Below are positions 1 through 56,307 of a stretch of DNA of 56,307 nt, in pieces. The notes under the pieces are model-generated. The model saw only the letters and a program-made list of their open reading frames with translations. It was not told where the DNA came from and searched no databases. The first letter of the stretch is position 1, and each line of letters begins with the position of its first letter. Location: contig JAFQTS010000002.1 of assembly GCA_017408915.1 (NCBI GenBank), forward strand, positions 1 through 56,307, read 5' to 3'. This stretch comes from Oscillospiraceae bacterium. Its GTDB lineage: Bacteria > Bacillota > Clostridia > Oscillospirales > Oscillospiraceae. A program made the translations under genes and the position numbers.

Positions 1-1099
1 CCTCATCGGGGATGAAGTCGCCCAGATGGCTATCCTCCTCCTCGCCGATGGGGGTCTCCAGAGACACGGGCTCCTGTGCGATCTTCAAGATCTCACGCAC
101 CTTATCCACGGGCATAGCCATATGCTCGCTGATCTCCTCGGGAGAGGGATCGTGACCCAGCTCCTGCAGCAGCTGACGGCTGACGCGGATCACCTTATTG
201 ATGGTCTCCACCATATGTACGGGGATACGGATGGTACGGGCCTGATCGGCGATGGCGCGGGTAATGGCCTGACGGATCCACCATGTAGCGTAGGTGGAGA
301 ACTTGTAGCCCTTGGTGTAGTCGAACTTCTCCACGGCCTTAATAAGACCCAAGTTGCCCTCCTGAATGAGGTCGAGGAACAGCATACCGCGACCCACATA
401 GCGCTTGGCGATGGACACCACCAGACGGAGGTTGGCCTCTGCCAGTGCCTGCTTTGCCTTAGTGCCTGCCTTAATGGCGGCCTTCAGTGCGCCCATCTCC
501 TCTTCGGGGATGGCGATGCCGTCCTCTTCTGCCTCGTCAATGCGCTCCTGTGCCTCGCGGCCTGCGGACATGGAAGTAGCCAGCGCCACCTCTTCGTCAG
601 CCGTCAGCAGGGGTACGCGGCCGATCTCCTTGAGGTACATGCGGACGGGGTCATCAATGCTGAAGCTGTCCACCAGCGTGTTGGGATCGACCAGCTCCTC
701 CTCCTCGATCTCGGCGATCTCGCTCATGGGAGGCTCCATGTCGTCATTGATGCCCACCAAGAACTCCTCCACGCCTACCTCGATGCCGAGAGCCTCCAAA
801 GAGTCGTAGACCTGATCCATAGCCTCGCCAGCAAGATCCATCTCGTCCAGCACTTCGCTGATCTCGGAAGAATCGAGACGACCCTTCTTCTTACCGCGAT
901 TGAGCAAATCGCGCAGCTTCTCGTTTGCCATAATGAGAGCGGCGGCGGGGAGCTTCTCGATGGTCTTGTCATCCAGCTTACCCTTGGAGGACTTCTTCTC
1001 CTCCTTCTTCTCCGCTGCGGGGGCGTTCTCCTCCAGCAGGGCGTTTGCCATCTGCTCCAGCTCCTCAGGGGTCAGATTCTCGTTGACCTTTTCGCTCAT
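1..1099 (-). CDS. rpoD: RNA polymerase primary sigma factor RpoD/SigA (partial, C-terminus outside window)
   Basis: Housekeeping sigma factor that directs core RNA polymerase to -35/-10 promoters. The gene runs off the left edge, so about 366 N-terminal codons are present. Visible in order are an acidic, Lys/Glu-rich N-terminal region, region 1.2 ([16 protein letters not shown]), a short non-conserved acidic stretch, region 2 with the core-binding and -10 recognition helices (motifs [37 protein letters not shown]) and the start of region 3 ending at GDFIPDE. Region 3.2 and region 4 (-35 recognition) are missing only because the window ends. The start ATG at 1099 follows GGAGG and lies 2 bases after the dnaG stop codon, so the two are co-transcribed, as in the macromolecular synthesis operon of many bacteria. 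Confidence 0.96.
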
Positions 1100-1101
1100 G
1101 T

Positions 1102-2874
1102 TCACTTTCCTCCATATCCTTTTTTCGCTTTATTTCTTTCCATAGCCTGCACCAGCGGGTCGACCTCGCCCACCGTGCGTTTTTCCACCTCGTGTTTGAT
1201 GGTGGCGATATAATCTGCCATCGCCTTTTGGGCATTGGCGGTAGATTCGGGTTTTTGCAAAATCGCCGTGAGATGACTCATTTCATCTCCCGACAGCTGC
1301 CCCGCCAAGCTATTGAGCGGGTGGGGACTGCTGCGATACTCCCACAGCAGGAAGAAGATGCGCCCCAGCAATTCGTTGGAGAATTCCTCCTGCTTCAATG
1401 GCGGAGTGTCGCCAAAAATGGTGGCATCCAAGTGCAGCAATCGGATAAGCCCCTCCTCCGCCATGGCGCTGCGGGGATTACTGTACCGCAGCCCCCGCTG
1501 TGTGGGCTGCACCGACAGCGTGGGATTCAGCTCCCGCCGCTCCCGCTGCTTTTTCTGCTGATAGCCGAGCTTTTTCCGCGCACGCTCTACCTCCGCCTTC
1601 ATGGCCTCGGGTGAGATGCCCGCCGCTTCCGCTGCCCGCACGGCGTACACATCCCGCTCCACCGCGCCGCTGAGGGCTGCCAGCACGGGGGTGATGGCGG
1701 CGGTATATTCCACCTTCCCGCGGTCATCCGTCAAGTCGAACTGCCCCGCGATTTGCGCCATGCGGAACTCAATGCCGCTGCCGCTGCCGTTTAAGAGATT
1801 TTCAAAAGCCGCCGCCCCGTGATTTTTAATAAAATCATCGGCATCCTGCTTTTTCGGCTGTCCGTCCACCATGCGGTTGGGCAGCTTTAAGACCTTGACG
1901 GTAAACTCGGAGTTGTTGAGCAATTGCAAAGCCCGCTCCGTGGCCTGCTGTCCTGCCCCATCATTGTCGTAGCAGAGCACCAACTCGCGGGTGTAGCGGC
2001 TCAGCAGCCGCGTCTGCTCCACCGTCAGCGCCGTACCCATGGAGGCCACGGCGTTATCAAAGCCCGCTTGGTGCAGCGTCACCACATCCAAGTTACCCTC
2101 ACAGAGGATGATGTTGGGCCTTTTCGTCTTTTTGGCAAGGTGCAAGCCGTAGAGCACCTGCCGCTTATGATACACGGGCGTCTCCGTGGTGTTCATGTAC
2201 TTGGGCTCGGAATTATCAATGACGCGGCTGCCAAAGCCCACCACCTCGCCCCGATGGTCGAGAACGGGCAGCATCAAGCGATTGCGGAACTTATCGTAAA
2301 ACCCGCCATTTTTATTGGCGACAATCAAGCCCGCCGCAAGGAGTTCCTGCTTACTATACCCCCGCCGCGTCATCTCCTGCAACAGCCTATCCCACGCGTT
2401 GGGAGCAGCGCCCATGCCGAAGTTCACCGCCACCTTGCGGGAAATTCGCCGCTTTTCCAAATAGTCGCGGACTGCCTTGCCCTCCTCGGACAGCAGCACT
2501 TCGTAGTACCACCGCGCCGCCTCGCGATTGAGCTGCAACAGCCGCTTTCTCTGCCGTTCGGCACTCTCATCGCGGCGGTCGTTCTGTGGCACTTCCATGC
2601 CCGCCCGCTTGGCGAGGAACTCCACCGCCTCGGGGAAGGACAGGTTTTCCACCTCCATAATGAAGTTGATGACCCCGCCGCCCTTATGGCAGCCGAAGCA
2701 GTAATAAATCTGCTTGCCCGTATTAACGGAGAAAGAGGGGGTTTTTTCATTGTGGAAAGGACACAGCCCAAACTGATTGCCGCCCTTAGGCGTTAAGTTT
2801 ACATAACTACCGACCACATCGGCGATGTCGCACCGCGCCGTCAGCTCGTCCAAGAAATTCTGCGAAAACTGCAT
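1102..2874 (-). CDS. dnaG: DNA primase DnaG
   Basis: Synthesises RNA primers on the lagging strand at the replication fork. The 590-residue protein has the normal family length. It shows the N-terminal CHC2 zinc finger (Cys38, His41, Cys59, Cys62), the primase catalytic core, and a TOPRIM fold with the acidic motif CEGNLDVV and the DxD-like motif CYDNDGAG that bind metal. The rest is the C-terminal helicase-binding region, which is poorly conserved. The start ATG at 2874 has an AGGAGGA ribosome site 7 bases upstream. rpoD follows after 2 bases. No rpsU is seen upstream; the region upstream instead carries the divergent hydantoinase operon. Confidence 0.97.
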
Positions 2875-2994
2875 GGCTTGTCCTCCTTTCCCAAATTTGT
2901 CTCCGCTTTATATATACCGACTAAATTCGAAAAACCCTTCTTTTTTGACGAAAAATTTTTAAGAATTTTGGTTTTTTCCACGGAGGGCTTGTGC

Positions 2995-3023
2995 TTTACG
3001 AGGAGGGAAAAGGATGCTATAAT
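2995..3023 (+). promoter_or_regulatory. Sigma-A type promoter of the hydantoinase operon
   Basis: A -35-like TTTACG (2995-3000), a 17-base spacer and a perfect TATAAT (3018-3023) lie about 50 bases before the hydantoinase start codon. Inferred from spacing and consensus only. Confidence 0.6.
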
Positions 3024-3072
3024 GCAAAGTGAGTTACTATACCCCATTTGTGAGCAAGAGGAGGGTACAACT

Positions 3073-4440
3073 ATGAAACGATTATTCCGCGGCGGCACGG
3101 TGGTCAGCGGCAGCGCCGCCTTCCGCGCCGATGTGCTGACAGAGGGCGAGAAAATCATCCGCGTCGCACCCGAAATTGAGGAGAGCGCCGACGAGGTGGT
3201 GGATTGCAGCGGGAAACTGCTGCTGCCCGGCTTCATCGATGCCCATACCCATTTCGATTTGGATGTGTGCAACACCACCACCGCCGATGATTTCTACTCC
3301 GGCTCCCGCGCCGCCCTTCGCGGCGGCACCACCACCGTCATCGACTTCGCCTGCCCCAACAAGGGGGAGAGCCTTGGCTACGGTCTCGAACTGTGGCACA
3401 AAAAGGCGGAGAAATGCCAGTGCGACTACGGTTTCCACATGACCATCGACGACTGGAACGAGTCTATCGAAGCCGAGCTGGACGATATGTTCGCTGCGGG
3501 CATCCCCACCTTTAAGATGTACATGACCTATCCCGCCATGATGATTGGCGACGGCCCTATGTACGAGGCCATGAAGGCCATCCATGCCCGCGGCGGTCTC
3601 TGCGGCGTCCACTGTGAAAATAGCGGCGTCATTGACTCCCTCGTTGCCGAGAAGAAGGCAGCAGGGGAGAACAGCGTCTGCTGCCATCCCGAGACCCGCC
3701 CCGACTATTTGGAGGCCGAGGCCGTGTCCCGCCTCCTTCGCATCGCCCAAGCCGCCGACAGCCCCATCATCATTGTCCACACCACCAACGCCGCCGCTAT
3801 GGAAGAGGTAGCCCACGCCCGTGACCGTGGTCAGACGGTGTATGTGGAGACCTGCCCCCAGTATTTGACGCTGGATAAGTCCTGCTATTACCAAGAGGAC
3901 TGGCTGGAGAGCGCCAAGTATGTCTGCTCCCCGCCCCTGCGGACAGAATATGACCAAGCCGTCTTGTGGCAGGGTCTCCGTGACGGCGCGGTGCAGACGG
4001 TGTCCACCGACCACTGCTCCTTCACCACGGCGCAAAAGCTGGCGGGGAAGGACAGCTTCACCGCCATCCCCGGCGGTATGCCCGGCGTGGAAACTCGTGG
4101 CGAGGTGGTCTACACCGCAGGCGTTGCCTCGGGCAGAATCGACCTCCCCACCTTCGTCCGCGCCTTGAGCGAAAATCCCGCCCGCCTCTACGGTCTCTAT
4201 CCCCGCAAGGGCGTCTTGGCAGCGGGCAGCGATGCCGACATCGTCATCTATGACCCCGCCGCCGACCATGTACTCACCGCCGAGGGTACTGCCTCTAAGT
4301 GTGACTACAGCCCCTACGAGGGCTTCAAGACCGTGGGCAGCATTGAACAGGTCTACCTACGCAACGCCCTCGCCGTAAATCACGGCGCCGTGCAGGAAAC
4401 CCAAGGCATCTATCTCAAGAGAGGAGCTTCTACCCTATGA
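3073..4440 (+). CDS. hyuA: Dihydropyrimidinase / hydantoinase-family amidohydrolase
   Basis: Cyclic amidohydrolase that opens dihydropyrimidine or hydantoin-like rings; in anaerobic purine degradation a member of this family (HyuA/YgeZ) acts on ring intermediates. The 455-residue product keeps every expected binuclear metal ligand: His58 and His60 (HTH), the carboxylated lysine Lys148, His180, His236 and Asp313 (STDH). I chose ATG 3073 because it follows GAGGAGGG at good spacing and the protein then begins like the family (MKRLFRGGTVV); the frame is open further upstream but those codons look unlike the family. It is the first gene of an overlapping operon. The exact substrate cannot be read from sequence. 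YqeC, SsnA and YgfK elsewhere in the window favour purine-derived rings. Confidence 0.88.
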   Translation: MKRLFRGGTVVSGSAAFRADVLTEGEKIIRVAPEIEESADEVVDCSGKLLLPGFIDAHTHFDLDVCNTTTADDFYSGSRAALRGGTTTVIDFACPNKGESLGYGLELWHKKAEKCQCDYGFHMTIDDWNESIEAELDDMFAAGIPTFKMYMTYPAMMIGDGPMYEAMKAIHARGGLCGVHCENSGVIDSLVAEKKAAGENSVCCHPETRPDYLEAEAVSRLLRIAQAADSPIIIVHTTNAAAMEEVAHARDRGQTVYVETCPQYLTLDKSCYYQEDWLESAKYVCSPPLRTEYDQAVLWQGLRDGAVQTVSTDHCSFTTAQKLAGKDSFTAIPGGMPGVETRGEVVYTAGVASGRIDLPTFVRALSENPARLYGLYPRKGVLAAGSDADIVIYDPAADHVLTAEGTASKCDYSPYEGFKTVGSIEQVYLRNALAVNHGAVQETQGIYLKRGASTL

Positions 4441-5003
4441 ACGTGCTGAATACCACTTTGGGCTTCGTGCTGTGCTGCCAGTCTCCCGCCTTGTTCCTCG
4501 CGGCGGTGGTGCTGCTCATTTGCTACTTTGCCCGTAAGAAGAACCATCGTGTCCGCGCCGTCTTTGATTTGATTCTCGCCATCCTCTGCGCTGTGGGCGG
4601 TGTCGCCCTCTATTTCCTCGGCATGGGCTGGGAGTATTTCACCATCCGCGATTTCCTCGTCATTCGCCCCATCGGTTGGGTGGGACTGGGCATCGTGGCG
4701 GTCATTACCATCGTTGCCGCCGTCCGCGCCTTCATTAAGGTGAACCGCCGCCGCATGGCGGAGAAGGAGGCCAACCGCGCCGCCAACGCCGAGAGCTATC
4801 AGCGGGCAGAGGAAGAGAAGGCCGCCGCTCTCGCCGCCGCGGAGGAGGCCAAGGCCGCCGAGGAAGCCGCCAAAGCCGCTGCCGCCGCCACTGCTGCGGA
4901 AGTGTCTGAAACGGTCGGTGAAGTACTGGACGAGCAGGCCATGGAAGCCGCCGCTAAAGCTGCGGAGTCCACCGCCGCCCCCGCCGAGGAGGCACAGGCA
5001 TGA
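4437..5003 (+). CDS. Small membrane protein with Ala/Glu-rich cytoplasmic tail, function unknown
   Basis: I do not recognise this 188-residue protein as a named family. It has three hydrophobic segments (about residues 8-28, 42-63 and 82-101), then a basic stretch and a long Ala/Glu/Lys-rich tail (about 105-188) that should form helix or coiled coil. The start overlaps the hydantoinase stop (ATGA) and its own stop overlaps the next start (ATGA), so it is translationally coupled on both sides. That placement suggests a role tied to the operon, for example as a membrane anchor or scaffold, but nothing in the sequence shows a catalytic motif. The low-complexity tail can give misleading similarity hits. 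Confidence 0.75.
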   Translation: MNVLNTTLGFVLCCQSPALFLAAVVLLICYFARKKNHRVRAVFDLILAILCAVGGVALYFLGMGWEYFTIRDFLVIRPIGWVGLGIVAVITIVAAVRAFIKVNRRRMAEKEANRAANAESYQRAEEEKAAALAAAEEAKAAEEAAKAAAAATAAEVSETVGEVLDEQAMEAAAKAAESTAAPAEEAQA

Positions 5004-6148
5004 GTGCCCCCGTGCTGGCTGAGCGCAGCCGCTGCACGGGCTGCGGTGCCTGCGCCGCAGGGTGTCCCAAAAACGCCATTACCATGGTTGCCGACCGCGA
5101 GGGCTTTTTCTACCCCGTAGTGGGGGACAGTTGTGTCCAGTGCGGCCATTGCAGCCACATCTGCCCCGCCATGAAGCAGCGGGAAGTCCGCCCCGAGAGC
5201 GCCGTGTTCGCCGTGTGGCATCTTGACGATGCCATCCGTCAGCGCAGCGGCGCAGGCGGCGCCTTCACCGCCATTGCTGAATATGTGCTGGAGGGCGGCG
5301 GCATCGTCTTTGGCGCGGCGGTGGATGAACACATGACGGTGCGCCATGTGGCGGTGCGGAACAGGGAAGAACTCTCCGCCCTCCGTGGCCCCAAGCCCAT
5401 TCAGAGCGCTTTGGGGGACACCTACCGCGCCGTCCGCCGCGCCTTGGCGGGCAATCAGACGGTGCTGTTTACAGGTACGCCCTGTCAAGTGGACGGCCTT
5501 TACCGCTTCTTAGGTGAACACCCCACCAAGCTCTTGACCTGCGACCTCGTTTGCAGCGGCGTGGTGTCCCCAGGTGTGTGGGACAAGCTGGTGCAGACCA
5601 TGACCTATATCAAGCGCCGCCGCGCCGTGTCGGTGCAGTTCGCCCACAAGCAGGCGGGTATGAAGGAGCGCCGCTTCCGCGTCTTTTTCGAGGGCGGCGG
5701 CACCTACGATGCCCCCATCAGCAAATCCCAGCTGGGTCGGGGGTATGTGAGCCGTCTGCTGCTGCGCCCCGCCTGCCATACCTGCCCCTATGCCAACACC
5801 AATCGCGTGGGTGACATTACCTTGGGCACATTCCACAATCTCGGCGCCGCCTTTGCAGCCGAGGAGGAAAAGGGCATTTCCCTCCTGCTGGTGAACTCCG
5901 TCAAGGGTGCCCACCTCTTCGATGCCCTGTCCCTCCACCGTGAAAAGCGCACTATGGAGGAGGCCAAGGCGTGCAATGAAGCCCTCTGTGTCCCGCCCAG
6001 CGCCGCCCCCGAGCGCAGCGACTTTTTCGCCGCCTTGGAGGAGGCGGGCAGCGACCTCCGCGCCGTGTTGGAGCGGTACTTGAACGCACCCAATCCCCTC
6101 GGCACTATGGCTGCCAAATGGAAGGAGAAACTATGGAAAAAACGCTGA
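5000..6148 (+). CDS. Coenzyme F420 hydrogenase/dehydrogenase beta-subunit (FrhB) family iron-sulfur protein
   Basis: A 382-residue protein with two N-terminal [4Fe-4S] motifs (Cys12, 15, 18, 22 and Cys45, 48, 51, 55), followed by the FrhB/FdhB-type flavin domain, which contains the motif TGTPCQVDGL and a second Cys cluster (ACHTCPYAN). Family members move electrons between ferredoxin-like centres and a flavin; in bacteria without F420 the partners are mostly unknown. It overlaps its upstream neighbour by 4 bases and the queH region by about 16 bases. Coupling to a hydantoinase suggests reduction of a heterocyclic intermediate, but this is inference. Some members of the family act in polysaccharide pyruvylation loci, which is not the context here. 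Confidence 0.85.
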   Translation: MSAPVLAERSRCTGCGACAAGCPKNAITMVADREGFFYPVVGDSCVQCGHCSHICPAMKQREVRPESAVFAVWHLDDAIRQRSGAGGAFTAIAEYVLEGGGIVFGAAVDEHMTVRHVAVRNREELSALRGPKPIQSALGDTYRAVRRALAGNQTVLFTGTPCQVDGLYRFLGEHPTKLLTCDLVCSGVVSPGVWDKLVQTMTYIKRRRAVSVQFAHKQAGMKERRFRVFFEGGGTYDAPISKSQLGRGYVSRLLLRPACHTCPYANTNRVGDITLGTFHNLGAAFAAEEEKGISLLLVNSVKGAHLFDALSLHREKRTMEEAKACNEALCVPPSAAPERSDFFAALEEAGSDLRAVLERYLNAPNPLGTMAAKWKEKLWKKR

Positions 6149-6708
6149 TGCACGTGTGCTGCGCCCCCTGCTCCGTCAGCTGCATCACCACTCTCCGCCA
6201 AGAGGGCATCGAGCCTGTGGGCTTTTGGTATAACCCCAACATCCACCCCTACATGGAGTATGCCGCCCGCCGCGACTGCTTGGTGGACTACGCCAAACGG
6301 GTGGGCATGTCCCTCTATGTGCAGGAGGACTATGGCCTCCGCGACTTCTGCCGCGCCGTGTGCGACGATATGGACCACCGCTGCGGCTACTGCTACGGCA
6401 TCCGTCTCTACGCCGCCGCCAAGTTCGCCGCGGAACACGGCTTCGATAGCTTCACCTCCACCTTGTTCGTCAGCCCCTACCAAGACCACGAGAAGATGAA
6501 GGAAATCGCCGAGGCGGCAGGGAGGATGTACGGCGTGGAATTCCTCTACCGCGACTTCCGCACGGGCTTCCGCGAGGGACAGGCCATCGCCCGCGAGGAG
6601 CAGCTCTATATGCAGAAATACTGCGGCTGCGTCTTTTCCGAAGGGGAGCGGTACGATAAAAAAATCCAGCGCGACATGAAACAGCCCCTCAAATTCTTTG
6701 AAAATTGA
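6133..6708 (+). CDS. queH: Epoxyqueuosine reductase QueH
   Basis: Last step of queuosine tRNA modification: reduction of epoxyqueuosine to queuosine, by the metal-dependent QueH type that is unrelated to QueG. The 191-residue protein shows the diagnostic adjacent cysteines Cys9-Cys10 in HVCCAPCS, the pair Cys84 and Cys87 in RCGYCYG, and the late CGC motif. ATG 6133 is preferred over an in-frame ATG at 6118 because GGAG precedes it and the protein then starts as the family does. It overlaps the end of the FrhB-like gene and is the last gene of the operon, followed by a clear terminator. No other queuosine genes lie nearby. Confidence 0.92.
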   Translation: MEKTLMHVCCAPCSVSCITTLRQEGIEPVGFWYNPNIHPYMEYAARRDCLVDYAKRVGMSLYVQEDYGLRDFCRAVCDDMDHRCGYCYGIRLYAAAKFAAEHGFDSFTSTLFVSPYQDHEKMKEIAEAAGRMYGVEFLYRDFRTGFREGQAIAREEQLYMQKYCGCVFSEGERYDKKIQRDMKQPLKFFEN

Positions 6709-6715
6709 CCATAAT

Positions 6716-6747
6716 CGCCCGATAGTACCCCCTATCGGGCGGTTTTT
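6716..6747 (+). terminator. Intrinsic terminator after queH
   Basis: Perfect 10-bp stem (cgcccgatag / ctatcgggcg) with a 6-base loop, followed by a run of five T. It ends the hydantoinase-queH operon. Confidence 0.9.
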
Positions 6748-6750
6748 ATC

Positions 6751-6779
6751 TTTACACAATAGGGTAAATGGGGTATAAT
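6751..6779 (+). promoter_or_regulatory. Sigma-A type promoter of the flippase transcript
   Basis: TTTACA (6751-6756), 17-base spacer, TATAAT (6774-6779), just after the queH terminator. The start codon is about 275 bases downstream, so the transcript would have a long leader that includes the hairpin repeat at 6850-6966. Confidence 0.7.
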
Positions 6780-6849
6780 ATTTTAGTTAGTGATTTGTTT
6801 TGAGGGCTTGGTATAGGGGAGGATGTACCCTGTACCGCCGCAAAGCGGC

Positions 6850-6966
6850 CTTGCCTCCCTCTGACGAGGGAGGTGGATTTTGCCGTAGGCAAAAGACGGA
6901 GGGAGAGAACGACTACCCCTCAGTCTCACCTTCGGTGAGACAGCTCCCCTGACAAGGGGAGCCAAG
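6850..6966 (-). repeat. Modular hairpin repeat, copy 1 (inverted relative to copies 2 and 3)
   Basis: The 345-base gap before the flippase holds this element and little else. On the minus strand it reads as four short hairpins: a ggctcccctt-type stem with loop, a ctcacc/ggtgag stem, a tgcc/ggca stem, and a cctccctc/gagggagg stem. It is the reverse complement of copy 2 (9126-9250) over almost its full length. No credible gene lies within it. It sits between the promoter at 6751 and the start codon at 7054, so it is transcribed as leader. Confidence 0.85.
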
Positions 6967-7053
6967 GGCGGGTGTTACCCGCCGAGGTGGCCTGCGGATA
7001 GGCTGACCTGCAAAATATTTCCTAAAATTACCCGAAAGGAGGGAGATGCAGAA

Positions 7054-8583
7054 ATGAAAATCAATCAGCTGAAGGCGGGCGCATTGTTGAGCTATGTGTC
7101 CATGGGCCTTTCCACCGTCATCTCCCTCGTCTATACCCCCGTCATGCTCCAGCGCTTGGGCGACAGTGAGTTCGGCGTGTACCAAACGGTGCTGCCCATT
7201 ATCTCCTACCTCAATCTCCTGTCCTTCGGCCTCGGCAGCGCCTATGTCCATTACTACTCCCGCTACAAGACCCAAAACGACCGCGACGGCATGGCGCGGC
7301 TCAACGGCCTCTTTATCATGACCTACATGGTGCTGGGCGCGCTGCTCCTCGCCATCGGCTTTTGGATCAGCATGCACGGCGACGTGGTCTTTGGCAAAAA
7401 GCTCACCGCCGAGGAGATCGCCTTGGGCGAAACGCTGCTGCGGATTCTCTCGGTGAACGCCGCCATCACCTTCCCCCTAAGCGTCTTTGAATCCCACATC
7501 ACCATCCACGAACACTACATGTTCCAAAAGGTGGTGTCCATGATTAAGCAGGTCTTGAACCCCCTTGTCATGATCCCCCTGCTGATCATCGGCTACCGCA
7601 GCGTGACGCTGACCATCGTCACCCTCATTTTCACCGTGGTGACAGGCGTCATCAATATGATTTACTGTTTCCGCAAGCTGCGGATGCCCATCCGTTTTGC
7701 CCGCCCCGACTTCCGCCTGCTGCGGGAGATGTCGGGCTACACCCTCTATGTGTTCCTCGGCATCGTGGTGGAGAATGTGAACTGGAGCATCGGGCGCCTG
7801 CTGCTGGCATGGTGTCACGGTACTACGGCAGTTACCATCTTCGCCCTCGCCGCCCAGCTCAACGTCTATTATCTCACCTTCTCCAACGCCATCTCCAACG
7901 TCCTCACCCCCCGCGTCCATCGCCTCGTGGCGGAGAACGCCCCCATGCGCGCCCTCAACGCCCTCTTTACCAAGGTGGGCCGCCTGCAGTTCATCCTCTT
8001 GGGCTGCATCTTCTTCGGCTTCGTGGCAGTGGGTAAGCCCTTCTTGATTCTGTGGGGCGGCGCGGAGCAGTTCGGCGTAGACTACGCCGTGACGCTGGTG
8101 CTGTTTTTCACCACCATGTGGACGAACATCCAAACGGTGGGCATCGAAATTCAGCGGGCCAAGAATATGCACAAGTTCCGCTCCCTCACCTATTTGGGGG
8201 TGACGGTCGCCAACATCGCCATCTCCCTGCCCCTTTGCATGCGCTTCGAGGGCATGGGCATCGCCATCGGTACAGCCATCTCCACCTTCGTGGGCAACTT
8301 GCTGCTGATGAACTGGTATTATCACCGCCGCATCGGCCTCAATATCCCCAAGTTCTGGCGGCATATCTCCCGCCTGTTCCCCTCTATGATTTTGCCCGCC
8401 ATCGTCTCGGCGCTGCTGGCGGTGTTTGTCCATCCCACAAGCTACTGGGAGATGATTCTCCCAGGCTGCTGCATCGTGGCGGTCTACGGTATCTCCGTGT
8501 GGCTCTTCGGTCTCAACCGCTACGAGCGCGAACTGGTGCTGAACCCGCTGCGCCGTATTTTTGGAAGATTTCTAAGGAGGTAA
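7054..8583 (+). CDS. Oligosaccharide flippase / MATE-like polysaccharide exporter
   Basis: A 509-residue, very hydrophobic protein with about 12-14 predicted membrane segments. It opens with LLSYVSMGLSTVISLVYTP, typical of the Wzx/polysaccharide transport branch of the MOP (multidrug/oligosaccharidyl-lipid/polysaccharide) superfamily. Such proteins flip lipid-linked sugars across the cytoplasmic membrane. GGAGGG precedes the ATG at 7054. No glycosyltransferase genes adjoin it, so its cargo (capsule, wall glycan or teichoic-acid-like polymer) cannot be assigned. It is followed closely by a Nim-like flavoprotein, and the pair lies between inverted repeat copies 1 and 2. A lipid II flippase (MurJ) is less likely from the N-terminal pattern. 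Confidence 0.85.
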   Translation: MKINQLKAGALLSYVSMGLSTVISLVYTPVMLQRLGDSEFGVYQTVLPIISYLNLLSFGLGSAYVHYYSRYKTQNDRDGMARLNGLFIMTYMVLGALLLAIGFWISMHGDVVFGKKLTAEEIALGETLLRILSVNAAITFPLSVFESHITIHEHYMFQKVVSMIKQVLNPLVMIPLLIIGYRSVTLTIVTLIFTVVTGVINMIYCFRKLRMPIRFARPDFRLLREMSGYTLYVFLGIVVENVNWSIGRLLLAWCHGTTAVTIFALAAQLNVYYLTFSNAISNVLTPRVHRLVAENAPMRALNALFTKVGRLQFILLGCIFFGFVAVGKPFLILWGGAEQFGVDYAVTLVLFFTTMWTNIQTVGIEIQRAKNMHKFRSLTYLGVTVANIAISLPLCMRFEGMGIAIGTAISTFVGNLLLMNWYYHRRIGLNIPKFWRHISRLFPSMILPAIVSALLAVFVHPTSYWEMILPGCCIVAVYGISVWLFGLNRYERELVLNPLRRIFGRFLRR

Positions 8584-8589
8584 GAAACG

Positions 8590-9054
8590 ATGCGTGAAAT
8601 GCGAATGAAGAACCGTCAGCGTGACGAGGCCTTCGCTTGGGAAGTGCTGGGTCAGAGCGTCTATGCCACCCTCGCGCTGGTGAAAGATGACGGCACGCCC
8701 ATCGCCGTCCCCATCAACGCCGTGGGTGACGATGTGTATAAAGTCATCTACTTCCACTGTGCAGGCGTAGGGGAGAAGTGGGAAATTTTGGAGAAGAACC
8801 CGCAGGTGAGCCTTTCCGTGGTGTCCCACGCCGCCATCAAGCCCATGGCCTTCTCCACCGCCTACCGCTCCGCCCGTTTTAACGGGCGCGCCGAGGTGGT
8901 CACCGACGAGGGGGAGATGGTGAAAGCCATGATGCTCCTTTGTCAGCACTTCGACCCTAAGAACATGGGCAACTTCGCCCGTGAAATGGAGCATTGCACT
9001 GCCCGCGTGGTGAAGATCATCCCCGAAGAAATTACGGGCAAAGAGAATATGTAA
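8590..9054 (+). CDS. Pyridoxamine 5'-phosphate oxidase-family flavoprotein, NimA-like
   Basis: A 154-residue split-barrel flavin-binding protein. The start MREMRMKNRQ and the segments GTPIAVPINAV and IYFHCAGVGEKWEIL are like the 5-nitroimidazole reductase (Nim) branch, where the His in the YFH motif lies near the active site. Members reduce nitro groups, but many are uncharacterised flavin or haem-binding proteins, so drug resistance should not be assumed. AAGGAGG lies 7 bases before ATG 8590, and only 6 bases separate it from the flippase stop, so they form one operon. Confidence 0.85.
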   Translation: MREMRMKNRQRDEAFAWEVLGQSVYATLALVKDDGTPIAVPINAVGDDVYKVIYFHCAGVGEKWEILEKNPQVSLSVVSHAAIKPMAFSTAYRSARFNGRAEVVTDEGEMVKAMMLLCQHFDPKNMGNFAREMEHCTARVVKIIPEEITGKENM

Positions 9055-9060
9055 AAAATA

Positions 9061-9095
9061 ACCCGCGAGTATCCAATGCGATACTCGCGGGTTTT
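9061..9095 (+). terminator. Intrinsic terminator after the Nim-like gene
   Basis: A 12-bp perfect stem (acccgcgagtat / atactcgcgggt) with an 8-base loop, then TTTT. Confidence 0.88.
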
Positions 9096-9125
9096 GCTTG
9101 TGAAGTATGGAGCGCAAAGCGCTCC

Positions 9126-9250
9126 CTTGGCTCCCCTTGTCAGGGGAGCTGGCTCGCCGAAGGCGAGACTGAGGGGTAGTCATCAGAAAGGTTGTCTCTC
9201 CCTCCGTCACGGCTTACGCCGTGCCACCTCCCTCGTCAGAGGGAGGCAAG
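9126..9250 (+). repeat. Modular hairpin repeat, copy 2
   Basis: Four hairpins in series: ggctcccc/ggggagct, ctcgcc/ggcgag, cacggc/gccgtg, and cctccctc/gagggagg. It shares order and sequence with copy 3 (37722-37847) and with the reverse complement of copy 1. It fills the space between two convergent genes. The inner arms differ between copies while the outer arms are conserved. Confidence 0.85.
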
Positions 9251-9276
9251 AAGGGCGGACAAAGCTGTCCGCCCTT
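9251..9276 (-). terminator. Probable terminator of the DMT transporter gene
   Basis: A 10-bp perfect stem (aagggcggac / gtccgccctt) just past the stop codon of the minus-strand gene. The T-run is weak, so confidence is moderate. Confidence 0.6.
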
Positions 9277-9281
9277 GTATT

Positions 9282-10157
9282 TTATTTCCGTTTCAATATT
9301 TTCCCCCAGTCCAGCTCCATCACCACGAAGCTCACCAACATGAGCCCCGCGCCAATATAGCCCCGTGGCAGCAGCCGCTCGTGTGCGATAAAGAAAGCCA
9401 CGATACCCGAAAACACAGGCTCTAAGGTGAAAATTAAGCCCACATGGGTGGCGGTGGTGTACTGCTGTGCCACCGTCTGCACCACGAAGGCCACGCCCGT
9501 GCAGCAGATGCTTAAGAATAGCACGCTGCCCCACACGGCGGGACTTTGGGGGAGAACAGGCTGTTCGGTGAGAAAGGCGATCACCGTCATCACCCCGCCT
9601 GCAACGCCCAGTTCAATAACACCCATGGCGAGGGGATCGACCTCCGCCTTTCCCACTGCCCGCTCCGTCACGATCATGTCCGCACCGTAGCTGACGGCGC
9701 AGATAAGGCAGAGAAGGTCGCCCGAGTTCATGGAGAGGTTCTCGTTCAGCGTCATCATGGCAAGACCGATGGTACACAGGACAAGGGAGAAGCCCAGCCG
9801 TTTTTCGGGTTTGCGGCGGTTCACGAGGAAATCAAGGAGTGGCGTGGTCACCACAGGAAGAGCGCAGATAAAGCTGGCGTTGGAAAGGGACGTCCGCGCA
9901 ATGCCGAAGGTACTGCCGAAATAGACGAACACCAACAGGATGCCCACATAGAAGCTATATTTCAGCGTTTCCTTGGAGGCGGCGAACACCCGCTTGCGGA
10001 AAATCACCGCCAAGAGGAAGAAAGCCAGCACGAAGCGCATGGCGTTCAGCGTCATTTCGGGCAATTCCGTTAAGGATAAATCCACCAAATAGTAGGATAA
10101 ACCCCAAAACAGGGTCACCAGCACCAGCGCCAAATCCGCTTTCCACTGCCGTTTCAT
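9282..10157 (-). CDS. DMT superfamily transporter (EamA domains)
   Basis: A 291-residue membrane protein with ten predicted helices arranged as two EamA repeats; the first begins LVLVTLFWGLSYYLVD and the second includes GDLLCLICAVSYGADMIV. The family exports small metabolites such as amino acids or takes up sugars, and the substrate is not readable here. An in-frame GTG lies 21 bases upstream, but AAAGGAG is positioned for ATG 10157, so that start was used. Monocistronic, convergent with the Nim-like gene. Confidence 0.85.
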   Translation of the reverse strand: MKRQWKADLALVLVTLFWGLSYYLVDLSLTELPEMTLNAMRFVLAFFLLAVIFRKRVFAASKETLKYSFYVGILLVFVYFGSTFGIARTSLSNASFICALPVVTTPLLDFLVNRRKPEKRLGFSLVLCTIGLAMMTLNENLSMNSGDLLCLICAVSYGADMIVTERAVGKAEVDPLAMGVIELGVAGGVMTVIAFLTEQPVLPQSPAVWGSVLFLSICCTGVAFVVQTVAQQYTTATHVGLIFTLEPVFSGIVAFFIAHERLLPRGYIGAGLMLVSFVVMELDWGKILKRK

Positions 10158-10223
10158 CCCGCCATACACTCCTTTCACTCAAACTATAAAGAGTGTACCA
10201 TACGGCGGCGGGAAAAGAAAGCA

Positions 10224-11288
10224 CTATTTCCACAATCGCACCACGCGGCGGTCGTGAAGCTCCTTTGCAAGGAGCAGCAGCAGCGGCCCTACGATCATCC
10301 CCGCGATCCCCGCCGCCTGCCACCCTATATAGATGGCGAGAAGGGAGGGCAGGGGCGGCAGGCCGCCGCTTTTTCCCAGCAGCTTCGGCTCTAAGAAGCT
10401 CCGCACCAACCATACTACGAGATAGAGGGCCGTCAGCCCCAGTGCCCCCACCACATCGCCCCAAATGCCCAGCACTGCCGCCCACGGCAGCAGCGCCATC
10501 CCCGCCCCGAAGATGGGCAGGGCATCCATGAGGGCAATAAGGAGAGCGAGGAGCAGGGCGTACTCCCGCCGCAGTAGGAGAAGTCCCGCCAACAGCTGCA
10601 AAAAGGTAACGGTAATGAGGATGATTTGGGCTTTCAGCCACTTCAGCACCGCCCCCAATGCCCCCTCTTTCAGCGCCCTCGCCGCCGCCCGCTTCTCCTC
10701 GGGCACTTGTCGCAGCAAAAAGGCGCGGAGCTGTGGGTAACTGCTGATGGTGAAGAAGATTGCCATCACCGCTGTTACGCAAAAAAGAAGCGCCCCCGGC
10801 AGATGCCCCACAAACTTCGTCACCCCCTCCAGCAGCACCGCCGACAGCCTCACGGCACCATCCCCCAACATGCCGCCCACCGCCGTCACCGCCTCGTTTA
10901 CCGCCTGCTGGGCAGAAGGTGGCAGCGTCACGCGGTATTCCTCCAACCGTCCGCGGAGCTGCTCCAGCAGTTGGGGCAGCATGGCAAGGAGCTGCGGCGC
11001 GCGGCGGAGCAGGTCGTTCACCTGCCGCCACAACGCCCCCAGCAGCCACGCGGCGGCGGCAACGGTCAGCCCCACCACCAGCAGCGTCGCCACCGCCGCC
11101 AAAAAGGCCCGCTTTAGGTGCATCTTCTCCCGCACGAAGCGGAGGAGGGGCTCTACCGCCGCCGCCACCGCCAAGGCAAGCAGAAAGGGCAGCAGCCACG
11201 GAAGGGCATACCGCAGCAGCAGGTACATGGCGGCGGCAGCCACGGCGTAGTAGACGGCTTGTATGATAAAGCGTTTCTTTTGCTCCAA
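10224..11288 (-). CDS. ytvI: AI-2E family transporter, YtvI-like sporulation membrane protein
   Basis: A 354-residue protein with the AI-2E family layout: two N-terminal helices, a long amphipathic middle region (about 60-150), then five or six helices with the conserved segment LPIFGAGMALLPWAAV. Length and order fit the branch annotated in spore formers as YtvI; its biochemical role is unknown. The start is TTG at 11288, seven bases after GAGGTGA, and no later start codon is plausible. The gene is unusually GC- and Ala-rich, which creates a 414-codon open frame in another reading frame that is not a gene. Confidence 0.8.
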   Translation of the reverse strand: MEQKKRFIIQAVYYAVAAAAMYLLLRYALPWLLPFLLALAVAAAVEPLLRFVREKMHLKRAFLAAVATLLVVGLTVAAAAWLLGALWRQVNDLLRRAPQLLAMLPQLLEQLRGRLEEYRVTLPPSAQQAVNEAVTAVGGMLGDGAVRLSAVLLEGVTKFVGHLPGALLFCVTAVMAIFFTISSYPQLRAFLLRQVPEEKRAAARALKEGALGAVLKWLKAQIILITVTFLQLLAGLLLLRREYALLLALLIALMDALPIFGAGMALLPWAAVLGIWGDVVGALGLTALYLVVWLVRSFLEPKLLGKSGGLPPLPSLLAIYIGWQAAGIAGMIVGPLLLLLAKELHDRRVVRLWK

Positions 11289-11315
11289 AGTATCACCTCA
11301 AAATGAAAATGCCCC

Positions 11316-11344
11316 TTGCCAAAAGGGAGAAATCGTGGTAGTAT
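11316..11344 (+). promoter_or_regulatory. Sigma-A type promoter of the ACT-domain gene
   Basis: TTGCCA (11316-11321), 17-base spacer, TAGTAT (11339-11344). The spacer ends in atcgtgg, a motif also seen before the -10 at 38239. Confidence 0.65.
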
Positions 11345-11387
11345 CTATATGTAGAAAACAAATGCCAACCAGTGAAGGAGAAAGCGT

Positions 11388-11825
11388 ATGGAGAAGAAGA
11401 GATATTTCATCGTATCGGCCGATGCGCTGCCTGAGGTGTTCGTCAAGGTGGCAGAGGCCAAGCGTATGCTGCAGGTGGGCGAGGTCAGCACTGTGGGGCA
11501 GGCTGCCGCCGCCGTGGGCATCAGCCGCAGCGCCTTTTATAAGTATAAAGACGCGGTGCAGCCCTTCCAGAACATGAAGGCAGGTCATATTATCACCCTG
11601 TACGCCCTGCTGAAGGACAATCCCGGCGTCCTCTCCGGCTACCTTTCTATTTTTGCCGCCTCCGGCGCGAATATTCTCACCATCAACCAGACCATCCCCA
11701 CCAACGGCTGCGCCGGTGTCACCGTCAGCATTGAGAGCAGCGACATGACCGTGCCTATGGAGGAGATGATCTCCCGCCTCACCACCGCCGCAGGCGTCCT
11801 GCGCTTTGAAATCATGGCAGGCTGA
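11388..11825 (+). CDS. ACT domain-containing protein of the PheB / UPF0735 family
   Basis: A 145-residue protein. The N-terminal half has a helix-turn-helix-like segment (STVGQAAAAVGISRSAFYKYKDAV), and the C-terminal half is an ACT domain (about 70-145; SIFAASGANILTINQTIP). ACT domains bind amino acids; in this family the ligand is thought to be an aromatic amino acid or a related effector, but no direct function is established. AAGGAG precedes the ATG at 11388. It has its own promoter and terminator, so it is a single-gene unit. Confidence 0.85.
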   Translation: MEKKRYFIVSADALPEVFVKVAEAKRMLQVGEVSTVGQAAAAVGISRSAFYKYKDAVQPFQNMKAGHIITLYALLKDNPGVLSGYLSIFAASGANILTINQTIPTNGCAGVTVSIESSDMTVPMEEMISRLTTAAGVLRFEIMAG

Positions 11826-11856
11826 TGGCACTGTATTAAAAAAGACCAACAAAAAT

Positions 11857-11887
11857 GCACGCATCGAACTTGATGCGTGCGTTTTTT
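11857..11887 (+). terminator. Intrinsic terminator after the ACT-domain gene
   Basis: A 9-bp perfect stem (gcacgcatc / gatgcgtgc), 6-base loop, then a run of six T. Confidence 0.9.
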
Positions 11888-11920
11888 GCTTATGTTTGCG
11901 AAAGATTTCTTATATTGGTT

Positions 11921-11947
11921 GTAGGGGTCGATGCCCACATCGACCCG
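11921..11947 (+). repeat. Left 27-bp inverted repeat of the Cys-rich gene islet
   Basis: Begins gtaggggtcgatg and is itself a hairpin (gggtcgatg / catcgaccc). Its reverse complement recurs exactly at 12259-12311, except that the right copy carries a 26-base insertion. Confidence 0.85.
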
Positions 11948-11971
11948 TAAGCATTATCTGTGCGGAAGATT

Positions 11972-12220
11972 TTACGAATAATTTTCCTCGCAAGTCCAAT
12001 CAAACATAGATTTGAAATCTTCAAAGCATGTTTCGCAAATCCACTGGTTTCTTTCTATATGACAGTATCCGACATGGAGATCTTCTTGAAAATTGCTGAA
12101 TTTTCCCCAGCATAGCTCACAATGCTCGTGGTCGCTCATACTGTAAAAGGGAAAGGAGACTCTTTTGAAGGATTTCCCTTTCAAATAATCATGATTTCCT
12201 GAAAGACGCCAATCGTTCAT
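11972..12220 (-). CDS. Small Cys-rich, AT-rich orphan protein (putative zinc-binding)
   Basis: An 82-residue protein I cannot assign to a named family. It contains two CxxC knuckles (HCELC and ICETC) with a further Cys (GYC) between them, plus many aromatic residues, which suggests a zinc-ribbon-like fold. There is no signal peptide or membrane segment. The coding sequence is visibly richer in A and T than its neighbours, and a good Shine-Dalgarno is lacking (only gtggga upstream), both unlike the surrounding genes. It is the only gene between the two 27-bp inverted repeats, which suggests acquisition as a cassette. The steady codon pattern and clear Cys spacing argue that it is real. Confidence 0.65.
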   Translation of the reverse strand: MNDWRLSGNHDYLKGKSFKRVSFPFYSMSDHEHCELCWGKFSNFQEDLHVGYCHIERNQWICETCFEDFKSMFDWTCEENYS

Positions 12221-12258
12221 GTTACTGATCCCACTTTCAATAATGATAATCTATTACG

Positions 12259-12311
12259 CGGGTCGATGTCCCCCAAGGGGACTTCCGTTGGGCGTGGGCA
12301 TCGACCCCTAC
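12259..12311 (-). repeat. Right 27-bp inverted repeat with 26-base insertion
   Basis: 12259-12268 plus 12295-12311 together equal the reverse complement of 11921-11947 without mismatch; 12269-12294 is an extra segment with its own tccccc/gggga pairing. The whole folds as a hairpin and lies just past the cca stop codon. Confidence 0.85.
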
Positions 12312-12315
12312 GAAA

Positions 12316-13635
12316 TCACAACAACTGCTTTCCTCTGACTTCCTCCAGCAGCGCTTCTTTCTCATTAGGCAGTTCCCCGTCCATGACGGCGCTCAGCAGC
12401 AGTTCCAGCGCCTGCCCGATCTCCCGTCCCCGCAGCCCAAGGGACAGCATATCGTTGCCATCCACCGCCAGCTGGCGTAGGGAGAAGCACTTGTCGCTCT
12501 CCACAATGCGGGTAATCAAGGTCTCCGCCTCGTCTAAGACCGCCTGCCGCCCGTGGTAATCGCGGTGCTGTGCCAAGTTGTCCGCCCGCTTCACGTTGCA
12601 CAATGCATAGGCGTTCTCCACGCCGATTTGCCGCAGCAGCCGCGTCACGGCCTTCTCCGTCAAGGCCACAGGGCGGTCGTGATAGGCCACCAGCGTCACG
12701 ATGCGCTGTGCTGAGCGATTGTCAAACCGCAAGCGCTGACATACGGTGCGGGCAATGTCCTCGCTGACATGGGCGTGTCCGAAGAAATGCCCCACGCCCT
12801 CTTCATCCATGGTGAACACCGAGGGCTTGCCCAAATCGTGGAGCAGCATGGCCCAGCGGATGATGGGGTCGTTCTGCGAAGCCGCCACCGCCCGTACCGT
12901 GTGCTGCCACACATCGAGATAGTGGTGGCAGTTCCGCTGATTAAAGCCCACGGCGGGTAATATTTCGGGGATGACTACGCCCACCACTTGGGGGAAGTCG
13001 TTCAATACCCGCTCCACATCCTGCCCCTGCAGCAGCTTCGTCAATTCCTCGCGGATGCGCTCCGCCGCCACATAGGAGAGGTCGTCTTTTAGCTTTACAA
13101 GGGCCGCCCTCGTCTCCTCCTCAATGGGAAAACCCAGCGTAGCAGAAAACCGCAGCGCCCGCAGGATGCGGAGGGCATCCTCCGAAAACCGCTGCTTCGG
13201 CGCGCCCACACACCGTAAAATGCCCTTTTGCAAATCCTCCTGCCCGCCGAAATCATCGTGGACAGCGCCATCTGCACCCATGGCCATAGCATTAACGGTA
13301 AAATCCCGCCGCGCCAAGTCCTCACGAAGAGAGCGGGTGAAGGTGACCCCGTCGGGGCGGCGGTGGTCGGAATAGTCCCCATCGGTGCGGTAGGTGGTGA
13401 CCTCGCAGGAGAGGCCGCCGCTGCGTACCGTCACCGTCCCGTGCTGCAAGCCCGTGGGAATGGCAAAGTGGGCAAAGAGGCCCATGGTCTCCTCGGGCAA
13501 TGCCGAGGTGGTGATGTCCCAGTCGTGGGGCGCTTTCCCCAGCAGCATATCGCGGACGCAGCCGCCCACGAGATAGCCTTCAAAGCCCGCTTCATTTAGC
13601 TTTCGCAAAACATCCTGCACTTCTCTTGGAATCAT
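12316..13635 (-). CDS. cca: CCA tRNA nucleotidyltransferase
   Basis: Adds or repairs the 3' CCA end of tRNAs. The 439-residue protein has the class II nucleotidyltransferase head domain with GGCVRD and the metal-binding DxD (Asp38, Asp40), the RRDFTVNAMA motif, the neck with the nucleotide-reading segment (EDALRILRALRFSATLGF), and a C-terminal HD domain (LLHDLGKP). The start ATG 13635 is preceded by AAGGAGG. It is divergent from murC; their promoters overlap. Confidence 0.95.
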   Translation of the reverse strand: MIPREVQDVLRKLNEAGFEGYLVGGCVRDMLLGKAPHDWDITTSALPEETMGLFAHFAIPTGLQHGTVTVRSGGLSCEVTTYRTDGDYSDHRRPDGVTFTRSLREDLARRDFTVNAMAMGADGAVHDDFGGQEDLQKGILRCVGAPKQRFSEDALRILRALRFSATLGFPIEEETRAALVKLKDDLSYVAAERIREELTKLLQGQDVERVLNDFPQVVGVVIPEILPAVGFNQRNCHHYLDVWQHTVRAVAASQNDPIIRWAMLLHDLGKPSVFTMDEEGVGHFFGHAHVSEDIARTVCQRLRFDNRSAQRIVTLVAYHDRPVALTEKAVTRLLRQIGVENAYALCNVKRADNLAQHRDYHGRQAVLDEAETLITRIVESDKCFSLRQLAVDGNDMLSLGLRGREIGQALELLLSAVMDGELPNEKEALLEEVRGKQLL

Positions 13636-13686
13636 GGCTGCGCCTCCTTTCGTCCGATACTGTGGAAATTCGCCCTACAATGGCGG

Positions 13687-13715
13687 TTGCACTTTTTTTG
13701 TGAGTGTAGTATACT
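13687..13715 (+). promoter_or_regulatory. murC promoter
   Basis: TTGCAC (13687-13692), 17-base spacer, TATACT (13710-13715). Its -10 overlaps that of the opposing cca promoter. Confidence 0.75.
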
Positions 13716-13736
13716 ATACTTTCGTAAGAAAAACAA
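13708..13736 (-). promoter_or_regulatory. cca promoter
   Basis: On the minus strand: TTGTTT (13731-13736), 17-base spacer, TATACT (13708-13713). The -10 box shares four bases with the murC -10. Confidence 0.65.
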
Positions 13737-13778
13737 TCGGCGGCGTGTCATTATGCCGCTTTTTTTGGAGGAACAGCC

Positions 13779-15164
13779 ATGAAACATCCTTCTGAGGATA
13801 TCATGAACTATATGAAGGCCGGCACTCGCGTCCACCTCTCCGGCATCGGCGGCGTGTCCATGTGCGCCCTCGCCGAGGTCTTGCAGGGTAGAGGTATGGA
13901 GGTGCAGGGCTCGGATATGATGGAGAGCGCTACGGTACAGCATCTTCGCTCTGTGGGCATCCCCGTCTCCATCGGCCACAGTGCCGACAACATCGGCGCT
14001 TGCGATGTGGTCATCCGCACCGCCGCCATCCGCGACTCCAACCCCGAGATTGCCGGCGCTGTGGCTCGCGGCATCCCCGTCTATGAGCGGGCGCAGGCTT
14101 GGGGCGCCATCATGCGGGGCTATGAAAATGCCCTCTGCATCTCCGGCACCCACGGGAAAACCACCACCACCTCTATGGCCACCCATATCTTTATGGCTGC
14201 CCACCGTGACCCCACCGTCATGATTGGCGGCACGCTGCCTCTCCTTGGCAAGGGCTACCGCGTAGGCAGCGGCGACACCATTATTTTGGAGAGCTGCGAG
14301 TATTGTAACTCCTTCTTAAGTTTCTATCCCACCGTGGCGGTGGTGCTGAACGTAGCCGCCGACCACTTGGATTTCTTCAAGGATTTGGCCGATATTCAGC
14401 ACTCCTTCCGCGCCTTTGCCGACCTCGTGCCCGACCGCGGCATGGTGGTCGCCAACTGGGACGATGAAGGCGTCCGCGCTACCTTCAAGGACTATACCCG
14501 CCCCCTCTGCCGCTGCAGCGTGAAGGATAAAACGGCGGAAGTCCATGCGGAGAACGTATCTTTCTTCGATGGTTTTGGCGACTTCGATGTCATCGCCGAG
14601 GGAAAGCACTATGCCCATGTCTCCCTCCGCGTCCCCGGCAGCCATAATGTTGCCAACGCATTGTGCGCCGCAGCCGCCGCCTATGTGCTGGGTGTGGATG
14701 GCAGCGCCGTGGAGCATGGCTTGAGTGAGTTCATCGGCGCAGGCCGCCGCTTTGAGTATAAGGGCGAGTTTAACGGCGCCAAGGTCTACGACGATTATGC
14801 CCATCACCCCGATGAGCTCCGCGCCCTTTTGAAGGCTGCCCGCAGCCTGCCCCACAAGCGCCTCATCTGCGCTTTCCAGCCCCATACCTACACCCGCACC
14901 GCCGCCCTCTTCGACGAGTTTGTCGCCGAGATGCGCAAGGCCGATGTAGCCATCGTCGCCGAGATTTACGCTGCCCGGGAGAAGAACGAGAGCGGCATCT
15001 CCTCCCGCGATTTGTGCGCCCACATCGAGGGCAGCCACTACTGCGCCACCTTGCAGCAGGTCACGGACACCTTGGCCGCTATCGTCCAGCCCGAGGACTT
15101 GGTGCTGACGGTGGGCGCAGGTGACATCTACCGCGCAGGGGAAGAACTGATTAAGAGAGGCTAA
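13779..15164 (+). CDS. murC: UDP-N-acetylmuramate--L-alanine ligase MurC
   Basis: Cytoplasmic ATP-dependent ligase that adds L-alanine to UDP-MurNAc in peptidoglycan synthesis. The 461-residue protein shows the N-terminal UDP-binding motif (SGIGGVSMCALAE), the Mur ligase P-loop GTHGKTTTT (123-131), the central segment AADHLDFF and the C-terminal YDDYAHHPDE motif. GGAGG lies before ATG 13779. The next gene starts 4 bases after its stop, so the two are co-transcribed. Confidence 0.96.
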   Translation: MKHPSEDIMNYMKAGTRVHLSGIGGVSMCALAEVLQGRGMEVQGSDMMESATVQHLRSVGIPVSIGHSADNIGACDVVIRTAAIRDSNPEIAGAVARGIPVYERAQAWGAIMRGYENALCISGTHGKTTTTSMATHIFMAAHRDPTVMIGGTLPLLGKGYRVGSGDTIILESCEYCNSFLSFYPTVAVVLNVAADHLDFFKDLADIQHSFRAFADLVPDRGMVVANWDDEGVRATFKDYTRPLCRCSVKDKTAEVHAENVSFFDGFGDFDVIAEGKHYAHVSLRVPGSHNVANALCAAAAAYVLGVDGSAVEHGLSEFIGAGRRFEYKGEFNGAKVYDDYAHHPDELRALLKAARSLPHKRLICAFQPHTYTRTAALFDEFVAEMRKADVAIVAEIYAAREKNESGISSRDLCAHIEGSHYCATLQQVTDTLAAIVQPEDLVLTVGAGDIYRAGEELIKRG

Positions 15165-15168
15165 GACC

Positions 15169-15705
15169 ATGGAAATCTCTACCGTCTATACCGCCGCCCC
15201 CACCGACGAGCGCACGGCGCAGGAAGCGGCCTGCTACGCTCTCCTTGCGGAACTGTCCATCCCCTATACCCGCGTTGACCACGACCACGCCGACACTATG
15301 GAGGACTGCGTCGCCATCTCTGAGAAGTTGGAGGTCAGCATCTGCAAGAACCTGCTGCTGACGCCCCGCAACCGCAGCGCCTTCTATCTCCTCTGCATGG
15401 CGCCCGACAAGCCCTTCTCCACTAAGGACTTCTCCAAGATGATTGGCGCATCCCGCCTCAGCTTCGCAACAGGGGAGGATTTGGAAGAACTGCTGGGCTG
15501 CCCCATCGGCTCTGCCTCCATCTTGGGGCTCATGAACGATACCGACCACCGCGTCACCCTCGCTATGGATAGAACCGTCGCCGAGAGCGCGTGGTTTGGC
15601 TGCCATCCCTGCCGCAACACATCGTCCCTCCGCATTGCCACAAAGGATATTTTGGAAACATTCCTGCCCCACACAGGCCACAGCGTAACGGTGGTGGATT
15701 TATAA
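15169..15705 (+). CDS. YbaK/ProX-like aminoacyl-tRNA deacylase (prolyl-tRNA editing domain)
   Basis: A 178-residue free-standing editing domain. The family hydrolyses mischarged tRNAs, often Ala- or Cys-tRNA(Pro). Visible landmarks are the lysine in ICKNLLLTPRN and the GxHPCRNTSSLRI motif near residue 145, both typical of the ProX branch. It is 4 bases downstream of murC. The specificity of this copy cannot be set from sequence. Confidence 0.85.
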   Translation: MEISTVYTAAPTDERTAQEAACYALLAELSIPYTRVDHDHADTMEDCVAISEKLEVSICKNLLLTPRNRSAFYLLCMAPDKPFSTKDFSKMIGASRLSFATGEDLEELLGCPIGSASILGLMNDTDHRVTLAMDRTVAESAWFGCHPCRNTSSLRIATKDILETFLPHTGHSVTVVDL

Positions 15706-15714
15706 ACACAAAAG

Positions 15715-15742
15715 AAAAGACCTCCCGAAAGGGAGGTCTTAA
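15715..15742 (-). terminator. Terminator between the ProX-like gene and trkH
   Basis: A 10-bp perfect stem (aagacctccc / gggaggtctt) with GAAA loop. The T-rich side lies on the minus strand, so it mainly serves trkH, though it may act in both directions. Confidence 0.8.
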
Positions 15743-15755
15743 ATATTATATCCCC

Positions 15756-17201
15756 TTACTTATTCCGCCACGTTGCGGGGTTGAGGAGCACCAGCAGGGG
15801 CATCAGCTCCAAACGGCCCATGAGCATCTCAAGGCTCAGCACCAGCTTGGAGAGGTAGTTCAGTCCTGCAAAGTTGCTGGTGGGGCCCAGTTCCCCCAGG
15901 GCAGGGCCGATATTGCTGATACAGGCAAGGGAAGCCGACAGGGATTCCGTGATGCCCATGCCGTCGAGAGCCACCACCAAGGCACCTACGATCAACACCA
16001 GCAGATAGGCCGTCTGAAAGACCATAGCCGAGCTCACTGCCTGTTCCGCCACCGTCTGCCCATCCATGGTGATGACACTGATGCGGTTGGGGTGGATGAT
16101 GCGGTTCAGCTCCCGCTTTACGCTCTTGAGCTGCAGCAGGATACGGCTGACCTTCGTGCCGCCTGCGGTAGAGCCGGCGCAGCCGCCGATAAGCATCAGC
16201 AGCACCAAGATGGCCTGTGAGAAGGTGGGCCACAGGGCAAAGTCCCGTGTGGCATAGCCGGTGGTGGAGCTGATGGTGGTCACTTGGAACGCCGCGTCAC
16301 GCACCGCCTGCGAGAAGGGAAGATCCATCTGCATCATCAAGTTGGCGCACACCGCCGCCACAGCCAGTACGGTGATCAGCAAAAAGGTACGCAGCTCCTC
16401 ATTTTTCAGTACTGACTTGATCTGTCCGCGGATGGCGAGGAACATCAAAGAGAAATTGATAGAGGCCAGCACCGTAAAGACGATGATGATCCATTCAATG
16501 GCGGGGGAGTTGTAGGCGGCGATGGAGGCATTTTTAATGGAGAAGCCGCCGGTAGAGAGGGTGGTGAAGGCGTGGGTAATGGCATCGAACCAAGGCATCC
16601 CCGCAATACGCAGTGCGATGGTCTCGGCAACGGTGAGGCCGAGATAGAGGGTATAGAGGATCTTCGCCGTGTCGCCCAAACGGGGCACAAGGCGGGACTT
16701 GATGGGGCCGGGGCTCTCGGCGTTCATCAAAAACACCGCGCTGCCGCCCAAGTGGGGCATCAGCGCCAAGAACAGCACCAGTACGCCCATGCCGCCCATC
16801 CACTGGGTCTGGGCACGCCAGAAGAGGACGCTGTTGGGCAAGCCCTCGATCTGGGTCAAGATCGACGCGCCCGTGGTGGTAAGACCGGAAGCCGTCTCAA
16901 ATACCGCGTCGATATAGTGGGGGATGGCGCCGGTAAAGACGTAGGGCAGCGCGCCGAAGAGTGTCAGCAGCACCCACGCCAAGGCCACGGTAGCGTAGCC
17001 GTCCCGGTTATGGAGATTGGTGCGTTTGGCCTTACAAAGGCGCAGCAGCGTACCTACCACAAAGCAGATGGCGGCGCACAGCAGAAAGGTACTCCAGCAG
17101 CCGTCCGCGTAGATGAAGGATACCAGCAGCGGCAGCAGCAGAAAAGCCGCTTCTACCCACAGGATGTATCCCGCCGTATTGGCAATGAGCCGAATGTTCA
17201 T
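15756..17201 (-). CDS. trkH: TrkH/KtrB family potassium uptake protein
   Basis: A 481-residue integral membrane K+ channel-like subunit. It carries four pore-loop filter motifs: LTTTGAS, LSTGGFS, SSTTGYA and GSTAGG, each keeping the filter glycine. It normally needs a cytoplasmic TrkA/KtrA gating ring, which is not encoded in this window. ATG 17201 is preferred over an upstream in-frame start since it gives the usual N-terminus (MNIRLIANTAG) and follows GAGG. It has a near-consensus promoter of its own. Confidence 0.92.
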   Translation of the reverse strand: MNIRLIANTAGYILWVEAAFLLLPLLVSFIYADGCWSTFLLCAAICFVVGTLLRLCKAKRTNLHNRDGYATVALAWVLLTLFGALPYVFTGAIPHYIDAVFETASGLTTTGASILTQIEGLPNSVLFWRAQTQWMGGMGVLVLFLALMPHLGGSAVFLMNAESPGPIKSRLVPRLGDTAKILYTLYLGLTVAETIALRIAGMPWFDAITHAFTTLSTGGFSIKNASIAAYNSPAIEWIIIVFTVLASINFSLMFLAIRGQIKSVLKNEELRTFLLITVLAVAAVCANLMMQMDLPFSQAVRDAAFQVTTISSTTGYATRDFALWPTFSQAILVLLMLIGGCAGSTAGGTKVSRILLQLKSVKRELNRIIHPNRISVITMDGQTVAEQAVSSAMVFQTAYLLVLIVGALVVALDGMGITESLSASLACISNIGPALGELGPTSNFAGLNYLSKLVLSLEMLMGRLELMPLLVLLNPATWRNK

Positions 17202-17248
17202 AGAAAAAACCTCATAGTCGGTGAGAAGTAGTCGTAACAAGACACTCT

Positions 17249-17278
17249 ATTATAGTATCTTAGCGGTGGTTCTGTCAA
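17249..17278 (-). promoter_or_regulatory. trkH promoter
   Basis: On the minus strand: perfect TTGACA (17273-17278), 18-base spacer, perfect TATAAT (17249-17254). One of the strongest promoters in the window. Confidence 0.8.
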
Positions 17279-17351
17279 GCCACGCCGCGGGACAGGGGAG
17301 AGCAGAAAATTGTTCTTTTTTCGTGAAAACGGAAAATCTTGTGGCGGCATC

Positions 17352-17379
17352 TTGCTTTTAACGGAATCTATGGTATAAT
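17352..17379 (+). promoter_or_regulatory. murA promoter
   Basis: TTGCTT (17352-17357), 16-base spacer ending in tatgg, TATAAT (17374-17379). The 115-base leader that follows shows no clear terminator. Confidence 0.65.
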
Positions 17380-17495
17380 TAGCCTGTATTGATGTGCCCG
17401 TAAAAGTTTGGCTGCGCGTGTATGATTCGCTGCGCCCGAGGCTATGATACATAGAGAGTAAATTATGAGAGCAAGGCAGAAAAGAGGATTTAGCT

Positions 17496-18791
17496 TTGAA
17501 TAAATACGTGATTCGTGGCGGCCGCCCCCTGTTCGGCGAGGTGACCATCAGCGGCGCGAAGAACGCCGCCGTGGGCATCATCCCCGCAGCACTGCTGGTG
17601 GATGGCGTTTGCCGCATTGAGAATATTCCCCAGATCAGCGACGTGACGCTGTTCTTCTCCATGCTGGAGGAGCTGGGTGCCCGTGTCCGCGTGCTGAATC
17701 GCCACGCTGTGGAGATCGACAGCCGCCATATCCATTCCACCCGCGCCGGTTACGATCTGGCCCGCCGCATCCGCGCCAGCTACTATCTGCTGGGCGCGCT
17801 GCTGGGCCGTAAGGGCGAGGCTACGGTCGCTATGCCCGGCGGCTGCGACTTCGGCGTCCGCCCCATCGACCAGCATATCAAGGGCTTCACCGCCATGGGC
17901 GCTTCTGTCAGCATTGAGGGCGGCTATATCACCACCCGTGCTCAGAACGGTCGTATGAAGGGTGCCAATGTGTATCTCGACATGGTCAGCGTGGGCGCTA
18001 CCATGAACATTATGATGGCTGCGGCACTGGCTGAGGGCAATACCGTCATTGAAAACGCCGCCCGTGAGCCTCATATTGTTGACCTTGCCAACTTCTTGAA
18101 CTCCATGGGCGCCGACATCAAGGGTGCCGGTACCGATTCTATCCGCATCCGCGGCGTGGAGCGTTTGACGGGCGGCACTTACGCCATCATCCCCGATCAG
18201 ATCGAGGCGGGCACCTATATGACCGCAGTTGCCGCCGCAGGGGGACAGGTGCTCATTAAGAATGTCATCCCCAAGCATATGGACTGCATCAGCGTCAAGC
18301 TCCGTGAGATGGGTGTGGATATTGAGGAAAACGGCGACGAGATTTTGATTCGCCGCTCCGGCCCTCTGTGCCGCGCCAATGTGAAAACCATGCCTTACCC
18401 CGGCTTCCCCACGGATATGCAGCCCCAGATCGCCACGGTGCTGTCCCTTGCCAAGGGCACCAGCCTCGTGACCGAGAGCGTGTGGGATAACCGCTTTAAG
18501 TACGTTGACGAGCTGCGCCGTCTCGGTGCCCGCATCCACGTGGATGGCAAAATCGCCATCGTGGAGGGTGTGGAGCGTCTCACAGGTGCTCCTGTGGAAT
18601 CTCCCGACCTGCGTGCAGGCGCTGCCCTCGTGGTGGCGGCACTGGCAGCCGAGGGTGAAACGGAGATCGGTCAGGTGCAGTATATCGAGCGCGGCTACGA
18701 GGACATCGTGGGCAAACTACGGGCTTTGGGCGCCGACATCCGCATCATCGATGTACCCGACATGGAAAACGAAGAACAGAGCATCGGCTGA
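17496..18791 (+). CDS. murA: UDP-N-acetylglucosamine 1-carboxyvinyltransferase MurA
   Basis: Catalyses the first committed step of peptidoglycan synthesis, transfer of enolpyruvate to UDP-GlcNAc. The 431-residue protein keeps Lys22 (GAKNAA) and the active-site loop cysteine Cys117 (PGGCDFGVRP), the residue that fosfomycin modifies. The start is TTG at 17496, after AGAGGA; the next ATG would remove the Lys22 region. A terminator follows. Confidence 0.95.
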   Translation: MNKYVIRGGRPLFGEVTISGAKNAAVGIIPAALLVDGVCRIENIPQISDVTLFFSMLEELGARVRVLNRHAVEIDSRHIHSTRAGYDLARRIRASYYLLGALLGRKGEATVAMPGGCDFGVRPIDQHIKGFTAMGASVSIEGGYITTRAQNGRMKGANVYLDMVSVGATMNIMMAAALAEGNTVIENAAREPHIVDLANFLNSMGADIKGAGTDSIRIRGVERLTGGTYAIIPDQIEAGTYMTAVAAAGGQVLIKNVIPKHMDCISVKLREMGVDIEENGDEILIRRSGPLCRANVKTMPYPGFPTDMQPQIATVLSLAKGTSLVTESVWDNRFKYVDELRRLGARIHVDGKIAIVEGVERLTGAPVESPDLRAGAALVVAALAAEGETEIGQVQYIERGYEDIVGKLRALGADIRIIDVPDMENEEQSIG

Positions 18792-18806
18792 GCCGATGCC
18801 GCATCA

Positions 18807-18838
18807 CAGCGTCTGCACCCATCTGCGGACGCTGTTTT
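18807..18838 (+). terminator. Intrinsic terminator after murA
   Basis: An 11-bp stem with one G-T pair (18807-18817 / 18824-18834), 6-base loop, then TTTT. Confidence 0.82.
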
Positions 18839-18866
18839 AGTCCGACGGGGGACTACAGGAGGAACT

Positions 18867-19349
18867 ATGCAGCGTGTAAGCGTGTTGTGCGTTGGCAAAC
18901 TGAAAGAGAAATTCTATATAGATGCCGCCGCCGAGTATAGCAAGCGCCTGCAGCGGCACTGTAAATTTGACTTGATCGAGCTGCCCGAGGTGCGCTTGGG
19001 GGATAATCCCTCCCGCGCCGAGATCGACCGCGCCTTAAAGACGGAGGCCGCCGCCATCCGCGAGAAGATCGGCAGCGGTGCGGCGGTGGTCGCCATGTGC
19101 GTGGAGGGTAAGGGCTGCGACAGCGTGACCTTAAGCGAGAAATTGCAGCAGTTCGCCCTCAACGGCAAGAAGGGCGTGGTGTTTTTGATCGGCGGCAGCT
19201 TTGGCCTTGATGAAGGGCTGAAAAAGGAGGCGGATTGGCGGCTTTCCATGTCTGCCATGACCTTCCCCCATCATTTGGCGCGGGTCATGCTCTTGGAGCA
19301 GATCTATCGCGCCTATCAGATCGCCGAGGGTACGGCATATCACAAGTAG
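18867..19349 (+). CDS. rlmH: 23S rRNA (pseudouridine1915-N3)-methyltransferase RlmH
   Basis: SPOUT-class methyltransferase that modifies pseudouridine 1915 in helix 69 of 23S rRNA. The 160-residue length is standard. The SAM-binding knot appears as FLIGGSFGLDE, with the conserved MTFPHHLARVMLLEQIYRA close to the C-terminus. AGGAGG precedes ATG 18867. It starts a three-gene operon with the DUF2007 protein and the phosphohexomutase. Confidence 0.96.
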   Translation: MQRVSVLCVGKLKEKFYIDAAAEYSKRLQRHCKFDLIELPEVRLGDNPSRAEIDRALKTEAAAIREKIGSGAAVVAMCVEGKGCDSVTLSEKLQQFALNGKKGVVFLIGGSFGLDEGLKKEADWRLSMSAMTFPHHLARVMLLEQIYRAYQIAEGTAYHK

Positions 19350-19362
19350 GAGGGGTCTTCAT

Positions 19363-19671
19363 ATGGATAAGAGTTTTTGGAGCTTTGGCCGTCATGGCGG
19401 GGCAGAATTGCCGTGGCCTGTGGATGAGACGGGGCAGAAGGAGAAGGCGGTGCTGCTGCAAAGCGCGCTGGACAATCTCGCCGATGCCGACATGACCATC
19501 TCCATGCTTGCTGCCTATGACATCCCCTGTTTTAAGCACTACGCCAAGGAAGGTGCTGCCGGTAAGGTCATCAACGGCTTTTCCGGTTTTGGCGCGGAGT
19601 TGTACGTCCCCGCCTCCCGTGTGGAGGAGGCTATGGCGCTGCTGAGCGCCGATATTTGCGAGGAGGAATAA
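19363..19671 (+). CDS. DUF2007 (putative signal-transducing) family protein
   Basis: A 102-residue soluble protein with the DUF2007 pattern: a segment about residues 25-60 (KAVLLQSALDNLADADMTIS...IPCF) and a later GAELYVPASRVEEA. The fold is related to ACT/PII-like signal proteins, but no function is established. The start is 13 bases after rlmH, and the mutase begins 6 bases after its stop. Confidence 0.75.
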   Translation: MDKSFWSFGRHGGAELPWPVDETGQKEKAVLLQSALDNLADADMTISMLAAYDIPCFKHYAKEGAAGKVINGFSGFGAELYVPASRVEEAMALLSADICEEE

Positions 19672-19677
19672 AAGGAA

Positions 19678-21405
19678 ATGGATTACAGAAAAGAGTATGA
19701 GAAGTGGTTACATAGCGACGCGCTGACCGAGGCAGAGAAGGCAGAGCTGGCAGCTATCGCCAATGACGACAAGGAGATCGAGGGTCGCTTCTTCGATCAG
19801 CTTTCCTTCGGTACGGCAGGTCTCCGCGGCATTATGGGCGTGGGCCTCTACCGCATGAACGTCCATGTCATCCGTCACGCTACTCAGTCCTTTGCCGAGG
19901 TGATCTTGGAGCAGGGCGAGGAGGCCGTGAAGCGGGGCGTGGCCGTGTGCTACGACTGCCGCAACAATTCCGAGACCTTTGCCCGTGAGGCCGCCTGTGT
20001 CCTCTCTGCCAACGGTATCCCCGTGCGCCTGTTTGAATCCATGCGTCCCACCCCCATGGTGTCCTTCGCCGTCCGTAAGTATGGCTGCATCGCCGGTATC
20101 AACATCACCGCCAGCCATAACCCCAAGGAGTACAACGGCTATAAGGTCTACTGGGAGGACGGCGCACAGCTGCCCCCTGAGCACGCCGACGAGGTGGCAA
20201 AGAAGATGCGCGCGCTGGACGTGTTCTCCTGCTATAAGACCGTCAATTATGACGAGGCTCTCGCCGCCGGCAAGATCGTCCTCATGGGCGAGGAGACCGA
20301 CGAGGCCTTCCTTGCCAACGTCATGACCCAGGTCACCGACAAGGCTGTGGTGGAGAAGGTGGCAGACGACTTCAAGATGGTCTACACCCCCTTCCACGGC
20401 ACGGGCTATCAGCTGATCCCCGAGGTGCTGAAGCGTTTGGGCATGAAGCACGTCATCTGCGTCCCCGAGCAGATGGTCATCGACGGCGATTTCCCCACCG
20501 TGGTCTCTCCCAACCCCGAGAACCCCGAGGGCTTCTATTTGGCCGTGGATATTGCCAAGAAGGAGGGCGCTGACTTTATCCTCGGCTCCGACCCCGATGC
20601 CGACCGCGTGGGCATCATGGTCAACACCGGCAATGGCGAGTTCAAGGTGCTGACGGGCAATCAGATCGGCATTTTGCTGGTGGACTACACCATCGGCGCA
20701 TGGAAGCGCTCCGGCAGAATGCCCGCCAATCCCACGGTGCTGAAGTCCATCGTCTCCACCGAGATGGCCCGCAAGGTGGCCGAGTCCAACGGCGTTGCCT
20801 GCTTCGATACCTTCACCGGCTTTAAGTTCTTGGCCCAGAAGAAGGATCAGCTGGAGGAGTCCGGCGAGGGCAATGTGCTGATGGCCTTCGAGGAGTCCAA
20901 CGGCTATATGTACGGCGACTATGTCCGCGATAAGGATGCTGTCACCGCCGCATTGGTGCTGACGGAGATGGGCGCATGGTACGCCGATCAGGGCATGACC
21001 CTCAATGATGCCATGGAGTCCCTCTATAAGAAGTACGGCTTCTACGGTGAAAAGACCCTCAATCTGGTGATGCCCGGCCTCGATGGCCTCCGCAAGATGG
21101 CCCAGCTCATGGCTGACCTCCGCGCCAAGCCCCCTGTGGAGATCGCAGGTGTTGCCGTGAAGGAGCAGAAGGATTATTCCGACGGCAGCGTGGTCTGTGT
21201 CGAGTGCGGCAAAAAGACCACCATGGAGCTGAGCGGCTCCAACGTGCTGCGCTACGAGATGGCTGACGGCACCAGCATCATCGTCCGTCCCTCCGGCACG
21301 GAGCCCAAGGTGAAGGTCTACATCCTCACCCTCGGCGCTGACGAGGCAGAGCGCGATGCCAACATCGCCAAGTACGCCGCATGGGCCGCCACGCTGGCTG
21401 AGTAA
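19678..21405 (+). CDS. pgcA: Alpha-D-phosphohexomutase (phosphoglucomutase/phosphomannomutase)
   Basis: Interconverts hexose 1- and 6-phosphates. The 575-residue length and four domains fit the PgcA-type phosphoglucomutase of Firmicutes. The phosphoserine loop TASHNPKEYNGYK places the catalytic serine at residue 146. The metal loop is GSDPDADRVG, the sugar-binding motif is FEESNGYM, and the C-terminal phosphate-binding motif is RPSGTEPKVKVY. Last gene of the rlmH operon, with a terminator after it. Confidence 0.93.
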   Translation: MDYRKEYEKWLHSDALTEAEKAELAAIANDDKEIEGRFFDQLSFGTAGLRGIMGVGLYRMNVHVIRHATQSFAEVILEQGEEAVKRGVAVCYDCRNNSETFAREAACVLSANGIPVRLFESMRPTPMVSFAVRKYGCIAGINITASHNPKEYNGYKVYWEDGAQLPPEHADEVAKKMRALDVFSCYKTVNYDEALAAGKIVLMGEETDEAFLANVMTQVTDKAVVEKVADDFKMVYTPFHGTGYQLIPEVLKRLGMKHVICVPEQMVIDGDFPTVVSPNPENPEGFYLAVDIAKKEGADFILGSDPDADRVGIMVNTGNGEFKVLTGNQIGILLVDYTIGAWKRSGRMPANPTVLKSIVSTEMARKVAESNGVACFDTFTGFKFLAQKKDQLEESGEGNVLMAFEESNGYMYGDYVRDKDAVTAALVLTEMGAWYADQGMTLNDAMESLYKKYGFYGEKTLNLVMPGLDGLRKMAQLMADLRAKPPVEIAGVAVKEQKDYSDGSVVCVECGKKTTMELSGSNVLRYEMADGTSIIVRPSGTEPKVKVYILTLGADEAERDANIAKYAAWAATLAE

Positions 21406-21428
21406 GATTCGAATACATACCTATAATG

Positions 21429-21460
21429 GGGTCTCTCTGTTTTGCACAGAGAGACCCTTT
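21429..21460 (+). terminator. Intrinsic terminator after the phosphohexomutase
   Basis: A 12-bp perfect stem (gggtctctctgt / acagagagaccc), 5-base loop, short T-run. Confidence 0.88.
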
Positions 21461-21490
21461 CATTTTTGGCGCAAAGCCTACAAAAAAATC

Positions 21491-21519
21491 TTGCAAACAA
21501 ACAAAAATTCAGTTATAAT
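21491..21519 (+). promoter_or_regulatory. Promoter of the ssnA-ygfK operon
   Basis: TTGCAA (21491-21496), 17-base spacer, perfect TATAAT (21514-21519). Transcription should begin near 21526 and give a leader of about 168 bases before ssnA. Confidence 0.78.
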
Positions 21520-21525
21520 TTACCT

Positions 21526-21636
21526 AACAATCTAAGATTGGTAGCTGTAAGGAAGTGCTTCGCGCACGGGCTGCAACTATCACTCGGCCTGCGCTTGAGT
21601 GTTTCAAATCCACTATGGGGATTTGGAACATTTTTT
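21526..21636 (+). promoter_or_regulatory. Structured leader with intrinsic terminator upstream of ssnA (candidate cis-regulatory RNA)
   Basis: The leader can form a stem TGGTAG/CTATCA (21539-21544 / 21577-21582) that encloses a GTGC/GCAC hairpin, a stem CACTC/GAGTG (21581-21585 / 21597-21601), and a strong terminator at 21601-21636: an 11-bp stem (gtttcaaatcc / ggatttggaac, one G-T pair) followed by six T. The terminator lies about 58 bases before the start codon, so full-length mRNA requires read-through. I could not match it to a riboswitch class I know. Confidence 0.6.
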
Positions 21637-21693
21637 GTTATCGCCGTGGATAGGATGGAGATTGAAATTGAAACTTTGCAGGAGGTTACCATT

Positions 21694-23037
21694 ATGTATC
21701 TGTTGACTAACGGACGGCTCATCACCCGCGACAGTGAGGGCAAGGGCTATTATGAACACGGCGCCGTGGCCTTTGAGGGCACGAAAATCGTGGAGGTAGG
21801 GGAGGAAGCCGCGCTCCGCGCCAAGTACGCCGATGCAGAAGTCATTGATGCCCGCGGCGGCGTCATCATGCCCGCCTTTATTAACGCCCACACCCACATT
21901 TATTCCGCTTTGGCTCGGGGCTTAAGCATCGTGGGCAACAACCCCACCAATTTCTACGAGGTGCTGGACGGCACTTGGTGGGCTATGGATCGCAAGCTGA
22001 CCTTGGAGGGCAGCCGCGCCAGCGCCGATGCTCTCTACATCGACTGCATCAAGCAGGGCGTCACCACCATTTTCGACCACCACGCCGCCTATGCCGAGAT
22101 CCCCGGCTCCCTCTTTGAAATCGCCGAGAGCGCCAAGAAGTTCGGCATCCGCTCCTGCCTCTGCTACGAGGTCTCCGACCGTGACGGCGAGGAGAAGTGC
22201 TTGCAGGCCATTAAGGAGAACGCCGACTTCATCTCCTACTGCGAGAAGGAGAAAGATCCTATGTTGGCAGCCATGTTCGGCGGTCATGCCCTCTTCACCA
22301 TCTCCGACAAGACCTTCGAGCGGATGGTAGAGGCCAACGCAGGCCGCACCGGCTTCCACATCCACGTCTCCGAGGGTATGGACGATGTGTATGACTCTCT
22401 CCGCAACTACGGCTGCCGCCCCGTGAAGCGCCTCATGGATCACGGCATTTTGGGCGAGAAAACGGTGCTGGGTCACTGCATCCACGTCAACTCCGCCGAG
22501 ATCGACATTATTAAGGAAACGGGCACCATGGTGGTGAATAACCCCGAGTCCAATATGTCCAACGCCGTGGGTGTCTGCCCCGTGCTGCCCCTTTCCAAGG
22601 CAGGCATCACCGTGGGTCTCGGCACGGATGCTTGGACGAACGACATGGTGGAGTCCCTCAAGGCCGCCCTCTGCGTCCAGCGTCTCCACGCCTGCCTGCC
22701 CAACGTGGCATGGTGCGAGGTCACCGATATGCTCTTCCGCAACAACGCCAAGATCGCGGGCAAGTACTTCCCCGTGGAGCTGGGTGTGCTGAAGGCAGGC
22801 GCCGCCGCCGACATCATCGTCATGGATTATTATCCCTACACTCCCTTCTCTGACGAGAATATCGACGGTCACATCCTCTTTGGCATGACCGGAAAGCTCT
22901 GCCGCACCACCATCGGTAACGGCAAGGTGCTGATGAAGGATCGTGAGCTGGTGGGCATCGACGAACTGGCAGAGAATGCCCGCATCCTCGAAGTGTCCAA
23001 GAAGCTCTGGGGTTCTCTTAACAACAGAGTTTATTAA
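21694..23037 (+). CDS. ssnA: SsnA-family putative aminohydrolase
   Basis: Metal-dependent amidohydrolase of the TRZ/ATZ (deaminase) type. The 447-residue protein shows His66/His68 (NAHTH), His214 and Glu217 (HVSEG), His251/His254 (GHCIHV) and Asp302 (GTDAWTND), a complete mononuclear metal and acid-base set. SsnA is encoded with YgfK in E. coli and in gut anaerobes that degrade purines and uric acid; its exact substrate is debated. ATG 21694 has GGAGG at ideal spacing. The frame continues open upstream through the leader, but that part is not coding. ygfK follows after 32 bases. Confidence 0.93.
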   Translation: MYLLTNGRLITRDSEGKGYYEHGAVAFEGTKIVEVGEEAALRAKYADAEVIDARGGVIMPAFINAHTHIYSALARGLSIVGNNPTNFYEVLDGTWWAMDRKLTLEGSRASADALYIDCIKQGVTTIFDHHAAYAEIPGSLFEIAESAKKFGIRSCLCYEVSDRDGEEKCLQAIKENADFISYCEKEKDPMLAAMFGGHALFTISDKTFERMVEANAGRTGFHIHVSEGMDDVYDSLRNYGCRPVKRLMDHGILGEKTVLGHCIHVNSAEIDIIKETGTMVVNNPESNMSNAVGVCPVLPLSKAGITVGLGTDAWTNDMVESLKAALCVQRLHACLPNVAWCEVTDMLFRNNAKIAGKYFPVELGVLKAGAAADIIVMDYYPYTPFSDENIDGHILFGMTGKLCRTTIGNGKVLMKDRELVGIDELAENARILEVSKKLWGSLNNRVY

Positions 23038-23069
23038 AATAACGCAAGCCGAAAAAAGGAGGAACAAAT

Positions 23070-26024
23070 ATGTCTGAGAAAATGTATCCCATTCCCTTTT
23101 CCTCGTTGATGAACTGGGTGGTCACCGAGTACGCCACCGAGGGTAAGATCTTCGGTATCCAAAAGGTCTACCGCAGCAATGGCAAGAGCCTGCCCATCTT
23201 CGGCGAGCGTATCGAAACGCCTTTCGGCCCTGCCGCAGGCCCCAACAGCCAGCTGGCACAGAACATCATCGCCGCCTACGTTGCCGGTGCCCGCTTCTTC
23301 GAGGTCAAGACGGTGCAGAAGATGGACGGCGAAGAGCTGGCCGCCTGTGTGCCCCGCCCCTGCATCCTCGCCAATGACGAGGGCTACAATCAGGAGTGGT
23401 CTACGGAGCTGACGGTGCCGCAGGCTATGGACGAGTATATCAAGGCATGGTGCGCCTTGAAGGTCATGTCCAAGGTCTACGGTCTCGGCGACCCCGATGG
23501 TTTCGTGTTCAATATGTCCGTGGGCTATGACTTGGAGGGCATCAAGGGCGAGAAGGTGAACACCTACTTAGATGGCATGATGGATGCCAACAAGACCGCC
23601 ATTTTTGCCGAGTGCAAGGCGGTGTTGAAGGAGCTGTTCCCCGCCGAGAGCGACTATATTGACGCCATCTCTCCCCGCGTCTCCCGCTCCGTCACCGTCT
23701 CCACTCTCCACGGCTGTCCCCCCGATGAGATCGAGCGCATTGCCTCTTATCTGCTGACGGAGAAGGGTCTCCACACCTTCGTGAAGTGCAACCCCACCAT
23801 CCTCGGCTACGAGACGGCACGCCGTACCCTCGACAGCATGGGTTACGACTACATCGTCTTTGACGATCATCATTTCCGCGAGGATCTCCAGTGGGCCGAT
23901 GCTGTGCCCATGTTCGAGCGTCTGCAGGCGCTGGCTGACTCCCGCGGCCTCGAGTTCGGTCTGAAGCTTTCCAACACCTTCCCCGTGGATACTACCCGCG
24001 GCGAGCTGCCCAACAACGAGATGTATATGTCGGGCCGCTCCCTCTATCCCCTTACCATCGAGATGTGCCACCGCATCTCCCGCCAGTTCAAGGGCAAGAT
24101 GCGTATCTCCTTCGCCGGCGGCGCGGAGTACTTCAACTGCGACAAGCTCTTCGATGCCGGTATTTGGCCCATCACCGTGGCAACTACCATTTTGAAGTCC
24201 GGCGGCTACAATCGCCTCTATCAGATGGTGGAGAAGGTGGAGGAGATGCCCTACCGCGCATTCTGCGGCACGGACACCGAGGCTATTTGCGAACTCTCCA
24301 CCGCCTCTCACACCGACTATCACCATGTCAAGCCCATCAAGCCCATCCCCAAGCGGAAGAGTGAGAAGAAGGTGCCTTGGCTGGATTGCTTCTCCGCACC
24401 CTGTAAGGGCGGCTGCCCCATCGCACAGGATATCCCCGAGTACATCGAGCTGGTGAGCAAGGGACTGTACGGCCCTGCTCTGAAACTCATTACCGAGAAG
24501 AACCCTCTGCCCTTCATTACCGGCACTATCTGCTCCCACCGCTGCCAGAATAAGTGCTCCCGCAACTTCTATGACGAGTCCGTCCATATCCGCGATGCCA
24601 AGCTGGTTGCTGCGGAGAAGGGCTTCGAGACGGTGATGGCCTCCATGAAGCCCGCCAAGAAGGTGGCAGGGAAGAAGGCCGCCATCATCGGCGGCGGCCC
24701 CACCGGTATGTCTGCTGCCTACTTCCTCGCCCGCGGCGGCGTGGAGACCACCATCTTCGAGCGTGAGGCCACCCTCGGCGGCGTGCCCCGCCACGTGATC
24801 CCCTCTTTCCGCATTGCGGAGGAGACCATTGAGAAGGACATCGCCCTCATGGAAAAGCAGGGCGTGGAGGTACGCTGCGGCGCACCCGCACCCTCCGTTG
24901 CTGAGCTGAAGGCTATGGGCTACACCCACATCCTCTTCGCCGTTGGCGCATGGAAGGCCGGTCGCCTCGACATCGAGGGCGCCGTTGCCGGTGCCATCCA
25001 GTGGATGAAGGGTGTCAAGGCCGGCAATATCGCCGTTGCAGGTAGTGTCGCCGTGGTTGGCGCAGGCAACACCGCCATGGATGCCGCCCGCCTTGCCAAG
25101 CGCAGCGGTGCTGAGTCCGTCACCATCGTCTATCGCCGCACCAAGAAGTATATGCCCGCCGATGAGCACGAGCTGGCTCTCGCCATCGCCGACGGTGTCA
25201 ACTTCGCCGAGCTTGCCGCTCCCGTGAAGCAGGCCGACGGCCTCCTCACCTGCGAAAGAATGGTGCTGGGCGAGGCAGATGCCAGCGGTCGCCGCAGCCC
25301 CGTGGGTACGGGTGAGTACTTCACCATCCCCTGCGACTTGGTGATCTCCGCCGTTGGTGAGCAGGTGGACGATGCCCTGCTGGGTGCAAACGGCGTGGAG
25401 CTGGATAAGAAGGGTCGCCCCGCCTTCAAGACCAACGTGGAGGGTGTCTACGCCGCAGGCGACGCTATGCGGGGCCCCGCCACCGTGGTGGAGGGTATTG
25501 CCGACGCCGCCGCTTTCGCAGAAGTCGTCCTCGGCGCACCTCATGTCTATGAGATCCCCGCCGCCGCCTACACCACCATCGCCGATGCAAGCGACAAGAA
25601 GGGCGTCCTCCGTATGGCAGGCTATCCCTGCCGCGAGTCCGAGCGCTGCCTCCAGTGCGCCACCGTCTGCGAGAACTGCGTGGATTCCTGCCCCAACCGC
25701 GCCAACATCGCCATCGCCATGGCTGACGGCAAGCATCAGATCCTCCATGTGGATAAGATGTGCAACGAGTGCGGCAACTGCACCCAGTTCTGCCCCTATG
25801 ACTCCGCCCCCAGTCTTGATAAGTTCACCCTCTTCCAGACGGCAGAGGATATGGTGGATTCCAAGAACGCAGGCGTGCTGTTCCTCGGCGGCGACAAGGT
25901 GCGCGTCCGTCTCTTTGGCGAGCCCAAGGACTACGACCTCTCCGACAGCAAAAACGGTCTGCCTGCCGACCTTGAGGTCTTTATCCTCCGCATCCGCGAT
26001 CAGTACAGCTATCTCTACAAGTAA
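23070..26024 (+). CDS. ygfK: YgfK-type oxidoreductase (putative selenate reductase subunit YgfK)
   Basis: A 984-residue flavin and iron-sulfur protein. The N-terminal part (about 1-430) resembles the dihydroorotate/dihydropyrimidine dehydrogenase barrel (FGPAAGPNSQLAQNI, HGCPPDEIERI). A GltD-like section follows, with a Cys set from residue 440 (Cys440, 445, 449 and later), an FAD-binding GGGPTG near 541-546, an NAD(P)-binding GAGNT near 664-668, and AAGD of the FAD C-terminus. The C-terminus has two [4Fe-4S] motifs (Cys860, 863, 867, 870, 874 and Cys898, 901, 904, 908). The domain order suggests NAD(P)H-linked reduction of a heterocycle. The name refers to a proposed selenate role; in gut anaerobes the gene belongs to uric-acid/purine degradation. 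Confidence 0.93.
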   Translation: MSEKMYPIPFSSLMNWVVTEYATEGKIFGIQKVYRSNGKSLPIFGERIETPFGPAAGPNSQLAQNIIAAYVAGARFFEVKTVQKMDGEELAACVPRPCILANDEGYNQEWSTELTVPQAMDEYIKAWCALKVMSKVYGLGDPDGFVFNMSVGYDLEGIKGEKVNTYLDGMMDANKTAIFAECKAVLKELFPAESDYIDAISPRVSRSVTVSTLHGCPPDEIERIASYLLTEKGLHTFVKCNPTILGYETARRTLDSMGYDYIVFDDHHFREDLQWADAVPMFERLQALADSRGLEFGLKLSNTFPVDTTRGELPNNEMYMSGRSLYPLTIEMCHRISRQFKGKMRISFAGGAEYFNCDKLFDAGIWPITVATTILKSGGYNRLYQMVEKVEEMPYRAFCGTDTEAICELSTASHTDYHHVKPIKPIPKRKSEKKVPWLDCFSAPCKGGCPIAQDIPEYIELVSKGLYGPALKLITEKNPLPFITGTICSHRCQNKCSRNFYDESVHIRDAKLVAAEKGFETVMASMKPAKKVAGKKAAIIGGGPTGMSAAYFLARGGVETTIFEREATLGGVPRHVIPSFRIAEETIEKDIALMEKQGVEVRCGAPAPSVAELKAMGYTHILFAVGAWKAGRLDIEGAVAGAIQWMKGVKAGNIAVAGSVAVVGAGNTAMDAARLAKRSGAESVTIVYRRTKKYMPADEHELALAIADGVNFAELAAPVKQADGLLTCERMVLGEADASGRRSPVGTGEYFTIPCDLVISAVGEQVDDALLGANGVELDKKGRPAFKTNVEGVYAAGDAMRGPATVVEGIADAAAFAEVVLGAPHVYEIPAAAYTTIADASDKKGVLRMAGYPCRESERCLQCATVCENCVDSCPNRANIAIAMADGKHQILHVDKMCNECGNCTQFCPYDSAPSLDKFTLFQTAEDMVDSKNAGVLFLGGDKVRVRLFGEPKDYDLSDSKNGLPADLEVFILRIRDQYSYLYK

Positions 26025-26036
26025 GATAAATGCACA

Positions 26037-26073
26037 AAAAAGTCCCCCATCCACGTGGATGGGGGACTTTTTA
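26037..26073. terminator. Bidirectional terminator between ygfK and ackA
   Basis: A 28-base perfect palindrome (agtcccccatccac and its reverse complement, 26041-26068) with A-run on one side and T-run on the other; serves both convergent genes. Confidence 0.9.
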
Positions 26074-26090
26074 TGCACTTTTTTGAGAGT

Positions 26091-27284
26091 TTATCTCTTG
26101 ACCAGCGCGGCGGTATCGCGTGCGATAGCCAGCTCCTCGTTGGTGGGGATGACGTAGACCGCCACCTTGGAAGAAGCGGTGGAGATGCGGACTTCCTTGC
26201 CGCGCAGCTCGTTGTTGGCCTCCAGCAGCGTCACGCCCAGATAGCCCAGATACTCGCACACCATCTTGCGGACGGGAGCGGAGTTCTCGCCGATACCTGC
26301 GGTGAAGGCGATGGCATCCACGCCGTTGAGGGCGGCAACATAAGAGCCGATCTTCTTAGCCACGCGATAGCAGAAAGCCTCCACTGCGTCAGCAGCGTGC
26401 TTGTTGCCGTGCTTGCGAGCCTCAATGAGGTCGCGGAAGTCGCTGGACACGCCGCTGAGGCCCAGCACGCCGGACTCCTTGTTCAGCACGCGCATGACTT
26501 CCTCCAGCGTCAGGTTCTCCTTATGGGCGATATACTCGATGATTCCGGGGTCGAGGCTGCCGGAGCGAGTGCCCATCATGAGGCCCTCCAGAGGGGTAAG
26601 ACCCATGGAGGTATCCACAGACTGACCGTTGCGGACGGCGGTGATGGAAGCGCCGTTACCCAGATGGCAGATGATCACGCGGGAATCGCTGCTGTCGAGA
26701 CCTGCCAGCTCATGGAGACGCTGGGAGACGAACTTATGGCTGGTACCGTGGAAACCGTAGCGGCGCACCTTGTACTTCTCATAGTACTCGTGGGGCACAC
26801 CGTAGAGATAAGCCTTGGGAGGCATGGTCTGATGGAAGGCGGTATCAAACACACCCACCATAGGCACGCCGGGCATAATGGCCTGGCAGGCGCGGACGCC
26901 GATGAGGGTAGCGGGATTGTGGAGGGGAGCGAGGTCGGAGCACTTCTCCACCTCGGCGATCACCTCGTCGGTGATGACCACGGAGGAGGCAAATTTCTCG
27001 CCGCCGTGGACGAGGCGGTGACCCACAGCCTCGATCTGATCGAGGGAGGCGATCACGCCGTACTCCTTATCCGTCAGGGCTGCCAGCACCTTGGAGATGG
27101 CGGTCTGATGATCGGGCAGGGGATCGGTCATGACGATCTTATCGTGACCGGCGGGGGTATGGTTGAGGACACCATCAATGCCGATACGCTCGCACAGACC
27201 GGAGGCCAGCACGCTCTCGGACTTGGAGTCGATCAGCTGATACTTCAACGAGCTGCTGCCGCAGTTCACAACCAGGACTTTCAT
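26091..27284 (-). CDS. ackA: Acetate kinase
   Basis: Makes ATP from acetyl phosphate, the main substrate-level step of acetate fermentation. The 397-residue protein shows the N-terminal VVNCGSSSLKY motif, the second signature around GVFDTAFHQTMPPKAY, and the glycine-rich HLGNGAS. ATG 27284 follows AAGGAG; upstream in-frame codons lack family similarity. Its own promoter lies at 27354-27382. No phosphotransacetylase gene (pta) adjoins it. Confidence 0.97.
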   Translation of the reverse strand: MKVLVVNCGSSSLKYQLIDSKSESVLASGLCERIGIDGVLNHTPAGHDKIVMTDPLPDHQTAISKVLAALTDKEYGVIASLDQIEAVGHRLVHGGEKFASSVVITDEVIAEVEKCSDLAPLHNPATLIGVRACQAIMPGVPMVGVFDTAFHQTMPPKAYLYGVPHEYYEKYKVRRYGFHGTSHKFVSQRLHELAGLDSSDSRVIICHLGNGASITAVRNGQSVDTSMGLTPLEGLMMGTRSGSLDPGIIEYIAHKENLTLEEVMRVLNKESGVLGLSGVSSDFRDLIEARKHGNKHAADAVEAFCYRVAKKIGSYVAALNGVDAIAFTAGIGENSAPVRKMVCEYLGYLGVTLLEANNELRGKEVRISTASSKVAVYVIPTNEELAIARDTAALVKR

Positions 27285-27353
27285 AGTGTTTCTCCTTTGA
27301 AATTGATTCGGATATAGTATCTGCCGCAACACTGCGGAGTAGTCAACAGCACC

Positions 27354-27382
27354 ATTATACCAGTGTACCATGCTGTTGACAA
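27354..27382 (-). promoter_or_regulatory. ackA promoter
   Basis: On the minus strand: TTGTCA (27377-27382), 17-base spacer, perfect TATAAT (27354-27359). It lies just 11 bases past the last gene of the antiporter operon, with no clear terminator between, so read-through from that operon is also possible. Confidence 0.75.
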
Positions 27383-27393
27383 GGGTGGATTCA

Positions 27394-29340
27394 TCAGAAA
27401 ACTGTCAAGATCATGACGCACAGAGCGATGCAAAGACCAAGACAAGTCATCAATAGTGCGAAGGACAAAGAGCCCGTGAAGCGGGACACCACATCTTTGC
27501 GCGTGGCGGTGATGTCGGCGTGGCGCTGGGCGCTCTCGTCGCCGAAGCGGGAGAACATCCGCACCAAGCGGGGATAGGGGTCGGTCTTGACCTTCGCTCT
27601 GCTATCCCGTAGCACCGTTTTACGCACTGCCAGAATAAGGAGGTCGGGAATGTCGCACACAAGGCGGCACAGGACATGGATGACGGCGAACAATGCGCGG
27701 AAGAAGGGCTTATACACGCTGTCTTCCAAGCTGAGCCACTTGGGCCACACGCTGCGGTAAGTGCCATCCTTGGCAATCAGCACCTTGCGGATAAAGAGGC
27801 AATAGACCACCGCTGCAATGCACAGGGAGATGACCACGCCCTTGAGGTTCACCCACGCAAGGTAGTGCACCTCATGGTGGAAGGGATGACCGCCCGTAAA
27901 GTCGAGGGTCAGACCGCTGAGCTTCTCCGCCAGCACATGGGGAGTGAGGCCGATGACGGGCAGCGTCACCGCGGCGATGCACAGTGCTGCCTTGCTAAGA
28001 GGCGTACCCCAAGACTTGCCGAAGTCCTTACCCTTCTGCCAAAAGACCGCCACGTAGATTTTGGTGAGATACGCCGCCGTCAGACCGCCGGAGAAGAGGA
28101 ACAGCCACTCCACCGCCGTAATCGTCCACAGATGGCTATGGTGTGCGTACTCCACGATGGCCTCATGCACCAGCGTCTTGCTGATATAGCCGCAGAAACC
28201 AGGGATACCCGCAAGGGAACAAGCACCGCTGAGGAAAATCACGTGGAGCAAGGGCTTTCCACGACCGAAACCGCGAATGTCGTTGAGGTCGAGGGCGTGG
28301 GTGTTAAAGTACACCACACCGGCAAAGAGGAAGAGCACCAGCTTTACCAGCGAGTGATTCATCATGTACAGCACCGAGCCGTTGGCAGCCAAGGCGTTTT
28401 CCTCGCCCAGCAGGCAAATCATGGAGATGCCCACGGTGATGAAGCCAATCTGGGAGAGGGAGGAGCAGGCGAGGATGTACTTGAGGTTGGTGGAGAACAC
28501 GGCAATCACCGCGCCCAGCACCATGGTGATAGCACCCAGCACCAGCAGGATGTAGCCCCATGTGGCCTCGCCCACGAGAATCTGCGCCGTAATGGTGAGG
28601 ACACCGAAGATACCCGCCTTAGTCAGCACGCCCGAGAGGAGGGCAGAAGCAGGCGCGGGAGCAACAGGGTGTGCCTTAGGCAGCCAGATGTGCAAGGGGA
28701 AGAGACCTGCCTTGGCGGCAAAGCCAAAGAAGATGCAGAGGGCTGCCGCCCACAGCTTGTCACGCTCCGCAGTAGCCATGCAGGCCTCGCGAAGTTCGCT
28801 GACCAGCAGCGTACCCGTCACATTATGGAGCAGGAACAGGCCCATCAGCGTCACAAGGCCGCCCAGCACCGCAATGGTGAGGTACGTCTTGCCCGCATCC
28901 ATCGCGCCCTCCGTCTCCTCCTGGGCCACCCACACGTACGAGCCGATGGACATCATCTCGAAGAACATAAAGGTGGTGTAGAGGTGAGCGGACAGGAACA
29001 CGCCTACGGTGGAGCTGAGGCAGAGCAGGAAGAAGAAGTAATACCGCCCCAAATTATGGTGATGGCGGAAATACTGGGGCGACAGCATGGCGGCCACAAA
29101 CCACATGAAGCACACCACGATGCCGTAGAGGCAGCGGAAACCATCCAGCGCCACCGTGAGGTGGACGATGGGCAGCGTATACACACCGCCAAAGCCGCTG
29201 ACTGCGGCGATAATCATGCCGAGTAGCGTTGCGCCCGTGGCGATGACCGCCCACAGACCCAGCGCCTTTTCACCCCGCTTTGCGAGGTACACGGTGGCGA
29301 GAGCTGCAAGGACAGGGAAGAAAATCACAAACCATACCAT
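27394..29340 (-). CDS. Proton-conducting antiporter subunit, ND5/NuoL-like, with C-terminal extension (fourth ND subunit)
   Basis: A 648-residue membrane protein of the Mrp/NuoL/HyfB superfamily. It has the conserved TM5 glutamate (Glu128 in MFFEMMS), the TM7 lysine (Lys210 in FAAKAGLFPLHIWLPKAHPVAPAP) and a further lysine at 241, so the channel half looks functional. About 150 extra C-terminal residues contain further helices, as in HyfB/NuoL-like proteins. It is the last gene of the operon, and its start overlaps the upstream stop by one base. It is one of four such channel subunits here. Confidence 0.88.
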   Translation of the reverse strand: MVWFVIFFPVLAALATVYLAKRGEKALGLWAVIATGATLLGMIIAAVSGFGGVYTLPIVHLTVALDGFRCLYGIVVCFMWFVAAMLSPQYFRHHHNLGRYYFFFLLCLSSTVGVFLSAHLYTTFMFFEMMSIGSYVWVAQEETEGAMDAGKTYLTIAVLGGLVTLMGLFLLHNVTGTLLVSELREACMATAERDKLWAAALCIFFGFAAKAGLFPLHIWLPKAHPVAPAPASALLSGVLTKAGIFGVLTITAQILVGEATWGYILLVLGAITMVLGAVIAVFSTNLKYILACSSLSQIGFITVGISMICLLGEENALAANGSVLYMMNHSLVKLVLFLFAGVVYFNTHALDLNDIRGFGRGKPLLHVIFLSGACSLAGIPGFCGYISKTLVHEAIVEYAHHSHLWTITAVEWLFLFSGGLTAAYLTKIYVAVFWQKGKDFGKSWGTPLSKAALCIAAVTLPVIGLTPHVLAEKLSGLTLDFTGGHPFHHEVHYLAWVNLKGVVISLCIAAVVYCLFIRKVLIAKDGTYRSVWPKWLSLEDSVYKPFFRALFAVIHVLCRLVCDIPDLLILAVRKTVLRDSRAKVKTDPYPRLVRMFSRFGDESAQRHADITATRKDVVSRFTGSLSFALLMTCLGLCIALCVMILTVF

Positions 29341-30797
29341 TACAGCATCACCGCCTCTCTAATAATGTCAAGGAGCCATTGCGGGAACAAGCCCATCAGC
29401 AGACACGCCGCCGCGAGAATGAGGATGGGCACCGTCATCATAGGCCCTGCCTCATGGGCGCTGCCCGCTTCAATGGCAGGCACATCCTTGGCGGGGAACC
29501 ACGCCTTAATGACCACTTGGAACATGTAAATCGCCGTCAGCAGCGCGGAAATGAGGACGCCCACAAAGCCGAGGGTGGCCCAAATGCTGCCCTCGCCCAT
29601 AGCGGACAGAGCAATGTACCACTTGCTGACAAAGCCGTTGAAGGGAGGGATACCCGTCAAGGCGCAGGCCGCCGCCGTAAAGGCAGCAAACGTCAAAGGC
29701 ATCCGCTTGGCAAGGCCGTCCAATTCATGGACATACTCGCGGTGGGCATAGTGGAGCACGCTGCCCGCGCAGAAGAAGGCCATGATTTTCACCACCGAGT
29801 GGACGATGAGATGCACCCACGAGGCCACCAAGCCCTCGGGCGTCATCAAGGCACAGGCAAAGAGGATGTAGGAGAGGTTAGAGACGGTGGAGTAGGCCAA
29901 GCGGTGCTTGAAGTGTGTCTGCTTCAGCGCCATAGCCGAGCCGAACACCAGCGTAATGATGGCGAGGCACATGACCACATACTGTCCCCACGTACCGCGG
30001 AGCACATCCACGCCGAAAGCGTAGTACACCAAGCGGATACAGGCGAAAGCGCCCGCCTTGACCACTGCCACCGCGTGGAGAAGTGCCGTCACGGGAGTGG
30101 GGGCAACTGCCGCCGTAGGCAGCCAGCTGTGCATAGGCCAAATAGCGGCCTTGACACCGCAGCCCACAAAGGCGAGGGAGAACACCGTCAGCAACACCGT
30201 CATGTTGCCATTGAAATTGGCGAAATGACCGCCGAGGACGAAGTCCTGTGCATCGTTGACGATGAGATATACCAATCCCACGAAGGCCAGCGCCGCGCCC
30301 GCAATGGAGTAGAGGGCGTATTTGATACCTGCGGCAATGGCTTTTTTGTGCATGGCGTGCATGACAAGGGGAATGGTGGACAGGGTCAGCAGCTCATAGA
30401 AGAGGTACATGGTCACCATGTTGGAGGCGGTGGCGATACCCAGCGTAATGCCGAAGGATGCCGTAAAGAACGCCCAGAACATGGGAAGATGTCCCTCATG
30501 CTTCATGTAGTCCCACGCATACACCGTGGTGAAGGGCCACAGGGTAGCCGAAAGTCCTACAAACAGCTTTGCCGCACCATCCATGCGGAGGGAGAAAATA
30601 AGGTTGTCGGTGAAGGAGAAGAGCACCACCTTCTCCTCGCTGCAGGTGAGGATGGCCAGCCAGCCGATGATGGTGGTAGCGAAGATGGCGCAGCTGCAGA
30701 AGATGCGCCGCGTCTTTTCGCTCAGGGGCAGCACATAGGAGGCGATACCTGCCACGATGGGCAGAAGCACCGCGAGAATCAGTAATAGTCCGTTCAT
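29340..30797 (-). CDS. Proton-conducting antiporter subunit, ND4/MrpD-like (third ND subunit)
   Basis: A 485-residue membrane protein with about 14 helices. It keeps Glu135 (YLFYELLTLS), Lys216 (GVKAAIWPMHSWLP) and Lys247, the residues that line the ion path in Mrp and complex I antiporter-like subunits. It starts 12 bases after the preceding gene, with a GGAGG site. The motif around the TM7 lysine (AAVAPTPVTALLHAVAVVKAG) is closest to the ND5/MrpA-type pattern. Whether H+, Na+ or both are moved is not readable. Confidence 0.88.
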   Translation of the reverse strand: MNGLLLILAVLLPIVAGIASYVLPLSEKTRRIFCSCAIFATTIIGWLAILTCSEEKVVLFSFTDNLIFSLRMDGAAKLFVGLSATLWPFTTVYAWDYMKHEGHLPMFWAFFTASFGITLGIATASNMVTMYLFYELLTLSTIPLVMHAMHKKAIAAGIKYALYSIAGAALAFVGLVYLIVNDAQDFVLGGHFANFNGNMTVLLTVFSLAFVGCGVKAAIWPMHSWLPTAAVAPTPVTALLHAVAVVKAGAFACIRLVYYAFGVDVLRGTWGQYVVMCLAIITLVFGSAMALKQTHFKHRLAYSTVSNLSYILFACALMTPEGLVASWVHLIVHSVVKIMAFFCAGSVLHYAHREYVHELDGLAKRMPLTFAAFTAAACALTGIPPFNGFVSKWYIALSAMGEGSIWATLGFVGVLISALLTAIYMFQVVIKAWFPAKDVPAIEAGSAHEAGPMMTVPILILAAACLLMGLFPQWLLDIIREAVML

Positions 30798-30809
30798 GCA
30801 GCCACCTCC

Positions 30810-32267
30810 TTACATCAGACTCTCGGCAATCGAGAGGATTGTCGAGACCACGCCGTTGTGGAAAAGACCCAGCAGCAAAACTGCTGCGGAGAACATAACC
30901 AACGACAGCATCATGGCAGGAGGTTCATGCACTCGCTGGACCGGAGGATGATCCTTGCCGGGGAAGAAGGCCTGCACAATCGGTGCGAAGAGATAATAGG
31001 CCGTAAACAGTGCCGAGGCCAACAAAACGGCGGGGATCACATAACCCATTGCATCGGGGAAAGCATCCAGTGCGCCGATGGCCAGATACCACTTGCTGTG
31101 GAAGCCGCCGAAGGGCGGGATACCCACCAGAGAAAGGGACAGCAGCGTAAAGCAGAGCAGAGTGGTAGGCAGCCGCTTTCCCAAAGCGGGAAAACCGTCG
31201 ATGGTTTCCGTCTCCGTCAGGTAGATGATAGCTCCTGCCGACTGGAACACGCCAATCTTTGCCACGGCGTGGAACATCAACTGCAGTAGCGCACCTGCCA
31301 GACCCAACGGCGTCATGATAAAGACACCGAGGAGAACATAGGAGATCTGAGAAATACTGGAATAGGCCAGACGTTTTTTCAGTCCGTTCTCCGTGCAACC
31401 CATAAACGAACCCATGAAGATAGTCACCAGAGCCAGTACGATAAAAGTTGTCTGCAACCACGAACCCTGCAGCAACTCTACACCTACGATGCAGTAGATA
31501 ATGCGGATCACGGCCACAGCACCGACCTTGGCGATAATGCCGCTGAGTAGGGCGTGGGCGGGAGCCGGTGCCACGGGGTGGGCAGAGGGCAGCCAGTTGT
31601 GAAGGGGGAACAGACCTGCCTTGGCGCTGAAGCCGAGGATCATCAGGAAGATAGCCAGCATCATTGTGGGGGTCAGGTCTCCTGCCGTAAGATGGCCGCC
31701 TGCGGTGAAGGTAAGGGAGGCGTTGCTTGCCAGCACCGCCATACCGAACAGTGCTACAAAAGCACCGCCCACAGAATAGTACAGATATTTGGTAGCACCC
31801 AACAGTGCCTTGTGCGTCTGGGAGTGGAGCACTAGCGGGAAGGACAGAAGGGAGGTCAGCTCAAAGAACAGGTACAGCGTTACCAGATCCGCCGCCAGTG
31901 CAGAACCCAGCACCATGCTCTCCGTCAGGAAGAGAAAGGCATAGAAGCGCGGTTCTTTTCCCTCATGTTTCATATACACATAAGCATACAGGATCGTCAG
32001 CAGCCAACACACCGCTGTCAGCAGGCAGAAGAAACCGCCCAACTTATCCATCATCAGAGAAAAGGAAAGACTCTCGGTGAAATATAGGGGCGCTGTCGAC
32101 AGTTCCTGATCACCGCAAACGGCAATCAGCGTGACGATAAGAGTGATTGCCTGTACTGCCAGCATGAAGGCGGTTTGCTTTTTGCTGCCGCCGGGTTTGA
32201 AAAACATGCAACCCAACCCTAAGAGTGCGGGAAGAAGGACAATAACGTACAATATCATGTTGCGCAT
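30810..32267 (-). CDS. Proton-conducting antiporter subunit, ND4/MrpD-like (second ND subunit)
   Basis: A 485-residue paralogue with Glu136 (YLFFELTSLLS), Lys217 (SAKAGLFPLHNWLPSAHPVAPAP) and Lys248. The TM7-8 region is nearly identical in pattern to that of the fourth ND subunit, which suggests a relatively recent duplication within the operon or shared constraint. ATG 32267 follows AAAGGAG. Its GC content is slightly lower than that of its neighbours. Confidence 0.88.
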   Translation of the reverse strand: MRNMILYVIVLLPALLGLGCMFFKPGGSKKQTAFMLAVQAITLIVTLIAVCGDQELSTAPLYFTESLSFSLMMDKLGGFFCLLTAVCWLLTILYAYVYMKHEGKEPRFYAFLFLTESMVLGSALAADLVTLYLFFELTSLLSFPLVLHSQTHKALLGATKYLYYSVGGAFVALFGMAVLASNASLTFTAGGHLTAGDLTPTMMLAIFLMILGFSAKAGLFPLHNWLPSAHPVAPAPAHALLSGIIAKVGAVAVIRIIYCIVGVELLQGSWLQTTFIVLALVTIFMGSFMGCTENGLKKRLAYSSISQISYVLLGVFIMTPLGLAGALLQLMFHAVAKIGVFQSAGAIIYLTETETIDGFPALGKRLPTTLLCFTLLSLSLVGIPPFGGFHSKWYLAIGALDAFPDAMGYVIPAVLLASALFTAYYLFAPIVQAFFPGKDHPPVQRVHEPPAMMLSLVMFSAAVLLLGLFHNGVVSTILSIAESLM

Positions 32268-32278
32268 GTCTCCTTTCC

Positions 32279-33772
32279 TTAATACTTCACAAACAGGGCA
32301 AGACCCTGCTCAATGAGACGGGTGAGGGGTGCAGAGTAGATACCGATTGCCATGGCAATGATAAGCAGCACCACGGCGGGAACATAGTGGCAGGGACAGC
32401 GCTTTTCGCCGCGATAGCCCACGCCCTCTTTCTCCGGCAGCCACAGCACCATGGAGGTATAGAGGAAATAGCCCACGTTCAGCACCGTGGAGATGGCAAG
32501 ACCCAACAGCACAGGCCACTGCTGCCAGTCGAGAGCAAAGGCGGCGGAGGCGAAGTGGAGCTTGGGGATAAAGCCGATAAACAGGGGGATACCCACCATG
32601 CTGAGAGAACCTGCGGTGAAGAGGACACCTGCCATCACATCGCGGTGACCTGCGCCGCGGAGGGCGTGGAACTCGTTCTCGCCGCCGGAGGCATCTGCCA
32701 AGTCAGCGCCGGCAAGGAACAGCATAGGCTTGGTAAGAGAGTGGGCGAAGATGTGGAGGATGGCCGCCAAGAGGGCAGCGTCCGTCCCCATGCCCAGACC
32801 CATGTAGATGTAGCCGATCTGTGCGGCGGAGGAGTAGGCCACCATGGTGGTGAGGCGCTTGGTGCGGATGGCGGAAATAGAACCTACGATCATGCCGCCG
32901 ATACCGAACACCAACAGTACCGCCTGAATACCGCTCTCGGTGAACACCTCAATGCCCACCGCGCGATAGATGATTTTAATCAGCAGGAAGATGTATCCCT
33001 TGGACACCACGCCGGAGAGGATACCGGAGGAGGCAGGGGTGGCCTGTCCGTAGGTATCGGGCATCCAGAAGTGGAAGGGGAAGAGACCGGACTTGATGGC
33101 GATACCTGCCGTCATGAGACCGATGGCCGCCGTCATGGAGAAGGTGTATCTGCCGTCAGCCCACACTGCCGCCACTGCCTCGTGGAGCTGGGGGAACAGC
33201 AGGTGACCCGTCACGGAATAGGTCAGCACCACGCCAATGAGGAACAGACCCGAGCCGATAAGGGCGAAGATCATGTAACGGGCCGAGGCGATGAGGGTGC
33301 GCCCGTTCTGCTTGGCAGAGAGGAGGACGCAGGAGCCGATGGTGCAGATCTCGATAAACACGTAGCCCGTGAAAATATCGTTGGTGTAGCAAAGAGCCAG
33401 CAGGGAGACCAGCGTCATGTCCACGTTGATCCAGTACACCTTGCGGTGATCCTGCACATCCGCCATAATGTGCCCCATGCCGCCCAGCACAGAGCAGAGC
33501 ATCACCACGGAGAACAAGGTCGCCATCAGCGGCTCCATAACGCCCGCCATGATCTCGTTACCCCACGGGGCGGGATAATGACCCATCATGTAGGAATAGC
33601 TCATGTCATTGGAAGCGCAGAACCACAGGACGCTGGCATTCAGCGCCACGGAGACACACAGCAGGGCAACGCTCAAACGCCGACCCCATTTGTCGCCTGC
33701 CACGAAGGTACTTACGGCGCAGAGGAGGCAGAGAATGATGGTAAAGAAGGGGAAGTTTTGCACGAAGCTCAT
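32279..33772 (-). CDS. mrpD: Proton-conducting antiporter subunit, MrpD/MbhH-like (first ND subunit)
   Basis: A 497-residue ND4-like protein. It carries Glu141 (YVFIEICTIGS), Lys227 (AIKSGLFPFHFWMPDTYGQATPASSG) and Lys258. The DTYGQA version of the TM7-8 loop and its position directly after the MrpC-like gene (ATGA overlap) match MrpD and MbhH in other antiporter modules. Confidence 0.88.
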   Translation of the reverse strand: MSFVQNFPFFTIILCLLCAVSTFVAGDKWGRRLSVALLCVSVALNASVLWFCASNDMSYSYMMGHYPAPWGNEIMAGVMEPLMATLFSVVMLCSVLGGMGHIMADVQDHRKVYWINVDMTLVSLLALCYTNDIFTGYVFIEICTIGSCVLLSAKQNGRTLIASARYMIFALIGSGLFLIGVVLTYSVTGHLLFPQLHEAVAAVWADGRYTFSMTAAIGLMTAGIAIKSGLFPFHFWMPDTYGQATPASSGILSGVVSKGYIFLLIKIIYRAVGIEVFTESGIQAVLLVFGIGGMIVGSISAIRTKRLTTMVAYSSAAQIGYIYMGLGMGTDAALLAAILHIFAHSLTKPMLFLAGADLADASGGENEFHALRGAGHRDVMAGVLFTAGSLSMVGIPLFIGFIPKLHFASAAFALDWQQWPVLLGLAISTVLNVGYFLYTSMVLWLPEKEGVGYRGEKRCPCHYVPAVVLLIIAMAIGIYSAPLTRLIEQGLALFVKY

Positions 33773-34164
33773 ACGCGCCCTCCCTTCCGCTTTTCAGACA
33801 TCATGAGGTACAGCGCGTCCATATCCAGCGTATGGTACTCGCGGTAGATGCGCACCGTCAGCGACAGCATCACCGCCGACACGCTCACCGACACAACGAT
33901 GCCCGTCAGCACAAGACCTGCGGGAATGGGGTTAATGTAGTAGCTTGCATCGGTGATGCCATCGGTAATGATGTTTGCCATGCGCCCTGCGATATAGCCG
34001 CGGTCAGCCAGCAGCAGGAACACGCCTGTGTCCATAATGTCGAGACCGAGAACTTTTTTCAGCAGATTGCGGTCAAAGAGGAGCATGCAGAAGCCGATGC
34101 AGAAGAGGATGACGGACACGCACTCTTCGTAGTTGTGCAAAAGGTTTTGGAACATGCCGTTCAT
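33769..34164 (-). CDS. mrpC: MrpC/NuoK-like antiporter subunit
   Basis: A 131-residue protein with three transmembrane helices in the NuoK/MrpC pattern; the third (PIPAGLVLTGIVVSVSVSAVML) matches the family signature. It is one base after the MrpB-like stop and overlaps the next start by 4 bases. Its middle loop is longer than in typical MrpC. Confidence 0.85.
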   Translation of the reverse strand: MNGMFQNLLHNYEECVSVILFCIGFCMLLFDRNLLKKVLGLDIMDTGVFLLLADRGYIAGRMANIITDGITDASYYINPIPAGLVLTGIVVSVSVSAVMLSLTVRIYREYHTLDMDALYLMMSEKRKGGRV

Positions 34165-34165
34165 C

Positions 34166-35062
34166 TTACAGCTCCCCCCTTCTGAAGTACATATAGAAGC
34201 TATACATGGTGCAGCACACCACGAAGCCCACCGCCACGTTCAGCGGCAGAATAAGACCTGCCGAGAAGATGCGGCCCGGCGTACCGGGAGAGATGATGGA
34301 GTGGATGTGGTTGGCGCCTGTGAAGAAGGAATAGGTCTTGGAACAGGCGTAGAAAGCCAAGGCGCAGAGGGTGATAAGGGAGATGGCCTTCTTGGGGATG
34401 GTTCTCGATGCCTTATCCTCGCCCCACACGATGGCGTAGATAATGAGGGCCGAGGCCATGATAGCGCCGCCGGAGAAGCCGCCGCCGGGGGAGATGTGAC
34501 CGTTCAGCACCACGTAGATACCGAACATCAAAATGATGGGGATCACCAGCTTGCACACGGTGCGGACAATGGGGTCGTTGTCATAGCGCACCACTTCCGC
34601 CTCGAACACATGCTCTTCTTTCTTCTTGCCGGGGGCAGCGCACATGAGGAGGGTCACGGCGCAGGTGGCGGTAAACAGCACGAAGCTCTCGCCCAGCGTA
34701 TCGAAGGCGCGGTAGTCGAGGATCATGCCCGCCACGGAGTTGACAGCGCCCGTCTCTTCCATGCCCTGCTCCACATAGCGCTGGGGCACTTCGTTGACAG
34801 TGGGGGCATCGGCTGCGCCGTACTGGGGCAGGTTACCGATGACCAGCAGCATAAACAGGGCAAAGACGATGCACAACACCGTCACCGCCGCGCGGTAGCC
34901 GGTGCGGCTGCGGCGCAGGGTGCGGATGGCAACGTGCTTGTTCTCCTTAGGCTCGTAGGGTACAGCCTCTTCGGGGGTGGGATAGACGGGCTCGGCGAGG
35001 AGGGCGGAGAACTCCACTTCGCCCCGCAGCCAGCGGCGCAGGAAGGTGTCTTTTTTATTCAT
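34166..35062 (-). CDS. mrpB: Fused MbhE-MrpB-like antiporter subunit
   Basis: A 298-residue protein that appears to join two subunits. The N-terminal part has a soluble segment (residues 1-45), a helix (about 56-75) and a periplasmic segment with NEVPQRYVEQGMEETGAVN and ILDYRAFDTLGES, as in MbhE or the end of MrpA. The C-terminal half (about 160-298) is MrpB-like, with NGHISPGGGFSGGAI. ATG 35062 has AGGAGGG; the frame stays open a little upstream with no good start. It overlaps the upstream gene by 8 bases. Confidence 0.82.
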   Translation of the reverse strand: MNKKDTFLRRWLRGEVEFSALLAEPVYPTPEEAVPYEPKENKHVAIRTLRRSRTGYRAAVTVLCIVFALFMLLVIGNLPQYGAADAPTVNEVPQRYVEQGMEETGAVNSVAGMILDYRAFDTLGESFVLFTATCAVTLLMCAAPGKKKEEHVFEAEVVRYDNDPIVRTVCKLVIPIILMFGIYVVLNGHISPGGGFSGGAIMASALIIYAIVWGEDKASRTIPKKAISLITLCALAFYACSKTYSFFTGANHIHSIISPGTPGRIFSAGLILPLNVAVGFVVCCTMYSFYMYFRRGEL

Positions 35063-35339
35063 GTTCACCCTCCTGTTCCTCGTCTTTTTTCTTCTTCTGG
35101 TCGCGGTCAATGAGGTTCAGCTGCCGCAACGTGAGGAAGAAGAGAATGGAGGTAACGCCTGCACCCACGGCGGCCTCGGTAATGGCCAAGTCGGGGGACT
35201 CCAGCAAGATCCACACCACCGACATGATGACAGAGTAGGCCATGTAGATGATGACGGCCTGCATAGGCTTTTTCGTGCAGGCGGTGGCGATGGCGCACAC
35301 CAAAAGGCCTGTCAGCAGTAAAATGCGGAAAATTGTCAC
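35055..35339 (-). CDS. MbhD-like (DUF4040) antiporter subunit
   Basis: A 94-residue protein with three helices and the motif ESPDLAITEAAVGAG, characteristic of MbhD and of the C-terminal part of MrpA. Here it is a separate gene, as in archaeal membrane-bound hydrogenases, instead of being fused to a long MrpA. It overlaps the MrpG gene by ATGA. Confidence 0.85.
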   Translation of the reverse strand: MTIFRILLLTGLLVCAIATACTKKPMQAVIIYMAYSVIMSVVWILLESPDLAITEAAVGAGVTSILFFLTLRQLNLIDRDQKKKKDEEQEGEHE

Positions 35340-35707
35340 TGTGCCGCCACCTCCTCCGTGTCGGATTCCTGTCGGAACTGTGCCTGCGACAGGTCGATAT
35401 GTTCTGCCAAATGTTCATCGGCATGGTACTCGAACTGTGCCAGCATATGGCTCGACAAAGGCGAGGTGAGCCACTGGAGCACCAGCACCAGCACCAGCTT
35501 CAGGGCCACCACGTTCCAGCCCACGGCGATGACGAGACCCAGCACAAAGAGGAAGAGGCTGAGAGTATCGCCCATGGCGGCGGAGTGGATGCGGTTGAGG
35601 GCAAAGTCAAAGCGGTACAGGCCAAGGATCGCTACGATCATGGTGAACATACCGCCCAGCATACAAAGGGCAACGAGGATAAAGCGAAGCCACTCAAGAA
35701 ACATCAT
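35336..35707 (-). CDS. mrpG: MrpG-like antiporter subunit
   Basis: A 123-residue membrane protein with three helices and the family landmarks GLYRFDFALNRIHSAAMGDTL and TSPLSSHMLA. A soluble acidic tail of about 30 residues follows. It overlaps the MrpF gene by 14 bases. Confidence 0.88.
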   Translation of the reverse strand: MMFLEWLRFILVALCMLGGMFTMIVAILGLYRFDFALNRIHSAAMGDTLSLFLFVLGLVIAVGWNVVALKLVLVLVLQWLTSPLSSHMLAQFEYHADEHLAEHIDLSQAQFRQESDTEEVAAQ

Positions 35708-36002
35708 CTTTCTGCTCCTCCTTTCGCCGATTGTAGAGGTTAATATAGATGCGGCACAGCATCATCACGGCGATGAAGGACATGACCACGTAGATGATGG
35801 CGATGTCCGCCAAATAGCCCTCGTTGAACGTCCGCGTCAGCACGCAGATGATGATAGAGACGATGGTGCCAATGAGGTTGATGCCGATAATGCGATCCAC
35901 CGTGAGGTGAGAGCGGATGATATACACCAGCAACGCCAGCACGCACAGCGCCAATACCACCAGCGTCACGGTGAACAAAATGTTGTAGGCCTGTTCGATC
36001 AC
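35694..36002 (-). CDS. mrpF: MrpF-like antiporter subunit
   Basis: A 102-residue, three-helix protein with the conserved VDRIIGINLIGT and LADIAIIYVVMSFI segments of MrpF. It overlaps mrpE by ATGA. Confidence 0.88.
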   Translation of the reverse strand: MIEQAYNILFTVTLVVLALCVLALLVYIIRSHLTVDRIIGINLIGTIVSIIICVLTRTFNEGYLADIAIIYVVMSFIAVMMLCRIYINLYNRRKEEQKDDVS

Positions 36003-36475
36003 TTCTCCATCGCCTCCTCTACTTTTCTAAGATACTTTACCAGCGACCAATCGGGGATACTCTGGGCATCGTCCTTGTTGAGGCACAAGACCAGATATTC
36101 GTCCCCCTCTTGGGACACGGTGACGGTGCCGGGAGTGAGGGTGATGGAGTTGCTGAGGAACACCCTCGAAATATTCTCCTTCAGCGGCACGCGCAGCCGC
36201 ACGATACCGGGCTCATAGTGATGGGGCTTTTTCAAGATCACCCGCAGCACCGCCATGTTGGCCTTGAAGATCTCCCACACCAGCATCACCACATACACCG
36301 CGTACATGGCGAGGCGCCGCAGGATCCGCCGCTCGTGCTTGGGATGATAACCCAGCGCATAGACGCAGAAAGCGTAGATCGCCGCCGTCAGCACCACGCC
36401 GATAAGGCAGATCTCCACCGTCACCCGTCCGTTCAGCACGAGCCAGAGAAGGAATAAGAAAATACACATGACCAT
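35999..36475 (-). CDS. mrpE: MrpE-like antiporter subunit
   Basis: A 158-residue first subunit of the operon, with N-terminal helices and a cytoplasmic C-terminal domain (VRLRVPLKENISRVFLSNSITLTPGTVTV) typical of MrpE. Of two close ATG codons, 36475 fits the GAGG site best. Confidence 0.9.
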   Translation of the reverse strand: MVMCIFLFLLWLVLNGRVTVEICLIGVVLTAAIYAFCVYALGYHPKHERRILRRLAMYAVYVVMLVWEIFKANMAVLRVILKKPHHYEPGIVRLRVPLKENISRVFLSNSITLTPGTVTVSQEGDEYLVLCLNKDDAQSIPDWSLVKYLRKVEEAMEK

Positions 36476-36551
36476 AGCCGTTCCTCAACTCCTGTTTTCA
36501 TACTTTTGGCACTTTCTTTACCGATAGAAAGCTGTATTTCACCAATTATTT

Positions 36552-36580
36552 ATTCTATCATAAACACCCCTCTTTCGCAA
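36552..36580 (-). promoter_or_regulatory. Promoter of the Mrp-like operon
   Basis: On the minus strand: TTGCGA (36575-36580), 17-base spacer, TAGAAT (36552-36557), about 75 bases before mrpE. Confidence 0.65.
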
Positions 36581-36648
36581 GGAAAAGCCCCTTTTCCGCC
36601 CCTTGCTACTGCCACGAAAAAAGTGTTAAAAAATCGTCAATATTGCAC

Positions 36649-36681
36649 AAAAAAGGCCTCCGCCCATGTAGGGCAGAGGCC
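36649..36681 (-). terminator. Terminator after the SdpI-like gene
   Basis: An 11-bp stem with one mismatch (ggcctccgccc / gggcagaggcc) and a T-run on the minus strand. Confidence 0.82.
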
Positions 36682-36695
36682 AAAAAAATCGCACT

Positions 36696-37334
36696 TTACT
36701 TCTTCTCCCGCTGATTGTAGTACCACCGCGGATAGATAAGGGTCGCGGCGAATACCACCACAAATACCACCAGCGCCATCCACCACCACTGCAGCAGCGC
36801 TGCGAGGATCACCACCACGCCGCCGAGGGTCATGACCCAGCCGCCAAAGCGGTGGCTTGCCCGCCACACATCCTCGTCCGAGAGGGTCAGCTTTGTGCGG
36901 ATGCCGAACACGTGATTTTGCATCTGACGGGGCAGCTGATTGCCAAGGGCGATGAACAGCAAGCCCACCAGCAGACAGCAGATAAGCCCCACGTTGATCT
37001 TCTCATAGAACACATAACCGTAGGTAAAGGCGGAACAGACCCAACACGCAACGGGGATGATCCACAGCACCATCGCCACGGACTTGCGGTGGAGATTTTC
37101 TTTCTTCTTATCCTTGTCGGTGGCGAAAATGCAGAAGAGGTGCAGCACCGCGCAGATGATGGGCAGGCCGAACACCGCCATAGGGCGGCTCATCCAGCCG
37201 TTGGGCTCGTTGTTCACGCCCCAGTGTGTCACCATCTGCAAGGGCAATTTGTCCCACAGCACCACGCCCACCACCATAGGCAGCAGAATGAGAATAACAG
37301 TCAAAATAATCGTCTTTTTATAGGTTTTCCACAT
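36696..37334 (-). CDS. sdpI: SdpI-family membrane protein (DUF1648 plus SdpI domains)
   Basis: A 212-residue membrane protein. The N-terminal DUF1648 segment includes LPLQMVTHWGVNNEPNGW, and the C-terminal SdpI domain includes NHVFGIRTKLTLSDEDVWRASHRFGG. In Bacillus the SdpI protein gives immunity to the SdpC toxin and controls the repressor SdpR. No SdpC-like toxin is seen here, so this may be a stand-alone sensor or immunity pair. ATG 37334 is chosen because GGAG is 9 bases upstream; the in-frame ATG at 37343 overlaps that ribosome site. It overlaps the regulator gene by 17 bases. Confidence 0.85.
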   Translation of the reverse strand: MWKTYKKTIILTVILILLPMVVGVVLWDKLPLQMVTHWGVNNEPNGWMSRPMAVFGLPIICAVLHLFCIFATDKDKKKENLHRKSVAMVLWIIPVACWVCSAFTYGYVFYEKINVGLICCLLVGLLFIALGNQLPRQMQNHVFGIRTKLTLSDEDVWRASHRFGGWVMTLGGVVVILAALLQWWWMALVVFVVVFAATLIYPRWYYNQREKK

Positions 37335-37602
37335 GGTCGTCATCTCCTCTCAAATCCTTTACCCACAGCAGAATTTCCTCCAGCACCGAGGCGTTGAGGG
37401 TATAGTAGATGAATTTTCCCTCACGCTTATCCCGCACCAGTTCCGCCTCTTTCAGCACCGCCAAGTGCCGCGACACCGCCGCCGCCGACATATCGAATTT
37501 CGCCGCCAAGTCGCCTGCGCTCATAGTGCCGCGCTTCAGCATCTGCAAAATTTCCCGCCGCGTGGGGTCACTCAGCGCCCGCATAGTATCGTGCAAGCCC
37601 AC
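37318..37602 (-). CDS. sdpR: ArsR-family autorepressor, SdpR-like
   Basis: A 94-residue winged-helix repressor: RALSDPTRREILQMLKRG, then the recognition-helix region AGDLAAKFDMSAAAVSRHLAVLKEAELV and the wing KREGKFIYYTLN. It lacks Cys clusters for metal sensing, like SdpR. The start is GTG 37602, since GGAGG is 7 bases upstream; an in-frame ATG at 37620 has no ribosome site and lies in the likely operator. Overlaps the SdpI gene, so the two are coupled. Confidence 0.87.
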   Translation of the reverse strand: MGLHDTMRALSDPTRREILQMLKRGTMSAGDLAAKFDMSAAAVSRHLAVLKEAELVRDKREGKFIYYTLNASVLEEILLWVKDLRGDDDHVENL

Positions 37603-37617
37603 GTTACCGCCTCCAAT

Positions 37618-37646
37618 CATTTAACAATTAATTTAAATGTTAAATG
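37618..37646. promoter_or_regulatory. Palindromic operator candidate for the ArsR/SdpR-like repressor
   Basis: Perfect 9-bp inverted repeat catttaaca-N11-tgttaaatg between the -10 box and the start codon. Confidence 0.7.
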
Positions 37647-37647
37647 T

Positions 37648-37676
37648 ATAGTAACACAAACCCCTCCGCCTGTCAA
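37648..37676 (-). promoter_or_regulatory. Promoter of the SdpR/SdpI-like operon
   Basis: On the minus strand: perfect TTGACA (37671-37676), 17-base spacer, TACTAT (37648-37653), directly upstream of the inverted repeat. Confidence 0.65.
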
Positions 37677-37721
37677 GAGGGGAGAGGGAGAAATTTTGAT
37701 AGATATTTGCACCGCAGGTGC

Positions 37722-37847
37722 CTTGGCCCCCTCTGACGAGGGGGCTGTCGCGGCGTAAGCCGTGACTGGGGGAGAGAAAAGGAAACAGATTGTCTCTCCC
37801 TCTGTCTCGCCTTCGGCGATCCACCTCCCTCATCAGAGGGAGGCGAG
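37722..37847 (+). repeat. Modular hairpin repeat, copy 3
   Basis: Same order of hairpins as copy 2 at 9126-9250: ggcccc/ggggct-type arm, cggc/gccg arm, tcgcc/ggcga arm, cctccctc/gagggagg arm. The two inner arms carry different sequences from copy 2, as if modules were exchanged. No gene lies in 37603-37893 apart from the promoter and operator. Confidence 0.8.
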
Positions 37848-37861
37848 ACGCTTCGCGTAAT

Positions 37862-37888
37862 AAAAGCGTGTCCTCGCGGACACGCTTT
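37862..37888 (-). terminator. Terminator after the 84-residue orphan gene
   Basis: An 11-bp perfect stem (aaagcgtgtcc / ggacacgcttt) with TCGC loop and T-rich side on the minus strand. Confidence 0.8.
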
Positions 37889-37893
37889 CCCAC

Positions 37894-38148
37894 TCATTTT
37901 TGACAATACGCCTCGTATTTCTCCTGCAGCCACGCCTTCACTTCTTCCACGCCTTCGTCGTTGAGGGGGAACTCCCGTTCCTCCACATCCACGGCGGCCT
38001 CATAGCAGAGGTTGGTGTAGACGGCCACCTGCAGCGGGTCATCCCCCTTGCCACGCTTAAAGCGGTAGCGGAATTCGCCGATAGAGCCTGTATATACGTA
38101 TGCCCGCTTGAACCAGCGGGGCGTCAGCACTGCAAACTGGGGATGCAT
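37894..38148 (-). CDS. Small conserved-looking protein of unknown function
   Basis: An 84-residue soluble protein that I do not recognise (begins MHPQFAVLTPRWFKRAYVY). It has a mixed charged C-terminus predicted helical (DEGVEEVKAWLQEKYEAYCQK) and an aromatic N-terminus. AGGAGG lies before ATG 38148. It has its own terminator and no obvious partner. Codon use is like its neighbours, which supports a real gene. Confidence 0.7.
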   Translation of the reverse strand: MHPQFAVLTPRWFKRAYVYTGSIGEFRYRFKRGKGDDPLQVAVYTNLCYEAAVDVEEREFPLNDEGVEEVKAWLQEKYEAYCQK

Positions 38149-38215
38149 GATTTGTCCTCCTTGTGGGATATTCTCTTGTAGAGAGTATAGCACAATCCCA
38201 ACCGTATTTCAACGG

Positions 38216-38244
38216 TTGCCTTGATGGGAAAATCGTGGTATACT
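38216..38244 (+). promoter_or_regulatory. pfkA promoter
   Basis: TTGCCT (38216-38221), 17-base spacer ending atcgtgg, TATACT (38239-38244). It lies about 330 bases before pfkA. Confidence 0.65.
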
Positions 38245-38258
38245 TAATCTGGAAATTT

Positions 38259-38535
38259 GTCCAACGGGAGTCGAATACCTGCCGCATTCCAGCGGTTCTG
38301 TTCGGTCCTTTTGGCCTTATCGTCCTTGCCTTGCGTCAGCAAGGCGGCGTCCTCTGCGACCAAAATCCCACAAACATTCCTCGCTGGAATGTGCTTCGCA
38401 GTTTTTTCGGAGCGGATTTTCGTCCAGACGCGGCATTGGCCGCAGAGAATCCTTGACGGATTGTCAAGGTCAATAACAATGTATGGGCGGAAATCCGCCC
38501 GAAGAAAACCGACAGGGATTCGATTCCCGTTGGAC
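38259..38535. repeat. 277-bp element with 26-bp terminal inverted repeats in the pfkA leader
   Basis: The ends (38259-38284 and 38510-38535) are inverted repeats with three mismatches, reading gtccaacggga-tcgaat-cctg. Inside are several short hairpins, for example ccttgc/gcaagg, attcc/ggaat, ccttgac/gtcaagg and gggcgga/tccgccc. The right end, gggattcgattccc, looks like a tRNA T-arm. Open frames of 90-97 codons cross it but have no ribosome site. The rest of the 426-base gap is promoter and pfkA ribosome site. Confidence 0.7.
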
Positions 38536-38574
38536 TAGGGATATTTTTCCCCATTACGAAGGAGATAGATTACT

Positions 38575-39552
38575 ATGCAGAATGCAGTGAAGCGTATTGG
38601 CGTCCTCACCTCCGGCGGTGACGCCCCCGGCATGAATGCCGCCATCCGCTCTGTTGTCCGTAGCGCCTTGGCACGGGGTATCGAGGTCATCGGTATTCGC
38701 CGCGGCTGGCAGGGTCTCATTACCGGCGACTTTGTGCAGATGGATTCCTCCAGCGTCAGCCGTATCATCAATCGCGGCGGCACCATTCTCTATACCGCCC
38801 GCAGTGAGGAGTTCCGCACCGAAGAGGGACAGAAGAAGGCCGCCGCCACCTGTAAGCTGTTGGGCCTCGACGGCATCGTTGCCATCGGCGGCGACGGCAC
38901 GTTCCGCGGCGCACAGGCTTTGAGCCGTCACGGCATCGCCGTGGTGGGCATCCCCGGCACTATTGATAACGACATCGTCTGCACCGACTATACCATCGGT
39001 TTCGACACTGCCGCCAACACCGCCGTGGAGTGCATCGACCGCCTCCGCGACACCATGCAGTCCCACGAGCGCTGCGCCGTGGTGGAGGTCATGGGTCGCC
39101 ACGCAGGCTATCTCGCCCTCTATGTGGGTCTTGCCACCGGCGCTACCGCCGTCCTCGTGCCGGAGACGGAGTACAATTTCGATGAACATGTTGCCGATAA
39201 GATTCGTCAGGCCCGTCTCGGCGGTCGTACCAACTTCATGATCGTGGTGGCGGAAGGTGCGGCCTCTGCCATGGCGGTAGGCGAGGAGATCCGCGAGAAG
39301 CTGGGTCTCGATCCCCGCGTCACCATCCTCGGTCACATTCAGCGCGGCGGCGACCCCACCGCCAAGGATCGCGTGCTGGCTACCCGCATGGGTCACGAGG
39401 CTGTCCGCGTCCTCGCCGAGGGCGGCACCAACAAGGTGGTCATCGACCGTAACAACGAGATCATTGCCATGGACATCGATGAGGGTCTTTCCATGATGAA
39501 GACCCTGAACGGACAGGAGTTTGAAGTCATGCGCGCCATGACGGGACAGTAA
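38575..39552 (+). CDS. pfkA: ATP-dependent 6-phosphofructokinase
   Basis: Phosphorylates fructose 6-phosphate, the control step of glycolysis. The 325-residue protein has the nucleotide-binding TSGGDAPGMNAAIR, GGDGTF (105-110, with Gly at the position linked to ATP over pyrophosphate use), and the catalytic PGTIDND with Asp131. AAGGAG precedes ATG 38575. The long leader contains the 277-bp element. Confidence 0.96.
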   Translation: MQNAVKRIGVLTSGGDAPGMNAAIRSVVRSALARGIEVIGIRRGWQGLITGDFVQMDSSSVSRIINRGGTILYTARSEEFRTEEGQKKAAATCKLLGLDGIVAIGGDGTFRGAQALSRHGIAVVGIPGTIDNDIVCTDYTIGFDTAANTAVECIDRLRDTMQSHERCAVVEVMGRHAGYLALYVGLATGATAVLVPETEYNFDEHVADKIRQARLGGRTNFMIVVAEGAASAMAVGEEIREKLGLDPRVTILGHIQRGGDPTAKDRVLATRMGHEAVRVLAEGGTNKVVIDRNNEIIAMDIDEGLSMMKTLNGQEFEVMRAMTGQ

Positions 39553-39558
39553 AAGTCC

Positions 39559-39670
39559 TTGCGCTAAAACCATGTTTTAGCGCAAAAGGCAGAACGCTGC
39601 AGCGCACGCGCAAAGCGCGCACGTTTGCGTTCTGAGAAGTATTTTTTGCCACGCGAAGCGCGGCAAAAAA
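39559..39670. repeat. Three tandem hairpins between pfkA and buk
   Basis: Hairpin 1 at 39559-39585: 12-bp perfect stem (ttgcgctaaaac / gttttagcgcaa), loop cat. Hairpin 2 at 39591-39633: agaacgc / gcgttct closing a GC-rich inner stem. Hairpin 3 at 39642-39670: ttttttgcc...ggcaaaaaa with a gaa loop. Hairpin 1 may end pfkA, though it lacks a T-run. Confidence 0.75.
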
Positions 39671-39743
39671 TGATTAAATAGTATTTCTTTCTATTGCAAA
39701 GCTGCCAAATCGCAAGCCTTAGACACAGAAAGGAGCAGTGACC

Positions 39744-40823
39744 ATGGACTACCGCGTACTTGTCATCAATCCCGGCTCTACCTCTACGAAAATTGCCCTC
39801 TTTGAAGGGGAAAAGCGCCTCTTCCAAGAGACGCTGCGCCACAGCGCCGAGGACTTAGCCCCCTTCGCCGCCATTATGGATCAGGTGGACTTCCGCCGCA
39901 GCTGCATCGAGAAGGTGCTGGCGGAGAAAGAGGTGGCCTTGGATAGTCTCCATGCCGTCTGTGCCCGTGGCGGTCAGATTCCCCCTTGCCCCTCCGGCGC
40001 ATTCGTGGTGGATGAAGAGATGTGCAACTATCTCTACGGCGTTGTCCACGCTGCCCACGCCTCCAACCTCGGCTGCGTCATCGCCTATGGCATCGCCAAG
40101 GCACAGGGCATCCCCGCCTATATTTACGATAGTGTGGCGGTGGATGAGATGTGCGACACCGCCCGTATTACGGGCATGCCCATGATCCAGCGCCGCATGT
40201 TGGGTCACACCCTCAACACCCGCGCCATGGCTATGAAGTGCGCCGCCGAGATTCTCCACAAGCCTTTCGAGGAATGCCGCTTCGTGGTGTGCCACTTAGG
40301 TGGCGGCGGCAGCGTCCGCCTGTTTGTAGGCGGCAAGATGGTGGACGGCATCCGCGACGATGAGCTGATGTTCGCCCCCGAGCGCTGCGGTGGCTTGGCG
40401 GCACAGGAGCTGATTGAACTCTGCTTCTCCGGTGAGTACACCAAGGCAGAGCTTATGAAGTTCGTCCGCGGCGCAGGCGGCCTCAAAGCCCATCTCGGCA
40501 CAAGCTCTGCCCAAGAGGTGGAGGCGCGCATCTGCGAAGGTGACGAGAAGGCCAAGGCGGTCTACGAGGCCATGCTCTACGGCGTTGCCAAGACCATCGG
40601 CGCACTGGCGGCAGGTGCCGGCGGCAATATTGACCGCATCATCCTCACCGGCGGCATCGCCCACAGTCAGTATGTTACCACGTATCTCACCGACAAGCTC
40701 TCCTTCATCGCCCCCATTGAGGTGATGGCAGGCGAGTTCGAGATGGAGGCGCTGGCAGCAGGTGCTTGCCGCGTCCTCAGTGGTGAGGAAATCCCCCACA
40801 CCTTTGGAGAACTGGTATGTTAA
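39744..40823 (+). CDS. buk: Butyrate kinase
   Basis: Converts butyryl phosphate and ADP to butyrate and ATP. The 359-residue protein belongs to the acetate/butyrate kinase family, with INPGSTSTKIALFE at the N-terminus, ARGGQIPPCPSGAF, and HLGGGGSVRLF. The length and these motifs separate it from acetate kinase (see ackA). ATG 39744 fits the AAAGGAG site better than the GTG six bases upstream. Phosphotransbutyrylase (ptb), usually adjacent, is absent here. A related branched-chain fatty acid kinase role cannot be excluded. Confidence 0.92.
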   Translation: MDYRVLVINPGSTSTKIALFEGEKRLFQETLRHSAEDLAPFAAIMDQVDFRRSCIEKVLAEKEVALDSLHAVCARGGQIPPCPSGAFVVDEEMCNYLYGVVHAAHASNLGCVIAYGIAKAQGIPAYIYDSVAVDEMCDTARITGMPMIQRRMLGHTLNTRAMAMKCAAEILHKPFEECRFVVCHLGGGGSVRLFVGGKMVDGIRDDELMFAPERCGGLAAQELIELCFSGEYTKAELMKFVRGAGGLKAHLGTSSAQEVEARICEGDEKAKAVYEAMLYGVAKTIGALAAGAGGNIDRIILTGGIAHSQYVTTYLTDKLSFIAPIEVMAGEFEMEALAAGACRVLSGEEIPHTFGELVC

Positions 40824-41425
40824 AAGGATTGTTTGACCCCGATGGCGTCTTTGCCCGCGCCATGGATTGGGTAGGCCGCATGGTGCTGCTGAACGTGCTG
40901 TTCCTCCTTTGCTCCATCCCTGTCATTACCTTCGGCGCATCCTCTGCCGCCCTCTACGGCTGCATCCAAAAGATGCAAAAGGGCGATGACAATAAGCTGC
41001 TGCCCCTCTTTTTCAAGACCTTCGCCGCCAATTTTAAGACCGCCACCCTCGCTTGGCTCATTTTGCTGCCCTTTGTGGCCTTGTGCGTGGTGGATCTGTT
41101 GGTCGTCCCCTCGGGTCTGTGGCGCATGATCGCCACCCTCGGTCTGCAGGTCTGCGCCATGGTGGCGGTGCTGCTGTTCCCCCTGTGCGCCCGCTATGAA
41201 AACCGCAGCGCCACCCATGTGAAGAACGCCTTTTTGCTGGCAATCGGCAACCTGCCCCGGGTGCTGGCGATCTTCGTCATTTGGGGCATCCCCATCTCCG
41301 CCTGCCTCCTGTGGGGTACGGTGCTGTACGTATTGAGCATCATGTGGGTGCTCTTCGGCTACGCCATGCTCTCGTGGCTGAACCAAGCCCTCCTGTGGCC
41401 TATTTTTGATAAACTGGAAGCCTAA
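40817..41425 (+). CDS. YesL-like DUF624 membrane protein
   Basis: A 202-residue protein with five or six helices and the DUF624 features LNVLFLLCSIPVITFGASSAALY and an MLSWLNQALLWPIFDKLE end. YesL family proteins often occur with sugar ABC transporters, and their function is unknown. It overlaps the end of buk by 7 bases, so it is translationally coupled. Confidence 0.82.
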   Translation: MLKGLFDPDGVFARAMDWVGRMVLLNVLFLLCSIPVITFGASSAALYGCIQKMQKGDDNKLLPLFFKTFAANFKTATLAWLILLPFVALCVVDLLVVPSGLWRMIATLGLQVCAMVAVLLFPLCARYENRSATHVKNAFLLAIGNLPRVLAIFVIWGIPISACLLWGTVLYVLSIMWVLFGYAMLSWLNQALLWPIFDKLEA

Positions 41426-41458
41426 GTTAGTTAACATAATATTGAAAGTAAAGCCACA

Positions 41459-41486
41459 AAACCCGCCTCAGATGAGGCGGGTTTTT
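41459..41486. terminator. Bidirectional terminator
   Basis: An 11-bp perfect stem (aaacccgcctc / gaggcgggttt) between the convergent YesL-like and methionine gamma-lyase family genes, with a T-run on the plus strand. Confidence 0.88.
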
Positions 41487-41495
41487 CCTATGGAA

Positions 41496-42776
41496 TTACA
41501 ACTCAATGAGCCCTGCTTCCAGCATCTTCTGCAAGCTCATGAGGATACCCAGCTTGGCATGATACCACGTGAGACCACCTTGGAAATACACGGCGTAGGG
41601 AGGGCGGATGGGGCCATCGGCGCTTAGCTCAATGGACGAGCCCTGCACGAAAGCGCCCGCCGCCATAATGACATCGGACTCATACCCCGGCATAGGTGCG
41701 GGAATGGGGGTCACATAGCTGTCCACAGGTGCGGCGGCTTGGATGCCCTTGCAGAAAGCCACCATGCCCTCGGCGCTGCCCAATTCCACCGCTTGGATAA
41801 TGTCGCGGCGAATCTCCGAAGAGGCGGGAATGACGCGGAAACCCAGCTTTTCATAGCAGGCGGCGGCGAACACCGCGCCCTTCACTGCACCCGACACCAC
41901 GGTGGGGGCGAGGAACAGACCTTGATAAAAGCTGGTGAGGATGCCTTGGTTCGAGCCCACCTCACGACCGAGACCAGGGGCAGTGAGACGATAGCCGCAG
42001 CGCTCAATGAGGTCTTTGCGGCCTGCAATATAGCCGCCCGTGGGGGCAAGACCGCCGCCGGGGTTCTTAATAAGGCTGCCCACCACCATATCAGCCCCCA
42101 CATCGCTGGGCTCAAGCTCCTCCACGAACTCGCCGTAGCAGTTATCCACCATGCAGATAACGTCGGGCTTGCACTGTTTGCAGAAAGCAATCAGCTCCCC
42201 AATCTGCGCCACGGAGAAACTGGGACGGGTGGCGTAGCCCTTGGAACGCTGAATGGTAATGAGCTTCGTCTTTTCATTGATGGCCTTGCCGATGGCCTCA
42301 TAGTCGAAGGTGCCGTCGGGCAGGAGATCGGCCTGTCGATAGGTGACGCCGTACTCAGCCAAAGACCCCACCGTGGGACGGATGCCGATCACGCCCTCCA
42401 AGGTGTCGTAGGGCGCACCCACAGGGGAGAGGAGTTCATCCCCCGGCAGGAGGTTGGCGCTGAGAGCCAGCGTCAGGGCATGAGTGCCGCAGGTGATTTG
42501 GGGGCGCACCAGTGCCGCCTCGGTGTGGAACACGGAGGCGTAGACATTCTCCAAGTTGTCGCGGCCCTCGTCATCGTAGCCGTAACCCGTGGAGAGATTG
42601 AAGTGCCGCGCCGCCAAATTGTTCTCCTGCATGGCGGCAATGACCTTGGCTTGGTTATGCTCGGCGATGGCATCAATGCGGCTGAACTGCCCGCGCAACT
42701 CCTCCAGCACCTTCTCGCCGAAAGCCAATACCTTATCCGAAACGCCCATCTGGGCGTACATGCTGTTAGTTGACAT
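41496..42776 (-). CDS. Methionine gamma-lyase family protein (aluminium resistance protein family)
   Basis: A 426-residue PLP enzyme of fold type I. The family was first annotated as aluminium resistance protein and is related to cystathionine/methionine lyases. The PLP region includes ITCGTHALTLAL and VDNCYGEFVEE, and the Schiff-base lysine is probably in VGSLIKNPGGGLAPTGGYIAG. Real substrates are not well established. It is 7 bases downstream of an unknown gene. Confidence 0.87.
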   Translation of the reverse strand: MSTNSMYAQMGVSDKVLAFGEKVLEELRGQFSRIDAIAEHNQAKVIAAMQENNLAARHFNLSTGYGYDDEGRDNLENVYASVFHTEAALVRPQITCGTHALTLALSANLLPGDELLSPVGAPYDTLEGVIGIRPTVGSLAEYGVTYRQADLLPDGTFDYEAIGKAINEKTKLITIQRSKGYATRPSFSVAQIGELIAFCKQCKPDVICMVDNCYGEFVEELEPSDVGADMVVGSLIKNPGGGLAPTGGYIAGRKDLIERCGYRLTAPGLGREVGSNQGILTSFYQGLFLAPTVVSGAVKGAVFAAACYEKLGFRVIPASSEIRRDIIQAVELGSAEGMVAFCKGIQAAAPVDSYVTPIPAPMPGYESDVIMAAGAFVQGSSIELSADGPIRPPYAVYFQGGLTWYHAKLGILMSLQKMLEAGLIEL

Positions 42777-42783
42777 AATAATT

Positions 42784-43539
42784 TTATCCTCTCGTTGTAT
42801 CGAAGTCCACGCCGTTCCACCGCATGAGGGCGCGGACGGGGTAATCTCGGTCTAAGTAGTTGCGGCAGTACCACTCGTAGGTGGCTTGGGGCAGATGCAC
42901 CAATTCGGGTGCTTCACAGCGGAAGGCGTTGAAGGTGGCCTCGTCGCCGCTCAGCAGTGCCGCCACCGTCTCCGTCTTGCCCTCGCTCAACAGCCGTCCT
43001 AAGCACCGATCCATCAGTACGGCGCAGACCTGCTCTTCCTCCTCTGCATAGTCCTCACGGTGTCCCAGCCAGTAGAGGAACTCCTCGGGGTCTAAGTCCA
43101 TGTTGGTGGTGATGCGGGAGAGCTTGTTAAACTCCGCCCAATCGCGGTTTTTCAGCACCTCAATGAGGTAGACGATTAAGTTGTCCTCCAGCGCCAAGCA
43201 GTCGAGGAACACCTCAAAGGCGTGCTTGCCCTTGTCGGGGTCGGGCGCGGGAGTATCCTCACCGCCGTCCTTTTTGACAAAAAACTGCACACCGTTGACC
43301 TTATCGCTGAGGGGCATACCGTCGGCATCGTGCTGAAACAGCTCCTCGGGCAGCTCCTCCCCATCCTGCGCGGCGCAGGCGCGGACAAGAGCCTCCACGC
43401 CCATGGCGGCGGCCTGCTCGCCCACTTGGCGGGCCCGCTCTTCCTCATCCTCGGCGGTGATGTTCATGCCCTCGGGCGGCGTGCGCTTGCCCTGCATGAT
43501 CTCCAGCATATAGTGTAAAGACCGTTCAAACAAATCCAT
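42784..43539 (-). CDS. Acidic soluble protein of unknown function
   Basis: A 251-residue protein that I do not recognise. It is strongly acidic (many Asp/Glu, with the segment DAEEEE-like around 180), has no membrane segment, and appears mostly helical. ATG 43539 has GGAG 9 bases upstream; the frame is open further up but with atypical codons. It is followed by the methionine gamma-lyase family gene after 7 bases, which points to a shared operon. Confidence 0.72.
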   Translation of the reverse strand: MDLFERSLHYMLEIMQGKRTPPEGMNITAEDEEERARQVGEQAAAMGVEALVRACAAQDGEELPEELFQHDADGMPLSDKVNGVQFFVKKDGGEDTPAPDPDKGKHAFEVFLDCLALEDNLIVYLIEVLKNRDWAEFNKLSRITTNMDLDPEEFLYWLGHREDYAEEEEQVCAVLMDRCLGRLLSEGKTETVAALLSGDEATFNAFRCEAPELVHLPQATYEWYCRNYLDRDYPVRALMRWNGVDFDTTRG

Positions 43540-43648
43540 GGTTCGCGCTCCGTTCTTTTGAAATTTCCAACTTAAAATTTTATCACACAGCCGTTGCCAA
43601 TGCAAGGAGTTTCGGGTAAAATGGGGAAAACGAGGGAGGTGGGAGAAC

Positions 43649-43975
43649 ATGCGCGCATACTTTGTCTATATGCTCCGCTGTCGCGGCGATGTGTACTATA
43701 CGGGTCTTACTACCGATATTGCCCGCCGTTACCGCCTCCATCTCAGCGGCAAGGGCGCGAAATTCACCCGCAGCCACCCGCCCGAGGCCATCGCCGCCGC
43801 GTGGCACTGCGGCGAAAAGACAGCGGCGGCAAAAGTGGAATACGCCATCAAAAAGAGCCTTACCCGTGGGCAGAAAGAAACCCTCATCGCCGCCCCCGAC
43901 ACCATAGGAGAACTCCTTCCCCAGCTTGCCGACCTGCCCCTTGAAGTGGTTGACATAACGAAGATTGAAGTGTAA
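43649..43975 (+). CDS. GIY-YIG domain protein (UPF0213-like)
   Basis: A 108-residue single-domain GIY-YIG nuclease-family protein. The core motif is VYMLRCRGDVYYTGLTTDIARRYRLH, with GAKFTRSHPP and a later VEYAIKKSLTR. Stand-alone members of this kind are widespread and may act in DNA repair. GGAGG precedes the ATG 43649. Confidence 0.9.
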   Translation: MRAYFVYMLRCRGDVYYTGLTTDIARRYRLHLSGKGAKFTRSHPPEAIAAAWHCGEKTAAAKVEYAIKKSLTRGQKETLIAAPDTIGELLPQLADLPLEVVDITKIEV

Positions 43976-43976
43976 G

Positions 43977-44002
43977 AAAAAGCACCCCCAAGGGTGCTTT
44001 TT
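43977..44002. terminator. Bidirectional terminator
   Basis: aaaaagcaccc / gggtgcttttt stem between the convergent GIY-YIG and ABC permease genes. Confidence 0.85.
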
Positions 44003-44006
44003 ATCT

Positions 44007-44651
44007 TTATAAATCCACCTTCTCGTATCTCCTCGCCGCCACGCGGGCGGTAAGGGGGAGTGCGGCGAAATAAATCGCCAGCGCGCCAAGGAGCAAGGGC
44101 AGCTGCTTGAGATTGCCCGCCGCTGTGGTGTCGTTGAGCCATAGTAGGGCGGGGAAGTGGGGCAGCGCCTCACAGAGGAGCATCACCACCGCCGTGGGAA
44201 TCATGGCTTTGAGGTAGGAAATGCCCACCTTGTACCCCGTGCGATAGAAAGCGGGGAGGAAGGCGGCGTTAAACACGGCGAAAATCAGCAATGCCGCGGC
44301 GAAGAGGGCGAAATTGCAGTCCAAACCCACGGGATTGCCGCCGTGGGGGTTGATTTTCGCACCAATGGCGGCAAAGGGTACGGCGATCACCAGCGCGGCA
44401 CACTCCACAATGGCGCAGAACGCGGTGGCGGCGATAACGGTGTCCTGCTTTCGCACAGGCAGCAACGCGGAAAAATCCGTGTCCCGCTGCTCCCGACCCT
44501 GCATGAAGGAGAAGAAGAGCCCCAGCGTCACATAGAAGAAGGCCACCGTGTAGGGGTAGGCAGGGATCAGCAGCATCACCCCAAAGCAGACGAACACCCA
44601 CGTCATGGGATGGCACACCAAGCGGAACTGTTTATATAAAAGCGCGCTCAT
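44007..44651 (-). CDS. ABC-2 type transporter permease subunit
   Basis: A 214-residue membrane protein with about six helices. The start ATG 44651 follows GGAGGG and overlaps the end of the ATPase gene by 20 bases. The segment SFMQGREQRDTDFSALLPVRKQD matches the bacitracin/YtrB-YhcI-like ABC-2 permeases. With the ATPase it forms an exporter of unknown substrate, perhaps in envelope stress. Confidence 0.82.
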   Translation of the reverse strand: MSALLYKQFRLVCHPMTWVFVCFGVMLLIPAYPYTVAFFYVTLGLFFSFMQGREQRDTDFSALLPVRKQDTVIAATAFCAIVECAALVIAVPFAAIGAKINPHGGNPVGLDCNFALFAAALLIFAVFNAAFLPAFYRTGYKVGISYLKAMIPTAVVMLLCEALPHFPALLWLNDTTAAGNLKQLPLLLGALAIYFAALPLTARVAARRYEKVDL

Positions 44652-45369
44652 CCCACGCCCTCCTTTCAATAGCAACGATGATGTCCTCCAGCGTTGCGCC
44701 TTTGTCTGCGTTAGTTGACATAAATTCTTGCATAGAGGCGGCTTGATACACCTTGCCCTCCTTGATGTAGACGATGGCATCGGCGCATTTTTCCAAGTCC
44801 GAGGTAATGTGGGTGGAGAAGAGGACGCTCCGCTGCCCATCCGCCACCAAGGTTTTGAATAGTTGCACCAATTCGTCCCGCGACACGGGATCGAGGCCGC
44901 TGGTAGGCTCATCGAGGATCAGCAGACGGGCATGATGGCTCAGCGCCAGCGCAATGAGGTACTTGACCCGCATACCGTTGGACAGCTGATCCACCCGCTT
45001 CTGTTCATCAAGGGCGAACAGGGCCATATAGCGGCGGTACGCCTCCTCGTCCCAGTTAACATAAAATTTCTTCGTCACGGCGGTGATGGTCTTCAGCTTC
45101 TTCTTGGGATAGAAGTCGATGCCGCCCAGCACCACGCCAATTGCCTCTTTGAAGGCCTTTTCGTTTTCTGCCGTATCCATACCGCAGAAGCGCACCTCGC
45201 CCCCGTCGGGATGGACAAGGCCGAGAAGAGATTTGAGGGTGGTGGATTTCCCCGCGCCGTTTCTGCCCACAAGACCCGTCACCGACCCCGCAGGTACCGT
45301 GAAGGACACATCCTGCAAGGTGAAGGCGGGGTAGACCTTGCGGAGATTCCGTACTTCCAGCGTGTTCAT
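44632..45369 (-). CDS. ABC transporter ATP-binding protein
   Basis: A 245-residue ATPase with Walker A GRNGAGKS (35-42), signature LSNGM (129-133), Walker B LLILDEP (149-155) and the H-loop (STHI). The signature has SNGM in place of SGGQ, which is common in the YtrB/EcsA-like ABC-2 exporters. It overlaps the AbrB gene by ATGA and the permease by 20 bases. Confidence 0.93.
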   Translation of the reverse strand: MNTLEVRNLRKVYPAFTLQDVSFTVPAGSVTGLVGRNGAGKSTTLKSLLGLVHPDGGEVRFCGMDTAENEKAFKEAIGVVLGGIDFYPKKKLKTITAVTKKFYVNWDEEAYRRYMALFALDEQKRVDQLSNGMRVKYLIALALSHHARLLILDEPTSGLDPVSRDELVQLFKTLVADGQRSVLFSTHITSDLEKCADAIVYIKEGKVYQAASMQEFMSTNADKGATLEDIIVAIERRAWDERAFI

Positions 45370-45596
45370 TCGCTCTCCTCCTCGCCCATGTCGGGCAGGC
45401 TGTCAAAGACCTTTTTCATAAAGGGGTTCAGTTTGTCCGCCGTCTGCAGGGCGATGCCCTTTTTCTTGTCGCACATCAGCACCATGGTGTCCCCGGGCCC
45501 AACGCCGAACATCTCCCGCGCCTCCTTGGGGATGACGATCTGCCCCTTAGGCCCCAGCTTCACCGATGCCATAAAATACCGTTCATCTCTGCTCAT
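45366..45596 (-). CDS. AbrB/MazE/SpoVT-type DNA-binding regulator
   Basis: A 76-residue protein with a swapped-hairpin AbrB domain (VKLGPKGQIVIPKEAREMFGVGPGDTMVLM). ATG 45596 follows AAGGAG; the upstream open frame is not used. It heads the ABC operon and probably regulates it. Confidence 0.88.
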   Translation of the reverse strand: MSRDERYFMASVKLGPKGQIVIPKEAREMFGVGPGDTMVLMCDKKKGIALQTADKLNPFMKKVFDSLPDMGEEESE

Positions 45597-45668
45597 AGCC
45601 GTCACTCCTTGCGTAATATTAGTATAACTTTTCTTACCTTTCTTACAGTATAACGCCATCGGTTTTCC

Positions 45669-45697
45669 TTGTCAAGAGGGGATTCCTCTGCTATACT
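45669..45697 (+). promoter_or_regulatory. rsmA promoter
   Basis: TTGTCA (45669-45674), 17-base spacer, TATACT (45692-45697). Confidence 0.72.
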
Positions 45698-45729
45698 ATG
45701 AATAAATAAAGGGAAAGAGGGCTCACACA

Positions 45730-46584
45730 ATGGATCTTTGCGACCGCCGTACAATTGAAGAACTGCTGACGCGCCACGGATTCCGTTTTGCCAAGTCCAT
45801 GGGGCAGAATTTCCTCATTGAGGGCTGGGTGCCCCGCGATACCGCTGAGGTCTGCGGCGCAGACGAGAACTGCGGCGTGCTGGAAATTGGCCCCGGTATC
45901 GGCCCTCTTACCCAGCAGCTGTGCCGCCGCGCCGCCAAGGTGGTGTCCATCGAATTGGACGAGCGGCTCTACGATGTCCTCGGCGAAACTATGGGTGAGT
46001 TCGATAACTTCACCCTCGTGAAGGGCGATGCTATGGCGGTGGATTTTCCCGCCTTGGTTGCCCAGCATTTCGGCGGCTTGCGCCCCCTTCTCTGCGCCAA
46101 TCTGCCCTATAACATCACCACACCTGTGTTGGAAAAGTGCATCCTTAGCCGCTGTTTCGACTCTATCACCGTCCTTATTCAAAAGGAGGCGGCGGAGCGC
46201 ATCTGCGCCAAGGCGGGTTCTCCCGACTATAGCGTCTTTTCTCTGCAGATGCAGTACTATACCGACCCCCAAATCATGTTCGAGGTAGAGCCGGAGTGCT
46301 TTTTCCCCGCTCCCAAGGTGACCTCGGCGGTGCTCCACTGCCCCGTGCGGAAAACGCCCCCTGTGGAGGTGGTGTCGGAGCAAGCCCTGTGGCGGACGGT
46401 AAAGGGGGGCTTCGCCCTGCGGCGCAAAACGCTGGCGAACTCCCTCCAGAGCGCCTATCCCTTCAGTAAGGAGCAGCTCACGGAGGTCATCGTCTCCTGC
46501 GGCTTAGCGCCTACGGTGCGGGGTGAGAAGCTGACGCTGGAGGACTACGCCCGCCTCACCAACGCCTTGGCGGCGCTGGGATAA
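45730..46584 (+). CDS. rsmA: 16S rRNA (adenine1518-N6/adenine1519-N6)-dimethyltransferase
   Basis: KsgA/RsmA, which dimethylates two adenines near the 3' end of 16S rRNA late in 30S assembly. The 284-residue protein has SMGQNFLIEG, the SAM-binding LEIGPGIGPLTQQL, and the catalytic NLPYNITTP. GAGGG is located 9 bases before ATG 45730. Confidence 0.96.
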   Translation: MDLCDRRTIEELLTRHGFRFAKSMGQNFLIEGWVPRDTAEVCGADENCGVLEIGPGIGPLTQQLCRRAAKVVSIELDERLYDVLGETMGEFDNFTLVKGDAMAVDFPALVAQHFGGLRPLLCANLPYNITTPVLEKCILSRCFDSITVLIQKEAAERICAKAGSPDYSVFSLQMQYYTDPQIMFEVEPECFFPAPKVTSAVLHCPVRKTPPVEVVSEQALWRTVKGGFALRRKTLANSLQSAYPFSKEQLTEVIVSCGLAPTVRGEKLTLEDYARLTNALAALG

Positions 46585-46703
46585 ATATTCCCTTTATTTA
46601 TAGAAATTTTTTCTTTTATTCACAAAAGATTTACTGTTTTTTTCGCCAAATTGTGGTATACTCGATGCAATAGAGAAAATGTATCGAATTTGGAGGCTTG
46701 TGG

Positions 46704-47942
46704 ATGGAACTGAACAAGAAAAACATTCTCCGTATTTTAGCCTTGGCGGTGGGCATCGCCGTGCTGTGGTGGATCGCCAACAATATCGCCTCGGTGGGCA
46801 AGCTGATCACCATGCTGTTCACCGTTCTCTCCCCGCTGATTTTGGGCTTGTCCATTGCCTATGTGCTGAACCTTATTATGAATCCGCTGGAGAATCTGTG
46901 GCGCAAGCTGTTTGAAAAGAAAGAGGGCGGCAAAATCGCCCCGAAACTGCGCCGCCCCGTATGCCTGCTCCTTAGCTTTGTGCTGGTGCTGGCCGCTATC
47001 GCCGCCATCGTCTTCATCCTCGTCCCCAATCTTGTGCGGACGGTGCAGGACATGGTGAACATCATCTCTGCCTACTTGGTGGATCTGGATGTAAAGTACG
47101 ATCAGCTCCGTGCATGGCTGGCAGATTACTCCATTACCCTCCCCGAGCTGAAGCCTGCTGTTGATCCCGAGACGGGCGCTGTTACCACGGTGGGCAGTGT
47201 CCTCGAGCGTGTGCAGGAGTTCTTGAAGGAGAAGGGTCAGCTGGTGATGGACACCACCATCAATGTCACCACCTCTGTGGTGAGCACCGTGTTCTCCTCC
47301 GTGTTCAATCTGGTGATGGGTATCGCCTTCGCCATCTACGTCTTGGCGCAGAAGGAGAAGCTGAGCCGCCATATGAAGCGTTTGCTGTACGCCGCCTTCC
47401 GTGAGGATCGCGTCAGCAATTTCCTCGCTTTCCTCCACCGTGCCAACGCCTCCTTCTCCGGCTTCGTGCAGGGACAGGTGACCGAGGCGGTCATCATCGG
47501 CGTGCTGGTGTTTATCGGTATGTCCATCTTCCGCTTCCCCTTCGCCCCCGTCATCTCCGTGCTGGTGGGTGTCACCGCCCTCATCCCCATCTTGGGCGCG
47601 TGGATCGGCGCTGTCATCGGCGCACTGCTGATTTTGCCCGTGTCCTTTATGAAGGCCGTGTGGTTCGTGGTGTTCCTCGTGATCCTCCAGCAGCTGGAGG
47701 GCAACCTCATCTATCCCCATGTGGTGGGCCGCAGCATCGGCCTGCCGGGCATTTGGGTGTTCTTCGCCGTGACCGTGGGTGCCGGCGTCGGCGGCGTGCT
47801 GGGCATGCTGCTGGGTGTGCCTATCTGTTCCATTATCTATAATGAGCTTCGCGCCTTCGTCCACCGCAAGGATGAAGAGAACGCCGCCTTACAGGCGCAA
47901 GTAGTGGAAGAAGACCCTGTTTCCGAACAAAAAGCAGAATAA
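46704..47942 (+). CDS. AI-2E family transporter
   Basis: A 412-residue membrane protein with the AI-2E family layout: two early helix pairs, a long soluble/amphipathic middle (about 110-205), then five to six helices with VTALIPILGAWIGAVIGA and a Gly-rich end. ATG 46704 has GGAGG 7 bases upstream and was preferred over a TTG six bases earlier. The substrate is unknown; members include Na+/H+ antiporters and possible AI-2 exporters. It is a second member of the family in this window, besides the YtvI-like gene. Confidence 0.85.
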   Translation: MELNKKNILRILALAVGIAVLWWIANNIASVGKLITMLFTVLSPLILGLSIAYVLNLIMNPLENLWRKLFEKKEGGKIAPKLRRPVCLLLSFVLVLAAIAAIVFILVPNLVRTVQDMVNIISAYLVDLDVKYDQLRAWLADYSITLPELKPAVDPETGAVTTVGSVLERVQEFLKEKGQLVMDTTINVTTSVVSTVFSSVFNLVMGIAFAIYVLAQKEKLSRHMKRLLYAAFREDRVSNFLAFLHRANASFSGFVQGQVTEAVIIGVLVFIGMSIFRFPFAPVISVLVGVTALIPILGAWIGAVIGALLILPVSFMKAVWFVVFLVILQQLEGNLIYPHVVGRSIGLPGIWVFFAVTVGAGVGGVLGMLLGVPICSIIYNELRAFVHRKDEENAALQAQVVEEDPVSEQKAE

Positions 47943-47952
47943 ACGTCCATAA

Positions 47953-47988
47953 AAGAGCCGTGTATCACACGATACACGGCTCTTTTTC
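47953..47988. terminator. Bidirectional terminator
   Basis: A 13-bp perfect stem (agagccgtgtatc / gatacacggctct) with A-run and T-run flanks between convergent genes. Confidence 0.9.
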
Positions 47989-47995
47989 AATGGTC

Positions 47996-48661
47996 TTATA
48001 CTTTGTAGAACATCCCCTGTCGGAGAGACCCCGCTACGGTGGGCATCTTCAAGGCGCGGGCAAATTCCTTCACCGTTGCCTTGCCTAAAAACTTGGACAG
48101 GGTATCGGTTTGATTGACAAACACGCGGTCGAAGCCGCCCTCGGCAGCGAGAACTTTCGCCGCCATCTCGGGGGTGATTTTCGTCATCTCGCTGCATTCC
48201 GCCAGCTTCCTATAGAGCTCGGGACGGTGGCATACCATCCGCATGGGCTGATGAAAGCCCGAAGCACCCACCACGCAGATGGTGTTCTGGCAGCCCTCGG
48301 GGATCACAGGCTCATGGTCAGCGTGTGCTTTCAAGGGGAGATTCCGCGACCCGTCGGCCTCCACCAGCACATACTCTGCCGCCGTTTCCCACCCATCGAA
48401 GGTAGGCGCTGTCAGCTTCCCCTCCTCGGACAGTGTCCCTGCACATACCACGTTGCGCTGGGCAAAGAGAGAGTCCAACTCCTCGCGGGTAGTAGCCAGC
48501 GGGATATGGTCGGGGACACGGATATGGGTGGTGGTGGTCAGCAGCACCTTATGCTTTTTGGACAGCTCTCCCGCCAAATGGTACATGAGGGAGGTCTTGC
48601 CGCCGCTGCCCATGAGGGCCGTTACGCCGGGCTTTACTTGCAGCAGTTCATACAGTTTCAT
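47996..48661 (-). CDS. yqeC: Selenium cofactor biosynthesis protein YqeC
   Basis: A 221-residue P-loop protein (GSGGKTS, 18-24) with LTTTTHI, VEADGSRNLPLKAH and FVNQTD motifs of YqeC. It is associated with maturation of selenium-dependent molybdenum hydroxylases such as xanthine dehydrogenases. ATG 48661 is used; a GTG directly before it is possible. Its presence predicts a selenium-dependent hydroxylase elsewhere in the genome and links the locus to ssnA-ygfK. Confidence 0.9.
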   Translation of the reverse strand: MKLYELLQVKPGVTALMGSGGKTSLMYHLAGELSKKHKVLLTTTTHIRVPDHIPLATTREELDSLFAQRNVVCAGTLSEEGKLTAPTFDGWETAAEYVLVEADGSRNLPLKAHADHEPVIPEGCQNTICVVGASGFHQPMRMVCHRPELYRKLAECSEMTKITPEMAAKVLAAEGGFDRVFVNQTDTLSKFLGKATVKEFARALKMPTVAGSLRQGMFYKV

Positions 48662-48737
48662 CACCGTGTTCTCCTTACCTTTTTTCTGCCCTCATTCTAC
48701 CACACCTGAGCGTAAGTCGCAAGCAAAAGGGCAAAAC

Positions 48738-48766
48738 TTGACAGGAAGTGGGGAAAATGCTATAAT
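48738..48766 (+). promoter_or_regulatory. Promoter of the YabE-like gene
   Basis: Perfect TTGACA (48738-48743), 17-base spacer, perfect TATAAT (48761-48766). Confidence 0.85.
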
Positions 48767-48838
48767 TTTCCGCGTATTTTGTCTGCGCCCGCCCATGAAT
48801 GTTTAACTTTTCTCCTTTGCGGGTAGGATCGAGGTATT

Positions 48839-50146
48839 ATGAAGCAACGTTTACAACATTTTTGGCCTGCGGTGAAGTTCGCCCTGCGCCATATGAAAAT
48901 CAGCTGGCAGGCCTTCCTCTGCACCGACGAGGTGCAGGCCCTCAAGCGTGCCTTTCGCCTGTTTTGGTGGCGCTTGGGCGATGTGATCGCCCTGTTCTTC
49001 CGCCTCCTTTGGGGCTGGTTTATGAACACGCGCCCTATGCGCTCTGTCCGCGACTGGTGGCGCAGAACGAAGAAGGCCGTCAACGAGCTGCCCCAGTATC
49101 AGTTCCTCTGCCGCTTTTTCCGCCGCTTGAAGGCGGATGTGTGGCTGCGGGTGGCCGTATTCGCCGTGGTGATGGTGCTGATCGCCCTGCCCTACTGCGT
49201 GGGCACGGAGGAGAATCGCCAGTACACCTACCTTGTCATTACCGAGCAGGGTGTCACGCCTGTAGAGGAATACCCCGACTTCACCTATGACAGCGACCGC
49301 CTTCGCATCCGTGAGGACACCATGGCCGATGCCCAAATCATCCTCACCGAGGGGCAGCAGGTGCTCCTGCGCCACGGTTCTACCGTTATGACGGTGGAGA
49401 GCTGGGATGAAACGGTGGAGAATCTCCTTGACCGCCTTGGCATCACCGTGGGCAAGGATGAGATGGTGGGCGTCAATGTGACGGGTTTGAAAACCCTCAT
49501 CCACATCGACGACGAGCTCCGCTGCCGCCGCAAGGATCGTACCACCGTGGAGCATACCACTCGCGAGATCCCCAACTACCTGCTGGCCCATGGCGAGACC
49601 GTGGTGGTACAGGAGGGCGCAGACGGCGAGATCGTGGACACCTATGACGATGTCTACCGTGACGGCAAGCTGGTGGCCACGGAGCTTGTGGGGCGCAGCG
49701 ACAGCAGCGCCGTGACGGAGATCGTGGAGATCGGCCGCAAGGTCAAGGATGTGGAGCGTACCGATACCATCGCCTATGAACAGCCTTTCGGCGGCAACAG
49801 CACAGGTGGCTATCTCGTCTTTAAGTCGGGCTACAGCATGACCTACTCCAACAAGCATGTTTGCAGTGCCACTGCCTACTATAGCGGCGGTGAACACGGC
49901 GCAGCGTGGACGACTGCAACAGGTCACGCCGTGGGCGTGGGCATCATTGCCGCCGATCCCAAGGTGTTCCCCTACCACACCCGTATGTTCGTTCAGTCCA
50001 CAGCAGGCACCCGCACTTACGGCGTCAGTCAGGTGGAGGACTGCGGCGGCGCAGTGAAGGGCTACACCCTCGATTTGTGGTTCCCCAGTTATAGCGATTG
50101 CGTCTCTTGGGGTCGCCGCAACGTCTATGCGTGGGTCTTGGATTAA
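48839..50146 (+). CDS. yabE: YabE/Rpf-like cell-wall protein (DUF348-like, G5 and 3D domains)
   Basis: A 435-residue protein. A basic, aromatic cytoplasmic segment of about 100 residues precedes a single helix (about 102-121). Outside the membrane come a DUF348-like repeat (VLLRHGSTVMTVESWDETVENLLDRLGI), a G5 domain (about 215-310) and a C-terminal 3D domain. Its three aspartates are present (in ADPKVFP, VEDCGG and TLDLWF), as in lytic transglycosylase/resuscitation-promoting proteins. It probably cleaves or binds peptidoglycan. In Bacillus yabE lies beside ksgA; here rsmA is two genes away. Confidence 0.87.
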   Translation: MKQRLQHFWPAVKFALRHMKISWQAFLCTDEVQALKRAFRLFWWRLGDVIALFFRLLWGWFMNTRPMRSVRDWWRRTKKAVNELPQYQFLCRFFRRLKADVWLRVAVFAVVMVLIALPYCVGTEENRQYTYLVITEQGVTPVEEYPDFTYDSDRLRIREDTMADAQIILTEGQQVLLRHGSTVMTVESWDETVENLLDRLGITVGKDEMVGVNVTGLKTLIHIDDELRCRRKDRTTVEHTTREIPNYLLAHGETVVVQEGADGEIVDTYDDVYRDGKLVATELVGRSDSSAVTEIVEIGRKVKDVERTDTIAYEQPFGGNSTGGYLVFKSGYSMTYSNKHVCSATAYYSGGEHGAAWTTATGHAVGVGIIAADPKVFPYHTRMFVQSTAGTRTYGVSQVEDCGGAVKGYTLDLWFPSYSDCVSWGRRNVYAWVLD

Positions 50147-50158
50147 CCTTGCATAATA

Positions 50159-50190
50159 AAAAACCGTCACCGTCTTTGGTGGCGGTTTTT
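50159..50190 (+). terminator. Terminator after the YabE-like gene
   Basis: An 11-bp stem with one G-T pair (aaaccgtcacc / ggtggcggttt), then a T-run. Confidence 0.87.
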
Positions 50191-50250
50191 CTTGCCTATT
50201 AGCAGGGAAGGCGTTATAATAAGTCGGTAAGTACATCCCTTGGAGGCGCT

Positions 50251-51132
50251 ATGTATTCCAATTTGAAAACCTATATCATCCTCTTTATCGGCGTGTTCGC
50301 CCTGTCCACCTCGGCGATTTTCGTGAAGATTGCCGATGCCCCCGCCCCCATCATCGCCTTTTATCGGCTGTTGACGGCGGGTGTGGTGCTGCTGCCCTTC
50401 TTCCTGTGCAGCCGCAGCTGCCGCGCCGAATTTAAGGCGCTGCAGCCCAAGCAATGGGGGCAAATCGTGGCGGCGGGCTTTTGCTTGGCCCTCCACTATG
50501 TCATGTGGTTTGAGTCGCTGAACTACACCTCCATCGCCAGTTCTACGGTGCTGGTTTCCTTGCAGCCCCTCTTCTCCTTGGCCTTCGAGCGGTTTTTCAG
50601 CAGGAAAAAGGTTGCCCCCAGCGCCCTCGTGGGCGTTGCCATCGCGCTGGTGGGCTGCTTCATCATCGGCTCGGGCGACTTCCAAATCAGCGGTTTGAGC
50701 CTGTGGGGCGATATTTTGGCCTTCTTGGCGGCGGGCGTGATTTCCCTGTACTTCTTCGTGGGCTCCTCCGTGCGGCAGCGCACCTCCACCGTCACCTATT
50801 CCGTCCTCAGCTATGGTGTCAGCGCCGTGATCCTCGCCGCCTACAGTCTTATCCGTGGTGATTCCTTCGTGGGCTACACCCCCACCACATGGCTGGCCTT
50901 CCTCGGCCTCGCCCTCATTTGCACCATCGGCGGTCACTTCGTGTTCAATGTGCTGCTGAAGGATGTCCCCGCCTCCTTCGTCACCATGAGCATCCTCGGC
51001 GAGCCCATCGGCACCTGCATCCTCGCCTACTTCCTGCTCCATGAGTCCATTGCACCCCAGCAGCTTCTCGGCATCGTCATTATCATGGCGGGTATGGCGG
51101 TGTTCTTCATCCTGCCTAATCGAAAAAAGTGA
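50251..51132 (+). CDS. DMT superfamily transporter (EamA domains)
   Basis: A 293-residue protein with ten helices in two EamA repeats; the first starts FIGVFALSTSAIFVKIADAPAPIIAFYR, and the second includes LWGDILAFLAAGVISLYFFVG. GGAGG precedes the ATG 50251. It is a different branch from the DMT gene at 9282, and its substrate is unknown. Confidence 0.87.
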   Translation: MYSNLKTYIILFIGVFALSTSAIFVKIADAPAPIIAFYRLLTAGVVLLPFFLCSRSCRAEFKALQPKQWGQIVAAGFCLALHYVMWFESLNYTSIASSTVLVSLQPLFSLAFERFFSRKKVAPSALVGVAIALVGCFIIGSGDFQISGLSLWGDILAFLAAGVISLYFFVGSSVRQRTSTVTYSVLSYGVSAVILAAYSLIRGDSFVGYTPTTWLAFLGLALICTIGGHFVFNVLLKDVPASFVTMSILGEPIGTCILAYFLLHESIAPQQLLGIVIIMAGMAVFFILPNRKK

Positions 51133-51135
51133 ACA

Positions 51136-51172
51136 AAATAATGGGATAAGCGGTGCTTATCCCATTATTTTT
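51136..51172. terminator. Bidirectional terminator
   Basis: A 15-bp perfect stem (aaataatgggataag and its complement) between convergent genes, with a T-run; it reaches into the stop codon of the RluA-type gene. Confidence 0.88.
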
Positions 51173-52046
51173 ATAATAATTGTTCCATTTCCTGCGGCAG
51201 CGGTGCTGTGATGTGCAGCTTTTCCCCCGTGATGGGATGGGTAAGCCACAGCTCATAGGAGTGGAGCGCCACGCGGTGGGGGAGGGCAGGATGCTCTGTG
51301 CCGTAGAGCCAATCCCCCAGCAGGGGATGCCCCATTGCCGCCATGTGAAGCCGCAGCTGATGTGTCCGCCCTGTGTGTGGGCGCAGCCGCAATAGTGCCC
51401 CCTCGGGGCAAAGTTGCAGCACCTCGTATTCCGTTAGGGAGGGCTGTCCCTCATGGTCAATTTTCCGCTTCACCGCCGAGGTGGTGTCCCGCCCGATGGG
51501 CAGGTCGATTTCCCCCGCAGCAGGGGAGGGGACACCATGGCAGATGGCGCGATATTCACGGCGAAAGTCCTCGGTGTGGAGAAGAGCCATGGTGCGTGCG
51601 TGGGCGTGCCCACTCTTTGCCACCACCATCACGCCGCTGACGCCACGGTCAAGGCGGTTCACGGGATGGAACGTCCCAACCCCCAAGTACCGCGCCACCA
51701 TCTTCTCCACCGTCACGGGATTGCCCGTCAGCGCCGCGGCGTGGACGGTGATGCCCGAGGGCTTGTTGATAATGAGCAGGTCATCGTCCTCCCACAGCAC
51801 TTGGGGCAGGGGCATCGTTTCATCAATCGCCGTCCCCTCCGCGCGGTCGGTGACATTCACCGTCAGCACATCCCCCGCCTTCACCCGCACGTCGGTGTTG
51901 ACCTTCTCGCCGTTTAAGAGGATGGCCTTTTCCCGCCATTTGAGGGATTTCACAAGGGAGTAGGACAGCCCCAATTCGCCCCGCAGCAGGTGTCCAACCT
52001 TCCGCCCAGCCAGTTCTTCTGTAATATGCAGCGTCAAAAGGCGCAT
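51171..52046 (-). CDS. RluA-family pseudouridine synthase
   Basis: A 291-residue RNA-modifying enzyme with an N-terminal S4-like RNA-binding domain (GHLLRGELGLSYSLVKSLKWREKAILLNGEKV) and the catalytic motif HPVNRLDRGVSGV, where Asp133 is the nucleophile. It ends with HTGRTHQLRLHMAAMGHPLLGD. The target (23S rRNA or tRNA) cannot be assigned. GAGGAGG precedes ATG 52046. Confidence 0.93.
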   Translation of the reverse strand: MRLLTLHITEELAGRKVGHLLRGELGLSYSLVKSLKWREKAILLNGEKVNTDVRVKAGDVLTVNVTDRAEGTAIDETMPLPQVLWEDDDLLIINKPSGITVHAAALTGNPVTVEKMVARYLGVGTFHPVNRLDRGVSGVMVVAKSGHAHARTMALLHTEDFRREYRAICHGVPSPAAGEIDLPIGRDTTSAVKRKIDHEGQPSLTEYEVLQLCPEGALLRLRPHTGRTHQLRLHMAAMGHPLLGDWLYGTEHPALPHRVALHSYELWLTHPITGEKLHITAPLPQEMEQLL

Positions 52047-52151
52047 GGCAGCCGCCTCCTCTCAAAAAAATCTCAATTCAGTATAGCATACGGCGAGAAA
52101 ATATGATAGAGTAGAATTACGGAAAAACTTTTTGCAGAGAGGGAAACGATT

Positions 52152-53255
52152 ATGGCATCTAAAGTGTACTACGCGGATCTCCGCGCCACCCACCGTGAGA
52201 ATTTGCAGCAGAAGCTGACCCGTTTGATGACCACGGCAGGTATGGGGGAGATCGACTTTGACAAGAAATATGTAGCCATCAAGCTCCATTTCGGTGAGCC
52301 CGGCAACTTGGCCTTCCTGCGCCCCAACTGGGCAAAGACGGTGGCGGATTTCATTAAGGAGCGGGGTGGCAAGCCCTTCCTCACCGATTGCAACACCTTG
52401 TATGTAGGCGGTCGTAAGAACGCGCTGGATCATATGGACAGCGCCATGCTCAACGGTTTTTCCCCTATGACCACCGGCTGTCAGATCATCATTGCCGACG
52501 GCTTGAAGGGCAACGACGAGGTGGATGTCCCCGTAGTGGGCGGCGAACTGGTGAAGGAGGCCAAGATCGGCCGCGCCGTTATGGATGCCGATGTCTTTGT
52601 CTCCCTCAGCCACTTTAAGGGCCATGAGGAGGCGGGTTTCGGCGGCGCTATGAAGAATATCGGCATGGGCTGCGGCTCTCGCGCCGGTAAGATGGAGCAG
52701 CACAACTCCGGCAAGCCCCATGTTTCTCAGAAGAAGTGCATTGGCTGCGGCGCTTGTACCCGCATCTGCGCCCACAGCGCCATCACCGTCACCGATAAGA
52801 AGGCTTCTATCGACCACGACAAGTGCGTGGGCTGCGGTCGCTGCATCGCCATCTGCCCCTGCAATGCCATCGTGGTGAACTGGGATGAAACCACCACCAA
52901 CCTCAATAAGAAGATCGCCGAGTACTCCAAGGCGGTGCTGGATGGCCGTCCCCATTTCCACATCTCCCTCGTCATTGATGTGTCCCCCAACTGCGACTGC
53001 CACAGCGAGAACGATGCCGCCATCGTCCCCAATGTGGGTATGTTCGCCTCCTTCGACCCCGTGGCACTGGACAAGGCCTGTGCCGATGCTGTCCTCGCCC
53101 AGCCTGTGATCCACGGCAGCGTCTTGGAAGAGGGCGACCACGACGATCACGACTACTTCCATCGTATGCACCCCGGCACCGACTGGATGTCCTGCCTCAC
53201 CCACGGTGAAAAGCTGGGCATCGGCACTTGCGAATATGAGCTGATCAAGATCTGA
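52152..53255 (+). CDS. DUF362 protein with two [4Fe-4S] ferredoxin motifs
   Basis: A 367-residue soluble protein. The DUF362 domain surrounds two ferredoxin-type clusters (Cys196, 199, 202, 206 and Cys225, 228, 231, 235). It shares the motifs KLHFGEPGN and SHFKGHEEAGFGGAMKNIGMGC. Its electron partners are unknown. Monocistronic with a strong terminator. Confidence 0.9.
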   Translation: MASKVYYADLRATHRENLQQKLTRLMTTAGMGEIDFDKKYVAIKLHFGEPGNLAFLRPNWAKTVADFIKERGGKPFLTDCNTLYVGGRKNALDHMDSAMLNGFSPMTTGCQIIIADGLKGNDEVDVPVVGGELVKEAKIGRAVMDADVFVSLSHFKGHEEAGFGGAMKNIGMGCGSRAGKMEQHNSGKPHVSQKKCIGCGACTRICAHSAITVTDKKASIDHDKCVGCGRCIAICPCNAIVVNWDETTTNLNKKIAEYSKAVLDGRPHFHISLVIDVSPNCDCHSENDAAIVPNVGMFASFDPVALDKACADAVLAQPVIHGSVLEEGDHDDHDYFHRMHPGTDWMSCLTHGEKLGIGTCEYELIKI

Positions 53256-53265
53256 TTTCAATAGG

Positions 53266-53297
53266 AAAACCGCCGCACGAAATGTGCGGCGGTTTTG
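53266..53297. terminator. Bidirectional terminator
   Basis: A 13-bp perfect stem (aaaaccgccgcac / gtgcggcggtttt) between convergent genes. Confidence 0.9.
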
Positions 53298-53307
53298 TTA
53301 TGCGCTT

Positions 53308-53835
53308 TTAGTGCTGCGGCTTTGTCTCTTGGTAGTACATATTCCAGTCCACCTGATAGACCCGCAGGGCTTCGGGACTGTGGCACACCATCCGCAGCTC
53401 CATCTCGGGGTGCTTGCGCCAAAAGTCCACCAGCACCATGAGGGCGATGTGTGCCGCCTGTGCCATGGGGTAGCCATACACCCCTGTGGAGATGGAGGGG
53501 AAATCCACGCTTTTGCAGCCGTTTGCAAGAGCCAATTCCAAGCAGGACTCGTAGCAGGAGCGCAGCAGCGCCGCCTCACCGTTGTTGCCACCCCGCCAAA
53601 TAGGGCCGGGGGTATGGATCACATAGCGGCAGGGGAGATCGTAAGCGGCGGTGATCTTCGCCTTACCCGTCTCGCAGCCCCCTAAGGTACGGCACTCCTC
53701 CAACAGCTTTGGCCCTGCGGCGCGGTGGATCGCCCCATCCACGCCGCTGCCGCCCAACAATGTGCAGTTGGCAGCGTTGACGATGGCATCCACCTTCGAT
53801 TCCGTAATATCGCCTAACATGATAGAAACAGCCAT
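53308..53835 (-). CDS. Macro-domain protein (O-acetyl-ADP-ribose deacetylase-like)
   Basis: A 175-residue single macro domain with GDITESKVDAIVNAAN, GGSGVDGAIHRAAG and PSISTGVYGYP, all the ADP-ribose-binding and catalytic landmarks of the MacroD/YmdB branch. It binds or hydrolyses ADP-ribose derivatives. It is 13 bases downstream of the deaminase, so it is part of the purine-related unit. GGAGG precedes ATG 53835. Confidence 0.92.
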   Translation of the reverse strand: MAVSIMLGDITESKVDAIVNAANCTLLGGSGVDGAIHRAAGPKLLEECRTLGGCETGKAKITAAYDLPCRYVIHTPGPIWRGGNNGEAALLRSCYESCLELALANGCKSVDFPSISTGVYGYPMAQAAHIALMVLVDFWRKHPEMELRMVCHSPEALRVYQVDWNMYYQETKPQH

Positions 53836-53848
53836 TTTTTTGCCTCCG

Positions 53849-55204
53849 TTACATCGAAAGATAAGCGCGGCACTTATCGTTGGCCTCGTAAGCCAGCTTG
53901 CCCTCGTCCACCTGCACCAAGCGACCGTCCTGCACCGTGACGCGCCCGTGGACGATGGTGTAGTCTACCGCTCCGCGGACGCCCACCGTGCCCAGCACCG
54001 ACTTTACATCGTAGTCTGCGCCTACCAGCTCCAAACGATTCTCATCAATGAAGAACATATCGGCGCACTTGCCCACGGCGATCTGCCCGATGTCATCGCG
54101 ACCCAAGAGGCGGGCACTGCCGCGAGTCGCCATCTTGAGGATGTCGTAGCCCGTGGGGGCGGCCTTGCTGGAGTTGAGGCGATGGAGGAGATACGCCACC
54201 CGCAGCTCTTCCAAAAGGCTGTTGCCGTCATTGCTGGCGCTGCCGTCTACCGCCAAGCCCACAGGCACATCCAGCTCCAGCATCTCGGGGATGCGGGCAA
54301 TGCCCGAGGACAGCTTCATGTTGGAAATGGGGCAGTGTGCCACACCTGTCTGTGTGGCTGCCAAGAGCCGCAATTCTTCCTCGTTAAAGTGGATACCGTG
54401 TGCGTACCACACGTCGCTGCCCACCCAGCCAAGACGCTCCATATAGGCCAAGGGGCGGCAGCCCTCACGCTCCAGCATGAAATTCTCCTCGTCCTTCGTC
54501 TCGCACAGGTGGGTGTGGAGCCGCACGCCATACTGACGGGCGAGGATGGCGCTCTGCCGCAGCAGCTCCGCCGACACGGAGAAGGGGGAGCAGGGGGCAA
54601 GTGCCACGCGGCACATAGCGCCATAAGAGGTGTCGTGATACTTCTCGATAGCCGCCATGGAGTCAGCCATAATTTCGTCCACCGTCTGCACCACGCTGTC
54701 GGGGGGCAGACCGCCGTCCTTCACGCTCAAATCCATGCTGCCGCGGCTCATGTAGAGGCGCACGCCCAGCGCATCCGCTGCCGCTTTCTGCGCCCCCAAG
54801 AGGTCGCCGCTGCCGTGGGGGAACACGTAATGGTGGTCAAAAACGGTGGTGCAGCCGTGCTTCATCAGTTGTCCCATACCCGTCATGGAGGAGAGGCGAA
54901 TTACGTCACTATCGAGGTTTTTCCAAATCTCATACAGGGTTTTCAACCAGTCAAACAGCTCCATGTTCTGCACTTGAGGCAGATTGCGGGAGAAGATTTG
55001 ATACAGGTGATGGTGGGTGTTAATAAGCCCTGGGTAGCACAGCATCCCCGTGGCGTCCAGCAACTCATCGGCCTCCCCTTCAATGGCGGGAGCGATGGTT
55101 TTGATAAACCCATCCTCGCAGAGAATGTCCACCTTCTGAAGCACGCGGTCAGCATCGTCACAAGTAATCAGCTGAGAGATATTTTTAATAAGCAAGCTTG
55201 CCAT
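53849..55204 (-). CDS. 8-oxoguanine deaminase-like amidohydrolase
   Basis: A 451-residue TRZ/ATZ-type amidohydrolase with His64/His66 (NTHHH), His232 and Glu235 (THLCE), His269/His272 (AHGIH) and Asp320 (VDGS). The sequence GLINTHHHLYQIFSRNLP is characteristic of the 8-oxoguanine deaminase / hydroxyatrazine hydrolase group. It would convert 8-oxoguanine to uric acid. It is followed by the macro-domain gene and preceded by an ABC permease, typical of clostridial nucleobase loci. GAGG lies before ATG 55204. Confidence 0.85.
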   Translation of the reverse strand: MASLLIKNISQLITCDDADRVLQKVDILCEDGFIKTIAPAIEGEADELLDATGMLCYPGLINTHHHLYQIFSRNLPQVQNMELFDWLKTLYEIWKNLDSDVIRLSSMTGMGQLMKHGCTTVFDHHYVFPHGSGDLLGAQKAAADALGVRLYMSRGSMDLSVKDGGLPPDSVVQTVDEIMADSMAAIEKYHDTSYGAMCRVALAPCSPFSVSAELLRQSAILARQYGVRLHTHLCETKDEENFMLEREGCRPLAYMERLGWVGSDVWYAHGIHFNEEELRLLAATQTGVAHCPISNMKLSSGIARIPEMLELDVPVGLAVDGSASNDGNSLLEELRVAYLLHRLNSSKAAPTGYDILKMATRGSARLLGRDDIGQIAVGKCADMFFIDENRLELVGADYDVKSVLGTVGVRGAVDYTIVHGRVTVQDGRLVQVDEGKLAYEANDKCRAYLSM

Positions 55205-55229
55205 AGTGATACCTCGATTCTTGTTGGTG

Positions 55230-55264
55230 AAAAAGTCCCCCGCCTTACCAACGGGCGGGGGACT
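55230..55264 (-). terminator. Intrinsic terminator between permease and deaminase genes
   Basis: An 11-bp perfect stem (agtcccccgcc / ggcgggggact) and a four-T run on the minus strand, 26 bases before the deaminase start. No promoter for the deaminase was clear, so partial read-through is likely. Confidence 0.82.
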
Positions 55265-55276
55265 GATACAGTAGGG

Positions 55277-56269
55277 TCAGCGCTCTTCTCGGAAGTAGCT
55301 GAGACCAAGGGATGCAGGGGGCTGATCCTCACGCTTCTTACGCAGGGACACGAAAATCAGCACCAGCAGCGTGATGACGTAGGGCAGCATCTTGTACAGC
55401 TCCATGAGGGCCATCTGACCGCCGGTAGGCAGGTAGATGTTGAGGATGTACAGACCACCGAAGAGGATGGAGGCCCAGATGCTGGCACTGGGACGCCAAA
55501 TGGTGAAGATAACCAGCGCGATAGCCAGCCAGCCGCGGTCACCGAATGCGTTGTTGGACCACACGCCGTTGGCGTAGTCCATCACGTAGTACAGACCGCC
55601 CAAACCTGCGATCATAGAGCCGATGCAGGTGGAGAGGTACTTGTAGCGGGTGACGTTGATACCGGCAGCGTCGGCGGTGGAAGCACTCTCACCCACGGCA
55701 CGCAGGTGCAGGCCGGGACGGGTGCGGTTCAGGAAGAAGGAAGCACCCAGTGCGATGATGATGGCCAGATACGCCAGGAAACCATAGCTGAGGAACATCT
55801 GACCGAACCAGCCGTTGGTCTCGCCGAACAGTGCCGTCTTGAAGAACACACTGGTGCGGCCCAGAGCGATGGAGGGCACTTCACTGTCCGTCAGCTTAAT
55901 AAGAGAGCCGCCGAAGAAGTTACCCACGCCCACGCCGAAGGTGGTCATGGCAAGACCCGTCACGTTCTGATTGGAACGGAGGGTAACGGTCAGGAAGCAG
56001 TACAGAAGGCCCATCAGCAGCGAACCCAACAGGGAGCAAAGGAAGGGGATCAGCACTGCCAGCAGACCGTTCATCACCCCGTCGGGGCCCACGGACTGCT
56101 CATAGAAGAATGCGCCGATAACGCCGCTGATACCGCCCACATACATGATGCCGGGGATACCGAGGTTCAGGTTACCGGATTTCTCCGTCAGAATTTCACC
56201 GGTACTGCCGAACAGCAGGGGGATACCCTGCATGACGGCACGGGGGAAGAAAGATACAAAGTCAAACAT
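55277..56269 (-). CDS. BmpA-type nucleoside/nucleobase ABC transporter permease
   Basis: A 330-residue membrane permease of the BPD_transp_2 type, starting MFDFVSFFPRAVMQGIPLLFG and carrying GEILTEKSGNLNLGIPGIMY, a hallmark of nucleoside uptake permeases. Its neighbour, an 8-oxoguanine deaminase-like enzyme, suggests purine uptake. GGAGGG within the preceding gene gives coupling. Substrate-binding protein and ATPase genes should lie beyond the right edge. Confidence 0.87.
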   Translation of the reverse strand: MFDFVSFFPRAVMQGIPLLFGSTGEILTEKSGNLNLGIPGIMYVGGISGVIGAFFYEQSVGPDGVMNGLLAVLIPFLCSLLGSLLMGLLYCFLTVTLRSNQNVTGLAMTTFGVGVGNFFGGSLIKLTDSEVPSIALGRTSVFFKTALFGETNGWFGQMFLSYGFLAYLAIIIALGASFFLNRTRPGLHLRAVGESASTADAAGINVTRYKYLSTCIGSMIAGLGGLYYVMDYANGVWSNNAFGDRGWLAIALVIFTIWRPSASIWASILFGGLYILNIYLPTGGQMALMELYKMLPYVITLLVLIFVSLRKKREDQPPASLGLSYFREER

Positions 56270-56272
56270 CTC

Positions 56273-56307
56273 TTAGCCCTCCTTCTTGCCGCTCTTGCGC
56301 AGGGTGA
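56273..56307 (-). CDS. C-terminal end of the upstream gene, probably the partner ABC permease (partial)
   Basis: Only ten codons and a TAA are visible (ending TLRKSGKKEG). The stop lies 3 bases before the next start. Basic end and position fit a second permease subunit, but this is inference from gene order alone. Confidence 0.45.
   Translation of the reverse strand, partial: TLRKSGKKEG

Follow-up and report, generated by a model that had tools for sequence, protein, structure and literature searches.

Does an operon that joins the small subunits of an Mrp antiporter to four ND-type proton channels encode a complex that works on its own, or the membrane part of a redox pump? The question is raised by a locus in a stretch of 56,307 nucleotides from an Oscillospiraceae bacterium, here called the window, for which the original prediction considered both a large stand-alone antiporter and a pump docked to a distant redox partner. 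Here, we establish the gene content and order of the locus, its conservation, its residues and the descent of its ND genes. We will argue that the operon probably specifies a single lengthened Mrp (CPA3) cation/proton antiporter that stands alone, with four ND subunits and no electron transfer.

Results and Discussion

The ORF reading of the window gives ten tightly packed genes on the minus strand between positions 27394 and 36475. By their Pfam families they follow the order MrpE, MrpF, MrpG, MbhD, MbhE-MrpB fusion, MrpC and ND1 to ND4 (N1 to N4), in agreement with the cluster first proposed. All ten proteins score above the Pfam cut-off, the ND proteins as Proton_antipo_M (3e-39 to 1.9e-55); among the NCBIfam matches listed, none of the ten reaches a cut-off. 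The features are the following:

36655..36681, minus strand: terminator-like hairpin in the gap that separates mrpE from the preceding gene; 11 pairs followed by a T run
36552..36580, minus strand: weak promoter-like site before mrpE; 9 of 12 matches, TG ahead of the second hexamer
35999..36475, minus strand: MrpE (MNHE); PF01899, 1.7e-28
35694..36002, minus strand: MrpF; PF04066, 8.2e-9; Asn at the position of D35f in classic Mrp
35336..35707, minus strand: MrpG (MnhG); PF03334, 1.4e-18
35055..35339, minus strand: MbhD, a gene of its own for what is the C-terminal part of MrpA; PF13244, 2.1e-20
34166..35062, minus strand: MbhE-MrpB fusion in a single ORF; PF04039 (MnhB), 6e-27, and PF20501 (MbhE), 2.5e-6
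33769..34164, minus strand: MrpC, NuoK-like; PF00420 (Oxidored_q2), 8.1e-21
32279..33772, minus strand: ND1; PF00361, 3e-39; E141, K227, K258, K348, K404
30810..32267, minus strand: ND2, middle subunit, duplicate a; PF00361, 1.3e-54; E136, K216, K247, K337, K392
29340..30797, minus strand: ND3, middle subunit, duplicate b; PF00361, 1.9e-55; E135, K216, K247, K337, K392
27394..29340, minus strand: ND4, 648 aa; PF00361, 1.6e-53; E128, K210, K241, K333, K388

The ORF of the fusion is open from a TTG at 35110 and has an ATG at 35062. With the ATG, not the TTG, taken as the start, adjacent genes overlap by 1 to 14 bp at six of the nine junctions and are separated by 1 to 12 bp at the other three. 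By chance, 5.5 promoter-like and 9.3 terminator-like sites would be expected in the region; 5 and 12, respectively, were found.

Upstream, the neighbours are a 215-aa ORF, SdpI-like by eye and with no NCBIfam match, and an SdpR-type ArsR regulator; downstream lie ackA and then, on the opposite strand, ygfK. No hydrogenase or NuoB/D/H-type gene adjoins the operon in the window, and the initial reading of a locus with no adjacent redox module thus stands. It is worth adding that ygfK, which codes for a soluble oxidoreductase-type protein, is a redox gene of another kind one gene away.

The four ND proteins all carry the Glu of TM5 and the Lys of TM7 that had been ascribed to them (E141/K227 in N1, E136/K216 in N2, E135/K216 in N3 and E128/K210 in N4). 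Among homologues, window included, the TM5 Glu is found in 90/90 N1, 87/87 N2, 85/85 N3 and 74/77 N4 sequences, the last with three gaps. The Lys residues of TM7, TM11 and TM12 are present in all sequences of all four families, and that of TM8 in every one except 3 of 85 N3. The possibility that the ND proteins lack channel residues in alignment is therefore not borne out, the residues being kept with few exceptions. These counts, and those given below for the small subunits, exclude incomplete proteins, proteins of odd length, and loci L035, L040, L041 and L042, which duplicate the contigs of L067, L064, L065 and L066; L151 and L080 are likewise one contig.

Residues of the presumed cation path in the small subunits were located by motif and alignment, not by the residue numbers of solved chains. 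Located in this way, the Pro of the MrpE motif TLTPGT (taken as P114e) occurs in 79 of 80 sequences, window included, and a Pro of MrpG (taken as P86g) in 83 of 84. The Glu of the MbhD motif TEAAVG is found in 83 of 83, and this mapping is unsure because the two classic Mrp references have Gln in that column. The MbhE half of the fusion has its Asp in 82 and its Glu in all of 84 sequences, and the MrpC Asp is found in 84 of 86 and in the MBH reference too. In MrpF, D29 is present in 79 of 82, and all 82, window included, have Asn at the D35f position, which was placed from motif spacing. Asp stands there in both classic Mrp references and in that of MBH, and D35 is described in the Mrp structure paper as invariably conserved. 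The exchange for Asn means that the cation path is altered, a point against the antiporter reading.

As to distribution, the search of related genomes for the ten-gene order found the set in 16 of 80 (the window's own and 79 relatives), one copy (G047) being split over two contigs. Longer stretches of G040, G050 and G052, each with a single weak match, were left out, as was G089 from the class search. The four ND genes stand in tandem in 70 of the best 80 of 564 confirmed loci in named genomes; in the remaining 10 a contig end within 518 bp cuts the ND run. In all 70 loci of these best 80 that reach N4, the order N1 to N4 is identical. Dozens of related bacteria have kept the cluster, and many of these come from guts; since the four-channel form occurs in cultured species such as Hungatella hathewayi and Coprococcus catus, it can be tested.

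We now consider whether the complex could be the membrane arm of a redox pump, with an electron-transfer part that is encoded elsewhere and docks. The gene order is MBH-like, and in sequence the solved structures closest to N1 and N4 are an MBS ND subunit (6u8y_H, 6.5e-38) and MbhH (6cfw_H, 2e-46), both parts of redox complexes. Against this, the window's own assembly, which is 78% complete, has no match to NuoB, NuoD or NuoH/MbhM (PF01058, PF00346, PF00146), and NuoD and NuoH are absent from 15 of the 16 carriers, including one (G008) with two contigs and 100% completeness. The only carrier with either, G015, has them inside a separate MBH-like cluster, and homologues of the large subunit, small subunit and MbhM of that cluster occur in the flanks of none of 80 loci. 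The partner search covered NuoD, NuoH, the RnfD family and [FeFe] hydrogenase in the 80 genomes, and NuoB in the own genome only.

Two other redox systems are found close to the operon in relatives. In 6 of 105 loci, Rnf genes adjoin it, divergent beside mrpE, and a quick tree of N1, which drew long-branch warnings, places these loci and the window's genus in one group of 17 rows; a past loss of the Rnf neighbourhood in the window's lineage is hence conceivable. Rnf, however, possesses its own membrane subunits. An RnfD-family protein is encoded in the own genome and in 14 of the 15 other carriers, but it occurs in 75 of the 80 genomes, operon present or absent. The second system is a pair of an [FeFe] hydrogenase A6 and a GltD-like protein, which lies downstream of ND4 in five of the ten other same-genus carriers. 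All ten have this hydrogenase, but so do 14 of 21 same-genus genomes that lack the operon, and of 80 loci only 4 show it in their flanks.

The flanks were also clustered for 76 loci (L068-L143), with more than 1.5 kb available upstream in 57 and downstream in 56. No neighbour family exceeds six loci in this clustering, the Rnf genes being among those at six. Within the families and flanks covered, a constant redox partner is accordingly rejected, Rnf and [FeFe] hydrogenase being neither constant neighbours nor of NuoB/D/H type. The idea that sister genomes might keep contiguous redox genes is borne out in part, in that these two do adjoin the operon in some relatives, though not as NuoB/D/H-type genes. 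Taken with the missing NuoB/D/H genes, we consider a docking redox pump very unlikely, and the antiporter alternative of the original prediction is the one favoured.

Among the known systems, the nearest are Mrp clusters with three ND genes, which are on record for Peptoclostridium acidaminophilum (EAL2_RS12435-12475), Rhizobium rosettiformans and Halomontanus rarus; the earlier statement that known Mrp has two such subunits was thus too narrow. These clusters share the order E-F-G-MbhD/E-B-C followed by ND genes, with no redox genes directly adjoining, and differ in having one middle ND instead of two. In Peptoclostridium, the first ND groups with N1 and the last with N4, and MbhE and MrpB are separate genes rather than a fusion.

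In the ND tree that had been proposed as a check, N1, N2, N3 and N4 form four separate clades, which group with subunits of three-ND Mrp and apart from the sole MbhH included. N1 falls with the N1 of three-ND Mrp, while N2 and N3 form a sister pair (bootstrap 100, SH-aLRT 99) beside its middle subunit. According to the trees, N2 and N3 arose by tandem duplication of that middle subunit.

A single origin of all four-ND clusters was also tried and is rejected by AU tests on the third ND of G195 and G128 (p 0.011 for joining N2+N3, 0.002 for N3 and 0.003 for N2), in which this third ND has a long branch, the reading of one of its two copies gave just 417 aa, and the groups were named post hoc, after the tree had been seen. 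A second Clostridia family thus seems to have reached four ND independently.

The likeness to the MBH [NiFe] hydrogenase (of Pyrococcus, and the MBH-like cluster of G015 on C30, whose genes were named from ORFs and profile matches) extends to the MrpC Asp and the small-subunit gene order. The latter is identical in the G015 cluster and bears out the MBH-like order first noted. The differences are four ND against one, and that hydrogenase and NuoH-like genes are missing here; an energy-converting NiFe hydrogenase would have the two NiFe subunits, large and small, along with one that is NuoH-like, and none of these is found in the 78% complete genome. One could still suppose that the operon is a decayed MBH that lost its hydrogenase half, for which the shared order and MbhH as the best solved relative of N4 would speak. 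But G015 carries both the four-ND operon and the MBH-like cluster, the ND subunits group with three-ND Mrp instead of MbhH, and the set is intact in many lineages, which makes such decay extremely improbable.

Respiratory complex I would have NuoB, C, D, H and I subunits; of these, NuoB, NuoD and NuoH were looked for in the own genome and not found. The pSymA nuo cluster of Sinorhizobium meliloti, a complex I with an extra antiporter-like subunit, likewise has four ND, the first of which (Da) falls in the N2/N3 clade, but it is redox-driven and has NuoA, C, D and E genes adjoining. Chadwick et al. 2018 reportedly provide a comparison for this kind of complex I.

Classic seven-gene Mrp/Mnh (groups 1 and 2, CPA3) has the same subunit families, channel residues and most presumed cation-path residues. 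According to PMC5703873 (section 5), groups 1 and 2 have one long MrpA, one MrpD and six or seven genes. The present operon departs from this: ND4, MbhD and MbhE take the place of a single MrpA, the ND subunits number four and not two, MrpF D35 is replaced by Asn, and the genes stand in another order. It does agree with Mrp/CPA3 in the broad sense (group 3): the MrpB, C, E, F and G families stand in one cluster by Pfam, ND4, MbhD and the MbhE half together are equivalent to MrpA, N1 to N3 are further, MrpD-like ND, and all ten genes are identified with no redox subunit among them. Literature searches, covering titles and abstract openings with subscription papers mostly outside their reach, found no paper on a four-ND Mrp.

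From the operon we infer that all four ND would belong to one complex. A different option is that two separate antiporters are made from it, which share the small subunits. Solved Mrp entries indeed show two ND chains, A and D, and N2 and N3 are duplicates by descent. However, MrpC and MbhD/E are each present as a single copy, the four clades follow one another in the same order wherever a locus extends to N4 (70 loci), and judged by length only N4 could form an end cap (648 aa against 485-497 for the other ND). Two separate antiporters are hence unlikely. The AlphaFold2 model of ND4 (mean pLDDT 89.4), which speaks for the single antiporter, has a NuoL/MrpA-like architecture with TM15, a last TM helix and a long helix at 538-575. 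It aligns with MrpA and NuoL up to residue 561-585, a span that takes in TM15 and the long helix, although in the sequence tree ND4 falls outside the MnhA/NuoL group.

For the single stand-alone antiporter, the following mechanism can be envisaged. ND1 would border on MrpC and the cation module (MrpE, F, G, MbhD, MbhE-MrpB and MrpC), ND2 and ND3 would come next in the row, and ND4, with its long helix of lateral type, would close the row at its far end. Protons would pass each ND via its Glu-Lys chain, and charge changes would travel along the row and couple, at the junction of ND1, MrpC and MbhD, to one Na+ (or K+) path. Since four proton channels would serve one cation path, the number of H+ per cation is expected to be higher than in two-channel Mrp. 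A weak proton gradient could then drive cation export, and in reverse a Na+ gradient, for example from Rnf, could set the pH and the proton gradient.

More tentatively, and with some doubt on our side, Mrp may come as a natural series of lengths, with one cation path served by two, three or four proton channels and no redox part; the four-channel form would have arisen at least twice within Clostridia via an extra middle subunit. Each added channel would raise the H+ per cation, giving weakly energised anaerobes a redox-free gear for the interconversion of Na+ and H+ gradients. How proton channels that lie far apart are coupled to each other and to the driving force is a central dispute on complex I and the complexes related to it. 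With Mrp forms of two, three and four channels that share one kind of cation module and lack a redox part, one could ask directly whether one proton is moved per channel and cycle, and whether the coupling runs along the ND row.

Finally, we note that the rotor subunit of the own V-type ATPase (L159) has Thr-Gln and a late Glu, a pattern which resembles that of Na+-binding rotors and which makes this ATPase a candidate for Na+ coupling.

Results and Discussion

The conserved, stand-alone, four-channel Mrp is real, with its gene content, conservation, residues and descent all shown. On the minus strand, from 36475 to 27394, ten ORFs encode MrpE, MrpF, MrpG, MbhD, an MbhE-MrpB fusion, MrpC and four ND proteins (N1 to N4) of 497, 485, 485 and 648 aa. 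The ORFs overlap at six of the nine junctions and are 1 to 12 bp apart at the other three. The ten-gene order of the original prediction is borne out. The NCBIfam names agree with the subunit calls, yet no protein attains any of the cut-offs shown, which places the ten-gene set outside the curated models. The four ND proteins are the only Proton_antipo_M (PF00361) matches in the own assembly (1.85 Mb, 78% complete). Two candidate signals flank the operon:

36681-36655, minus strand: terminator-like hairpin, upstream of the operon
27382-27354, minus strand: promoter-like site, 11/12 matches, between ND4 and ackA, provided that the ackA start is the methionine at 27284

Since five promoter-like sites were found in the region versus 5.5 expected by chance, sites of both kinds are hints only.

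A 2017 review (PMC5703873) sorts Mrp into three groups, with Microbacterium mrpFGBCDDAE (two mrpD plus mrpA) as an example of group 3, and PMC7784846 describes a Nitrospira group 3 Mrp locus in which mrpD is followed downstream by NuoM- and NuoL-like genes. Three or more ND genes beside Mrp genes are thus already known. The passages of PMC12361115 that were consulted say nothing on a four-ND Mrp, and our literature search, judged by titles and abstract openings, found no paper on one.

The search of related genomes for the same gene order covered the own genome and 79 relatives. ND1 matches occur in 22 of these 80, and the ten-gene set is present in 15 of the relatives, unbroken in 14 and divided between two contigs in one (G047). 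Within the genus, 10 of the 31 other genomes have it, and its presence is therefore patchy. Scanning contigs of named genomes with a 14-protein ND1 alignment gave at least 598 stretches, at least 564 of them confirmed, and the best 80 were examined. The titles of these 80 name Clostridia or unclassified bacteria, among them Hungatella hathewayi, Coprococcus catus, Butyricicoccus pullicaecorum, Fusibacillus kribbianus and Candidatus Blautia equi; several mention gut sites (rectum, colon, cecum, rumen) and a few do not. The N1-N2-N3-N4 tandem stands in 70 of them, and in the remaining 10 the contig breaks off within 518 bp. No other gene order was seen among the 80, aside from L110, a short contig-end fragment labelled N3 by its best match, and L129, where the MrpC match is in two pieces. 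Across the class as a whole the set is uncommon: of 147 evenly drawn genomes, the own one among them, 10 match at E 1e-60. Eight of the nine non-own matches were examined. Two (G122, G216) are of the window's four-ND type, four (G194, G204, G140, G113) have three ND, and two (G195, G128) have a four-ND set of another kind.

In an 84-row tree, N1, N2, N3 and N4 form four clades with SH-aLRT values of 98 to 100. The first ND of the three-ND Mrp of Peptoclostridium acidaminophilum joins the N1 clade. N4 falls together with the last ND of Peptoclostridium and with that of Rhizobium rosettiformans, which sits on a long branch, and N2 plus N3 with middle subunits of three-ND Mrp as well as an ND from the S. 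meliloti pSymA complex I. A careful tree that includes additional three-ND rows makes N2 and N3 sisters (100/99) beside Clostridia middle subunits, and the four-ND form thus arose when the middle ND was duplicated in tandem. A complex I with duplicated NuoM was reportedly described by Chadwick et al. in 2018. For the extra ND of G195 and G128, AU tests rejected a grouping with N2+N3, N3 or N2 (p 0.011, 0.002 and 0.003), with the caveats that its branch is long and that the groups were named after the tree was seen. These tests indicate another source than the window's duplicate, and a fourth channel was thus probably gained at least twice from three-channel forms. The G195 and G128 loci (L157, L158) represent a second, apparently independent four-ND Mrp; their last ND has 745-766 aa, and its TM11 position is occupied by Glu rather than Lys.

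That all four ND proteins keep the TM5 Glu and TM7 Lys is upheld by an alignment of 90 N1, 87 N2, 85 N3 and 77 N4 rows (window included). The Glu is present in every row except three N4 rows with a gap there. The Lys residues of TM7, TM11 (NuoL K342 position) and TM12 and the His at the NuoL H338 position are found in every row, and the TM8 Lys in all except three N3 rows. E. coli NuoM has Glu at TM12, and the TM11 Lys is missing from both NuoM and NuoN. With both middle copies fully equipped, the residues argue that neither N2 nor N3 is a mere spacer. All five checked residues are also present in the extra ND of G195 and G128. We infer a single complex carrying out antiport, with a putative ion and stoichiometry. 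Among multi-ND relatives, the alignment has Ala for the TM5 Glu in R. rosettiformans ND3, and Asn for the TM7 Lys in S. meliloti Db and in ND3 of Halomontanus rarus. Proteins of such relatives with a differing channel residue are:

L144:9419-11107
L145:9621-11381
L150:12460-14256

Residues that line the Na+ path in Mrp and MBH were taken from PMC7419157 and placed by motif and alignment; all counts include the window. The MbhD Glu is kept in 83/83 rows, its identity with E69/E706 being unsure because the column contains Gln in the two classic Mrp references. Also kept are the MbhE Asp (82/84) and Glu (84/84), the MrpC Asp (84/86; the same in the MBH reference), the MrpG Pro (83/84), the MrpE Pro (79/80) and MrpF D29 (79/82). 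At MrpF D35 (window gene 35694-36002), invariably conserved according to PMC7419157, all 82 rows have Asn. So do the three-ND Mrp of Peptoclostridium and of Halomontanus, a haloarchaeon, while R. rosettiformans has Gln; S. aureus Mnh2, Pseudosulfitobacter Mrp and an MBH-like cluster in the same-genus genome G015 have Asp. Among these references, the change marks the multi-ND branch. The same source reports that D35L inactivates A. flavithermus Mrp, and that Glu or Asn at D35 of B. subtilis Mrp is highly detrimental on expression in E. coli but not in B. subtilis. The transported ion, and the route by which it enters, may therefore differ from those of classic Mrp. Elsewhere in the own genome, a V-type ATPase rotor subunit (L159, contig C8, 1489-1914) has a Thr-Gln pair and a late Glu, which we take to resemble Na+-binding rotors.

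The original prediction left a choice between a large stand-alone antiporter and a pump docking with a distant redox partner. NuoD (PF00346) and NuoH (PF00146) are above cut-off in 4 of the 80 genomes (G013, G015, G035, G050); the own assembly gave neither, nor NuoB (PF01058), which was sought there only. Among the 16 carriers of the ten-gene set, G015 alone has both, on a separate contig from the operon and within a cluster whose other subunits were named from ORFs:

L051:3526-14362 (G015 C30): MBH-like [NiFe] hydrogenase cluster

One late ORF of this cluster (13298-14362) contains ferredoxin-like repeats in tandem that are nearly identical to one another. A cluster of this type is also present in G013, which gave no four-ND match, and the carrier G008 (2 contigs, 100% complete) lacks both NuoD and NuoH. 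In the flanks of the 80 named loci, no homologue of the large subunit, the small subunit or MbhM from G015 appeared at 1e-10.

Docking with a partner encoded elsewhere, which this distribution speaks against, finds some support in two other neighbours. Rnf genes lie divergent from mrpE, 220 to 370 bases apart, in six of 105 scanned loci (five of the 105 being second copies of a contig). The six (L068-L073) group with the window's genus, and one, L071, ends at a contig edge. In L070, NCBIfam confirms rnfC, D, E, A and B; the ORF at the rnfG place has no match at 1e-20. Downstream, at 0.4 to 1.8 kb, an [FeFe] hydrogenase gene pair is present in half of the ten other carriers from the genus (G003, G022, G024, G026, G031), with a trkH homologue between in four:

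L040:2429-5994 and L041:3660-7300, same place in G022, G024 and G026: NADH-dependent [FeFe] hydrogenase A6 and GltD-like oxidoreductase, downstream of ND4

Redox genes thus adjoin in some relatives, but neither set is a constant neighbour of the operon. An RnfD-family protein occurs in 75 of the 80 genomes irrespective of the operon, and the [FeFe] hydrogenase (E 1e-150) in all ten other same-genus carriers and in 14 of the 21 same-genus genomes without it. In our judgement, docking explains this pattern less well than a shared energy physiology via ion gradients does. Where those relatives have the hydrogenase pair, ackA is found in the window, G005 and G021. In the window, ssnA and ygfK (21442-26024), named for a putative selenium-linked enzyme set, adjoin ackA, and an 8-oxoguanine deaminase-like gene lies at 53849-55204.
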